From a virus, in the IMG/VR virus record IMGVR_UViG_3300009103_000919, positions 1 to 45,701 of that record: a stretch of DNA of 45,701 bases. One strand, 5' to 3'. Below the pieces are notes generated by a model, which did no database searches, had not been told where the DNA came from, and worked only from the letters and a program-made list of their open reading frames with translations. Shown here piece after piece: positions 1 to 45,701 of this stretch (position 1 is the first letter of the stretch; each line of letters opens with the position of its first letter). Made by a program: the position numbers and the translations under genes.

Positions 1-130
1 ATGGACGGGGGGCACGGGGGCGCGCGCCATGGCAGGCAGGGCAGGGGACACAGGGGCTCAGGGAAAACGCCAAAAAATCGGGAGGTAGGTCAGCAGGTCA
101 TGGGGGGGGTGCTAAAAAAAAATCAGTTCC
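1..130. other. G-rich, compositionally foreign left end
   Basis: The first ~130 bases are rich in G runs and CA/GC-rich words and differ sharply from the AT-leaning remainder. An open frame runs from base 1 to 186, but its translation is low-complexity Gly/Arg/His and I do not accept it as a gene. It may be a genome end, a junction with other DNA or an assembly artefact. I see no recognisable element in it. Confidence 0.4.
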
Positions 131-195
131 GGATCGGGGGCTCTATCGCGTATACCATATATAACCCAAACGGTGGTGTTGTGTGATATATTTTT

Positions 196-203
196 TACCT
201 TTG
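196..203 (+). promoter_or_regulatory. Bacteroidota-type -7 promoter box (TACCTTTG)
   Basis: TACCTTTG fits the Bacteroidota -7 consensus TAnnTTTG. It ends only 6 bases before the ATG at 210, so a transcript starting at the usual distance would have almost no leader. No convincing -33 TTTG element was found. Confidence 0.5.
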
Positions 204-209
204 TGTATT

Positions 210-380
210 ATGAGAGGATTAAAGATTAAGAACGGAAGGTTGATCAACGAGCGTCCTGTTGGTGTGACCGGAATACAGGAGGCTGCAAAAATGCGGGCTC
301 TTGTAAAGGACGCAAAAATCGTCAGGCAGATAGCTGACGGTGTCGATTTAGCTGAAAGGCGAAAAGATTTTTTGCTCTAA
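210..380 (+). CDS. Small hypothetical protein (56 aa)
   Basis: I place the start at the ATG at 210 and not at 183, because the 183 start would precede the TACCTTTG promoter box. The product is basic and probably helical, beginning MRGLKIKNGR and ending ERRKDFLL; I do not recognise it. It is a single-gene unit: a promoter box lies just upstream and a strong hairpin terminator at 400-428 just downstream. Its length and charge would suit a small regulator or nucleic-acid-binding protein, but nothing in the sequence proves this. Confidence 0.55.
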   Translation: MRGLKIKNGRLINERPVGVTGIQEAAKMRALVKDAKIVRQIADGVDLAERRKDFLL

Positions 381-399
381 AATCTTTCTTTTGGTTTGT

Positions 400-428
400 G
401 GGGTGGTAGAGATGCCGCCCCTTTTTTT
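400..428 (+). terminator. Rho-independent terminator
   Basis: GGGGTGGTA pairs with TGCCGCCCC (9 bp with G-T wobbles) around a GAGA loop and is followed by seven T residues. It ends the small gene at 210-380. Confidence 0.8.
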
Positions 429-454
429 GTCCTTATGCTAGATTTGTGTCATTC

Positions 455-620
455 TTGTGTCGATTTTGGTGTCGTTTTTTTTTTCTTAAGTTACTGATTA
501 CTAATACTTTATTTCTTTTGTGTCGAAAATGTCGAAAAAAAGTCCTTATATATAGGTAAAAAAAAAAATAATAAAATAAAATACACACACAGTATAGGGG
601 AAAAAAATCGACATTCTGTC
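455..620. repeat. Iterated TGTCG(A) motifs in AT-rich intergenic region
   Basis: The ~230-base gap between the terminator at 428 and groEL is the longest non-coding stretch in the window. It is very AT-rich and repeats a TGTCG word: TTGTGTCGA at 455-463, GGTGTCG at 468-474, TTGTGTCGAAAATGTCGAAA around 518-537, then the inverse ATCGACAT at 607-614 followed by TGTC at 617-620. Such clustering is typical of operators or origin iterons. Which of these it is cannot be told from sequence alone. Confidence 0.4.
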
Positions 621-629
621 ATAAACCTT

Positions 630-637
630 TATATTTG
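630..637 (+). promoter_or_regulatory. Promoter box (TATATTTG) for groEL-groES
   Basis: TATATTTG matches TAnnTTTG and ends 22 bases before the groEL ATG at 660. The leader TTAAACCAAATAAAATTTA is A-rich with no Shine-Dalgarno site, as is usual in Bacteroidota. Confidence 0.5.
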
Positions 638-659
638 TGATTAAACCAAATAAAATTTA

Positions 660-2201
660 ATGGAATTACATTTTGACAGTGATGGTCGTTCAAAGTTAAT
701 AGACGGCATCACTAAGATATCTAGGGCGGTAAAGAGCACATTGGGTCCAATGGGTAACACAGTATTGATCGAGTCACCCAATCACACGCATGGCATAACG
801 GTAACCAAGGACGGGGTAACTGTAGCTCGTTCTATAGAGTTGGATGATCCGGTTGAGAGTTTGGCTGTACGGATGATGAAGCAGGCTGCTGATCGGACTG
901 CGACATTGGCGGGTGATGGGACTACTACCTCTATTGTTTTGACTGAGGCATTGGTTCTCAGCGGGATGGAGAAGGAGATCACCCCTGAGGTTTTACGGGA
1001 GTTGAAGTCGGTAACTGAGCAGATCTGTTCTGATCTATCGGGTGAGGCATTGGATTGTGAGGGTGATAGGTTACACCACGTTGCTAGTATCTCATCTAAC
1101 AACGACCCTAATCTTGGCTCGATCATATCCTCTGTATACAACGAGGTGGGCAGTGACGGTGTTGTCACCATAGAGAACTCATTGGACTCGAGTACTTACT
1201 TTGAGACCACTTATGGCATGCGTATGGACCGGGGTTACACCTCACCGTTGTTCATCAACAACCACAAGCGAGACGAGTGCATCATGGAGGACGTTCATGT
1301 ATTGGTATGTGACGCTGAGATAAGTAACATCTTACAGATTGAGAACATATTAAAGCCAATAATAAATGGGGGTAAGAGGTTATTGATCATAGCTCCTTGC
1401 TCGACGAGCCTGACCAACACTTTAGCTGCCAATGTCCTAAAGAACTCATTGAGGCTATGCGCTGTTCCTCCTCCCTCCTTTGGGTACAAGCAGCATGAGC
1501 TGATGGGTGACATTGCTCACAGTGTTGGTGCAACCTATTTCTCTGAGAAGACCGGGGACGACCTATCGCTCATCTCTTTTGATGACTTGGGTCATGCTGC
1601 CAAGGTGATAGTTGGTCGTGACACCACTGTCATTGTAAAGGGTGATGACGCTCCGGACACTTCTCAGAGGGTCTCCGAGCTGTGGGCGGCCCATGCCAAT
1701 GAGACAAAGAAGGCAGACAAGGACTTTATAGCTCAACGGATAGCGTCCTTGTCCGGTGGTATCGGAGTAATCTATGTTGGTGGTGACACTGACCTAGAGC
1801 AGAAGGAGCTGTATGACCGGGTGGACGATGCGGTGTGTGCTGTTCGTTCAGCACTGTTGGAGGGTATACTTCCCGGTGGTGGTCTCTCTTTATACAACCA
1901 ACACAAGATATATTCAAAGAAAGAGACTGACAAAAAATCGCGGCGAATCGCTTACGCGATATTAAGTGATGCGCTAAAGGCCCCACTTCGGCAGATACTC
2001 ACCAACGCAGGTATTGACCCGGACAAGATCTATCACTCCAAGGTAAGGGAGGGTGTAGGCTATGACGTGAAGGGTGAGGACTATGGTGACATGATCGAGA
2101 TGGGAATAATTGATCCGTTGAAGGTGACCAAGGCTGCACTACAGAACGCGGTGTCTGTTGCTATAACCATCCTGAGTACAAATGTAATTATAACCAAATG
2201 A
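660..2201 (+). CDS. groEL: Phage GroEL-type chaperonin (Cpn60)
   Basis: This is an ATP-driven protein-folding cage subunit of 513 aa; host GroEL is about 545 aa. All three Cpn60 regions are present. The N-terminal equatorial segment has STLGPMGNTV, TKDGVTVA (Asp51) and the nucleotide motif AGDGTTTS (Asp86). The middle has apical-domain strands (RMDRGYTSPLFIN). The C-terminal half has DRVDDA (Asp390, equivalent to the catalytic Asp398 of E. coli) and EGILPGGG. It ends in VIITK without the Gly-Gly-Met tail of bacterial GroEL. Divergence is high, which argues for a phage lineage and not a recent host copy. It overlaps groES by ATGA and shares its promoter. Likely clients are capsid, tail or giant ejection proteins (inference). 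Confidence 0.93.
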   Translation: MELHFDSDGRSKLIDGITKISRAVKSTLGPMGNTVLIESPNHTHGITVTKDGVTVARSIELDDPVESLAVRMMKQAADRTATLAGDGTTTSIVLTEALVLSGMEKEITPEVLRELKSVTEQICSDLSGEALDCEGDRLHHVASISSNNDPNLGSIISSVYNEVGSDGVVTIENSLDSSTYFETTYGMRMDRGYTSPLFINNHKRDECIMEDVHVLVCDAEISNILQIENILKPIINGGKRLLIIAPCSTSLTNTLAANVLKNSLRLCAVPPPSFGYKQHELMGDIAHSVGATYFSEKTGDDLSLISFDDLGHAAKVIVGRDTTVIVKGDDAPDTSQRVSELWAAHANETKKADKDFIAQRIASLSGGIGVIYVGGDTDLEQKELYDRVDDAVCAVRSALLEGILPGGGLSLYNQHKIYSKKETDKKSRRIAYAILSDALKAPLRQILTNAGIDPDKIYHSKVREGVGYDVKGEDYGDMIEMGIIDPLKVTKAALQNAVSVAITILSTNVIITK

Positions 2202-2455
2202 GAGCAATCGGTAAGCACATACTCATAAAGCCTGTACAGGCAGAGGCTAAAACAAAATCAGGTATATTATTGTCGGCTGACGACACTGAGCAGCTTCGCT
2301 ACAAGAGAGGGGTTGTTGTGGTGGAGGGCTCGGAGGTCTCAGCTATAAAGAAGGGCGATGAGATATACTACGACAAGAGATCGGGTCACTCCCTGATCAT
2401 AGGTGACGACACCTACGTTGTCATTGTCGAGAGGGATGTCGTTGCTGTCTTATAA
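2198..2455 (+). CDS. groES: Phage GroES-type co-chaperonin (Cpn10)
   Basis: The 85-aa product has the GroES layout. An N-terminal strand (GKHILIKPV) is followed by a mobile-loop region (AKTKSGILLSADD, where GILL sits at the GroEL-binding IVL position). Then come VVVVEGSEV, AIKKGDEIYY and a terminal DDTYVVIVERDVVAVL that closes the barrel. It should cap the cage made by the adjacent GroEL. The start overlaps the groEL stop (ATGA), giving translational coupling. Its last 35 bases overlap the 3' end of the convergent minus-strand gene at 2421-2852. Confidence 0.9.
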   Translation: MRAIGKHILIKPVQAEAKTKSGILLSADDTEQLRYKRGVVVVEGSEVSAIKKGDEIYYDKRSGHSLIIGDDTYVVIVERDVVAVL

Positions 2456-2852
2456 ACTCGTTCATCTCTAGTATCATGTTCCGGTAGATCTTATCGGTAT
2501 AGCATACATTCTTAGCTGTGAGTCGGCTGCTATCAATTGGTATCTCCTCACCGTTAAGCCACTTGTATACATTCGAGACAAGCTGCTTGGACCTGCGCGA
2601 TAGATCGTAGAGGGCCTTGTTCTTTCCGTCTGCCTTCCTGAAGACAACTATCCACCCACCCTTCCTTAGCTTCTCGAAGCGTCCCTTGTTCCAACTCAGC
2701 AGTGCGTTGAACTCACTGAACTTATCCCTGTCGAAATATTTCTCTGAGTATAGGAACAGGAGCATCTCTAGCTCCGGTGTTGAGAGATCGTACCTAGCCT
2801 GAACGTAGTACCGGATCACTCGCCAATACTTCAGGTAGTCCTTATCCGGCAT
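2421..2852 (-). CDS. Probable winged-helix DNA-binding protein (MarR-like)
   Basis: The 143-aa product has a predicted helical N-terminus (YYVQARYDLSTPELEMLLFLY), a helix-turn-helix-like segment (SEFNALLSWNKGRFEKLRKGGW) and a hairpin 'wing' (GWIVVFRKADGKNKALYDLS). This order is typical of MarR-like winged-helix proteins and would suit a phage transcription regulator. It is the only minus-strand gene in the left arm, it converges with groES, and the two coding sequences overlap by 35 bp. That could let either transcript dampen the other. The family assignment is from pattern only. Confidence 0.6.
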   Translation of the reverse strand: MPDKDYLKYWRVIRYYVQARYDLSTPELEMLLFLYSEKYFDRDKFSEFNALLSWNKGRFEKLRKGGWIVVFRKADGKNKALYDLSRRSKQLVSNVYKWLNGEEIPIDSSRLTAKNVCYTDKIYRNMILEMNEFIRQQRHPSRQ

Positions 2853-2878
2853 CCTCTTATCGTATTCTAATTTTTTGA

Positions 2879-2886
2879 TAACTTTG
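2879..2886 (+). promoter_or_regulatory. Promoter box (TAACTTTG)
   Basis: TAACTTTG fits TAnnTTTG and lies 22 bases before the ATG at 2909. It sits in the short gap between the divergent minus-strand HTH gene and the plus-strand virion genes. Confidence 0.5.
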
Positions 2887-2908
2887 CAATATACTCAAAG
2901 TTTACCCT

Positions 2909-3034
2909 ATGTCAAAAACAAAGATGTCCAAGAAGGAGAGAGCTAGAAAGAAGGCTAAGAAGAGTAAGTCACAGATTACAGGGTTGGCTAAATTGAGAAC
3001 ATTAAACACAGGAGGGTATCGACCCTTTAGCTAA
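2909..3034 (+). CDS. Basic microprotein (41 aa)
   Basis: The translation begins MSKTKMSKKERARKKAKK and ends NTGGYRPFS. It is strongly lysine/arginine-rich in its first 20 residues with a short neutral tail. A TAACTTTG promoter box precedes it and another box lies between it and the next gene, so it looks independently transcribed. I do not recognise a family. A basic peptide at the head of a virion gene block could bind DNA or RNA or be a minor virion component. Confidence comes from the promoter, an intact frame and phage-like codon use. Confidence 0.55.
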   Translation: MSKTKMSKKERARKKAKKSKSQITGLAKLRTLNTGGYRPFS

Positions 3035-3057
3035 AAAACAAGAGATTAAAATATTAG

Positions 3058-3065
3058 TATCTTTG
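3058..3065 (+). promoter_or_regulatory. Promoter box (TATCTTTG)
   Basis: TATCTTTG, the most common version of the box in this window, ends 5 bases before the ATG at 3071. This predicts a leaderless mRNA for the next microprotein. Confidence 0.55.
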
Positions 3066-3070
3066 TAAGT

Positions 3071-3232
3071 ATGACAACAAGAGAAGACACACCCTTAGCT
3101 CCAACTTACGTTTTGGGAGGAGGTGGAAATAAACCCACCAAAACGAGAAAGCAGCGGAGACAGCAGAAGAGGCGTTTAAAGAAATGCTCATCAGGTAGGA
3201 ACACCTTGAGGAGAACAAAGCATTGTAGATGA
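3071..3232 (+). CDS. Arginine-rich microprotein (53 aa)
   Basis: The product starts MTTREDTPLAPTYVLGGGG and has a very basic second half (KTRKQRRQQKRRLKK, then RNTLRRTKHCR). The neutral head with a Gly run and the Arg-rich tail resemble nucleic-acid-binding virion peptides, but no family is recognised. It overlaps the next gene by ATGA, so the two are probably co-translated. The promoter box 5 bases upstream supports the chosen ATG. Confidence 0.6.
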   Translation: MTTREDTPLAPTYVLGGGGNKPTKTRKQRRQQKRRLKKCSSGRNTLRRTKHCR

Positions 3233-3378
3233 AGCCAAGAGGCTTAGGAGATACGATAGAGAAAGTAACTAAGGCAACCGGGATAAAGAAGGTTGTCGAG
3301 AAGGTAGCAGGCGAAAAGGGATGCGGCTGCCCCGAGAGAAGAGATACGTTAAACAGAGTGTTCCCTTATAAAAAATAA
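3229..3378 (+). CDS. Conserved Bacteroidota-phage microprotein with CGC..RR..LN..FPY motif
   Basis: The product is 49 aa. A helical amphipathic segment (GLGDTIEKVTKATGIKKVVE) is followed by GCGCPERRDTLNRVFPYKK. I recall this CGC-x2-RR-x2-LN-x3-FPY signature as a recurring small protein of unknown function in Bacteroidota phages. The Cys-x-Cys pair could hold metal if the protein oligomerises, but the sequence alone does not show that. It is coupled to the preceding gene by ATGA and followed 3 bases later by a virion gene. Confidence 0.65.
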   Translation: MKPRGLGDTIEKVTKATGIKKVVEKVAGEKGCGCPERRDTLNRVFPYKK

Positions 3379-3381
3379 AAA

Positions 3382-3861
3382 ATGTCAACAACAGCATTAC
3401 AGGCCAAGAGGGCCATTACAGTCATACCAAGTGACACCATAGATATTCCATTAGCGGGGGCGTACCTAAGCGGCGTGGCAGACGTTAATGCCGTAGCAGA
3501 CAAACTAGTAGATGCTGCCGCAACATTTGAAACAAGCGGAGTGTCTGTGGGGGACATTATCTATGACGATACCGGGGGGCTTATTGCTACGGTGGTTTCG
3601 GTAGATTCTGAAACTGAGCTCACAGTATCCCTTGCGGGGATGTTTGTTCCGGGCACGGGCGATGTATATTCCATCTACTCTCCGGGCAACAACAACGGGG
3701 CGACCCTTTATGTTGGAGGAGCGGGAGACGTTACAGTAATTACAATGGGCGGCGATCAGGTAACACTAACTGCGGTTCCCGCAGGGTCATTTGTCCCGGT
3801 TCAGGTCACAAGGGTCTTATCGACAGGCACTACGGCCACTGACATGGTAGCTCTTTGGTAG
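3382..3861 (+). CDS. Small beta-rich virion protein (head fibre or decoration-like)
   Basis: The 159-aa product is rich in Val, Thr, Gly and Ser with no charged helices, as expected for a beta-structured virion protein. The C-terminal 55 residues (GATLYVGGAGDVTV, PAGSFVPVQVTRV, TGTTATDMVALW) match a small domain I associate with phage spike, fibre-base or head-decoration proteins that end in a Trp. It opens a tight run of genes to 5119 with one- to few-base spacings and ends immediately before the next ATG. The exact virion position is unknown. Confidence 0.6.
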   Translation: MSTTALQAKRAITVIPSDTIDIPLAGAYLSGVADVNAVADKLVDAAATFETSGVSVGDIIYDDTGGLIATVVSVDSETELTVSLAGMFVPGTGDVYSIYSPGNNNGATLYVGGAGDVTVITMGGDQVTLTAVPAGSFVPVQVTRVLSTGTTATDMVALW

Positions 3862-4584
3862 ATGATAATAGCCAACGCAAACTATATCGGGCGGCAGATT
3901 TTTAGTGATGTCTTCTCTAATAAATACTCAATGAACCTTGATGGTGTTGATGAAGGAATCATATCTTTAGCCGATGCTTCGATTAATCCCGTTAATGATA
4001 TGACTGTATCAGTATGGGTAAAGGGTTCTATTGGGGGGGCGAGTAATTGTAGATTATTTGATAGGCGGTTTATTTACATTCAACACACGGGTGCATCAAG
4101 AATACGCTGTAGGATTTATCAAACTGCCGGGGCCTTTCAAACCTTTGAGACAGGAGGTGTAAGTATATTTGATGGCAATTGGCATCATGTGCTCGTAAGT
4201 TATAGCGTAGGAGGAAATGCTAAGATTTATTTAGATAATACTTTGCTAGTTAATGTTGGAGCCACCCTTACAGGATTGTTTAATTCTTCTAATCAAATAG
4301 GGGTAGGAACAGGATATTTGGGGACAAATGGATACTTGGAGGGCAACATTGATGAGCCTGCTTATTGGCACAACTCCGACCAATCATCGAATATCGCTAC
4401 TATATGGAACGGGGGAACCCCCGGCGATTTAAGTGGATTATCTCCAAGTTTTTGGCTTAGGATGGGAGACAAGGCAAGTTGGGATGGAGTTCAATGGACA
4501 TTAACTCAACAAGGCTCTTCTGTTGAGAATGGGAAATCCTTGAACATGGAAGAGGCAGACAGACAAATAGACACGCCACCATAA
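3862..4584 (+). CDS. LamG/concanavalin A-like lectin domain protein (fibre or adhesin)
   Basis: The 240-aa product contains a laminin-G-like jelly roll from about residue 20 to 200. Diagnostic stretches are YSMNLDGVDEGIISL, MTVSVWVKG, DGNWHHVLVSYS, AKIYLDNTLL and the late EGNIDEPAYWHNSDQS. Such domains bind carbohydrate, so a role in attachment to host or environmental glycans is likely. The gene begins one base after the stop of the preceding structural gene, suggesting they act in the same appendage. Confidence 0.75.
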   Translation: MIIANANYIGRQIFSDVFSNKYSMNLDGVDEGIISLADASINPVNDMTVSVWVKGSIGGASNCRLFDRRFIYIQHTGASRIRCRIYQTAGAFQTFETGGVSIFDGNWHHVLVSYSVGGNAKIYLDNTLLVNVGATLTGLFNSSNQIGVGTGYLGTNGYLEGNIDEPAYWHNSDQSSNIATIWNGGTPGDLSGLSPSFWLRMGDKASWDGVQWTLTQQGSSVENGKSLNMEEADRQIDTPP

Positions 4585-4586
4585 TT

Positions 4587-4835
4587 ATGAGCCATAACGA
4601 TTTAACATATCAGATAATAAGTATTGATGATTTATCATTAATTGACTTCTCTCAGATAGGGGAGGACGCTGAGGATACGATAAGAAAGTCTATTGATGAA
4701 TCACAGTTTGTAATCAAGTGGCATCATGAGCCTACATTTATAGAGGACGGCTCAGTTGTGCCAATTCAAACTTTAACTCATCAGGAGTGTTATAATTTAA
4801 TGCAGACAGAGGCATGGCAGCAGCAGGAGGAGTAG
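4587..4835 (+). CDS. Hypothetical acidic protein (82 aa)
   Basis: The acidic product (SLIDFSQIGEDAEDTIRKS, VIKWHHEPTFIEDG) has no recognised family. It starts 2 bases after the lectin gene stop and overlaps the next gene by 22 bases, so it belongs to the same transcript. It might be a small fibre partner or assembly chaperone (inference from position only). Confidence 0.55.
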   Translation: MSHNDLTYQIISIDDLSLIDFSQIGEDAEDTIRKSIDESQFVIKWHHEPTFIEDGSVVPIQTLTHQECYNLMQTEAWQQQEE

Positions 4836-5119
4836 ATATTTACTACAAAAAGAAAACCGGGATGAAGAGTGATGAAGGCTACCCGTTGGATTACTTTAAG
4901 ATTTTGCGTTTAGGTGAGGACTACACTACCTCCTCGTGTTTTGCTGAGGTATTGTTCTATGACGTAAAAGAGAAGGATCGGGGTATAGCTAGAAGAATTA
5001 CATGGCATCCGTTGTCTGATAGTATTTCGAAAATGGAGCTAGAGCTGTTTAACATTAAGACTGTATCAACAACAATGGGTGAGACCATTTCGCTACAGGA
5101 CCCAATACTACAGGGATGA
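4814..5119 (+). CDS. Hypothetical protein (101 aa)
   Basis: The product has alternating strand-like stretches (DYFKILRLG, CFAEVLFYDV, IARRITWHPL, SKMELELFNIKTV). It looks like a small folded beta protein, but I recognise no family. It overlaps the upstream gene by 22 bases and the downstream gene by ATGA, tying the fibre block to the lysis block that follows. Confidence 0.55.
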   Translation: MAAAGGVDIYYKKKTGMKSDEGYPLDYFKILRLGEDYTTSSCFAEVLFYDVKEKDRGIARRITWHPLSDSISKMELELFNIKTVSTTMGETISLQDPILQG

Positions 5120-5547
5120 CTTTGTTGGATGCGGTAAGCGGAATGGATGATGTTCACTTCAACATGAAGGATGTCATCTATATTGTCACCTTAGTGATAA
5201 GTGTTCTTGGGGGGTGGTTTACGATGAAGGAGAAGATAGCCAAGCTAAAGCATAGCCTAGAAGTGATAGACAAGCACATAGACTCTTGTCAAGCAGACGC
5301 TAAAGAGGAGAGCTTGACTGCAAAGCATAGCAGAACAGGGATGAGAAAGCAGTTTCAGGAAGAAATGAAAGCACAAAGAGAGTTTATGAACAACAGGATA
5401 GACATTGTAAAGCAAGACCTTAAAGAGCATAACACGAAAAATGAAGATGCATTTAAGGCACTTAACGACCAAATGACGGCTGTCAAAACTGACACAGCTT
5501 TAATTAAAGGAATGGTTGAAACTCTTGTTCAAAAAAATAATAGCTAA
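5116..5547 (+). CDS. Membrane-anchored coiled-coil protein (holin- or spanin-like)
   Basis: The 143-aa product has one transmembrane segment near residues 20-38 (DVIYIVTLVISVLGGWF). About 100 residues of charged heptad-rich coiled coil follow (KLKHSLEVIDKHIDS through KGMVETLVQK). This topology, next to an endolysin, suits an inner-membrane lysis protein. It overlaps its neighbours at both ends (ATGA upstream, TAATG downstream). It could also be a membrane-bound virion assembly factor. Confidence 0.6.
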   Translation: MTLLDAVSGMDDVHFNMKDVIYIVTLVISVLGGWFTMKEKIAKLKHSLEVIDKHIDSCQADAKEESLTAKHSRTGMRKQFQEEMKAQREFMNNRIDIVKQDLKEHNTKNEDAFKALNDQMTAVKTDTALIKGMVETLVQKNNS

Positions 5548-6041
5548 TGAGCGACTGCTCGGAGAAATTAAATATAATGAAGATATCAGCCCATGTATCA
5601 TACAAGGAGGCCACCTATAGTCAGACGGCCACTAGGAACGATATAGACAACGAGCCAAACGCAGAGCAGCTTATGGCGATAAAGTTACTTGCCGACAGGG
5701 TCTTTGAACCCTTAAGGGATTGGGTTGGTGGCCCGGTAAAGATAAACAGTTGCTTCAGGAGTGAAGAGCTGAACAAGCGTATTGGGGGAGCGTCTAGCTC
5801 TCAGCACATGGCTAATAACGGAGCAGCGATGGACCTTGATGATTCTTACGGATACAAGACCAATGCTCAGATGTTCTACTACATCAAAGACAACATTACT
5901 TTTGACCAAATGATTTGGGAGTTTGGAGATGACAGAAACCCTGATTGGGTTCATGTCTCCTACAAGGACGAGGGGAACAGGGGTCAGATATTAAAAGCCT
6001 GCAAGGTAGACGGCAGGACGAAATATTTAACTTGGGAGTAG
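5547..6041 (+). CDS. Peptidase M15-family endolysin
   Basis: The 164-aa product is a zinc-dependent D-Ala peptidase that would cleave peptidoglycan crosslinks at lysis. The N-terminal half has ISAHVSYKEATYSQTA and INSCFRSEELNKRIGG. The zinc site is visible as SSQHMANNGAAMDLD (His87, Asp96 or Asp98) and PDWVHVSY (His136), with Glu in MIWEFG before the last His. The His-to-Asp spacing is slightly longer than in the common SQHxxGxAxD form. The start shown gives TAATG coupling; an ATG at 5577 (MKISAHV) has an A-rich leader and may be the true start. It lies between TM proteins in a lysis cassette. Confidence 0.87.
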   Translation: MSDCSEKLNIMKISAHVSYKEATYSQTATRNDIDNEPNAEQLMAIKLLADRVFEPLRDWVGGPVKINSCFRSEELNKRIGGASSSQHMANNGAAMDLDDSYGYKTNAQMFYYIKDNITFDQMIWEFGDDRNPDWVHVSYKDEGNRGQILKACKVDGRTKYLTWE

Positions 6042-6059
6042 TCCCTTAAACTTAAAACT

Positions 6060-6245
6060 ATGAAAGATAGATTATTTAAAAGCGGAATAGTGACAACTGT
6101 CGTTGGCCTTCTTGTTATAGGCGGCGCAGTGTACATGTATATGTCTGAGTCATTCAGCTCAATGGAGGCGGGTGAGTTGGCAGCGATAGGTATTATGTTC
6201 TTGAGAACGAAGGACTCTTTGATCGGGATGCCGCCTAAGAAATGA
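6060..6245 (+). CDS. Small holin-like membrane protein
   Basis: The 61-aa product has one strong transmembrane helix (GIVTTVVGLLVIGGAVYMYM), a second weakly hydrophobic segment (ELAAIGIMFL) and a C-terminal RTKDSLIGMPPKK. I associate this ending with small holin-like proteins of Bacteroidota phages. It sits 18 bases after the endolysin and overlaps the next gene by ATGA. Membrane permeabilisation at lysis is the likely role. Confidence 0.7.
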   Translation: MKDRLFKSGIVTTVVGLLVIGGAVYMYMSESFSSMEAGELAAIGIMFLRTKDSLIGMPPKK

Positions 6246-6895
6246 AGATAGACGCTAGGACCATCCTACTTTTGGCGGTCATAGCTGTTCTGTGTTTTTT
6301 TTGGTTTGATTCGTGTCAGGGGAAGAAGATCGCTGAAGATCAGGCTGTCGCACTATCCTCTTACAAGGACACCGCTATGGTCTATAAGGCTCGTAATGGC
6401 GAGATGGTATCATACAATACAGCCTTAGAGCTGAGTGAGAAAAGGTTCCTAGCACTTCGGGACAGCATAAAGCAGGAGTTTAAGAATTTAAAGATAAAGA
6501 ACGTAAGCTCCCACACTAGGGTTGTTACCGTTTATCAGCTAGACACGGTGACACAGCGGTTTACCGACACGCTCCCTTGTGCTGATTTCAGGAAGCAGTT
6601 CAATATTGACAGTCTTCACTACAGTTTGTCCGGGGAGATAACCAAGCGAGACATCACCTTCAGCTCCATCCTGATCCCTAACAATCAGAGTATCACGGTA
6701 GGGACCAAGAAGAATGGGTTGTTCAAGAAGAACGAGTATATAGTGGCCCTACAGAACAGCAACCCATATGTTAATGTGACAGGAATACAGAGCTACACCT
6801 TCACTCCTGATATCAAGTGGTATCAGAGGGGGTGGGTAAAGTTTACTGCGGGAGCTGTTGTGGGTGGCTTAACATATCGTGCAATAAAAAATTAG
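6242..6895 (+). CDS. Spanin-like or periplasmic membrane protein (217 aa)
   Basis: The N-terminal helix (ILLLAVIAVLCFFWF, residues 8-22) is followed by a Cys (DSCQG) and a long soluble part. That part has a helical segment and a beta region containing VVTVYQLDTVTQRF, which is common in Bacteroidota phage lysis regions. It ends with a hydrophobic stretch (VKFTAGAVVGGLTYRAIKN). The membrane anchor and its place directly after the holin-like gene suggest a spanin-type role in disrupting the outer membrane. It is the last gene before a new promoter at 6897. Confidence 0.55.
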   Translation: MKIDARTILLLAVIAVLCFFWFDSCQGKKIAEDQAVALSSYKDTAMVYKARNGEMVSYNTALELSEKRFLALRDSIKQEFKNLKIKNVSSHTRVVTVYQLDTVTQRFTDTLPCADFRKQFNIDSLHYSLSGEITKRDITFSSILIPNNQSITVGTKKNGLFKKNEYIVALQNSNPYVNVTGIQSYTFTPDIKWYQRGWVKFTAGAVVGGLTYRAIKN

Positions 6896-6896
6896 C

Positions 6897-6904
6897 TATC
6901 TTTG
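6897..6904 (+). promoter_or_regulatory. Promoter box (TATCTTTG)
   Basis: TATCTTTG begins right after the stop codon of the spanin-like gene and ends 16 bases before the ATG at 6921. It starts a fibre and packaging transcript. Confidence 0.55.
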
Positions 6905-6920
6905 TGTGAAATCAAATCCA

Positions 6921-7151
6921 ATGAAATTAGATAAAGAAGAACTAGAAGAATTGACTCGTCTACATGGCACACTTCAGAAAAGCAAGATGGCCATTGGCGA
7001 TTTAGAACTACAAAAAGCAACACTAATCGACTCGGTTAGACAATTGAAGAAGGAGTTTACTGCGGCTGAAGACAAGCTGATTGAGAAATACGGAAAGGAC
7101 TCCATCATAAATATGCAGACCGGGGAGGTAAAACAAAAAGACAATGGCTAA
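6921..7151 (+). CDS. Small coiled-coil protein (76 aa)
   Basis: I use the ATG at 6921 and not the GTG at 6906, because 6906 would fall at the expected transcription start just after the promoter box. The product is a charged helix (KEELEELTRLHGTLQKSKMAIGD through AEDKLIEKYGKDS) ending in INMQTGEVKQKDNG. Proteins of this layout recur near Bacteroidota phage fibres, but the function is unknown. It overlaps the tail-fibre gene by 8 bases. Confidence 0.6.
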   Translation: MKLDKEELEELTRLHGTLQKSKMAIGDLELQKATLIDSVRQLKKEFTAAEDKLIEKYGKDSIINMQTGEVKQKDNG

Positions 7152-8532
7152 GATAAGCGACACATCCTCGTATCCACAAGCGGTAGTAACAGGCTCTGAT
7201 TATCTGATCGGGACTGATGTAGAAGATTCAAACAAGACAAAGACCTTCACGGTAGATAGTTTAGCGACTTACATGTTGGGAAGTTCAGGGTCGGCGTATG
7301 TTGTCCCTGTTTATACTTCGGCGACAACATTGAGTGATTCTATAATTTCTCAGGACGCTGCTGTTGGTACAAGGATAACAATTGCGGGAGCATTAACGGT
7401 GAATTCTGATGTTAGTTTAGGAACCTTGTTGACCTCTAATGAGGGAACGCTGACTCTTGACTTGGGTAGAGGTGCGGGTGCTCAGACCGTTAGGATTGGT
7501 GTTGATGATACAGATACTTTAGAGATTGAGGCTACTACAGCTCTTCAGGGTCCAATCAAGGACTCGACCAACACGTTGGGTGCTGCGGGAGAATCCTTGG
7601 TGTCAGACGCTAATGGGTTTGTTACTTGGCAGACTCCTTCAGGATCAGGCACGGTGACAAGTATTGATGTAGCGGGCGGGACAACAGGCATGACCACCAC
7701 AGGTGGCCCAATAACTACTACGGGAACGATAACTCTTGGGGGCACACTAGTTATAGCAAATGGAGGGACGGGAGCTGTTAACGCTCAGGGGGCAATAAAT
7801 GCTATTTCTCAAGTTGGTTCAGCTACTAATGAGCACATACTAACCAAAGATACCGCCACGGGTAACGCCTTATGGAAGGCTGCTCCCGCATCAGGAGGGA
7901 CAGTAACTTCAATTGCAACATCGGGGACTGTTAACGGACTGACCTTGACAGGTGGCCCAATAACTACCACGGGAACGATAACTCTTGGGGGAACATTAGC
8001 AATTAATGATGGGGATTGGTCGGGCTCTCAATTAAGTATAGCAAATGGAGGGACGGGAGCTGTTAATGCTCAGAATGCAATAGACGCACTTACTGACGCA
8101 GTATCAGCCTCAACGGGTCAGGTTTTGACTAGGAATGGTGCGGGAAGAGCATTATGGGCTACCCCATACTTTAAAGACACTGTTACAATAACCTCCACAT
8201 CTCCTGCATCTGCTGTTTATTCAGATACAATTATCCCGGGACTAACTTACACAATAACTAAGGATGGCGATTATGTTATATATGCCATGATAACATGTAC
8301 AATAGCATCATCAGATGCCAAGCCTTTTTCCCTTATGGTAGCAAAGAATGGCGTTGTTATTGCTAACTCAGAAACGGGGGACTTCAATAAGAAGAATGAG
8401 GCTCAAAGCCTTCAACTAACATTTCCTGTTGACGGGCTTGTTGCGTCTGATGTAATAGCTATTTTTGCTAACAGCGATGGGGTTTCCGCGACAGTAACTC
8501 TAGGGAGGATTCTTCTTCAGTCGTGGGTGTAG
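7144..8532 (+). CDS. Tail fibre protein with repeated TGGPITTTGTITLGG modules
   Basis: In the 462-aa product, the N-terminus (MAKISDTSSYPQAVVTGSDYL, SNKTKTFTVDSLATYML) resembles virion-anchoring ends of phage fibres. The middle holds two copies of a module with GTVTSI, TGGPITTTGTITLGGTL and LSIANGGTGAVNAQ. This is a triple-beta-helix style repeat common in fibres. The C-terminal ~130 residues (VTITSTSPASAVYSDT through ILLQSWV) form a separate jelly-roll-like head that is the likely receptor-binding part. The last 10 bases overlap the next gene. Confidence 0.75.
   Translation: MAKISDTSSYPQAVVTGSDYLIGTDVEDSNKTKTFTVDSLATYMLGSSGSAYVVPVYTSATTLSDSIISQDAAVGTRITIAGALTVNSDVSLGTLLTSNEGTLTLDLGRGAGAQTVRIGVDDTDTLEIEATTALQGPIKDSTNTLGAAGESLVSDANGFVTWQTPSGSGTVTSIDVAGGTTGMTTTGGPITTTGTITLGGTLVIANGGTGAVNAQGAINAISQVGSATNEHILTKDTATGNALWKAAPASGGTVTSIATSGTVNGLTLTGGPITTTGTITLGGTLAINDGDWSGSQLSIANGGTGAVNAQNAIDALTDAVSASTGQVLTRNGAGRALWATPYFKDTVTITSTSPASAVYSDTIIPGLTYTITKDGDYVIYAMITCTIASSDAKPFSLMVAKNGVVIANSETGDFNKKNEAQSLQLTFPVDGLVASDVIAIFANSDGVSATVTLGRILLQSWV
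7699..8078 (+). repeat. Two direct repeats inside the tail-fibre gene
   Basis: Nearly identical stretches (AGGTGGCCCAATAACTAC... and ATAGCAAATGGAGGGACGGG...) occur around 7699-7789 and 7948-8078. The second copy carries an extra in-frame segment between the two conserved blocks. DNA identity is high enough to allow recombination that adds or removes a module. Confidence 0.75.
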
Positions 8533-8861
8533 ATTGTACTAGATGTATTAACAGTGCTTGTTGTTCTCTAGTTGTTGAGGTTGATGAGGATGAGTACAAA
8601 TATTTTGAAAGCATAAATTTACACCATACCTTTGAGAGGTACACTGATAAATTTATTTCTGAGTTTCCAAGATTTAAGGATAAGCGTGACCAAATATCCT
8701 TGCTACATAAGGAGCTTCACGCTTATTTAAAGAAGGGGGATGATGGTCTCTGTGTGTTGTTGGATAGAGAAACAATGCTTTGCAGCATATATAACAATAG
8801 ACCTAAGGTGTGCGTAGATTACACAGTAGATAGGTGTAGTAAGATTAGAAGTCTTGAGTGA
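8523..8861 (+). CDS. YkgJ-like cysteine-cluster protein
   Basis: The 112-aa product has an N-terminal cluster C-x2-C-x4-CC (Cys5, Cys8, Cys13, Cys14). A later group of cysteines includes the family-like MLCSIYNNRPKVC. This arrangement matches the zinc/iron-chelating domain family typified by YkgJ, whose biochemical role is poorly known. The start is a GTG overlapping the fibre gene by 10 bases; no in-frame ATG lies near. A metal-binding role in virion assembly or redox protection is only a guess. Confidence 0.7.
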   Translation: MGVDCTRCINSACCSLVVEVDEDEYKYFESINLHHTFERYTDKFISEFPRFKDKRDQISLLHKELHAYLKKGDDGLCVLLDRETMLCSIYNNRPKVCVDYTVDRCSKIRSLE

Positions 8862-9084
8862 TATAAGGAAGATAGCGGTTGGCCCCGATTATAAGTCAGG
8901 GGCGATGCACTACATTGTAGGGCAGAAGATTCTAAACGACAGCTATGTAATCCATTTAATAAAGCACAACGAGAGGAGGGACTCTTTTGAGATATGGATA
9001 GAGAGGGCTGACGAGGTTGTCCTATGGAAGGAGTTTACTTCTACCATTCCGATATCTATTGAATATAATATTCACTTTCAATGA
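8854..9084 (+). CDS. Conserved hypothetical phage protein (76 aa)
   Basis: The product begins MSDIRKIAVGPDYKSGAMHY and ends ISIEYNIHFQ. It has a pattern of short strands (YVIHLIKHN, SFEIWIERADEVVLWKEF) suggesting a small beta fold. The best start is a TTG within the 3' end of the preceding gene, an 8-base overlap. From memory it recurs beside the double-GroES-like gene in Bacteroidota phages; its function is unknown. Confidence 0.6.
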   Translation: MSDIRKIAVGPDYKSGAMHYIVGQKILNDSYVIHLIKHNERRDSFEIWIERADEVVLWKEFTSTIPISIEYNIHFQ

Positions 9085-9644
9085 GGTCACCGCATTATTT
9101 CATAGCCAAGCCTGTGGGGGGAAAGCGATATGCTAACACAAAGTCTATCGGTGGTATCGACCTTATAGTGAGCACCTCTGAGGAGGACCATAAGTTCTCT
9201 AACCGGGAGGCTGAGGTGATAGAGCCACCGATAGGCTATGAGGGTCCAATAAAAAAGGGGGATATCCTTTTGGTCCATCACAACGTATTTAAGTATTACA
9301 ATGACATGAAGGGAAGAAGGCAAAGCGGGAAGAGCTTCTTCAAGGACGACCTGTTCTTCATAGAGCCCGATCAGTTCTTTATGCATAAGCGTAATGGTCA
9401 ATGGAGGGCGCATGACAGGTATTGTTTTGTGGAGCCAATACCCCCTAGGGATTGTTACATTATGAAGCCAATGGGTGAGGAGCCCCTAATGGGCAGGATG
9501 CTGTACCCTAGTGAGTACCTCAGGTCGATGGGGTTAAAGAGGGGTGACGTTGTAGGGTTTGACCCGGAGGTGAAATATGAATTTAATGTAGATGGTAAGA
9601 AGATGTACCGGCTGTATGATCATCAGATAACATTGTCTATATGA
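9081..9644 (+). CDS. Tandem GroES-like protein (two Cpn10-fold domains)
   Basis: The 187-aa product appears to contain two GroES-type barrels. Domain 1 (about 1-112) runs HYFIAKPVGG, NTKSIGGIDLIVSTSEED, GPIKKGDILLVHH and DDLFFIEPDQFFM. It lines up with this phage's own GroES (ILIKPV, TKSGILLSADD, AIKKGDEIYY, DDTYVVIVERD). Domain 2 (about 113-187) runs RYCFVEPIPP, PLMGRMLYP, GLKRGDVVGFDP and KKMYRLYDHQITL, with a shorter mobile-loop region. It is translationally coupled (ATGA) to both neighbours and lies just before the terminase genes. It is either a specialised co-chaperonin for capsid or terminase folding, or a virion protein that has reused the fold. The resemblance is visible but needs structural confirmation. 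Confidence 0.65.
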   Translation: MRSPHYFIAKPVGGKRYANTKSIGGIDLIVSTSEEDHKFSNREAEVIEPPIGYEGPIKKGDILLVHHNVFKYYNDMKGRRQSGKSFFKDDLFFIEPDQFFMHKRNGQWRAHDRYCFVEPIPPRDCYIMKPMGEEPLMGRMLYPSEYLRSMGLKRGDVVGFDPEVKYEFNVDGKKMYRLYDHQITLSI

Positions 9645-9925
9645 ATAACAAGGCGATAAAATTAAAGATAATAGCTGCAGGAGAGAAGGCAGTAAAGGAG
9701 CTGATAAAGGTAGCTCAGGAAGATATTATCAAGCCCGATCCTGACGATGAGTTGGCCGCAGACAGGTTGAAGAATGCGGCGGCGACCAAGAAGCTCGCTA
9801 TATTTGATGCCTTTGAGATACTCAGCAGGATAGAGCAGGAGCGAGAAAGTATTTTGATGTCAGAGAGGGGGGCATCTAGAACAGACACTAATGTAGGTTT
9901 TGCAGAAAGAAGGTCAAGAAAATAG
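9641..9925 (+). CDS. Candidate small terminase subunit (94 aa)
   Basis: The helical, charged product (KLKIIAAGEKAVKELIKVAQE, LAADRLKNAAATKKLAIFDAFEILSRI) directly precedes and overlaps the large terminase gene. In this location a helical protein under 100 aa most often is the DNA-recognition subunit TerS. The call is made mainly by position; no clear helix-turn-helix stands out. Confidence 0.5.
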   Translation: MNNKAIKLKIIAAGEKAVKELIKVAQEDIIKPDPDDELAADRLKNAAATKKLAIFDAFEILSRIEQERESILMSERGASRTDTNVGFAERRSRK

Positions 9926-12149
9926 ATTGTATACCGTATTAGAGGGCTATGTGCCATCTAGTGTTCTTAAGACTAAGAACAGGAGCAGGACTTGGCTTTA
10001 TGGATACAACGAGAAATATGACCTTGTTGTAATATCAAAGACCGGACAGATTGGAGAGGTTGTAAAGATATACGGTCTTGTTGTTGGACTACCAAAAACC
10101 TCCCATCAGTGGGAGGGAAAAAAGCAGGACTATTGGACAAGGCAGGATCTTCCTGAGCCTCTACAAAAAATACACTCTATATTCCAATGGAACGAGATGC
10201 CTGCCGCATTTAAGGACAAGTGGGTTGACTATATAGAGGAGGAGTTTGATCGTAGAGAGTTTGGTTATTGGTTTAAGAATAATGGTAAGCCAACTTACAT
10301 AACCGGGGCTCACTATATGTACTTGCAATGGTCTAGTATCGACATTGGCTACCCCGACTTCAGGGAGGCCAATAGGGTGTTCTACATATTTTGGGAGGCA
10401 TGTAAGGCTGACAATCGCTGCTTTGGGTTAGATTACCTTAAGATCAGGCGTTCCGGATTCTCGTTTATGTCATCGTCTGAGTGTGTAAATATTGGGACGT
10501 TAGCCAAAGATTCGCGCATTGGTATTTTATCAAAAACAGGACCTGACGCAAAGAAGATGTTCACCAACAAGGTTGTCCCTATTGCTAACAGGCTTCCATT
10601 CTTCTTCAAGCCTATACAGGACGGCATGGATAAGCCGAAGACTGAGTTGTCTTTTAGGGTTCCTGCATCTAAGATCACAAAAAGGAACATGTACGATATT
10701 GATGAGGAGCAGATGGAGGGGTTGGATACCACTATAGATTGGAAGAACACAGATGATAACTCATATGATGGTGAGAAGCTATTGTTCTTGGCTCACGATG
10801 AGAGTGGGAAGTGGCTTAAGCCGAACAACATCCTAAATAATTGGAGAGTTACTAAGACCTGTCTTCGCTTGGGCAGCAAGATAATTGGAAAGTGCATGAT
10901 GGGATCTACCTGTAATGCATTAGATAAGGGTGGGGGTGCCTTCAAGAAGTTATTTGAAAGCTCTGATGTGTTGAATAGGAACGCAAATAGTCAGACTAAG
11001 AGTGGTCTATACTCCTTGTTTATACCTATGGAGTGGAACATGGAGGGGTTTATAGATCGTTATGGCATGCCTGTGTTTAGAAGGCCGGAGAAGCCTGTTG
11101 TTGGTATAGATGGAGAGATGATAACCAACGGGGCTATTGACTATTGGGAGGCTGAGGTTGAGTCATTAAAGGATGATCCTGATGCGTTGAATGAATTTTA
11201 CAGGCAGTTTCCAAGGAGTGAGTCACATGCTTTCAGGGACGAGAGTAAGGCATCATTGTTTAACCTGACAAAGATATATCAGCAGATAGACTACAATGAC
11301 TCGATGATCAAAGAGCACTTCTTAACTAAGGGGAGCTTTCATTGGCAGGACGGTCAGAAGGACACCAAGGTTATATTTAGTCCTGACACAAGGGGTAGGT
11401 TTTTGGTGAGTTGGACCCCACCGAAGAACATGCAGAACAACGTCCTTGCTCAAAGGGGGGTCAAGCGTCCGGGCAATGAACACGTAGGTGCTTTTGGATG
11501 TGACACCTATGATATATCCGGAACGGTAGGGGGTGGTGGATCAAAGGGTGCGCTGCATGGGCTGACCAAGTACAACATGGATGACGCACCTAGTAATGAG
11601 TTCTTCTTGGAGTATGTGGCTAGACCGCAGACAGCGGAGATATTTTTTGAGGACGTACTGATGGCGTGTATTTTTTATGGGATGCCCATCCTTGTGGAGA
11701 ACAATAAGCCGAGGCTACTGTACCATTTTAAGAATAGGGGCTACAGACATTTTTGTTTGAACAGGCCCGATAAGCATTTCAACAAGTTATCTAGAACAGA
11801 GAAGGAGTTGGGTGGTATTCCTAATACATCGGAGGACGTTAAGCAGGCTCATGCTGCAGCGATAGAGTCTTATGTTGAGAAGCATATTGGTCTTGACTTC
11901 TCGGGGGCATACCGGGAGCCGGATGTGATGGGGTCGATGCCATTTACAAAGACGCTTATTGATTGGGCTAAGTTCGATATAAACAACAGGACCATGCATG
12001 ATGCGTCAATAAGTTCAGGTTTAGCTATCATGGCTACTCAGAAGCACCTGTATGTGCCTGAAAAAAAAGAATCAAAAATAAGCATTAACTTTGCTAGGTA
12101 CAGCAATAAGGGTAGAACGAGTGAATTAATTAGAAATGAAAGACGTTAA
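9900..12149 (+). CDS. terL: Large terminase subunit (DNA-packaging ATPase/nuclease)
   Basis: The product (up to 749 aa) pumps DNA into the prohead and cuts it. From memory it matches the Bacteroidota-phage TerL family: VLEGYVPSS and KTKNRSRTWLYGYN, then YITGAHYMYLQWSSIDIGYPDFREANR, then KIRRSGFSFMSSSECVN where the Walker A loop should be (it lacks the usual GKS/T), and TELSFRVPASKITKRN. The C-terminal RNase H-like nuclease contributes acidic residues in GAFGCDTYDISG and a late Asp in MHDASISSGLA. Two TTG starts are possible, at 9900 and at 9927; the latter follows the TerS stop directly and may be the true one. It contains one copy of the CTCCCATCAGTGGGAG hairpin at 10094-10116. Confidence 0.85.
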   Translation: MQKEGQENRLYTVLEGYVPSSVLKTKNRSRTWLYGYNEKYDLVVISKTGQIGEVVKIYGLVVGLPKTSHQWEGKKQDYWTRQDLPEPLQKIHSIFQWNEMPAAFKDKWVDYIEEEFDRREFGYWFKNNGKPTYITGAHYMYLQWSSIDIGYPDFREANRVFYIFWEACKADNRCFGLDYLKIRRSGFSFMSSSECVNIGTLAKDSRIGILSKTGPDAKKMFTNKVVPIANRLPFFFKPIQDGMDKPKTELSFRVPASKITKRNMYDIDEEQMEGLDTTIDWKNTDDNSYDGEKLLFLAHDESGKWLKPNNILNNWRVTKTCLRLGSKIIGKCMMGSTCNALDKGGGAFKKLFESSDVLNRNANSQTKSGLYSLFIPMEWNMEGFIDRYGMPVFRRPEKPVVGIDGEMITNGAIDYWEAEVESLKDDPDALNEFYRQFPRSESHAFRDESKASLFNLTKIYQQIDYNDSMIKEHFLTKGSFHWQDGQKDTKVIFSPDTRGRFLVSWTPPKNMQNNVLAQRGVKRPGNEHVGAFGCDTYDISGTVGGGGSKGALHGLTKYNMDDAPSNEFFLEYVARPQTAEIFFEDVLMACIFYGMPILVENNKPRLLYHFKNRGYRHFCLNRPDKHFNKLSRTEKELGGIPNTSEDVKQAHAAAIESYVEKHIGLDFSGAYREPDVMGSMPFTKTLIDWAKFDINNRTMHDASISSGLAIMATQKHLYVPEKKESKISINFARYSNKGRTSELIRNERR
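10094..10116 (+). repeat. Hairpin copy inside terL (CTCCCATCAGTGGGAG)
   Basis: A perfect 7-bp stem CCTCCCA/TGGGAGG with loop TCAG lies within terL, where it encodes part of PKTSHQWEGK. It is identical over 23 bases to the terminator hairpin at 40532-40554. It lacks a T tract on either side. Confidence 0.6.
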
Positions 12150-14568
12150 AATAAGCATTACATCTGCCGGATTTCCAAGCCAATTTGTCTCTGATTCAGA
12201 GAAGGCTACTGATGAGTTTGGCCTTCAGATAGGACAGGCTATACAGTATGAGTGGTTCAGGAGAGATGGCAATCAGTGTCGATACTATAATCAATGGAGA
12301 GACTTTCACAGACTGAGACTATATGCGAGAGGAGAACAGTCGATAGCTAAATACAAGAACGAGCTTGCTATTGATGGAGACCTGTCTTACTTAAATCTTG
12401 ATTGGACCCCTGTACCGATCATCCCTAAGTTTGTAGATATTGTTGTCAACGGAATGTCTGACAGGTTGTTTAAGGCTAAGGCTTTCTCTCAGGATGCAAT
12501 GTCACAGGCTAAGAGAAGCAAGTATCAGGACATGATTGAAGGTCAAATGGTTGCAAAGGACATGCTCTCGACAATAGAGCAGAACACCGGTCTTCAGATG
12601 TTTGTGACATCCCCTGAGGAGTTGCCTCAAAACGATGATGAGCTTGCCTTGTATATGCAGCTTAAATATAAGCCCGCCATTGAGATCGCAGAGGAGGAGG
12701 CTATAGATACCTTGTTTGAGGAGAACCACTACCTAGATCTTAGAAAGCGTTTTGATTATGATCTAGCTGTTTTAGGTATTGCCGTTGGCAAGCATGAGTT
12801 CTTGCCCGGGGCGGGAGTAAAGGTAGGCTATGTTGACCCTGCAAATGTGGTATATAGTTATACCGAAGACCCTCACTTTAAAGATTGTTTTTATTGGGGA
12901 GAGATAAAGACTATTCCAATTACTGAGACAAGAAAGATAGACCCTAGCCTAACCAATGAGGACTTAGAGAACATATCTAAATACAGTCAGTCTTGGTATG
13001 ATTACTTCAATGTAGCTCAATATTATGATAATGATATTTTTTATAGGGACACCTGTACTCTTATGTACTTCAACTACAAGACCACAAAAAAGTTTGTCTA
13101 CAAGAAGAAGATACTTGAGGGGGGTGGTAGCCGAGTAGTAGAGAAGGATGATCAGTTTAATCCTCCTGTTGAGATGATGGAGGATGGAAGGTTTGAGAAG
13201 ATCGAGAAGACCATTGATGTTTGGTATGAGGGCGTTATGGTTATGGGTACGAATATTCTACTGAAATGGGAGTTAGCGGAGAATATGGTAAGGCCGAAAT
13301 CAGCAAGTCAACATGCAATCCCTAATTATGTGGCTGTAGCCCCAAGGATGTATAAGGGAGCTATTGAGTCTATAACAAGGAGGATGATTCCTTTTGCTGA
13401 TTTAATTCAGATGACTCACTTAAAGTTGCAGCAGGTAATATCTCGAATTGTTCCTGATGGCGTATTCATTGATGCTGATGGCATCAACGAGGTGGATCTT
13501 GGGACAGGCAATGCTTATAGTCCGGAAGACGCATTAAGGCTCTACTTCCAAACGGGTAGTGTAATAGGTAGGAGCTACACTCAGGATGGCGACTTTAATC
13601 AGGGGCGAGTTCCGATCAAGGAGCTTAATAGCAACTCGGGAGCAGCTAAGACTCAGATGCTTATTACCAACTACAACCACTACCTTGACATGATCAGGAC
13701 AGTTACCGGCCTAGGTCCAAGGGACGCTCAGGTTCCTGATCCTAACTCATTGGTTGGCCTTCAGAAGTTGGCAGCACTCAACTCTAATACGGCAACCCGT
13801 CACATATTGGATGGAAGCCTGTATATCTATAGGACATTATCTGAGGCTCTATCCTACAGGATAGCAGACATATTGGAGTATGCTGACTTTAAGGATGACT
13901 TTGCCAATAAGATTGGCAAGTATAACGTAAGTATACTGACAGATATATCTGATCTGTATATCTACGACTTTGGTATATTCATCGAGGTCTCCCCGGATGA
14001 GGAGGAGAAGGCACAGCTAGAAGCCAACATTCAGATGGCATTATCTAAGAACGACATCAATCTTGAGGACGCTATTGACATAAGGGAGATCAAGAACATT
14101 AAGTTGGCTAATCAGCTCTTAAAGATGAAGCGGGTAAGGAAGCAGGAGAAGGAGCAACAGGCTCAGATGCAGATGCAAGCAATGCAGAGTCAACAGCAGC
14201 TTCAGTCTCAGAAAATTGCTTCTGAAACTGCAGTTGCTAAAATCCAAGCCGAGACTCAATCTAAGATACAGATCAAGCAGGCAGAGATTGCTTTCGAGAT
14301 AGAGAAGATGTCTAGTGAAGCAGAGCTTAAGCGGAGCTTGATGCAGGTTGAGTTTGACTATAACATGCAGCTATCAGGTATGCAGGCTGAATCCTTATCT
14401 GAAAGAGAGAAGTCTAGGGAGGATGCTAAGGCTAAGAGAATTAGTCAGCAGAACACTGAGCAATCTAATCTTATTAATCAGAGGAAGAACAATCTTCCTC
14501 CACAGATTTTTGAATCAAACGAAGATAGCCTAGACGGTTTTGATTTAGCTGAATTTTCACCTAGATAA
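12136..14568 (+). CDS. Portal protein
   Basis: The 810-aa product would form the dodecameric DNA gate at the capsid vertex. Position after terL (14-base overlap) and before scaffold and capsid, the size, and segments such as YEWFRRDGNQCRYYNQWRDF, PIIPKFVDIVVNGMSDRLF and YVAVAPRMYKGAIESITRRM support this. The last ~130 residues are an unusually long Gln/Met-rich coiled coil (QMQMQAMQSQQQLQSQK and following), followed by an acidic end. In other portals such extensions line the capsid interior or contact ejection proteins. Confidence 0.8.
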   Translation: MKDVKISITSAGFPSQFVSDSEKATDEFGLQIGQAIQYEWFRRDGNQCRYYNQWRDFHRLRLYARGEQSIAKYKNELAIDGDLSYLNLDWTPVPIIPKFVDIVVNGMSDRLFKAKAFSQDAMSQAKRSKYQDMIEGQMVAKDMLSTIEQNTGLQMFVTSPEELPQNDDELALYMQLKYKPAIEIAEEEAIDTLFEENHYLDLRKRFDYDLAVLGIAVGKHEFLPGAGVKVGYVDPANVVYSYTEDPHFKDCFYWGEIKTIPITETRKIDPSLTNEDLENISKYSQSWYDYFNVAQYYDNDIFYRDTCTLMYFNYKTTKKFVYKKKILEGGGSRVVEKDDQFNPPVEMMEDGRFEKIEKTIDVWYEGVMVMGTNILLKWELAENMVRPKSASQHAIPNYVAVAPRMYKGAIESITRRMIPFADLIQMTHLKLQQVISRIVPDGVFIDADGINEVDLGTGNAYSPEDALRLYFQTGSVIGRSYTQDGDFNQGRVPIKELNSNSGAAKTQMLITNYNHYLDMIRTVTGLGPRDAQVPDPNSLVGLQKLAALNSNTATRHILDGSLYIYRTLSEALSYRIADILEYADFKDDFANKIGKYNVSILTDISDLYIYDFGIFIEVSPDEEEKAQLEANIQMALSKNDINLEDAIDIREIKNIKLANQLLKMKRVRKQEKEQQAQMQMQAMQSQQQLQSQKIASETAVAKIQAETQSKIQIKQAEIAFEIEKMSSEAELKRSLMQVEFDYNMQLSGMQAESLSEREKSREDAKAKRISQQNTEQSNLINQRKNNLPPQIFESNEDSLDGFDLAEFSPR

Positions 14569-14586
14569 GCGTCTTTGTTTTTTATG

Positions 14587-14594
14587 TAACTTTG
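14587..14594 (+). promoter_or_regulatory. Promoter box (TAACTTTG) for scaffold-capsid genes
   Basis: TAACTTTG ends 16 bases before the scaffold ATG at 14611, in a T-rich gap after portal. It would give the capsid operon its own strong late promoter. Confidence 0.55.
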
Positions 14595-14610
14595 TATTAA
14601 ATTAAATCTA

Positions 14611-15705
14611 ATGGAAATTAAAGTAAGAGAAGTAGGTGGTTCGGAAGAGAAATCCGTACAGGAAGTAGAGAAGGAATTGCTAGATAAGCATGAAGAATCT
14701 ATAGATGAGACACCTAAAGAAGACGAGGTCAAAGAGGCCGTTCAAGAGACAAAGGCTGAAGAGCCTGTGGGGATGACCGATAATGACGTTCTTTCATTTA
14801 TTAAAGACAGATACGATAGGGAGATAGGCTCTATGGACGAGCTCCTAGCCGAAAGAGAAGCTAAAGAAGAGCTTCCTGATGATGTGGCTTCCTATCTAAA
14901 GTATAAAAAAGAGACAGGTCGAGGGATCAATGACTATGTTAGGCTACATAGGGACTTTGATTCTATGGATCCGGACTCTTTGCTAAAAGAATATTTCATG
15001 GCTACCGAGGAGGGATTAGACTCTGAGGATATAGAGGCCATGATGGATGACTTTATTTACGATGAGGATCTAGACGATGAGTCTGATGTTAAAAAAGTAA
15101 AGTTAGCCAAAAAGAAAACTATTGCTAAAGCTAAGAAGTATTTCGAAGAACAGAAGGAATCTTACGCTGCACCGCTTGAGTCAAGCCGGGGTTCTGTATC
15201 CGAGGAAGAGAAGAAGGAAATCGAAACTTATAAGCAATATATAGCAGAAGCTGAAACTCAGAAAAAGGAGGGAGAGAGAAGGAGAGAATGGTTCTCCAAA
15301 AAGACTGAAGAGTTATTTGATAGTGAATTTAAAGGTTTTGAATTTAAACTAAATGACGACAAGGTTGTGACTTTTTCTCCGGGTGACGCAGATCAGTTAA
15401 AGAAGGCCCAAGAGACACCGATGAACTTCATCAGTAAGTATCTCAACGAAGAGGGAATGATCACTGACGCTGCAGGATACCACCGAGCATTAGCGATGGC
15501 TATGAATCCTGAAAAGTTTGCCAAGTTCTTTTATGAGCAGGGCAAGTCTGAGGCGACTGAGGAGGTGATGCGTAAAACTAAAAATGTCAATATGACTGAG
15601 CGCAGAGCACCTGAGGTTACTTCTAAATCAGGGACAACTGTGAGGTCTTTATCTAACGACTCAGGTCGTGGGTTGAAGATTCGCAGTTCAAAAAACAGAA
15701 GTTAA
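14611..15705 (+). CDS. Probable capsid scaffolding protein
   Basis: The 364-aa product is very rich in Glu, Asp and Lys and largely helical. It has an acidic N-terminal third (EEKSVQEVEKELLDKHEES), a middle with DDFIYDEDLDDES, coiled coil around KEEIETYKQYIAEAE-type heptads, and a basic C-terminal tail (SGRGLKIRSSKNRS) suited to binding the capsid shell. Position between portal and major capsid is the classic scaffold slot. No protease motif is visible in it, so scaffold exit rather than self-cleavage seems likely. Confidence 0.75.
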   Translation: MEIKVREVGGSEEKSVQEVEKELLDKHEESIDETPKEDEVKEAVQETKAEEPVGMTDNDVLSFIKDRYDREIGSMDELLAEREAKEELPDDVASYLKYKKETGRGINDYVRLHRDFDSMDPDSLLKEYFMATEEGLDSEDIEAMMDDFIYDEDLDDESDVKKVKLAKKKTIAKAKKYFEEQKESYAAPLESSRGSVSEEEKKEIETYKQYIAEAETQKKEGERRREWFSKKTEELFDSEFKGFEFKLNDDKVVTFSPGDADQLKKAQETPMNFISKYLNEEGMITDAAGYHRALAMAMNPEKFAKFFYEQGKSEATEEVMRKTKNVNMTERRAPEVTSKSGTTVRSLSNDSGRGLKIRSSKNRS

Positions 15706-15726
15706 ATAATTTAAAAACGAAAAAAA

Positions 15727-17157
15727 ATGGCAGGTTCAGTATTAGCCACACCGGGGTTCCAACTTCAGCCTAGCGCAGAGCAGGTTCCCTTGGCAACAAA
15801 CTATATTACCAACTTCGATTTCCTTAATCAGTATCTACCTGATACATACGAGAAGGAGTTTGAAAGATATGGTAATCGAACAATCTCCTCATTCTTAAGA
15901 ATGGTAGGAGCAGAAATGCCTTCCAACTCTGATCTTGTAAAATGGGCAGAGCAAGGAAGACTTCACACAAAATATGTAGACTGTACGTCAGCAGCCGCTG
16001 CTGCATCAGACACAGCTACAATCACTGTTAACGACACGTTAGTACCGGGAACAGGTAGCATCGCTATCCGAGTAGGTCAGACTATTGTTGTAACTGAGAA
16101 CGCAGGTAACGGACAGAATAAAGCTGTTGTTACCGGTGTTAATACGGCAGGAGGCACAATAGATGTTGCTTACTACGAGGCGGGGGGGCAAGCTTTTGCT
16201 GCTGCTGCTGTGTGTACTATCTTCATCTATGGTTCAGAGTTCCAAAAAGGAACTGCAGGAATGCAGGGCTCTTTGGAGGCTGACGATGATATCTTCGACA
16301 ATAAGCCGATCATCCTAAAGGATAAGTACTCTGTTAATGGTTCTGACATGGCTCAGATCGGATGGGTCGAAGTGACCACTGAGAACGGAGCTACAGGATA
16401 CCTTTGGTACTTGAAGTCTGAGCATGAGACTCGACTACGATTTGACGATTACCTAGAGACAGCAATGATTGAGGCTGTTCCTGCTGAAGTAGGATCAGGA
16501 GCAATTGCTGCTATAGGTGTTGCCGGTGTAGCCGGATCAGCAGGTTCAGAAGGAATCTTTCACGTTGTTGGTCAAAGAGGAAATGTATGGGGAGGCGGTA
16601 CTCCCGCTACTCTTGCTGAGTGGGACACCATCATTAGCCGACTTGATAACCAAGGAGCTATTGAAGAGAACGTGGTTTTCTTGGATAGAAACTTTGGTTT
16701 CGATGTTGACGATATGTTGGCAGCTCAGAACTCTTATGGTGCAGGTGGAACCTCTTATGGTCTATTTGACAACGATGAGGAGATGGCTCTTAACCTTGGA
16801 TTCTCCGGATTCCGAAGAGGTTACGACTTCTACAAGACCGATTGGAAATATCTGAATGACCCAACAATGCGAGGTGGTCTACCGACAGGTGCAGGATCAG
16901 GGCGTGTAAATGGACTATTAGTCCCTGCAGGTTCTACTACTGTGTACGATCAAATTCTTGGCAAGAACGCCAAGCGACCATTCCTTCATGTCCGGTATCG
17001 AGCTTCTCAAACTGAGGATCGAAGATACAAGACTTGGATCACAGGTTCAGCAGGTGGCGCAGCTACTAGCGACCTTGATGCAATGGAGGTCAACTTCTTG
17101 TCAGAGAGATGTGTTTGTACCATGGGTGCGAACAACTTCTTCCTCTTCCAAGAGTAA
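15727..17157 (+). CDS. Major capsid protein
   Basis: The 476-aa product has an HK97-type plan: a helical N-arm (NYITNFDFLNQYLPDTYEKEFERYG), an inserted beta/Ala-rich domain at about residues 80-165, a spine-like region and a terminal FLSERCVCTMGANNFFLFQE. I associate the last with crAss-like and flavobacterial phage capsids. The leader is A-rich. Arg codons are largely CGA/CGN, unlike the AGA/AGG bias of surrounding genes. A strong hairpin terminator follows. Confidence 0.85.
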   Translation: MAGSVLATPGFQLQPSAEQVPLATNYITNFDFLNQYLPDTYEKEFERYGNRTISSFLRMVGAEMPSNSDLVKWAEQGRLHTKYVDCTSAAAAASDTATITVNDTLVPGTGSIAIRVGQTIVVTENAGNGQNKAVVTGVNTAGGTIDVAYYEAGGQAFAAAAVCTIFIYGSEFQKGTAGMQGSLEADDDIFDNKPIILKDKYSVNGSDMAQIGWVEVTTENGATGYLWYLKSEHETRLRFDDYLETAMIEAVPAEVGSGAIAAIGVAGVAGSAGSEGIFHVVGQRGNVWGGGTPATLAEWDTIISRLDNQGAIEENVVFLDRNFGFDVDDMLAAQNSYGAGGTSYGLFDNDEEMALNLGFSGFRRGYDFYKTDWKYLNDPTMRGGLPTGAGSGRVNGLLVPAGSTTVYDQILGKNAKRPFLHVRYRASQTEDRRYKTWITGSAGGAATSDLDAMEVNFLSERCVCTMGANNFFLFQE

Positions 17158-17179
17158 TATTACATGTTCATCTGATATT

Positions 17180-17200
17180 GGGGGCCTTAGTGCCCCCTTT
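17180..17200 (+). terminator. Terminator after the major capsid gene
   Basis: GGGGGC pairs with GCCCCC around CTTAGT and is followed by TTTATT. It lies 22 bases after the capsid stop codon and probably limits read-through. Confidence 0.75.
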
Positions 17201-17203
17201 ATT

Positions 17204-17228
17204 AAAACCTCCCACTGATGGGAGAAAA
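17204..17228 (-). repeat. Inverted copy of the shared hairpin
   Basis: CTCCCA-CTGA-TGGGAG is, on the minus strand, CTCCCATCAGTGGGAG followed by GTTTT. That is 20 bases identical to the terminator at 40532-40558. In this orientation the T tract serves minus-strand transcription, so it may act as an antisense terminator paired with the plus-strand terminator just upstream. Confidence 0.6.
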
Positions 17229-17238
17229 ATCTAATAAA

Positions 17239-17979
17239 ATGAAATCTAAATTAACAGACAAGACATACAAGCTTACAAGGGGTGCGGCCCCCTTATCTTA
17301 CATACTTCCCGTAAGAAACACTAGATCATTCCCACTACTTCATTTTGACGAGAATACTCAGACCAACCGATCACTCAGATACGCTAGAAATCAGAACAGC
17401 CCATTTGAGGACGAGCAGGATGGTCAGGCGATTGTTGAGCCTATCATCTTTGAGGATGGTTTCTTGACAGTTCCTAGAACTAATCCTGTCCTTCAGGAGT
17501 TTCTTCACTATCATCCATACAACGGAATTAGGTTCGTTGAGATTGATGATAAGAAGGACGCTGAACAGGAGCTAGAGCAAATGAACATGGAGGCTGATGC
17601 TCTTCATGAGGCTAGGAACTTAAACGTGGAGGATCTTGAGAACTTAACTCGAGTTCTTTTCGAGAGAAACCCTGACTCATTAAGTACGGCAGAGCTCAAA
17701 AGAGACATGATCCGGTATGCTAAGGCAGACCCCGGATCTTTCATAAAGGCAGTATCTGATCCTAATCTGAGCTACGAGTCAAATATTCAAAAGTTCTTTG
17801 ATCAAAAATTATTATCTTTCAGGAATAATAAGAAGGAGGTATACTTCAACACCCCTTCTAATAAAAAGAGAATGCTGATGATTCCCTTTGGGGAGGACCC
17901 CATGTATGTGGTATCCTCTTATCTTAAGAGTGACGATGGGTTAGATGCATTAAAGATGTTAGAAAATCAACTTTCATGA
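17239..17979 (+). CDS. Conserved head-region protein (246 aa)
   Basis: I choose the ATG at 17239 (A-rich leader CTAATAAA) over the in-frame ATG at 17218, which lies inside the hairpin. The product has a beta-rich first third (YKLTRGAAPLSYILPVRNT, FPLLHFDENTQ), a conserved patch (LRYARNQNSPFEDEQDGQAI, PVLQEFLHYHPYNG), a helical middle and an end with VYFNTPSNKKRMLMIPFGEDPMYVV. From memory it is a recurring gene beside flavobacterial phage capsids with no assigned function. A vertex, decoration or head-completion role is likely. Confidence 0.65.
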   Translation: MKSKLTDKTYKLTRGAAPLSYILPVRNTRSFPLLHFDENTQTNRSLRYARNQNSPFEDEQDGQAIVEPIIFEDGFLTVPRTNPVLQEFLHYHPYNGIRFVEIDDKKDAEQELEQMNMEADALHEARNLNVEDLENLTRVLFERNPDSLSTAELKRDMIRYAKADPGSFIKAVSDPNLSYESNIQKFFDQKLLSFRNNKKEVYFNTPSNKKRMLMIPFGEDPMYVVSSYLKSDDGLDALKMLENQLS

Positions 17980-18003
17980 TTTCTGCTTTCCATGATTTAG
18001 TTG

Positions 18004-18037
18004 AGAGGGGTTCAAAAATGAGCCCCTCTTTTTTTTT
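18004..18037 (+). terminator. Rho-independent terminator
   Basis: AGAGGGGTTC pairs with GAGCCCCTCT (10 bp, one wobble) around AAAAAT and is followed by nine T residues. It separates the head gene at 17239 from the connector operon. Confidence 0.85.
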
Positions 18038-18040
18038 GTT

Positions 18041-18048
18041 TATCTTTG
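18041..18048 (+). promoter_or_regulatory. Promoter box (TATCTTTG)
   Basis: TATCTTTG starts 4 bases after the terminator's T tract and ends 15 bases before the ATG at 18064. Terminator and promoter are almost fused, which gives independent control of the connector and tail genes. Confidence 0.6.
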
Positions 18049-18063
18049 TGAAAAGGGTTGAAA

Positions 18064-18807
18064 ATGATAAACTCAGTTAGGAATACTGTACTCTCGGTAT
18101 TGAATAAAAATAACTACGGATACTTATCTCCTTCAGACTTTAACCTGTTTGCAAAGCAGGCGCAGTTGGATTTGTTTCAGGACTACTTCTATCAGTACAA
18201 CTATCAGGTAATGAAAGAAAACACTCGGCAGTCCGGAACGGGATACGCCGATATAAAGAAAGGTCTTGAGGAGGTTATTGATCTGTTCTCGGTAACCAAT
18301 GATCTTACTCATGTTGCTGACAATAGATTCTCTGCTCCATCAATAACAACTACCGGGGATGATTACTACCTAATACTAAAGGTCTTGTGTTATGATGCCT
18401 CTGCGCCCCCTAGAGTTTTTAAGGGTGAGGCTGAGAAGGTTCATCAAAGCAAAATAACTATACTCAACAACTCAATGCTGACAGCTCCATCGGAGCTGTT
18501 CCCGGCATATACACTAGACGGAGACACCATCACTGTATTCCCATCTACATTCGATGCTCCAACTGAGGTTGAGTGCAACTACATCAGGTATCCTAAAGAT
18601 CCTAAGTGGACCTATGTATCATTGACTAATGGAGAGCCAACCTTTGATCAGAGTGCCGCAGACTTTCAGGACTTTGAGTTGAGTATAGAGGATGAGGTCA
18701 CATTAGTATTAAAAATATTACAGTACGCAGGAGTATCTATTAGAGAGGCTGAGGTATATGGCTTTGCTAACTCAGAGGAGACTCAGGATATTGCTGAAGA
18801 AAAATAA
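18064..18807 (+). CDS. Head-tail connector/ring protein (247 aa)
   Basis: I use the ATG at 18064; an upstream in-frame TTG at 18058 is less likely. The product begins with a helical bundle (INSVRNTVLSVLNKNNYGYLSPSDFNLFAKQAQLDLFQDYF) and then has a mixed alpha/beta domain with a late VECNYIRYPKDPKW. This N-terminal pattern recurs in crAss-like and flavobacterial podoviruses, where such proteins form rings below the portal. Its place before the next ring-like gene and the muzzle supports that. Confidence 0.7.
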   Translation: MINSVRNTVLSVLNKNNYGYLSPSDFNLFAKQAQLDLFQDYFYQYNYQVMKENTRQSGTGYADIKKGLEEVIDLFSVTNDLTHVADNRFSAPSITTTGDDYYLILKVLCYDASAPPRVFKGEAEKVHQSKITILNNSMLTAPSELFPAYTLDGDTITVFPSTFDAPTEVECNYIRYPKDPKWTYVSLTNGEPTFDQSAADFQDFELSIEDEVTLVLKILQYAGVSIREAEVYGFANSEETQDIAEEK

Positions 18808-18810
18808 GAC

Positions 18811-19734
18811 ATGGCGTATTTAAGTGCATATCAGTATTACGAAAACGCAGGGGCAGTTCCTGAGGATGCTAATTGGGGATCATATCAGTATGTAAGTTTG
18901 TCTGACATTGTCAACAACTTCATGTTGATGTACTCAGGCAACCACTCTTTGATAAACAACGAGCCTAGATACAAGGTGTTGTTCCACGCAAAGAGAGCCA
19001 TACAGGAGTTGAACTACGATGCATTCAAAGAGATAAAGGTCCTAGAGCTATCGGTGTGTGACACCCTGAGGTTTGTTCTTCCTTCTGATTATGTGAATTG
19101 GGTGAGGATATCTATGTATAAGGATGGATACCTAAGACCTTTGACAGAGAACATCCAAGCTACCTCAGCTAAGGCTTACCTTCAAGACAACAACTGCAAG
19201 ATATTATTCGATGCTTCAGGAAATGTGTTGGAGCCTGAGTTCTCAACACTTGATCTTGAAAGAATTACCGGGACAAAGAAGAGTATATACCTGAACAAGG
19301 GTAGTCAGTTTGATGGGGTAGAGGGATACTGTTGTGATGGGGAGTGGTATTTTGAAAGAGCTATAGGTGCTAGATATGGTCTCAATAATGAGACAGCCAA
19401 CTTCAACCCCACCTTTGGTATAGATAAGAAGTCGGGGGTTATTAACTTCAGTTCTGACATGTCGGGTGAGCTTTGCGTGTTGGAGTATGTATCTGACGGA
19501 ATGGAGGGGGGAATTGATTCAGAGATCACTGTCAATAAATTATTTGAGGAGTTTGTATATGCCCACATAAGATATGCTATATTGAGTACTAAGCTTGGTG
19601 TTCAGGAGTATATTGTAATGAGGTCTCGAAAGGAGAAGTCAGCGTTGCTTAGAAACGCTAAGATCAGAATAAGTAACATACACCCGGGCAGGTTACTAAT
19701 GAACCTTCGGGGACGACAAAAGTGGATAAAGTAG
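18811..19734 (+). CDS. Second connector/ring protein (307 aa)
   Basis: The product has a conserved early patch (NWGSYQYVSLSDIVNNFMLMY, YKVLFHAKRAIQELNYDAF), a beta domain (LELSVCDTLRFVLPSDYVNWVRISMYKDG) and a long C-terminal helix region with Arg-rich repeats (VMRSRKEKSALLRNAKIRIS). From memory it is a partner of the preceding ring protein in phages with crAss-type tails. Three bases separate the two genes and one base separates it from the muzzle gene. Confidence 0.7.
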   Translation: MAYLSAYQYYENAGAVPEDANWGSYQYVSLSDIVNNFMLMYSGNHSLINNEPRYKVLFHAKRAIQELNYDAFKEIKVLELSVCDTLRFVLPSDYVNWVRISMYKDGYLRPLTENIQATSAKAYLQDNNCKILFDASGNVLEPEFSTLDLERITGTKKSIYLNKGSQFDGVEGYCCDGEWYFERAIGARYGLNNETANFNPTFGIDKKSGVINFSSDMSGELCVLEYVSDGMEGGIDSEITVNKLFEEFVYAHIRYAILSTKLGVQEYIVMRSRKEKSALLRNAKIRISNIHPGRLLMNLRGRQKWIK

Positions 19735-19735
19735 C

Positions 19736-22700
19736 ATGGCTAATATTCAGAGGAACTTTATAAGGGGGAAGATGAATAAGTCGCTCGATGAGAGGCTTGT
19801 CCCAAATGGTGAGTATGTAGACGCTTTGAATGTAAGGCTAGGCTCAACTGAAGAATCTGAGGTTGGTTCTGTAGAAAACACTAAGGGCAATGAGGAGTTG
19901 TCTCAACTTACATTTATTGATGGCACAGCGTTGAGTGCAGACGCAAGATGCATCGGGGCTATTGGGGATGGAGCAAGAGAGACTATCTATTGGTTTGTTC
20001 ATGATCCAAATTTTCCAACAAGCCCTGCTCTACCCACAGGGAAGTTAGATATGATTGTCTCTATCAATGTAGAGAGCTCATTGCTTATATACCATGTAAT
20101 AAGTGTTAATGATGGGGGTAATGTAAATACCTCACTGAACTTCAACCCTACCTACCTGATCACCGGGGTTGACATGGTTGACGACCTGTTGTTTTTCACA
20201 GACGACTATAATGCGCCAAGGAAAATAAACATAAGAAGAAATTACACCAACCCTGCTATTGGGGGAGGTGTTGAATACATTGATGGTGGGGGAACAACTG
20301 CCTTGGCCGACCTCCTTAAAGAGTCGCTTCTTGTTATAAAGCGTCCTCCTATTGCGGCCCCAACTTTTACCACATTTAACTCAGGAGCAGAGGAGAACTT
20401 TATGGAAGAGAGGTTCATCTGCTTTTCCTATCGGTACAGGTATGAGGATGGTGAGTATTCAGCTACCTCTCAGTTCACAGCTCCTGCATTTGTGCCGGGA
20501 GTTTTTTCGTTCGATACCTCTTCGGGGCTGAATGATGGGATGGATAATAGTGTTAATAACGCCTCTGTTACCGTTAACTCAGGGGGCCCTTTGGTTGTTG
20601 GTTTCGATATTCTATTTAAGGAAGACACGGATAGCACTATTAAGGTTATTGAGAAGTTTGACAAGCAGGTTTTGGGAATTGCAGATGACACTGACTATTC
20701 TATTGTTTTCGACAATGGAAAGATATACACAATCCTACCTGACTACGAAATACTAAGGCTGTATGATAACGTGCCACGCTTTGCTCAGGCTCAGACCATA
20801 ATGGGTAATCGTTTGATGTATGGGAACTATGTAGATGGTTACGACCTTAATGATGCCAATGGCAATCCAACGAGGCTTGAATACTCTGCTGAGTTGATAT
20901 CTGAAGACCTTACTTCCACGGAGCTTTCTACACGAACAGACTCAGGAACATACAATATTGACACTCCCGCATATGTTGTTAGTGGCTCTGTAATGTATAT
21001 AGATCTTTCGGGCATAGATTTAGAGAATGGGGCTATTATTAATATTGACTTTCAATTTGACCACAACAGCTTTACAGGAGGAACTCCTGTTGTGACAACT
21101 CAAACTACACAGTTCTCTTTTAGTTATTCACTCCCTAGAGATTATACGAGTGTTTATGATTTAGCTTCTGATGTTAATTTTATTGAAGCTGTTGGAGCTG
21201 CTTATAATATAGAGCCTGTAGCTACATCTTGTGACGGGACAACTTGGACCGATACATTCAATTGCATTATACCTGCATCCTTAGGTCCCTATGAGGAGAC
21301 CGATAGTGGCATTGATGCGGCAGGAGAGCCTATCTCCATTATCGCTAGTCCAACATCTGAAGAGATAGGGTTTCAACTCATAGCTATGAGGTTTGTTGAT
21401 AGCACAGGAGTGGGGGCAGACTCTTATGAGTATTACGAGATTAATACAGCGATAGACGCTGTTTATTACCCACAAGGAACCCCGCGAAGTTTACACAGCA
21501 ATAGGAATTATGAGTTAGGCGTGGTGTACATGGATGAGTTCAACAGGTCTACTACAACATTAGTCAGCCCTAAGAACTCTATTCACATCCCCTGTGGGTT
21601 ATCAGCAAATAAAAACCATATAAGAGCCACAATACCCGCGACTCAGAAACCTCCGTCATGGGCCACTAGGTATAAGTTTGTGTTGAAGTCTGATAGGGAG
21701 AAGTATGAAACGATATATAGTCAATTCTATTATACAGAGCCATCAACCAACTACACGTACATTTTACTAGATGGTGAGAATGCTAGAAAAGTTGAAGAGG
21801 GGGATAGGCTTATAGTTAAGTCTGATTCTGATGGGCCCATTTTCTACTGTGCTTACACGACTGTTCTAGAGAAAGAAGCTAAGGAGAGAGATTTCATTAT
21901 CGGGCTTCCAAGCACTCCCCCCGGGGTCTATATGAAAGTTTTAGCTAACAATTTTAACACAACTAGATTGTTAGGTCAAACAGTTGTAAGGGATGTCAAC
22001 GAAACGATAAAGAGCGGAAAGGGAATACTCGGTCACATGCTTTTTACAGAGGGAGGGGTTGATATTGACGTCCCTTCAGGGTCTCAAATAAAAGTAGAAA
22101 TACTCAACGAAAGGAAGGGGACAGGAAGGCAAAAGTGTGAAGCGAGAAGGTGTCAATACTCCAACACATTTTTAGCTACAGCCGATTATGATAATATGCA
22201 AGATTGGTGGGACTTAAATAATGTTTGGTCTTTATTAAATCAAAACTACGATTCGGCTGACCCTAGTAATAATGTTCAAATTATAACTTGTATACCAACA
22301 AGCTTACCGTTAAAAAATTATCCAACATGCTCTCCCACATGGATTAATGACGACCCCAAACTTGCTGATGTGGACAAGATGTATTTTCAGTGGCAAAGAG
22401 AGGCCGGGGGAGATTTGTATTTGTCAGTTCTATCATCTAAATCCTGCACAGGTGGCGGTGGAGAATCGAAAAGGATGGTTAGGCTTGTAGTCAAAATAAC
22501 CTTGATAAAAGCTCAACAACTCATAATATTTGAAACAGACCCTCAGGACACTCAGCCTGATGTATTTTACGAGGCTGATGGCTCATATGCAATTGACTCC
22601 TCCGGGTTCCATAGTGGAAACGTGCAGGACCAAACAGCAACGCTGCCTGCTATAATAGACACAACATTTTTCAACTGCTTCACTTTTGGAAATGGGGTTG

Positions 22701-24394
22701 AGAGCTATAAGATCAGGGACTCGATAACCGGAAAGGACTTTGATCTAGGCAATAGAGTTTACTCAACATCAGCGCAGGACTACAAGGAGGCAGATAGATT
22801 TGCTGACATGACCTATAGTGGTGTATACAACGATGAGTCAAATGTCAACAAGCTAAATGAATTTAATTTAGGGCTTTTAAACTTTAAGCCACTAGAAGAT
22901 TCTTTCGGACCTATTCAGAAGATGGATGGAAGGGAGACTGATGTATTGGTATTGCAGGAAGACAAAATATCTTACGTCCTTGCCGGGAAGAACCTACTAT
23001 CCGACTCGGCAGCGGGGGGGACGATAGCGTCCATCCCTGAGGTATTAGGAACACAGATAGCTCGCACCGAGGAGTATGGTATAAGCCACAATCCTGAGAG
23101 CTATGTATCTTGGGGGTATGACAAGTATTTCACTGATGCTAAAAGAGGAGCTGTTATACAGTTGAGGGGTCGAGGGCAAGGTGAGCAGCTTACTGCGATA
23201 TCAGAGGCGGGGATGCGCTCTTGGTTTAGAGACCTGTTCAACGCCTCTTTTGCTACTCAGAAGCTAGGGGCTTTTGATCCGTATATGAATGAGTACGTAT
23301 TGTCATCTAACGACATTGCTCTTCCCATTGAGGTTCCTTGTGATAACTGTGGCGTTACACGAAGCATAACTCTACCTGTTGGCGAAACGGACACCTATTG
23401 TGTATATGTGGGGTTCTTGGTTGGAGATGTGAGCGTTGACTATGTTGTCCCGGCGGGGATTTCATTTGAAATCATAGCGACATTTAATGGTGTTCCCACA
23501 AGTGTGGTTGCCGTTGGGCCTATCACTAGCACGTTAATTGTTCCCAAAAATGTGGTCGGTGTTACTGAAATAAATATGTCTGTCGAAGCCTTAAGCTCAA
23601 CAGGAGCAAGACCAACAGTAGACATTACAACCTCTTGCGTTGATGCCGAAGAGATAACAATAGTTGAGGTGTGTGTTACTAGCGACTCGGATTCAGGGGA
23701 GTTTATCCACAACGAGTACAGGTGGACTGATGGGGTGTTTGTATCTCCTATCCATTCTGAGCAGATAACTTTTGCTTCGGGGACAACTAATCCATTGGTA
23801 TCAAGATACAGCATAACCACAGGGCTGCAGGGGGGTGGTGTCATCCCGGCTGACTTGTCCACCGTTAGTATCATCTCCAACAAGTTTGGCATTGACACCT
23901 ACGATGTGAATCCTTTAACTGATGTATTCTCGTATCTTAGAACCAACACATTATACAACAACACTTTATCAGACATAAAGACACTACTCGATGCTGCATC
24001 GGTAAATAATATTACACCAATAGGCTCGACTCCCACATTCCAAGGTGACTTTGTGATGCCTGCAATAGCAGGGCAGTATCTGTATCTGATATGGGATTAC
24101 AGAGAGAGGGTAGGTCAACAGCTTTGCTATTCCCACCCTATAACGGGGTCTGCTCAGGATGCTTGTTGTAATTGTGTGGAGTGCTCTGAGACATGTACAT
24201 ACTACAACATAAGCAATCCCCCCGCAGGAACTACTGACTCTTATCAATATTCTGACTGTGCTTCGGGAGCTACATTAACAGGGGCTCCTCTGACTCCGGG
24301 TACTGCTATTAATGTTTGTTCGAGGATTGAACCGTTTGCATTATCGAAACCTTCAACATTAGTAATTACTTGGGTTCAATGTGGATGTCCTTAA
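19736..24394 (+). CDS. Giant tail muzzle/nozzle protein (1552 aa)
   Basis: The start NIQRNFIRGKMNKSLDERLVPNGEYVDALNVRLGS is characteristic of the large muzzle or nozzle protein in crAss-like and flavobacterial podoviruses. That protein builds the channel below the rings, like T7 gp12. Beta-propeller-like repeats fill the first ~1100 residues (VDMVDDLLFFTDDYNAPRKI, TDVLVLQEDKISYVLAGKN). Around residues 1200-1305 a Cys-flanked beta domain (CDNCGVTRSITLPVG to TVDITTSC) looks inserted. The C-terminus is Cys-rich (CCNCVECSETC, WVQCGCP). Confidence 0.75.
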   Translation: MANIQRNFIRGKMNKSLDERLVPNGEYVDALNVRLGSTEESEVGSVENTKGNEELSQLTFIDGTALSADARCIGAIGDGARETIYWFVHDPNFPTSPALPTGKLDMIVSINVESSLLIYHVISVNDGGNVNTSLNFNPTYLITGVDMVDDLLFFTDDYNAPRKINIRRNYTNPAIGGGVEYIDGGGTTALADLLKESLLVIKRPPIAAPTFTTFNSGAEENFMEERFICFSYRYRYEDGEYSATSQFTAPAFVPGVFSFDTSSGLNDGMDNSVNNASVTVNSGGPLVVGFDILFKEDTDSTIKVIEKFDKQVLGIADDTDYSIVFDNGKIYTILPDYEILRLYDNVPRFAQAQTIMGNRLMYGNYVDGYDLNDANGNPTRLEYSAELISEDLTSTELSTRTDSGTYNIDTPAYVVSGSVMYIDLSGIDLENGAIINIDFQFDHNSFTGGTPVVTTQTTQFSFSYSLPRDYTSVYDLASDVNFIEAVGAAYNIEPVATSCDGTTWTDTFNCIIPASLGPYEETDSGIDAAGEPISIIASPTSEEIGFQLIAMRFVDSTGVGADSYEYYEINTAIDAVYYPQGTPRSLHSNRNYELGVVYMDEFNRSTTTLVSPKNSIHIPCGLSANKNHIRATIPATQKPPSWATRYKFVLKSDREKYETIYSQFYYTEPSTNYTYILLDGENARKVEEGDRLIVKSDSDGPIFYCAYTTVLEKEAKERDFIIGLPSTPPGVYMKVLANNFNTTRLLGQTVVRDVNETIKSGKGILGHMLFTEGGVDIDVPSGSQIKVEILNERKGTGRQKCEARRCQYSNTFLATADYDNMQDWWDLNNVWSLLNQNYDSADPSNNVQIITCIPTSLPLKNYPTCSPTWINDDPKLADVDKMYFQWQREAGGDLYLSVLSSKSCTGGGGESKRMVRLVVKITLIKAQQLIIFETDPQDTQPDVFYEADGSYAIDSSGFHSGNVQDQTATLPAIIDTTFFNCFTFGNGVESYKIRDSITGKDFDLGNRVYSTSAQDYKEADRFADMTYSGVYNDESNVNKLNEFNLGLLNFKPLEDSFGPIQKMDGRETDVLVLQEDKISYVLAGKNLLSDSAAGGTIASIPEVLGTQIARTEEYGISHNPESYVSWGYDKYFTDAKRGAVIQLRGRGQGEQLTAISEAGMRSWFRDLFNASFATQKLGAFDPYMNEYVLSSNDIALPIEVPCDNCGVTRSITLPVGETDTYCVYVGFLVGDVSVDYVVPAGISFEIIATFNGVPTSVVAVGPITSTLIVPKNVVGVTEINMSVEALSSTGARPTVDITTSCVDAEEITIVEVCVTSDSDSGEFIHNEYRWTDGVFVSPIHSEQITFASGTTNPLVSRYSITTGLQGGGVIPADLSTVSIISNKFGIDTYDVNPLTDVFSYLRTNTLYNNTLSDIKTLLDAASVNNITPIGSTPTFQGDFVMPAIAGQYLYLIWDYRERVGQQLCYSHPITGSAQDACCNCVECSETCTYYNISNPPAGTTDSYQYSDCASGATLTGAPLTPGTAINVCSRIEPFALSKPSTLVITWVQCGCP

Positions 24395-24404
24395 AATTAA
24401 ATAG

Positions 24405-25343
24405 ATGGCGAATTTAGGAAGTTATTATATCAATGGTCCAACACTAGCAACAGCAACGGCAGTGTATACAGATGTAGACCTTGTCTACTGTGCCCCCGAT
24501 GGGTTCTACAGCGATGGGTCTATTGTACGGCAACAGATTAGCTGTGTCCTGCAGCCTGCTCAGAGCTGTGATGTATGTGACTACCCTTGTCCTATCACTC
24601 CCGCTGTGCCTGCCCCTGCAGCACAACAAGCTGCTTATTCGATGTTTGTTGATGTTGGCGCAGGAACGGGAGCTATCATAATAAACTTCACTCCCGGCGG
24701 CCCACCTAACGGTATAAAGGCTGAGTATGATGGGGTCACCTACAATAATTTGAGCTCACCAATAGACGGTTTCCATTCAGCCTCAGGCACTACAGCGATA
24801 ACCTATCTAGGTAGAGTTGCTGATGATGTTATTTGTGGAGGTATAGCGGGTACAAGCCCTGTGCTTGACAGCTACAGGTACAATGGAGCTACTTTTGTGG
24901 CTACAGGAGGAAACACAAACCCAACAATAGACGCTACAGATGTGTCATTGAGTGCTGCCATTCCCGGCACATGTGTTATGGTTATCCCTAAACTTAATGC
25001 GACTCCAACAACATTAACCCTAACAATGATAGCTCCGTGTGCTCTGTCATTGATGAGTGTAGAGGTAGAGTGCCCTGCAGCATTGCCTAGTTTCGTGGCC
25101 GCATCTAACACGACAACAGGGACATGTGGCACTGCTCTAGACGCAACGTATTATCACGCACTCGTGAGTGGAGCTGCGGGATTACCGGGGCTTTATGATT
25201 GGGTATTTAGTGACCCCAATGGAGAGCTCCCGCTAACAGGGTATAAATCCATATATGTGGGGAATATATTAGGTGTGGGAGCAGGATCAGGAAGATGGAT
25301 AGAGGTCGTGAACGGGGTGATAGTAAGTATAAACGATTGTTAA
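24405..25343 (+). CDS. Cysteine-containing beta-rich tail protein (312 aa)
   Basis: The product begins SYYINGPTLATATAVYTDVDL with CAPDGFYSDG and a cysteine patch (CDVCDYPCP). A Gly/Thr-rich beta sandwich and a C-terminal domain (TTTGTCGTALDATYYHALV, GYKSIYVGNI) follow. The Cys-rich style matches the end of the muzzle protein encoded just upstream, so the two may be disulfide- or metal-stabilised parts of one tail structure. No enzyme motif is seen. Confidence 0.6.
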   Translation: MANLGSYYINGPTLATATAVYTDVDLVYCAPDGFYSDGSIVRQQISCVLQPAQSCDVCDYPCPITPAVPAPAAQQAAYSMFVDVGAGTGAIIINFTPGGPPNGIKAEYDGVTYNNLSSPIDGFHSASGTTAITYLGRVADDVICGGIAGTSPVLDSYRYNGATFVATGGNTNPTIDATDVSLSAAIPGTCVMVIPKLNATPTTLTLTMIAPCALSLMSVEVECPAALPSFVAASNTTTGTCGTALDATYYHALVSGAAGLPGLYDWVFSDPNGELPLTGYKSIYVGNILGVGAGSGRWIEVVNGVIVSINDC

Positions 25344-25347
25344 AGCT

Positions 25348-26178
25348 ATGGCAGATTACACATTAACATATAGTAACGGAGTTCAGGGGTGGCCCTCGTT
25401 CTACTCCTATGTTCCCCATTGGATGATCGGGATGAACAATTTTTTTTACACCTTCGGAAGTGATGGAGTTAGTGGAGGAAATATTTATCGTCACAATTCA
25501 GACACCTCAGGGAGGAATACTTTTTATGGGGCTATTTATAAATCTCAACTGATCAGCGTATTCAATGATCTGCCCCTTCAGAACAAGCTGTTCAAGACCA
25601 TCAACCTAGAGGCTGACAATCCATGGAGTGCAACATTAGAGACAGACATACAAACATCTGAGACCATTGACTATACGTGGTTTGAGAAGAAGGAGGCTTC
25701 GTGGTTTGCGTTTGTCCGTAACACAGCGACAAGCCCTGCTGATGTTTCTGAGTATGCGCTCAGGTCCCTTAACGGCATAGGCCGTAGTGCGGCCATTGCG
25801 GGTCCTGCTGCAGCTTTGGTGGTTGACTTCTCTATATCTCCACTGATCTCAATTGGAAGTATTATAAGCGTTGGAGATGGGTTCTACTACAGCCTACCTC
25901 CAACATATGAGACCCCTGTGTTTATGGGGAATGTTATTGCTGTCAACATAGACCTGCCTGCAGGAATTAATCAGGTCGTTGTGGATACCACTATTGCAGG
26001 TGGATCCACCCCGGCCATAGCTGATCCTTACTGTTTCTATATCAAGAACGGAACAGCAGAATCCCATGGTGTATTGGGTCATTACTGTCAGTTTACCATC
26101 GAGCTACCTACTGCTGTGTCTTCAGTTCCAACAGAGCTGTTTGCTGTGGAGTCTAGCATAATGAAAAGTTTCCCTTAA
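25348..26178 (+). CDS. Conserved tail structural protein (276 aa)
   Basis: The start MADYTLTYSNGVQGWPSFYSYVPHWMIGMNNFFYTF is strongly conserved, from memory, among Bacteroidota and other marine phages and belongs to a tail structural protein. Further landmarks are GGNIYRHNSD, SVFNDLPLQNKLFKTINLE and DYTWFEKKEASWFAFVR. The C-terminal half is a beta domain with little charge. It ends the tail operon; a new promoter follows at once. Confidence 0.7.
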   Translation: MADYTLTYSNGVQGWPSFYSYVPHWMIGMNNFFYTFGSDGVSGGNIYRHNSDTSGRNTFYGAIYKSQLISVFNDLPLQNKLFKTINLEADNPWSATLETDIQTSETIDYTWFEKKEASWFAFVRNTATSPADVSEYALRSLNGIGRSAAIAGPAAALVVDFSISPLISIGSIISVGDGFYYSLPPTYETPVFMGNVIAVNIDLPAGINQVVVDTTIAGGSTPAIADPYCFYIKNGTAESHGVLGHYCQFTIELPTAVSSVPTELFAVESSIMKSFP

Positions 26179-26184
26179 AATTGG

Positions 26185-26192
26185 TATCTTTG
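26185..26192 (+). promoter_or_regulatory. Promoter box (TATCTTTG) for cupin and ejection genes
   Basis: TATCTTTG lies in the 21-base gap after the tail gene and ends 7 bases before the ATG at 26200, predicting an almost leaderless mRNA. Confidence 0.55.
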
Positions 26193-26199
26193 TTTATCA

Positions 26200-26718
26200 A
26201 TGGAGCTAACTAAAGAAACGGCAGACTTAGTCTTTAACAACGAGAGTGTTAGCAGGGATGCTCTTCTTGAGTTTGAGTCATTATTGAAAAATACAGAGGG
26301 ATCTTTTGTTGGTGATTCGGATCATTGTCCATTGAAGCACTCCTTCTCTGATGGTATCTATGTTAGGGAGATAACGATACCTCAAGGGATGTGGGTGGTA
26401 GGTAAGATACACAAGCATGACCATCCCAACTTTTTACTAAAGGGGGAGGTTCTTGTGTTTACAGAGGGAAATGGGTACGAGCACATAAAGGCTCCGTGCT
26501 CAATGATATCTGATGCCGGAACCAAGAGAGCCCTATACTCTATAACGGAGCTTGTTTGGACAACGGTACATCTTAATCCTACAAATACAAGAAATTTAGA
26601 TGAGCTAGAGAAGATAGTAATAGCTGACTCATTTAAGGACTATGCGAGATATATCTCCTCTAGAAACAGCGTGGTGAGTAGGCTTAAGGGATACATAATT
26701 AAAAAACTAATGTCATGA
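26200..26718 (+). CDS. Cupin-fold metal-binding protein
   Basis: In the 172-aa product, residues 50-125 follow cupin motif logic. GMWVVGKIHKHDHPNFLLKG gives His71, His73 and His75 and a conserved Gly turn, then EVLVFTEGNG, and a second motif with TTVHLNPT (His124). These could hold Fe, Mn or Ni, but the substrate is unknown. A helical C-terminal tail ends in a basic RLKGYIIKKLMS. It has its own promoter and overlaps the first ejection-protein gene by ATGA, so it is expressed with virion genes, which is unusual for an enzyme. Confidence 0.7.
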   Translation: MELTKETADLVFNNESVSRDALLEFESLLKNTEGSFVGDSDHCPLKHSFSDGIYVREITIPQGMWVVGKIHKHDHPNFLLKGEVLVFTEGNGYEHIKAPCSMISDAGTKRALYSITELVWTTVHLNPTNTRNLDELEKIVIADSFKDYARYISSRNSVVSRLKGYIIKKLMS

Positions 26719-27512
26719 GTTGGGTAGCAGCAGGAGTAACAGCGGCAGTGGCCATAGGAGGCGCAATAAAATCTTTCGATGATGCATCAAAGCAAAAGAG
26801 GGCTCAGGGAGAAGCTGAGGCTGCAGCCGCAAGAATGTTTGAGGATGCTAGAGGTAAGCTAGAGACAAACTTCTTCGAGGCTTTAGCTATTGCTAAGGAG
26901 CCTTACGAGCTTCAGAGAGAGGCATCATTGGCTGCGGGTGCTCAGGCTATTGAGGCTGCAAGAGAGGGTGATGTCCGGGGAGTAGGTGCTACAGCAGGTC
27001 GTGTACAGATGGCTCAGGAGGATGCTCAGGCTAAGACTCGTGCCGCAATGGCTCAGGAGATGCAGAGGCTAGAGCAGATAACAGCGCAGGAGGATTCGAG
27101 ACTCAGGGACGTTGGTGTTCAGTTAGATCTAGCTGAGGCTGAGGGAGCACAGGAGGCTTCTGCGGCTGCAGCAATGGCTGCTGCTGAGGCCACAAGGCAA
27201 GGCACAGAGAGCTTAGGTCAGGCTGCTATAGCTGTAGGAGGAGCTATACCTGCATTCCAAAAAACAAGAGGGACAAGACAAATTGCAAGAACCGAAAGGG
27301 AGTTTGAAAAGTTAAAAAGACAAGGCAAAATAGCTCCTGATTATGAGTTTGGAAAATATCTTTCAGATAGAGGGAATATATCAGGAATATCAACTAGAGG
27401 CACATACGACATGAGTGTTGGTGAGCTTAATGAATTTTTATATGGGGTAGGAGGTGTTCAAGATCAGATCAATCAGACTCGTGCTAAATTTAATTCTGCA
27501 TTTGACTATTAA
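26715..27512 (+). CDS. Small ejection/internal virion protein (Ala-rich, 265 aa)
   Basis: The N-terminal hydrophobic helix (SWVAAGVTAAVAIGGAIKSF) is followed by a long Ala/Glu/Gln coiled coil (EAEAAAARMFEDARGKL through AEATRQGTESLGQAAIAVGGAI). A short globular end completes it. This composition matches small DNA-ejection proteins such as T7 gp14 that insert in the host membrane. It begins a set of three genes of rising size (265, 598, 3730 aa), parallel to T7 gp14-gp15-gp16. That analogy is by layout, not homology. Confidence 0.65.
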   Translation: MSWVAAGVTAAVAIGGAIKSFDDASKQKRAQGEAEAAAARMFEDARGKLETNFFEALAIAKEPYELQREASLAAGAQAIEAAREGDVRGVGATAGRVQMAQEDAQAKTRAAMAQEMQRLEQITAQEDSRLRDVGVQLDLAEAEGAQEASAAAAMAAAEATRQGTESLGQAAIAVGGAIPAFQKTRGTRQIARTEREFEKLKRQGKIAPDYEFGKYLSDRGNISGISTRGTYDMSVGELNEFLYGVGGVQDQINQTRAKFNSAFDY

Positions 27513-27520
27513 TAAAGACA

Positions 27521-29317
27521 ATGGCAAAGACCTACTACAAATATAAGCCTAGAGAGGTAGAGACCCTGATCAATTGGGGTGAGATAGGAAAAGAAATAAC
27601 TGATCAACTATCTGCACAGGCCGCTACTCGACAGAAAACAAGGGATGATGTAAAAAGGCAGGAGTCTGAGTTTGCTCAAAAAATAGGCGAGGCTCCTCAA
27701 GGTGTTACCGAGGATTCAAATGCAGCAATCATCAAGTATGGTAATGACTTGTCTGATGCTATGTTGCTTAATACACGTATGCTTAGAAGTGGGGCGATTA
27801 ATCTAAGGGACTATCAGCTAAAGACCAACAACCTTAAGACAGGAACTCAAAACTTTTTCGAAATAGCAAATAAGTTCAATGAGATGTATACTCAGAGGCT
27901 TACAGACGCAGAGGAAGACAAGACCATTGATGCCGACCTATGGTTGGGCGAGCTCACACAGAAGCTAGGGGGGAAGGGCAGTCAGCTATACATTGACCCG
28001 AACACTTTCGTCGTTGGTATCACAGAGACAGAGACAGAGGATGGGGTGACCAAGTCAAAGGGTAGCCCGATGCCACTTAATGTGCTTTTGCCTGCACAGA
28101 ATCAGAGGTTCTACAAGCAAGACATCACAGGAATGATAAATGAGGAGGTGAAAAGGTTAGGAGATATCACTAGAGTTAAGGGCAGAACTATTGTTGAAGA
28201 CGCGAGAGAAGAGCCTGAAAGATATAGACAGTGGAAGGATAAAATAATTAATAGCTTAACAAGTACTCCTGAGCGTCTTCTTAACGTGTTGTCTCAGTTT
28301 AACGGGGTCATGGACGAGGAGGGAAACCCAACCGGAGAGATAATAAATTATGAGTATGTCCTTAACGAGGATCAGGCGGGCGATGATAAAATCTACATGA
28401 AGGAGAGGGATAACCTTCCCGGGTTTGAAGCGTCTTTTACTGAGGAGCAGGAAAAGAGGGGTAGGGAGATTGTTGATTATCTACTCGAGGCTCAGGTTGG
28501 AAGTAAAATGACAAAGAGACCTTCTAGTGGAGGAAGGCCGAAAAGCCCAAAAGGAGGCGACTCGGACAATCTATTTATAGAGGGTATAGAGCAGCTTTAT
28601 ACAGGTGTTGATAATAACGATGTATTGGCGGGTGCTGAGAAACTGTCTCAGGTAAACGATGACATAACAAGGGTTGAGAGAAGGGATGACGATATTGTAT
28701 TCTATTTTGCAGATGGGTCAGAGAGACCTATTTCTATTAAAGGAAAAGACAAAACTATAATTCCTTTAGAGGAGTTTATAAAGAAGATGACAGGCCCTCA
28801 AGGCATCTATCAGTTCAACGACTTGAATAAGGCATTGAAAGGGGCAGGAGATCTCACAGCGACATACTCTCACTATGACAAGGGTGGGGTTGTAAGAGGT
28901 GACATTGATGAGAGCCCATACACGGTATTTACTCCTGAGAGGGAAAGGATAAACCAAGCGTTTCCTATACACATGCAGTCACTTAAGCCTGATAATCTTA
29001 GTGGAACTGTTGGCAAAAACAAAGAAAAGTACGATGACTTCATAGAGATATTAAGCACGCAAATACCCGAAAGATATACTGTCAATGCTCTTGATATAGA
29101 TGTTGATAAAGCACAAGACAGGGCTCTTGTAAGAAATAAGGGTATGATTAAGGTTGATGGATTTGCAGGGGATATTGCTAAGTATTATATGTTCAATGAG
29201 GCCGGGGTTGAGAAGCTATTAAAAGACATTACAAAGGCAACAGAGGCTAGAGAAAGAAAAGCATTTTATGATAAAGGAGGATTCTCTTTAGATGGAGGAA
29301 AGAAGAAGCTGCCCTGA
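27521..29317 (+). CDS. Middle ejection/internal virion protein (598 aa)
   Basis: The soluble, mostly helical protein begins with YKYKPREVETLINWGEIGKE. It has a mid-region linker rich in Ser/Gly/Lys/Pro (KRPSSGGRPKSPKGGD, about residues 330-346) and a second domain to the basic end KGGFSLDGGKKKLP. No enzyme motif is visible. Its location between the Ala-rich and the giant protein suggests it is packaged in the head and ejected with the genome. Confidence 0.6.
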   Translation: MAKTYYKYKPREVETLINWGEIGKEITDQLSAQAATRQKTRDDVKRQESEFAQKIGEAPQGVTEDSNAAIIKYGNDLSDAMLLNTRMLRSGAINLRDYQLKTNNLKTGTQNFFEIANKFNEMYTQRLTDAEEDKTIDADLWLGELTQKLGGKGSQLYIDPNTFVVGITETETEDGVTKSKGSPMPLNVLLPAQNQRFYKQDITGMINEEVKRLGDITRVKGRTIVEDAREEPERYRQWKDKIINSLTSTPERLLNVLSQFNGVMDEEGNPTGEIINYEYVLNEDQAGDDKIYMKERDNLPGFEASFTEEQEKRGREIVDYLLEAQVGSKMTKRPSSGGRPKSPKGGDSDNLFIEGIEQLYTGVDNNDVLAGAEKLSQVNDDITRVERRDDDIVFYFADGSERPISIKGKDKTIIPLEEFIKKMTGPQGIYQFNDLNKALKGAGDLTATYSHYDKGGVVRGDIDESPYTVFTPERERINQAFPIHMQSLKPDNLSGTVGKNKEKYDDFIEILSTQIPERYTVNALDIDVDKAQDRALVRNKGMIKVDGFAGDIAKYYMFNEAGVEKLLKDITKATEARERKAFYDKGGFSLDGGKKKLP

Positions 29318-29340
29318 TAACAAGATAAAAACGATTAATA

Positions 29341-32300
29341 GTGAACGAGAAAATACAGCTTTTATTTGACGCATTAAAGGACGAGTACGATCTAGGTACT
29401 ATTGAAGACTTCACCTCCTACCTTCAGGATGATAAGAAGCGTTCCCTTTTTTACGAAAAGGTCATAGCTCCAAATTATGACGTCAGTAGTATTGAGGAGT
29501 TTGAAAATGTTTATGGTTTAGGGGGCTTTGGGCTAAAAAAAAAAGATGGTACTTCTCAAGAGGTAGATACGGCTGCCTTACCACAGGAAACTATTTCATC
29601 GGCATTTGTCGAGTCAAATCAAGTTAGCCCTGTAGTCGGAGCAGGCTTTGATGAATCAATCACAACAGATCAGGGCCCATTTAGAGTAGAGGAGGTAATG
29701 TCTCCTGAGGATGTTGAGTATTTTGCTGAACAGGATCGTCTGAATAAAAAGAACAAAGCTAGAGTAAAGGGAGATCCAATCAAGACAAAGCAGAATCTTT
29801 ACCGGGAGCTCACAAAGCAGATCAACGCAAACCCACGACACAATACAGATGAGTTCAGAGAAGAGGCTTTTGATCTTTGGAATCAGATGTCTGAATTTAA
29901 GACTTCCTATAGAGAGGGGGAGGATGTAGATAAGTGGGAGCTAGGACCAACACTAGCTGATAGCTATCAAGGTTTCGAAGATTTTCTAGAGGATATGAAA
30001 AATCCTGTCACAGAGGTTCAGGCATACAACCTTAGAATGGCAGGGAGGGACACTTCTCGTCGTGGCACATTTGATATAAGAAATGCGCTCAACATGACCT
30101 ATAAACTAGATTATGCTAGGGAGAATTTAGAATACAACAAGAGAGAGAAGGAAGAGAAGAGACAGCAACTGCAGAAAGAAGAGAAGAAGAAAGAGATTGG
30201 CGAGGCTGAGAACCTAAGGTCTTGGCTTAAACTAGATCAGGATGCCCTTGAGGATTATCTAGATACCACTCCGATGCCTAGAGAATTTGAGGGCGAGATT
30301 AACCGCGATGAGTGGAAGGATAGAATGCGTCAAAAATGGAGTCAACATCAAAAGGACATAAAGTCTCAGGCTGAGTCGTTAGACAAGGAGGACGCTAGAT
30401 TTATGGACTCATACCTATCCTCTATCACGCCGGGACTTATTGGTCGTGAGGAGGAGGAGGTTGTTCCAATGCTCAATAAAGAGTACGGCAAGTATGGTTT
30501 CACATTTGAAGAGGCCGGGGTGGGTGACGCTATGATAGTTACCTCTAGCAAGGATGGGGCTGAGACATTACAGATAGACCTTGACCCATTTACAAGCGGG
30601 GAGGAGGTTCTCGAGTCATATAAATTAAAGAAGTACTTAAAGGAAAATGCTGTACATTCTGAGCCAATCGTTGAGGATGAGGACCGTATGTTTACCGAGA
30701 AGGCTTACCGAGCTCAATCATTAAGGGATAAGGCAATGATAGGGGAGGATGGAAGACCTTCTACTGTTATTTTTGAGGACGCAGGGTATGACGGAAGGAA
30801 TGTTGTATACCCAACTCTTTTCCCTAAGGACCCCAACAAATACACTCAGGACCCCGGTGATTGGATGCAGCTATCGGGTGATGCCGCATACGAAGAAGCA
30901 CTAAAAAGAGGTGAGGTCTTTTATTTTGACACACCATCTGAAGCAAGCAACTTCGCTAAGGGGTCATGGAAGTATACTGATATATCTGATGTAGAGGCCG
31001 AGAAGTTTTACAATGACAGGGGGTTGGACTATCAATCTATGCATGTGGCCTACGAGAGGTATCAAGACCTATTGGATAAGGAGGAGACCATGGTCAATCT
31101 ACTTACTAGAGGCGGTGATATTATAGAGGTTGACCCAACTGAAGGGTTCAAAACAAAATACAGGGGGATTTTAACCTACGAGAAGGATGGGGGTAAAGAG
31201 TATGCTAGGGTAAGACCTGATATACAGGAGCACTATAATTCTGTGGTCTCAGATAGAGAGGCTCTATTTGATGATTCATTTGCAAATGATTATGCTGTAA
31301 AGATTAGAGAAAAGTGGGATCAATATGCCTACGAAAAACAACAGGAGAAAGCTCAGAGCGCAGCCAATCTAAACATGATGGCTAAGTATATTAATCAGGA
31401 AACGGATAAGGAGGCTCTTGATATATTCAATACCACCTTAGATAAAGTTGACGTAGAGTCTTTAACGCCTGAGGAGATGTCCATCTACAACGAGCTCAAT
31501 GCAATTAAAGAGGAGACAGCCATAACAAAGAAGATGGCTGCTCAGGAGTATGAGAACGCAAACACCTATTTAGATTCTAGATTCAATAAGGAGCAGGTCC
31601 AAACATTCTTGGAGGGGTGGGAAGGAATATGGGCTCAGATAAGATCCGGATGGGATAGGGGTGAAGCTGCTGAAGAAATACTTGCTTTGTCATTAGGTGT
31701 GTCAGACATAACAGACCCTAAGGAGTTGTCTAGAATTGCTGCTACAATTGTTGAGGAGCAAAGGCAGGCAGAAAAAAGGGGGGTTCAAAGAACCGCTACT
31801 CTCACCGCTAGTGCTAGGAATGCCTCTGAGTTTTGGGAGACAGTTTGGGACAACCCACTTGACTACATGTTAGGTCTAGCAGGAAATAGCATGTCTCAGA
31901 TGGCTCCTTATGGTTGGAAAATTGTCGGTGCTGCTGCGGGGACAGGAGCTGCAACAGGTGCTGCATATGGAGCTTTGGGGGCAAATCCCTATACTGTTGC
32001 GGGGGGTGCTACGGTTGGTGCTAAATGGGGCATGGCTACAGGGATGGCTGCTACGTCTTATGCGATGGAGTATACGAATGCTGTATTGGATGCCGGGAAG
32101 AATCATGGCTACGACATGATGAACCCAAAGGACGTTGAGCTTGCTCTTCAGGATCAAAATGTATGGAGTGAGGGTAGAGAGATAGGTATGAAGAGGGGGA
32201 TACCAATTGGATTGGTTGACTTTTTGGGTGGTGGTTTAGCAGGCAAGATATTTAAGGTTGGCTCTGTTGCCTCGAAGGGTGCTGTTATAGGTGCTCAGGT

Positions 32301-35300
32301 TGCGGAGCGTGCAATAATTGACCCCGCATTAGAGGGTCTTGGTGAGTACCTAGCTCAGTCTGTTGCGGGGCAAGAGATAGATTGGAAGGAGATTGTAGCT
32401 GAGATGGCAGGCGGTATGGGAAGTAATAGCTCTACCATGGCTATTGAGATGCTTAATCAATTCAGGAGTAAGAGCAATGTTGAGTTGGCTAATAATCTAA
32501 CAGGCACTGAGTTCATGGCTAAGGAGAAGTCATCTGATAAGTCATTGTCTAATTGGGCCAATAGAATGCACAAGCTAGGTAAGATTGACTCTGATATGAA
32601 TCAGAGGATACAGGAGAACATTGGTGCTAGAAGGGAGGCTAGATCTTTACTTGATACAGAAGGAGTTGGCCGGGTATTGGGAGCGAAGAAGACCAAGGAG
32701 GAGACTAGAGTAATGCAGCTCCTTCAGGCTAGAGATGAGCTATCCTCTACCACAAACAGGAAAGAGGTATTCAAAGCAAAGATCAAGGCTATCAATGAGG
32801 AGTTGGCGATTATGGCTGAGACCAAGGCTATGGCTCCGGAAGACTCTATGGTTGAGTTAGCTTTAGAAGAGGGTAAGAAGGATCAGCCTGCAAGGTACTC
32901 GATAGATGGTAAGCTATATACTAAGAAGGCCTTCTTAGAAAAGGTTGAAGCGATGTCTGAGGGTAAGAGGGCTAACAAAAAGATTCAGGTTCTCAATGAT
33001 CCTGAGACAGCAAAGCAAGTAGGACTTAAAACAATAGAATTAGATGCCGTTCAAAAACAACAAACAGAGGAGGGCGTGTTACGCCCTGAAAAGGAAGAAC
33101 CCACAGAGCAAGTGGGACTGCAAGAAGTGGGACAGGTACAGCCGGAAGAAGTACAGCCGGAAGTAGAAACTTTCGAAGTAGAATCAATCAATGATTTACC
33201 TGAGAGGTATAAAGGTCAAGAGCCTGTTACTGAGGGAGAGGTCACAATTGGTAAAGGGAAGGACAAGGTTACATATAAAAGGTATACGTTTAAAAAAATT
33301 GAAGAAGCTCCCGAAGTTCAAGAAGATGTGGTTGTAGTTGACAAGGGGACCAAGGAGGATGTTAAGGCTTTCAGGGAGGGTACAATAGAAGACTCTAGGC
33401 TAGAGTCCCTGTTGGCCGGAGTTGCCGCTAGAAAGAATGAGGGCAAGAAGCTAACCAAGTTTCAGCAGGAGATGTTTGATGCCAACCAAGAAAGGGTTGA
33501 GAAGCTACAGGTTGAGTCTAAACTTCTAGGGGAGATATTTGATGTTGATACCTCAGTAGCTGTGGCCCCATACTTTGATACACAGGTTGAGACAATTGAG
33601 GACGCTAAAGATCTAAGACAGTCAGAGTCTTATCAGGCTTACCGGGCAAAGATAGATGAGGTGGCGAAAGACTTTGGTCTTGAGGTAGAGGTTCAAGAGA
33701 ATATAGGTGGCTACAAGAACGAGTCAGGCAACGAGATAGTTGAGGTCTCTAACACTGTGGTATTAAAAGGTGCAACTATTGAGCAGGCAGAAGAGTTCGC
33801 TGCAATAATGGCTGCTCTCACCCCGGACGTTCAGGAGGCATCCATAGCTGCTCAGGTGGTTGATGAGGGGTCGGCTAATCACAATGCGAATATGTATAGC
33901 GTTGTGGTTTCAGATACACAGGCCGCAGTAAATGCCCTTAAGAAGGCCGGGATCACTGACTATAGTATAAACCAAAGCACCAATGAGGTTACCTTTATTG
34001 ATGTCTTGGAATTTTCTGACTTGCAGTTGCAAGAAAAAATAGGTAATTTTATAAAAGAACTAAAGAAAGAAAACGTAAGTTATGAGCAAAAAGGATACGA
34101 AGCAGTCGATTCAAGATATGTCGGCAAGGGAGATAGGCAAGCAATTCTTAGACGAGCTAAAGGCTCAAGGCCCAAAAAAGGCAAACAAGGGCAACGTGTA
34201 CATAGTGCGCTCGACCAAGCGATAAGTAGGGATGCCTACTTTCAAGATTTATCAGTAGAAAATTATTTAACCGATGGCAAAAAAGCAGGAAACAGAATCT
34301 TCAATGTCGGGATCCCGGCAGTTAAGAAAATTGCGGACAGATATTATCAACGAGTTTTTCGGAAGCCACGAAGAGTTTTTGAAGGAACGAAAGAAATTCA
34401 AGAAGACCGGGCCAAAGAAATAGCCAAGGCATTTGAGGAGTCTAAAAGAACTATAGATGATCCGGAGGTCAAGGCTGCATACGACAAGCTTGTCGAGGAG
34501 ACTATAGAGCAGTACAAAGAACTTATTGATGCAGGATATGTTGTCGAGGTAAACAATACGGAGCCATACGACAACTCTCAGCAGATGATTGATGATCTCA
34601 GGGACAACAAAAGAATAAAGATATTCTCTACTGAGTCCGGGTTTGGTGATACAGAGATCACTGAGCAGCAGAGAAAAGATAATCCACTACTTCAAGAGAC
34701 AGAGTTTGTAGATGTTAATGGTGTTCCACTATTAGCTAATGATCTGTTCAGGGCGATTCATGACTTCTTTGGACATGCAGAGCTAGGCAATGGGTTTGGT
34801 CCTATTGGAGAGGAGAACGCTTGGAATGTTCACGTTAGAATGTTCTCTCCGTTAGCAGCCAAGGCAATGACTGCAGAGACTCGAGGTCAGAACTCTTGGG
34901 TGAATTTCTCCGGAATAAACGATGAGGTATTTAAAAAGAGAGACAAGGCTAGGGAGCTGAGGAAAAGAGGGAAGGTTGAGGAGGCTAAGAAATTAGTCAA
35001 TGAGATTTATGATGAGATATCATTTGCTGAACAAAAGGTCACTCTACTTCCTGACGAATACTCTGTACCAACAGACCTAAAAGAAGAGAAGTTACAGCCT
35101 CAGCTTGAGACTGAGGAGAAAGAGGATGTAGAGGGGGTTGCTGCAGAGAAGGAAAGGGCTATGTCTGAGATGGAGGAGGCGGGTGTCGAGCTTGCCGAGG
35201 ACCCATTCACTGTGGAGCAGGTTGCTCCGGAAGCTGAGGTGACAACTATAACTTTAGACAAAGACAATCCACTTACAAAAGATCTTGAGAGAATAGGGTT

Positions 35301-38300
35301 GAAAGACCTAGAGGGCAAGAAGGTCAACCTAGTCATGGCTGATCGACTAAAGGTAGATGAGAAAAATATGGGAGGCCCATTCTTCCCCCTAATAAAAGCG
35401 TTAAGAGGAAAGATTGCTTGGGCTTCTATTGATAATGAGGCAGCTAGTTTTATAGTAAAGGGGGCAATAGATGCAGACTATACAGTCGTTTACAATATGT
35501 CTTCTAGTGGTGTTGACTCTAACAAGGTTATGGGCCTTCAGCTTATAGAGAAGCTTGACGCCATATCTCCACAAAAAAAGCAGGAAGTATTTCAGCTTAT
35601 TAAGGATCACATTAAAAAATTAAATAACAAGAACATAAATAAGATAAAAGGTCTTGTTGCTAAAAGCACATCGCTTGATCAACTAGTTGATTCAATTTAC
35701 AACCCGAAAAACCATGTTGATGTAAGAGCTGCCTTTACAAGAGCAGTGCTTCCCTCACAAGATGTTTTAGAGGGATCAAAGTCTACACCTATTGCTAATG
35801 AGATGCGAGAGCTTGGCGTTACAATAGAGGGGTTGAGAGATGAGGTTTCAGAAGAATTTACAAAGAATATACCCACAGGGTCTATGACTATGGTTCTTGA
35901 GGTTACTGATAAGAAGGGTAACAAGGTAACAGAGAAGACTAAGGAGGAGGCTATAGTTGGTAGGGATCAACAAAAGAAGGAAGGATTTCCTGAGCATGAA
36001 AACTATCCGGTATATATAAGGGGTAGGGTTGTTGGCTTATTAAAAGAGACCACGCCTTTTTGGAATGTAATGCCTGACTATTTAAAGACCATAAATAAAA
36101 AGGTTGCGGGTCTTATCAAAACCATTAAAAAAACAAAGCCAATTGAGACCTTGACTCCACAAGAGTTAAAGGTCGTTGAGAAGCTACAGGCAACGTTCAA
36201 AGCAACAGGGGCAAAGAATAAACTTGAAGCACTAAGCAAGGTTAGATTGAGTAAGGAGCTTGATCAGGATGTTAGAGAGAAGCTTAGGTCACAAATAGTA
36301 GCTGCAAAAAAATTAAAGAATGCAAATAAAATTGACGCAGCAATAAAACAAGTTATTACTCCTTTTGTAGAGAAGGGTAAGATTAGCGCAAAGAAGGCTA
36401 GAGCCGAGGCTATAAGAAGCGCAGAAATGAGTGCTTCTGTAGTAAGGGATGTGTCATCTCCTAAAGCGTCTACATATCAGAAGTTTGTGTCTGTCCTAAG
36501 AAGGTCGTTCCCTAGTGTTGAGGTTGTCTCTACTCAGAAGGAGTTTGATGAGCTCGCTAAGGACATATATGCAAAGAAGCTAACCACTAAAAATCAAAAA
36601 GTATACGGTGCTGTATACAAGGGTAAGCTGTACCTGAACCCCGGTCTTGCAAACTACAACACGCCCATCCATGAGTTTGGTCATGTGTGGTTGAACGTGG
36701 CAAAGGAGGCTAATAAGGCACTCTATAACAAGGGCTTGTCACTAATAAAGGAGAGCCCCTATGTTAAGAGGGTAGAAAGCAGCAAGTCATACAAGAAGAT
36801 CATTGATCAGATGCGTAAGGATGGAGTGAGCGAGAGCGATATAAACGCATATGTTCTAGAGGAGGCATTAGCTATGGCTATCGGAGATAGAGGTGAGGCA
36901 TTTGTAGTGGCTGCTCAGAAGAAGAGCTTTAAGAGTTGGCTAGAGACGCTGTATGGTTATGTAAGAAAGCTTACCGGGATATCTAAGTACACATCAGAAC
37001 AGATTGAGACAATTAGCCTCGATGAGTTTCTTGATGCTGTGAATGTAGACCTGCTCTCAGGAAGGAAATTGTTTGAGGGATATCAGGTGTCCGAGATGGG
37101 TGATCAGCTTCAGCTAAGTATGGCTAAGAAGCCTGAGTCAACTAGCATGTCTGCCATTATAGAGGAGGCTCGTACCCTAAACTTCAGTGATGCTTCCATT
37201 GAGCTATATCTGAGACAGAAGGGGTACAAGGTTGCTGATATACGGTCAGCAATGGAGATACCACTAGATATGTTTACTACAATGCCTCCTGCATTTGCGA
37301 ATGTATCCAACAACTCTGCTGTTGGACAGCAGCTTTTTAGCCGGGTAATGGAGAAGGCCAACAAGTTTGCTAAGAAAAAGAAGGACATCTCTCAGCTACG
37401 AGATAAGGCTAAGGAGATACTAATGGCCGATCCTGAGTTTAAGGAGCTGACAAAAGAGCTACAGGCAGAGCTAGTGATAGGGTTAGACAAATCTCTAGCA
37501 CAGACCAACAATAGGGCTATAGCGTCTGATGTCAAGAACATGAAAGCTATGCTCAGGGAGAGAAAGGCCGGAGCTAAGGGTGTAGCAAACCTAAGGAAGG
37601 AGATGAAGAAGTTTGTCCTTCAGAACCTACCCAAAACACAGTGGTCTACAACAAGGGTTAAGAAGATATTAAGAGAGATCTCAGATGCTAAGTACTACAA
37701 GGACTATTACAAGCTTACTACCAAGCCGGACAATGACATAAGATTGGTATTAGATAGGGTTGTCAGCGAGATCAATAAGCAGAACGTAGAGGACATATTG
37801 AGTGGGGTTGAGAAGCAACTATCTACTAAGACCACAAAGCTAGTGGGTGCTCGGGTAAAAGGTAAGCTACTTCCTGAGGCTCAGAAGAGAATAGAGAAGA
37901 TAAAGTCTGACATGTTAGCTCAGGACTCTAGTGTTGAGAGTGTGACAGAAAAGATAGACAAGCTTAGGGAGGAGAGAGAGCAGTTGATGAATGCCAACGA
38001 GACAACTGACGAGCAGGTCAAAAGAATCTTTGACATTGACATGGCCATACTGTACAACGAGTCAATACTACTAGAGAACACAGACTCATACAAGGCTGAT
38101 ACTCTTAAGGATGTATACAACAGGCTCAAGTCTACCTTCAAGGAGGAGAGGAACGAATACGTTGAGGCTATAAAGGCGGCGAAGGATAGATACAACACTG
38201 AGAAGTCTCAGATATTTGAGGAGGTGTCAGGGGTTAAGATAGACTACAGTAGTGAAGAGAGTGTTGAGGAGGCCACTAGGAAAATAGAGCAGAAGGAGAA

Positions 38301-40533
38301 CAAGAACAGGAACAGGAGCAAGGCAGTAAAGGTCCTTAAATCCTTCTTGGAATCTTTTGATTGGGTAATACTTAGGACCGAAGCTATAGAGGGTCTCATT
38401 GATAGGATACAAAAGATGCCCGGTGAGATATTTGGAGGCAAGGCTGTAGAGCTTATCAGTGATCGTTTCGACAAGTCTAGGAACATGTACATAGAGGGAA
38501 TGAATTTCCTCAAGGCCACCACAGAAAATAAAGCCAAGGAGATATTCGGTAAGAACTACATTCGGAAGATGAAGAGAAACAACATCAAGAGTGTTAAGAT
38601 ATATACTGATCCAAAGAGGGTTAATGAATTAACTCAACAGCTTAAGGACAAGTCTTTAACGAAGAAGGAAAGAAGAAAGATCTCAAATGAGATAAACAGC
38701 CTGACCATGTTGATGAGTCAGAATGAGATGTACTACATCTACAACCAAGCAAAGGACCCATCCCTTATGCCGGGGCTAGAGAATAAACCGGGTTGGGGTA
38801 AAAGTACTGAAGATATATTGGCTGAGATAGACAGCAAGCTTGATCCTGAGGTAAGACGTTGGGCAGATTGGCAGGTAGAGGAGTTCTTCCCATCTGTTTA
38901 TGAGAGGTACAATGCTGTATACAAGGAGATATACAGGACCAACATGCCTTGGAATGAGTTTTATGCAGGTATAGTATCTAGAGAAGGTGTCGAGCAGACA
39001 ATGGGCCTTCTTGATATGGGGGCCAACAATTATCAGACCATGGTGGGGGCAAGGTCCACTAAGGCTCGGATTAATAACAGCAACCCCATCTTAACTATGG
39101 ATGGTGACTCGATGCTTGCCTCATACATTAGTGAGATGGAGTACTTCAGGGCTTATGGTGAGACAGTTAGGGATGTCACAAAAATAATAAAGGATCCTAA
39201 GATAAAGAGAGCTATTGAGGTTACCTCAGGTAAGGATGTGTACAACATACTAAACAAGCAGTACGACAAGATAATCGACAGAGGTAAGTCTCGTGCCGGA
39301 TCAGGAAGTAAGATATTCAATTGGATGACAAGAAGCTTTGTTGTAACCAAGCTTGGTCTTAACCCAACCATAGCATTAAAGCAGTTCACATCAGCCCTAG
39401 CATTTGCTGACTACATAGGCTACAGGAATTGGACCAAGGAAGCGGCTAAAGGAATGGCCAACAACCTGAAGACATTCAAGTCAAGTTGGACAGAGCTGTA
39501 TGAGAACTCTGTCTACCTTCAGGACAGATACAACAAGGGTGATTTCGCTAGGCTTCTAGAGGATTACAATACGAGTAAGAAGGAAAAGTTATACTCCGGG
39601 GTTACCACAATTAAAGGTCAGGAGATAAGTGTTGATAAGGCAATGGACCTAATGATGTTCTTGGTTAAGTTTGGGGATAAGGCCGGGGTCATGGGGTCTA
39701 TACCGAACTACAACTACTACAAGTCTCAGTTTAAAAAGAACAATCCTAAAGCCACTGAGCAGCAGGCTATTGACCATGCCGTTAAGAAGGTTGAGAAGCA
39801 GATTGATACCACTCAGCAATCATCTGCAGGTATACAGGCTAGAGACTACTTCCAAACCGACAACTTCTTCTACAGATGGATGTCGCTGTTTACCTCATCA
39901 TCTCGTGCGCTATTGAGAAAAGATATAATAGCAATAAGAAACCTATATAGAAAGCTTGTGTCTTGGGATAAGTCTGCAGGAAGAGGAACGCTTCGTCAGA
40001 ATATAAGGACGTTTGTAACCTATCATGTTGTACTACCTATGTTCTTTCAGTATGTAGCACTTGGTCTCCCCGGTATACTGAGAGATTGGAGAGAGGAGGA
40101 CGATGACGAGCTAGGTATGGCTGCAGCTCTTGGAACATTTAACTCGTTGTTTATACTAGGAGATATATTGGCAGGGGCTCGTGACCTATACTTAGATAAG
40201 CCTTGGGCTGCTAGTTTCAGAAACCTTCCGGTATTCGATCAGTTCGGAGAGCTATACGAGAACATTCAGAGGATGGATAAGGCCAAGAAGGATGAAACCA
40301 AGGAAAAGTATTTCAACAAGGCCATCCTTAATGTGCTAGAGATGGGGGGCGTTCCGGCTAATCAGGTGCTGAAGATAAAGAACAATTGGAGTAAGCTACT
40401 CAATGAGGACATGGACTTTGGCGAGGCAGTAGCTAGGGTCTTAAACTATAGTGACTATACTATAGAGGGTGGGTCTAAAAAGAAGGGGAAGACTGAGAAG
40501 AAGAAGACTGAGAAGAAAGTAGTATATAGATAA
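29341..40533 (+). CDS. Giant multidomain ejection protein with zincin motif (3730 aa)
   Basis: It occupies a quarter of the window and starts at GTG. Visible landmarks: a small N-terminal domain (1-60); a segment around 478-560 (AGYDGRNVVYPTLFPKD); a Gly/Ala-rich hydrophobic region around 855-925; a conserved patch at about 1806 (HDFFGHAELGNGFGPIGEEN, ETRGQNSWVNFSG); a block near 1960-2250 (GGPFFPLIKALRGKIAWAS); HEFGHVW at 2444-2450 with downstream Glu2507/Glu2508, a zinc metallopeptidase signature; long helical regions; a hydrophobic stretch near 3560-3582; and a Lys-rich tail. It resembles 'large polyvalent proteins' of phages. It is likely ejected into the host to cross or digest cell-envelope protein and protect DNA. 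No DxDGD RNA-polymerase motif was found. Confidence 0.75.
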   Translation: MNEKIQLLFDALKDEYDLGTIEDFTSYLQDDKKRSLFYEKVIAPNYDVSSIEEFENVYGLGGFGLKKKDGTSQEVDTAALPQETISSAFVESNQVSPVVGAGFDESITTDQGPFRVEEVMSPEDVEYFAEQDRLNKKNKARVKGDPIKTKQNLYRELTKQINANPRHNTDEFREEAFDLWNQMSEFKTSYREGEDVDKWELGPTLADSYQGFEDFLEDMKNPVTEVQAYNLRMAGRDTSRRGTFDIRNALNMTYKLDYARENLEYNKREKEEKRQQLQKEEKKKEIGEAENLRSWLKLDQDALEDYLDTTPMPREFEGEINRDEWKDRMRQKWSQHQKDIKSQAESLDKEDARFMDSYLSSITPGLIGREEEEVVPMLNKEYGKYGFTFEEAGVGDAMIVTSSKDGAETLQIDLDPFTSGEEVLESYKLKKYLKENAVHSEPIVEDEDRMFTEKAYRAQSLRDKAMIGEDGRPSTVIFEDAGYDGRNVVYPTLFPKDPNKYTQDPGDWMQLSGDAAYEEALKRGEVFYFDTPSEASNFAKGSWKYTDISDVEAEKFYNDRGLDYQSMHVAYERYQDLLDKEETMVNLLTRGGDIIEVDPTEGFKTKYRGILTYEKDGGKEYARVRPDIQEHYNSVVSDREALFDDSFANDYAVKIREKWDQYAYEKQQEKAQSAANLNMMAKYINQETDKEALDIFNTTLDKVDVESLTPEEMSIYNELNAIKEETAITKKMAAQEYENANTYLDSRFNKEQVQTFLEGWEGIWAQIRSGWDRGEAAEEILALSLGVSDITDPKELSRIAATIVEEQRQAEKRGVQRTATLTASARNASEFWETVWDNPLDYMLGLAGNSMSQMAPYGWKIVGAAAGTGAATGAAYGALGANPYTVAGGATVGAKWGMATGMAATSYAMEYTNAVLDAGKNHGYDMMNPKDVELALQDQNVWSEGREIGMKRGIPIGLVDFLGGGLAGKIFKVGSVASKGAVIGAQVAERAIIDPALEGLGEYLAQSVAGQEIDWKEIVAEMAGGMGSNSSTMAIEMLNQFRSKSNVELANNLTGTEFMAKEKSSDKSLSNWANRMHKLGKIDSDMNQRIQENIGARREARSLLDTEGVGRVLGAKKTKEETRVMQLLQARDELSSTTNRKEVFKAKIKAINEELAIMAETKAMAPEDSMVELALEEGKKDQPARYSIDGKLYTKKAFLEKVEAMSEGKRANKKIQVLNDPETAKQVGLKTIELDAVQKQQTEEGVLRPEKEEPTEQVGLQEVGQVQPEEVQPEVETFEVESINDLPERYKGQEPVTEGEVTIGKGKDKVTYKRYTFKKIEEAPEVQEDVVVVDKGTKEDVKAFREGTIEDSRLESLLAGVAARKNEGKKLTKFQQEMFDANQERVEKLQVESKLLGEIFDVDTSVAVAPYFDTQVETIEDAKDLRQSESYQAYRAKIDEVAKDFGLEVEVQENIGGYKNESGNEIVEVSNTVVLKGATIEQAEEFAAIMAALTPDVQEASIAAQVVDEGSANHNANMYSVVVSDTQAAVNALKKAGITDYSINQSTNEVTFIDVLEFSDLQLQEKIGNFIKELKKENVSYEQKGYEAVDSRYVGKGDRQAILRRAKGSRPKKGKQGQRVHSALDQAISRDAYFQDLSVENYLTDGKKAGNRIFNVGIPAVKKIADRYYQRVFRKPRRVFEGTKEIQEDRAKEIAKAFEESKRTIDDPEVKAAYDKLVEETIEQYKELIDAGYVVEVNNTEPYDNSQQMIDDLRDNKRIKIFSTESGFGDTEITEQQRKDNPLLQETEFVDVNGVPLLANDLFRAIHDFFGHAELGNGFGPIGEENAWNVHVRMFSPLAAKAMTAETRGQNSWVNFSGINDEVFKKRDKARELRKRGKVEEAKKLVNEIYDEISFAEQKVTLLPDEYSVPTDLKEEKLQPQLETEEKEDVEGVAAEKERAMSEMEEAGVELAEDPFTVEQVAPEAEVTTITLDKDNPLTKDLERIGLKDLEGKKVNLVMADRLKVDEKNMGGPFFPLIKALRGKIAWASIDNEAASFIVKGAIDADYTVVYNMSSSGVDSNKVMGLQLIEKLDAISPQKKQEVFQLIKDHIKKLNNKNINKIKGLVAKSTSLDQLVDSIYNPKNHVDVRAAFTRAVLPSQDVLEGSKSTPIANEMRELGVTIEGLRDEVSEEFTKNIPTGSMTMVLEVTDKKGNKVTEKTKEEAIVGRDQQKKEGFPEHENYPVYIRGRVVGLLKETTPFWNVMPDYLKTINKKVAGLIKTIKKTKPIETLTPQELKVVEKLQATFKATGAKNKLEALSKVRLSKELDQDVREKLRSQIVAAKKLKNANKIDAAIKQVITPFVEKGKISAKKARAEAIRSAEMSASVVRDVSSPKASTYQKFVSVLRRSFPSVEVVSTQKEFDELAKDIYAKKLTTKNQKVYGAVYKGKLYLNPGLANYNTPIHEFGHVWLNVAKEANKALYNKGLSLIKESPYVKRVESSKSYKKIIDQMRKDGVSESDINAYVLEEALAMAIGDRGEAFVVAAQKKSFKSWLETLYGYVRKLTGISKYTSEQIETISLDEFLDAVNVDLLSGRKLFEGYQVSEMGDQLQLSMAKKPESTSMSAIIEEARTLNFSDASIELYLRQKGYKVADIRSAMEIPLDMFTTMPPAFANVSNNSAVGQQLFSRVMEKANKFAKKKKDISQLRDKAKEILMADPEFKELTKELQAELVIGLDKSLAQTNNRAIASDVKNMKAMLRERKAGAKGVANLRKEMKKFVLQNLPKTQWSTTRVKKILREISDAKYYKDYYKLTTKPDNDIRLVLDRVVSEINKQNVEDILSGVEKQLSTKTTKLVGARVKGKLLPEAQKRIEKIKSDMLAQDSSVESVTEKIDKLREEREQLMNANETTDEQVKRIFDIDMAILYNESILLENTDSYKADTLKDVYNRLKSTFKEERNEYVEAIKAAKDRYNTEKSQIFEEVSGVKIDYSSEESVEEATRKIEQKENKNRNRSKAVKVLKSFLESFDWVILRTEAIEGLIDRIQKMPGEIFGGKAVELISDRFDKSRNMYIEGMNFLKATTENKAKEIFGKNYIRKMKRNNIKSVKIYTDPKRVNELTQQLKDKSLTKKERRKISNEINSLTMLMSQNEMYYIYNQAKDPSLMPGLENKPGWGKSTEDILAEIDSKLDPEVRRWADWQVEEFFPSVYERYNAVYKEIYRTNMPWNEFYAGIVSREGVEQTMGLLDMGANNYQTMVGARSTKARINNSNPILTMDGDSMLASYISEMEYFRAYGETVRDVTKIIKDPKIKRAIEVTSGKDVYNILNKQYDKIIDRGKSRAGSGSKIFNWMTRSFVVTKLGLNPTIALKQFTSALAFADYIGYRNWTKEAAKGMANNLKTFKSSWTELYENSVYLQDRYNKGDFARLLEDYNTSKKEKLYSGVTTIKGQEISVDKAMDLMMFLVKFGDKAGVMGSIPNYNYYKSQFKKNNPKATEQQAIDHAVKKVEKQIDTTQQSSAGIQARDYFQTDNFFYRWMSLFTSSSRALLRKDIIAIRNLYRKLVSWDKSAGRGTLRQNIRTFVTYHVVLPMFFQYVALGLPGILRDWREEDDDELGMAAALGTFNSLFILGDILAGARDLYLDKPWAASFRNLPVFDQFGELYENIQRMDKAKKDETKEKYFNKAILNVLEMGGVPANQVLKIKNNWSKLLNEDMDFGEAVARVLNYSDYTIEGGSKKKGKTEKKKTEKKVVYR
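34082..34225 (+). CDS. Possible nested +1-frame small ORF A (47 aa)
   Basis: Inside the giant gene, in its +1 frame, an ATG opens MSKKDTKQSIQDMSAREIGK and continues FLDELKAQGPKKANKGNV to IVRSTKR. Its codons (GAG ATA GGC AAG, CTA AAG GCT) look like those of genuine phage genes, while the host frame here uses CAA and CGN codons rarely seen elsewhere. It could be a real overlapping gene, or a remnant of one captured when the giant gene was assembled. Chance cannot be excluded. Confidence 0.25.
   Translation: MSKKDTKQSIQDMSAREIGKQFLDELKAQGPKKANKGNVYIVRSTKR
34274..34423 (+). CDS. Possible nested +1-frame small ORF B (49 aa)
   Basis: This lies in the same +1 frame as ORF A, 48 bases downstream. 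The translation starts MAKKQETESSMSGSRQLRKL and continues RTDIINEFFGSHEEFLKERK to a basic KFKKTGPKK. It has plausible helices and phage-like codons. The main frame through the same bases (RIFNVGIPAVKKIADRYY) also looks real and conserved, so any function here would require dual coding. Confidence 0.25.
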   Translation: MAKKQETESSMSGSRQLRKLRTDIINEFFGSHEEFLKERKKFKKTGPKK

Positions 40534-40558
40534 AAACCTCCCATCAGTGGGAGGTTTC
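40532..40558. terminator. Bidirectional terminator between converging arms
   Basis: AAACCTCCCA-TCAG-TGGGAGGTTT is a perfect 10-bp stem with A and T tracts on both sides. It starts at the stop codon of the giant plus-strand gene. It also contains the stop codon (TCA on plus) of the minus-strand gene at 40544-40801, so it ends both arms. The core is shared with 10094-10116 and, inverted, with 17204-17228. Confidence 0.8.
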
Positions 40559-40801
40559 TATGTCGTCAATAAACAGGGGTGTCTTCTCTCCCACATAAGC
40601 ACCAAGTACATTGTATGAGAAATACTCCAAAGCATCCTCCTCGTTCATGTCTCTCATTAGCACCTCTATGCATTTCCTGTAGCTGTACACAGCCACGATC
40701 TCTCCGGTCATTGTAATACCAATCAGGGCATCATCGAATCCGTTTGCTATGAGGCACTCATTCTCCTCGAGTGCCTCCATTAGTTCTTCTTTAATCATCA
40801 T
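40544..40801 (-). CDS. Conserved small phage protein (85 aa)
   Basis: The acidic product has segments EALEENECLIANGFDDALIGI, EIVAVYSYRKCIEVLMRDM and EYFSYNVLGAYVGEKTPLF. I recall this pattern from small proteins of unknown function in several marine phage groups. It is the last gene of the leftward operon; its final codons and stop lie inside the bidirectional terminator. The ATG pair at 40801/40798 leaves a one-residue uncertainty in the start. Confidence 0.65.
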   Translation of the reverse strand: MMIKEELMEALEENECLIANGFDDALIGITMTGEIVAVYSYRKCIEVLMRDMNEEDALEYFSYNVLGAYVGEKTPLFIDDIETSH

Positions 40802-40970
40802 TTACTGAGTCTTTTATTTCTTTTAGTTGCTTCGTTAACAGTAATATCTCCTTCCTCAGGTCCTCATACTCACGATCCATAAGGTGCTCGTATATCTGAT
40901 TGGTTGACCTGTGAATGCAAGACATCACAAAGTTGATGTGGGCTATCCTATCTTCCTCACCTGTGTACAC
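40791..40970 (-). CDS. Small helical protein (59 aa), GTG start
   Basis: The translation begins MYTGEEDRIAHINFV, continues SCIHRSTNQIYEHLMDREYE and ends KQLKEIKDSVNDD. The GTG start at 40970 lies inside the end of the DnaA-like gene (14-base overlap), and its stop overlaps the next gene's start, so it is tightly packed in the operon. A shorter form could start at an internal ATG (MSCIHRS). No family is assigned; it looks like an all-helical small regulator or accessory peptide. Confidence 0.6.
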   Translation of the reverse strand: MYTGEEDRIAHINFVMSCIHRSTNQIYEHLMDREYEDLRKEILLLTKQLKEIKDSVNDD

Positions 40971-41460
40971 CGTTGAACATGCGTATTAGTTTCTTACTTA
41001 TGTCGTCCTCATCAACAAGGGACGTTCTCTCCTTTACGATTTTAAAGAGTGGGTCTAAGGATTTGATTTTTGCCCTAAGCTTGTTGTTGTTCTCTACCTG
41101 ATACCTGAATTTTTTCCTTAAGGATATTAGTTCTCTCCTAAGGTCTGACTCGTTCATGTCGTAGGCGGGATCATGATCCCTGTAAAAATCCTCTAAGCAC
41201 TCCTGATACCTCTTCTGAAGGTTTGGGTCTGCCATCAGGTAGTACGATATCTTCTTCTTGTAGTTCAGGATCGAGGCGTGGTTCTTCTTTAGTATCCTAG
41301 ATATCCGACTAGGTCCGTATCCTTTCTCGGTTAGTATCTTAGTGAAGATCATCCTGCCGTCCACATAGTCCTTCTTCTGAGTCTTAGCTAGTATGTCTAG
41401 GTCAAAGTGAGTATTGACTATGTCCATTAGTTTTTTTACTTCGTATTTTGTCTGCTCCAT
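40957..41460 (-). CDS. DnaA domain IV-like DNA-binding protein (167 aa)
   Basis: Residues ~25-85 resemble the DnaA C-terminal helix-turn-helix: YVDGRMIFTKILTEKGYGPSRISRILKKNHASILNYKKKISYYL. The order is a basic-loop-like helix, then a recognition segment with His-Ala-Ser-Ile around the position of the DnaA signature DHTTV. The rest is coiled coil (LRRELISLRKKFRYQVENNNKLRAKI). No AAA+ domain is present, so it could bind DnaA boxes or phage origins without initiating on its own. It overlaps both neighbours. Confidence 0.6.
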   Translation of the reverse strand: MEQTKYEVKKLMDIVNTHFDLDILAKTQKKDYVDGRMIFTKILTEKGYGPSRISRILKKNHASILNYKKKISYYLMADPNLQKRYQECLEDFYRDHDPAYDMNESDLRRELISLRKKFRYQVENNNKLRAKIKSLDPLFKIVKERTSLVDEDDISKKLIRMFNGVHR

Positions 41461-41774
41461 GTTATTGTTTTTTTATTATTTATTTCATCTAAGTATTCGT
41501 CTATATCAATCTCCTCTATGTCTGTAAATATAGGCATATACTCTTCCTCGTTGATATACATTACCTGAAAGAAGAATGGCCTGTCTCCCCTAACAACCCC
41601 TGATATTATCTGCATGTACTCCTCCTTTGTCGGAAGGTGGTCAACAACGCTCTTTATCTGATCTATTATGTTTAGGCTAATTGTTACCGGGTACATGTGT
41701 AACTTCTCAATAAAGGTTGAATCGACTTCATACTTCTCATTGTACGCCCTTATATACTTCGGTTCTAACTCCAT
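41436..41774 (-). CDS. Hypothetical acidic protein (112 aa)
   Basis: The product begins MELEPKYIRAYNEKYEVDST and has a middle segment PTKEEYMQIISGVVRGDRPFFFQ and an acidic end (FTDIEEIDIDEYLDEINN). I recognise no family. It overlaps the VRR-NUC gene upstream by 38 bases and the DnaA-like gene downstream by 25 bases, so it is surely part of the same transcript and perhaps of the same DNA-metabolism complex (inference). Confidence 0.55.
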   Translation of the reverse strand: MELEPKYIRAYNEKYEVDSTFIEKLHMYPVTISLNIIDQIKSVVDHLPTKEEYMQIISGVVRGDRPFFFQVMYINEEEYMPIFTDIEEIDIDEYLDEINNKKTITWSRQNTK

Positions 41775-41982
41775 GGTTATTTAGTTCCTTTATCCTGTAT
41801 TTTTGTAATGGAGAAAGCTTTCCATTCTCCGTCTTAATCTCGCTGAACAACACATCTGAGTTGGGTGGTATTGCAATCAGATCAGGTATGCCGTTCTTGT
41901 TTGTCTTGGTTAATTTAATCACATAGTAACCCTCAGCTTCAAGCTGCTTTATTCTTTTAGCTTGTATCTTCTGCTCTGTCAT
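41737..41982 (-). CDS. VRR-NUC domain nuclease (81 aa)
   Basis: This is a minimal VRR-NUC fold of the PD-(D/E)XK group. The visible active-site pattern is NGIPDLIAI (Asp), then FSEIKTENGKLSPLQ, with Glu-Ile-Lys as the ExK and a Gln in the final helix. A standalone domain of this size is typical of phages, where it acts as a structure-specific nuclease, often beside a helicase. Here it begins 3 bases after the SF2 helicase gene stop, supporting joint work in recombination or replication-fork processing. Confidence 0.85.
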   Translation of the reverse strand: MTEQKIQAKRIKQLEAEGYYVIKLTKTNKNGIPDLIAIPPNSDVLFSEIKTENGKLSPLQKYRIKELNNHGVRTEVYKGVQ

Positions 41983-41985
41983 CTG

Positions 41986-43218
41986 TTATAAAGATAATAA
42001 ATCACGCCTGAAGTGTGAGAGCGTGTAGTCCTTCTTCTTGGTTACTGCTTTGTATATCTTGTCTTCGATACCACCATTGGAGAATACCCAATACACATCA
42101 TTGTGGGTCCTGTCCTTGGTTGTCATCCTATCCCTAGACTGCCAATAGCTTGTCGCTGAGAAGTCTATGTTGTAGTAGACAATGCAGTCTGCATTCCTAA
42201 GTGATAATCCCTCCCGGCCACTGACAATCTGCAGGGCTATTGACTTGTCGGTGGAGTCGAACTCCTCAAGGTCGGTGGTCAGAGAGTCTCCAAAGACATC
42301 CTTCATTGCCTTCAGCTCTGCTTTAAACTTGTAGAAGATGCCGAGCTTCTTGCCTGCGAAGTGTCCCTTGATAAACTCTGCCTTGCTCTTGTCGAACACT
42401 AGCGAGTTCCCTGACTCGAACTTCACCGTGCCTGAGTACATCTGATGCAGCTTCTGCATGAGCTTGACGGGGGTGTCTGCTAGTATCACCTCCTCCTTGC
42501 CTTCAATTACTAAGTTCTTAGACAGGCTCTTACACATGGCGTGGGTGCTGTCCTGCATGTCTACATACAGCTTGTTCTCTGTGATCTTAACCTTAAATCC
42601 TGCCTCCTGCTGAGTGTATCTCAGGGTGTATGGGGCCATCATATCTAGTATGGACCTCCTCCCCCTTGAGTAGTCCCGAACGTAGTTCCCGTTTATCTTC
42701 TTCTCAAACACATCTACATAGTCATCTGAGAACCTATAGAAGTTCTTGTACCGGAAGAATGGATTGTTTGGTATGCCGTACACCTGATGGTACATCTGAG
42801 AGTATGACTCCGGGGTTGGGGTTCCCGACAGGAGGATGACCTTGCTCTGACATTTTTGGATCAGGGCCTTTACCTTCTTGGCTCTCCCGTTTGGCTTGGC
42901 GTATGCCCCCATGGAGTGAGCCTCGTCACAGATGATTACGTCCCACTTCAGGTTTGGTATCTTGTGTATGCTCTCGTAGTTGATGGTGAACATAACGAAA
43001 TTGGTGGGGCACATCTTATCAAGGTCGTCACTGATGGATGACATAGCCTTCTTCTTGGTAAGGAACAGAACGTTTTCAACATTAAGCTGTTCACAAATTC
43101 CAAGACTCGTGAGGGTCTTCCCTGTTCTGACCTCCATAGCTAGGTACAGCAGGCCGTGTGTTCTGACAATCTCTGTGCCTCTGTCTATTATGTCTTGTTG
43201 GTAGTCTCTAAATTGCAT
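41986..43218 (-). CDS. SF2 (SNF2/DEAD-like) DNA helicase
   Basis: In the 410-aa product, the N-terminal FRDYQQDII forms a Q-motif-like start. Walker A is EVRTGKT (around residues 29-35), motif II is DEAH (98-101) and motif III is LLSGTPTPES. The C-terminal lobe has VSGREGLSLRNAD (motif V) and TSYWQSRDRM (motif VI; Gln and two Arg). It lacks extra domains, as in phage helicases that pair with VRR-NUC. It uses ATP to move on or remodel DNA during replication or recombination. It overlaps the metallopeptidase gene upstream by 11 bases. Confidence 0.87.
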   Translation of the reverse strand: MQFRDYQQDIIDRGTEIVRTHGLLYLAMEVRTGKTLTSLGICEQLNVENVLFLTKKKAMSSISDDLDKMCPTNFVMFTINYESIHKIPNLKWDVIICDEAHSMGAYAKPNGRAKKVKALIQKCQSKVILLSGTPTPESYSQMYHQVYGIPNNPFFRYKNFYRFSDDYVDVFEKKINGNYVRDYSRGRRSILDMMAPYTLRYTQQEAGFKVKITENKLYVDMQDSTHAMCKSLSKNLVIEGKEEVILADTPVKLMQKLHQMYSGTVKFESGNSLVFDKSKAEFIKGHFAGKKLGIFYKFKAELKAMKDVFGDSLTTDLEEFDSTDKSIALQIVSGREGLSLRNADCIVYYNIDFSATSYWQSRDRMTTKDRTHNDVYWVFSNGGIEDKIYKAVTKKKDYTLSHFRRDLLSL

Positions 43219-43480
43219 AGTCCTCGGTTGTTTTGTTCACCCAATCCTCACTCTTGTCGGGGTATTTTACGTGCAGAAGCTCATGTATAATGTCTTTCTC
43301 GGTCAACTCTCTGTCGTGGTATATTATCCCGGCCTTACTTTTGTGGTCTATCTCTATCCCCACAAAATACCTCTCATCAGGTGGGCAGTCATCGTCGTAG
43401 GTTACTTGATCGGGGTGAATGGCTTTTGTTGTTATGTTCCAACCGTGAAGCCGTAGTAGTAGTTTCCATTTCTCTATCAT
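43208..43480 (-). CDS. HExxH metallopeptidase-like protein (90 aa)
   Basis: I choose the ATG at 43480, which overlaps the upstream stop (ATGA); the frame stays open upstream of it but lacks sense there. The product MIEKWKLLLRLHGWNITTKA has the zinc motif IIHELLHVKYPD (His66-His70, Glu67) close to the C-terminus, a beta hairpin before it (RYFVGIEIDHKSKAGIIYHD), and no clear third ligand except a late Glu. This layout suits a small SprT- or gluzincin-like protease. In phages such proteins may process host or DNA-bound proteins. Confidence 0.65.
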   Translation of the reverse strand: MIEKWKLLLRLHGWNITTKAIHPDQVTYDDDCPPDERYFVGIEIDHKSKAGIIYHDRELTEKDIIHELLHVKYPDKSEDWVNKTTEDYAI

Positions 43481-43857
43481 AGTTTTATGTGCTTTAGCTT
43501 GGTAATGTAGTTGGGGTCTGTTGCGTACCCCCGGTCTTTGATAAACTTGTAGTAGTCTCCTCCTTTGTAGTGTCTCTTCTGCCACCTCTGATAGTAATCA
43601 ACTGACTCCTGCCAAGAGTCAAACTCAAGGTACTCTCCCCGGTATCTGAAACCAAAGAGATTGTGCCTGTTCTTGCATGAGTATGAGGTCAACCAACCCG
43701 TCTCTAAGATAGCCTGCCTTAATACTATCTCCTTATGATGCATCTCAGACGCATTTAGATGCGTTCTAAGCGACTCAATTGTTTGAGATGATAGTTTACC
43801 TATCAAGCATAAAATAAACAGCAGTACAAACAATATGTTAATCTTCGTGTCTTCCAT
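43477..43857 (-). CDS. Secreted glucosaminidase (FlgJ-like)
   Basis: The 126-aa product has an N-terminal signal or anchor (ILFVLLFILCLIGKLSSQT, residues ~8-26). The body matches mannosyl-glycoprotein endo-beta-N-acetylglucosaminidases: VLRQAILETGWLTSYSC with putative catalytic Glu52, NRHNLFGFRY, WQESVDYYQRWQKRHY and YATDPNYITKL. It would cut peptidoglycan glycan strands in the periplasm. It is a second wall hydrolase besides the M15 endolysin, in the opposite arm, suggesting use at entry, superinfection exclusion or early wall remodelling. Confidence 0.8.
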   Translation of the reverse strand: MEDTKINILFVLLFILCLIGKLSSQTIESLRTHLNASEMHHKEIVLRQAILETGWLTSYSCKNRHNLFGFRYRGEYLEFDSWQESVDYYQRWQKRHYKGGDYYKFIKDRGYATDPNYITKLKHIKL

Positions 43858-44005
43858 CGTCTTCGTCTATTATTTCAATTTCATCTTCTTTCTTCAGTGT
43901 GCATTCAGCACAACAGCCCTGATCCCCATGGCTGATGGTCAATGGTGAGAAGAAGCTCATCACCCCGGCCATAGCGAAACTAAGTATTAGTAGTATTCTG
44001 TTCAT
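43838..44005 (-). CDS. Small exported Cys-containing peptide (55 aa)
   Basis: The translation MNRILLILSFAMAGVMSFFS is a clear signal-peptide-like or TM start. HGDQGCCAECTLKKE and a very acidic end (DEIEIIDEDDGRHED) follow. It overlaps the glucosaminidase start by 20 bases and the next upstream gene by ATGA, so it is likely co-expressed with that enzyme. It could be a small lipoprotein- or spanin-like partner or an inhibitor. There is no canonical lipobox. Confidence 0.55.
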   Translation of the reverse strand: MNRILLILSFAMAGVMSFFSPLTISHGDQGCCAECTLKKEDEIEIIDEDDGRHED

Positions 44006-44226
44006 CTTCTAAGCGTTAATTTAGGCTCGTATAGTTCGTCAATCATCACGTAACCGCCCTCTACTACATCACCATTTTTATTCTTTCTATCTATCCTAAC
44101 TCTATCACCAACCCTTTCAGAACCTATATAAACAATTTCATTAGCTTCAGGCTTATGCCATTTACTTGTTTGATAAAACCATCTAACTTTTTTACCAATT
44201 TCAAAATCTTTAATTTTATTCATCAT
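44002..44226 (-). CDS. Small SH3/KOW-like beta protein (74 aa)
   Basis: The product has a short helix and then strands (KKVRWFYQTSKWH, NEIVYIGSERVGDRVRIDR, DVVEGGYVMIDELYEP) of the SH3-barrel or KOW type. The function is unknown; such folds often bind nucleic acid or protein. The start ATG at 44226 is preceded at once by AAACCAAAACAAAG, a leader shared with two more genes here. Confidence 0.55.
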   Translation of the reverse strand: MMNKIKDFEIGKKVRWFYQTSKWHKPEANEIVYIGSERVGDRVRIDRKNKNGDVVEGGYVMIDELYEPKLTLRR

Positions 44227-44435
44227 CTTTGTTTTGGTTTTAGTCTTGGATATAATTCAATTAATGTATTCTTTACTCCTTCATTATGTAGTGCATTTTC
44301 CAACTGCTGAATATAAGTCTTTACAGCTTCGTCAACTTTAAAGTGATTATACTCTGTTGGAGAAATTTTTACAGAAACATAATGGCTTGACTTATTATTT
44401 TCTTGCCTTTCTTCAAGCATCTCTATTGTACTCAT
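44223..44435 (-). CDS. Hypothetical protein (70 aa)
   Basis: The helical product begins MSTIEMLEERQENNKSSHYV, continues SPTEYNHFKVDEAVKTYIQQ and ends TLIELYPRLKPKQR. The last codons (KPKQR) form part of the AAACCAAAACAAAG leader used by the following gene, so leader and coding sequence overlap. Its own start is also preceded by the same leader. No family is recognised. Confidence 0.55.
   Translation of the reverse strand: MSTIEMLEERQENNKSSHYVSVKISPTEYNHFKVDEAVKTYIQQLENALHNEGVKNTLIELYPRLKPKQR
44227..44240 (-). promoter_or_regulatory. Shared translation leader, copy 1 (AAACCAAAACAAAG)
   Basis: On the minus strand this 14-mer lies directly before the ATG at 44226. The same word lies before two neighbouring starts. 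It carries no Shine-Dalgarno core. A-rich leaders are common in Bacteroidota, but exact repetition is not expected by chance. Confidence 0.5.
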
Positions 44436-44637
44436 CTTTGTTTTGGTTTAATAGTTCCCATTTAAAATTATTTGTCTGTCCTATGGTGTCGCCCACATCA
44501 TTTGAATGTAGTATTATCATAGTGTCTTTTTTATCGTTCAATACAGATTTAAACCATTGCAGTTCTTCTTCATCATTATGACTATACCAAAAATCTTCAT
44601 CAAACTCTATTTCACATTGTATCTTTATCTTAGCCAT
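44413..44637 (-). CDS. Hypothetical acidic protein (74 aa)
   Basis: The product begins MAKIKIQCEIEFDEDFWYSH and has LQWFKSVLNDKKDTMIILHS and an end NNFKWELLNQNKDEYNRDA. It is likely a small alpha/beta fold, acidic, with no recognised family. The codons for LNQNK form the leader motif of the next gene. The ATG is preceded by AAACCAAAACAAAG plus AAG and, beyond that, by a hairpin at 44655-44692. Confidence 0.55.
   Translation of the reverse strand: MAKIKIQCEIEFDEDFWYSHNDEEELQWFKSVLNDKKDTMIILHSNDVGDTIGQTNNFKWELLNQNKDEYNRDA
44436..44449 (-). promoter_or_regulatory. Shared translation leader, copy 2
   Basis: An identical AAACCAAAACAAAG lies directly before the ATG at 44435 while also encoding residues of the upstream gene's C-terminus. 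Confidence 0.5.
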
Positions 44638-44640
44638 CTT

Positions 44641-44654
44641 CTTTGTTTTGGTTT
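44641..44654 (-). promoter_or_regulatory. Shared translation leader, copy 3
   Basis: An identical AAACCAAAACAAAG lies 3 bases before the ATG at 44637 and directly abuts the hairpin at 44655-44692. Confidence 0.5.
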
Positions 44655-44692
44655 AACTATTTATAAACGGCATTAAAACGCCTTTTATAGTT
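44655..44692 (-). repeat. AT-rich imperfect hairpin between small genes
   Basis: AACTAT...ATAGTT form the outer stem and GGC/GCC an inner stem, with unpaired bases between, over 38 bases. It sits after the stop of the zinc-ribbon gene and before the leader of the next gene. It may be a weak terminator or a member of the palindrome series further right. Confidence 0.4.
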
Positions 44693-44695
44693 ATG

Positions 44696-44902
44696 TTACC
44701 CACCATTAACAACTTTTGTTTTAAATGAGCTAAATGTCTTTTTACAATCATCACATTCCCATTCGTCATTATATTCGGGGTCTCCTATCATTGATATATT
44801 TTCACTATCACAATATGGGCAATGTTCCGAGTAAACGGTGGGTAACAATCTTTCTTTAATTTCAAGTTTTGCACTTGTAATTTTTGCTAGTTTCTTATTC
44901 AT
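44696..44902 (-). CDS. Zinc-ribbon protein (68 aa)
   Basis: The product has a helical head (KKLAKITSAKLEIKERLLP) followed by a classic two-knuckle zinc ribbon: HCPYCDSENISMIGD and WECDDCKKTFSSF (C-x2-C ... C-x2-C). It probably binds DNA, RNA or a transcription component; similar minimal ribbons are common in phage accessory regions. Palindromes lie on both sides (44655-44692 and 44934-44990). Confidence 0.65.
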   Translation of the reverse strand: MNKKLAKITSAKLEIKERLLPTVYSEHCPYCDSENISMIGDPEYNDEWECDDCKKTFSSFKTKVVNGG

Positions 44903-44933
44903 TATTTCTATTTTTTAATTACTTTAACTCACT

Positions 44934-44990
44934 CTAACAACGTGTATATTGCATAGCCTATCGGCATACGCACCATACACAATGCGTTAG
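44934..44990. repeat. 57-base imperfect palindrome, attC-like
   Basis: The outer arms CTAAC and GTTAG enclose GTGTAT/ATACAC, TGC/GCA, TA/TA and GCC/GGC stems with several unpaired single bases and a small loop (TATC). The length, CTAAC/GTTAG ends, extrahelical bases and position after a small gene's stop all resemble an integron attC site. The flanking consensus RYYYAAC/GTTRRRY is only partly met in either orientation. It could instead be a terminator-like hairpin. Confidence 0.4.
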
Positions 44991-44999
44991 CGGTAATAC

Positions 45000-45221
45000 T
45001 CAAATCAAATCAAGTTCCGCTAACCTTCTATTTTTAATCATTCCATTTTTATCACATTCTTTACAATCTTGTGATTTACCTTGTCTTACAAATGGAGTTA
45101 TTTTGCTTCCACTACAGAAAGGGCATTCTGTACTACCGCTAACACGAGATAAACGTAATTGCTCTTTCTCATATTCAATCATTTGTGGCTTTAATCTATT
45201 GTATTGCTCTTTTGTCAACAT
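45000..45221 (-). CDS. Zinc-finger-like small protein (73 aa)
   Basis: The product has a basic helical head (KEQYNRLKPQMIEYEKEQLRL) and then a C-x2-C ... C-x2-C pair (TECPFCSGSKITPFV and SQDCKECDKNGM), similar to DnaJ-type or anti-TRAP-like zinc knuckles. It differs in sequence from the zinc-ribbon gene downstream but has the same overall plan, so the two may be functionally related. Palindromes flank it on both sides. Confidence 0.6.
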   Translation of the reverse strand: MLTKEQYNRLKPQMIEYEKEQLRLSRVSGSTECPFCSGSKITPFVRQGKSQDCKECDKNGMIKNRRLAELDLI

Positions 45222-45240
45222 ATCATTTTATTTAAGTTTC

Positions 45241-45300
45241 GCAACTACACATAGCCAAACCGTTGTAAAACATTAAAACAATTTTACAACAATGTATAAC
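45241..45300. repeat. Second long palindrome between small genes
   Basis: A perfect 9-bp inner stem (GTTGTAAAA/TTTTACAAC, 11-base loop) lies within a weaker outer stem (TACACAT/ATGTATA) with uneven unpaired bases. It sits between the stop of the gene at 45306-45452 and the start of the gene at 45000-45221. It shares the word ACACATAGCC-like style with the first palindrome but lacks the CTAAC/GTTAG ends. Confidence 0.45.
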
Positions 45301-45305
45301 CCCAA

Positions 45306-45452
45306 TTAATTTTTAAGGGTTCGTGCCACTTCAATAGCTGTCTCCAATCCAATTTTTACACCCCTCCAATAAGTGTCATTTTTAACTTCTATCGGGTGTT
45401 CTTTAATTACATTTTGCAACTGTTTTGTCAAGTTTTCAATTAATCGTTCCAT
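45306..45452 (-). CDS. Hypothetical small protein (48 aa)
   Basis: The translation MERLIENLTKQLQNVIKEHP continues IEVKNDTYWRGVKIGLETAI and ends EVARTLKN. It looks like a genuine helical peptide with AT-rich codons. It lies 12 bases from the upstream gene's stop with the same orientation as the entire right arm. No family is recognised. Confidence 0.5.
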   Translation of the reverse strand: MERLIENLTKQLQNVIKEHPIEVKNDTYWRGVKIGLETAIEVARTLKN

Positions 45453-45464
45453 AATTAACTGTGT

Positions 45465-45662
45465 TTATACTCGTCCGTCGTAAAACTCTATTACTTTATC
45501 AAGTTCTTGTTTTAGTTGTCTAACCTCAAAAATATTCAACTTAATTTCTCGGTAGAAGAATTTTTTAAACCCCCATTTACTTGCCCAACACCTTACAGCA
45601 ATTACAAATGGTAATCCATAAACACCACTATTTACCCCTGCTATGTAACTACTTATTTCCAT
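45465..45662 (-). CDS. Hypothetical small protein (65 aa)
   Basis: The product has a mildly hydrophobic start (MEISSYIAGVNSGVYGLPFV, IAVRCWASKWGFKKFF) and a helical end (FEVRQLKQELDKVIEFYDGRV). I recognise no family. It is the first complete gene read from the right edge, and its promoter likely lies beyond the window or in the last 39 bases, where no clear TAnnTTTG box is seen. Confidence 0.5.
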   Translation of the reverse strand: MEISSYIAGVNSGVYGLPFVIAVRCWASKWGFKKFFYREIKLNIFEVRQLKQELDKVIEFYDGRV

Positions 45663-45701
45663 ACCTTCTTTCTGTAAGGTTTTTGTCTTATCGAATTTTA
45701 T

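Follow-up and report, generated by a model that had tools for sequence, protein, structure and literature searches.

A phage-encoded GroEL with single and tandem co-chaperonins in a lineage of podovirus-like phages of Bacteroidota

Work on phage chaperonins has mostly concerned systems with only the lid (gp31 of T4) or only the chamber (phage EL). Gp31 is a phage-coded lid that works with host GroEL; it is devoid of roof loops, and its client is the ~56-kDa capsid protein of T4 (PMC6318259). Phages EL, OBP and AR9 encode a GroEL, with no known co-chaperonin. Some phages carry both GroEL and GroES (PMC7185714), and both genes are annotated in the cultured or named phages Elemovirus, Cellulophaga phi38:1 (Calle), Maribacter Panino, immuto and Manatee ctfjg026; for Panino, the presence of both is also stated in its paper. 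Outside phages, chloroplasts combine a hetero-oligomeric Cpn60 chamber with a single lid (Cpn10) and a tandem lid (Cpn20).

The window analyzed here is the whole 45.7-kb stretch of the viral record IMGVR_UViG_3300009103_000919. It represents the greater part of a podovirus-like Bacteroidota phage genome; the genomes of relatives are ~60 kb long. Its plus strand encodes GroEL (660-2201), GroES (2198-2455) and a tandem (double-domain) co-chaperonin (9081-9644), whose gene lies ~6.9 kb from groEL and does not form a single operon with it. Two genes past the tandem co-chaperonin, in a conserved neighborhood, is the terminase large subunit (9900-12149). The portal protein (12136-14568) follows, then an acidic 364-aa protein whose position suggests a scaffold (14611-15705) and a 476-aa, 51.1-kDa virion protein at the position of the major capsid protein (15727-17157), all on the same strand. 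A helicase and a VRR-NUC endonuclease at 41737-43218 on the minus strand mark the start of the replication module, which is truncated by the contig end; the complete genome is probably ~15 kb longer than the window.

The same three-part arrangement is recognizable, in whole or in part, in several described phages. The Manatee Spring podovirus ctfjg026 (MW202828; complete genome, 60.9 kb) shares gene order and synteny with the window, and its GroEL, tandem protein and single GroES are 59%, 71% and 46% identical to those of the window, although its tandem protein is annotated merely as hypothetical. Elemovirus (Flavobacterium phage elemo, for example NC_055854) also encodes GroEL (gp43) and then GroES (gp44), with a second "co-chaperonin GroES" (gp30) directly before terminase. 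However, identity is 35% for GroEL and 36% for the tandem protein, and groEL-groES is on the strand opposite the structural genes. Cellulophaga phi38:1 (Callevirus) has GroEL, Cpn10 and a 194-aa co-chaperonin ahead of terminase, but Cpn10 precedes GroEL, and this GroEL is outside the window's clade. Cellulophaga phi18:3 (KC821620, Pachyviridae) encodes a single Cpn10 (gp080, 31108-31362) and a tandem one (gp096, 41458-42060), as the window does, but no GroEL. Related laboratory phages have the same gene set, which is therefore not novel in itself; as far as we found, however, neither the double lid nor the altered lid-binding groove has been described. A search of the open literature found no paper with a description of a tandem co-chaperonin from a phage as such.

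Identity and ancestry of the groEL-groES pair

The 513-aa, 55.4-kDa GroEL matches Pfam Cpn60_TCP1 (4.6e-55, residues 20-512 of 513) and the PHROG family "chaperonin groEL" (1.5e-120, residues 5-512). GroELs in the PDB align with it over residues 2-512, so that the equatorial, intermediate and apical domains are all covered. E. coli residues D52, D87 and D398 correspond in the alignment to D51, D86 and D390, and AGDGTTT is kept. The other nucleotide-site residues that were checked are conserved, except for D83 and conservative changes around positions 479-480. This full-length homology, together with the ATP-binding and catalytic residues, identifies the predicted protein as a group I chaperonin, and it is nearer to cellular group I than are the far more divergent chaperonins of EL, OBP and AR9. 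The ring-contact positions R452, E461 and E434 are too variable across the clade to distinguish a single- from a double-ring state; the number of rings, like the client and the composition of the lid, is something that we infer.

The 85-aa GroES matches Pfam Cpn10 above the cut-off (5.8e-14), and its confident AlphaFold model (pLDDT 88.9) adopts a Cpn10 fold according to Foldseek. Full-length family matches of both ORFs thus bear out the complete groEL-groES pair proposed by the sequence-only reading. The ATPase residues it listed (Asp51, AGDGTTT and Asp390) are likewise confirmed in the alignment, as is the missing GGM tail: GroEL ends in ...LSTNVIITK, and no aligned clade member has such a tail. 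The window protein is also shorter at both ends than its relatives (513 versus about 526-558 aa). The ATGA overlap at 2198-2201, which comprises the TGA stop codon of groEL and the ATG start codon of groES, is present as described, but coupling by ATGA is rejected as a conserved feature, because the two genes are spaced very differently among relatives, anywhere between -44 and roughly +2,100 bp.

Relatives of the window GroEL are encoded by at least 518 viral contigs, so the observation is not due to chance. From these contigs, 80 related groEL loci were kept for a count of gene order. In 78 of them, groES is downstream of groEL, on the same strand and within 2.1 kb; the remaining two loci are on contigs that stop too early, within 1.5 kb. 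Among INPHARED records, only 263 of 50,697 match GroEL at E<=1e-5, a tally that includes a few mislabelled records of bacterial DNA. One mislabelled entry in the phage collection is CAKLQH020000021, a contig of "Acinetobacter phage MD-2021a" that carries groSL and consists of bacterial chromosomal DNA. The pair is therefore uncommon among phages overall, but standard within the window's lineage. Its earlier portrayal as uncommon goes too far in view of the 78 related contigs and the several annotated phages that have both genes; within the lineage, it is the rule. The pair was already known, and the three-part form is a variant of a known theme.

The window GroEL is 60-68% identical to other members of its phage clade, 34-38% identical to GroELs of Bacteroidota and 35% identical to that of E. 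coli. In the GroEL tree, it is located inside a phage-only clade of 19 rows (support 100/100, stem 1.49), in which the rows derived from metagenome-assembled genomes (MAGs) are short phage-like contigs. Bacteroidota and other cellular GroELs form a separate group (support 100/98). Clustering inside a host clade does not occur: the AU test rejects a tree in which the window is constrained with Bacteroidota (p-AU 1.3e-56), as well as one that constrains the whole clade in this way (p-AU 8e-4). A recent host origin of the window GroEL is ruled out by the tree and the AU test, and the long phage history first suggested from its divergence is upheld. Where it branches at depth, with respect to the other long-branched GroELs of phages, is uncertain.

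A Bacteroidota-type -7 element precedes groEL, the protein is recognizably group I, and its best PDB match is an ancestral reconstruction of the Bacteroidetes group. These features might suggest that groEL-groES was recently captured as a host operon and is an unadapted passenger or auxiliary gene. Given the low identity to Bacteroidota relative to that within the phage clade, the long stem of this clade and the rejected constrained trees, we regard such a capture as extremely improbable. Gene order also argues against it: bacterial operons have groES before groEL, whereas the window has the reverse. The closest GTDB matches of the GroEL are short MAG contigs that resemble phage contamination. 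Ratios of dN/dS between close relatives are 0.08 for GroEL, 0.06 for GroES and 0.04 for the tandem protein, which indicates purifying selection for function on each of these genes. A separate observation concerns a GTDB species genome labelled Aliivibrio, which has nine Cpn60 matches, several of them phage-like; phage contigs were likely binned with it.

The tandem co-chaperonin

The pair is not the whole set, because the earlier reading, although correct about groEL and groES, overlooked the co-chaperonin gene at 9081-9644. Its 187-aa product, ~2 times the length of a Cpn10, matches PHROG 13932, "co-chaperonin GroES" (1.7e-19, residues 1-178). It has no Pfam match above the cut-off and no match at E<=10 among PDB sequences. 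The confident AlphaFold model, built on 56 relatives (pLDDT 84, pTM 0.78), has Chlamydomonas Cpn20 as its first-ranked PDB structure, with a full-length match to 7ekq_R/Q; Thermus Cpn10 is next, and Cpn23 ranks third. Lower matches are further Cpn10s, including GroEL-bound GroES, and gp31 is found further down. The best named match in a viral library is the phi18:3 "chaperonin cpn10".

The predicted structure shows two Cpn10 domains arranged head to tail, that is, a Cpn20-like architecture. In profile comparisons and in Pfam matches of homologues, the C-terminal half is Cpn10-like, and the N-terminal half is apparent only in the predicted structure. Homologues that pass the Pfam Cpn10 threshold include phi18:3 gp096 and phi38:1 gp089, and ORF64 of Flavobacterium phage MaF61 matches twice. 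The N-terminal domain contains a motif, GG[IV][ED][FL]I, that resembles a mobile loop, whereas the C-terminal half contains no recognizable one. The chloroplast system is like that of the window in having a chamber with single and tandem lids, but the phage second domain lacks a clear mobile loop, and the likeness is one of fold only.

The gene lies no more than 1.5 kb upstream of terminase in 93 of 93 testable loci, and its product is the most conserved of the three proteins (57-78% identity). In addition, the second mobile loop is degenerate, and GroEL is missing from 5 of the 11 contigs that carry the tandem gene, although most are fragments. These properties are suggestive of a packaging or head-assembly factor that reuses the Cpn10 fold and is not a lid. 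However, the mobile-loop-like motif is retained in the N-terminal domain, and both the tandem gene and groES are present in all 26 near-complete groEL-bearing relatives searched. In the reverse direction, GroEL is found in 6 of 7 tandem-bearing contigs of at least 46 kb. Moreover, a protein of 187 aa that matches Cpn10 twice is encoded directly before a highly divergent GroEL in MaF61 (2409-2972), which shows an independent case of a tandem lid beside a chamber. A role for the tandem protein in packaging instead of as a lid is therefore rather unlikely. Only 1 of 297 Bacteroidota genomes has the tandem gene, and the same MAG also has phage groEL contigs. The arrangement in MaF61 also represents a parallel in a jumbo phage.

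Lid contacts and the proposed chaperonin

The mobile-loop tripeptide of E. coli GroES touches L234, L237 and V264 of GroEL (PMC3514286). All 24 clade members compared have L234E, V263A, V264A and A260N in this groove according to the alignment, and retain L237. Cellular GroELs have conserved hydrophobic residues at the groove positions that are changed in the phage clade; such a hydrophobic groove is typical of the family but does not define the fold. The window GroEL additionally has Y203L and L259T, and its own groove residues include E228, T252, N253, A256 and A257. N265, which is needed for GroES binding, is invariant in the clade. Elemovirus GroEL does not share these groove changes as a set.

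On the side of the lid, 84 phage GroES sequences were aligned, of which one row duplicates the window. Their mobile loop retains its hydrophobic residues, mostly as SG[LI]LLS, and is two residues longer than that of Bacteroidota; the window sequence is KSGILLSADD. The roof loop is 9 aa long in 82 of the 84 phage sequences, versus 13 aa in most Bacteroidota and 18 aa in E. coli. The window GroES thus lacks a full-length roof hairpin to close the dome, as does its functional analogue gp31, which means that the hairpin does not define a co-chaperonin. Because both faces of the lid contact are altered, the sequences suggest that the phage GroEL is privately paired with the phage lids. Alternatively, L234E, which introduces a charge at a hydrophobic position, could mean that lid binding is weakened.

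We favor, with reasonable confidence, a self-contained phage chaperonin that has its own set of lids and probably serves head assembly. The phage GroEL would form the ATP-driven chamber, and GroES and the tandem co-chaperonin would form the lid, either as two interchangeable lids or as one mixed ring. Given the groove change across the clade, the chamber is probably private: it would accept the lids of the phage, and host GroES would serve it poorly. With so short a roof loop, the lid would be expected to leave a more open dome, as in gp31, which would suit a bulky client such as the candidate capsid protein. The sequence-only reading proposed a machine tuned to large virion proteins, which would be speculative; the GroEL cage is too small for proteins of 170 and 423 kDa, which excludes the giant 1,552-aa and 3,730-aa proteins of the window as clients, so the 51-kDa capsid candidate is the plausible one. 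In the relative phi38:1, mass spectrometry has detected GroEL both in infected cells and together with free virions (PMC13288928). Points against a private chaperonin are that host GroEL is always present, such that a phage system may not be needed, and that groEL and the tandem gene are apart and not in one operon.

Perhaps both phage lids act mainly on host GroEL, in the manner of gp31, and the phage GroEL has a separate activity, for example prevention of aggregation without lid cycling, as in phage EL. Phage phi18:3 has both lids and no GroEL, the changes L234E, V263A and V264A remove hydrophobic lid contacts, and the EL chaperonin showed no interaction with E. coli GroES (PMC7185714). Unlike the lidless chaperonins of the EL type, however, the window's chaperonin is accompanied by two encoded co-chaperonins. 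In nearly all relatives, GroES and GroEL are linked, N265 is invariant, and the mobile-loop hydrophobic residues are retained in the phage GroES proteins. We regard such a takeover of host GroEL as improbable.

Returning to the self-contained chaperonin, a lid built of tandem subunits has an even domain count, whereas the GroEL ring is seven-fold. Three tandem subunits and one single subunit would supply seven domains, and the constant co-occurrence of single and tandem lids, even in phi18:3, would fit a hypothetical 3 x 2 + 1 ring. In chloroplasts, where this mismatch also arises, mixed Cpn10/Cpn20 rings with seven domains have been proposed as the favored native form (PMC5780408). We offer a mixed lid of this composition, on a phage GroEL with a co-evolved groove, as a tentative idea that may well be wrong. 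If true, the lid would represent, in a virus, an independently evolved equivalent of the Cpn10/Cpn20 lid of chloroplasts, and it would exclude host GroES. The lineage of the window, with a chamber and two kinds of lid, includes hundreds of environmental phages as well as the cultured phi38:1 (Cellulophaga) and Elemovirus (Flavobacterium). It raises the testable questions of why a phage would spend ~2.4 kb on a folding chamber of its own and how a ring of seven-fold symmetry is closed by a tandem lid whose domains are even in number.

Promoter elements and other features of the window

The Bacteroidota-type promoter that the sequence-only reading placed before groEL is correct in part. A -7 element, TATATTTG, is present at 630-637 on the plus strand, 22 nucleotides upstream of the groEL ATG, but no TTTG -33 element is found ahead of it. 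TAnnTTTG is not enriched across the whole window (40 occurrences versus 34 expected). Just upstream of gene starts, it occurs 9 times versus 1.0 expected, a number reached in 0 of 2000 circular shifts. Of 79 related groEL genes, 73 also have it close to their start, compared with 10% of random windows. The placement of this sequence motif supports a Bacteroidota host and suggests expression by host-type RNA polymerase. The nine gene starts with TAnnTTTG 1-42 nucleotides upstream amount to a map of Bacteroidota-type phage promoters in the window.

Several other features were observed. Positions 1-130 are G-rich, with G runs (GCGCGCGCC), and contrast with the AT-rich intergenic DNA downstream; this segment may be an artefact of assembly at the end of the contig. 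Upstream of terminase, 8523-8861 encodes a CxxCxxCC protein with a putative zinc- or iron-chelating domain. The ORF that encodes the 3,730-aa protein (29341-40533) has no Pfam match, and the structural modules of Elemovirus and phi38:1 likewise close with a very large protein. A glucosaminidase-domain protein at 43208-43857 on the minus strand has an out-of-frame overlap of ~100 nucleotides with another ORF, and a second candidate for a lysis gene encodes an M15 peptidase (5547-6041).
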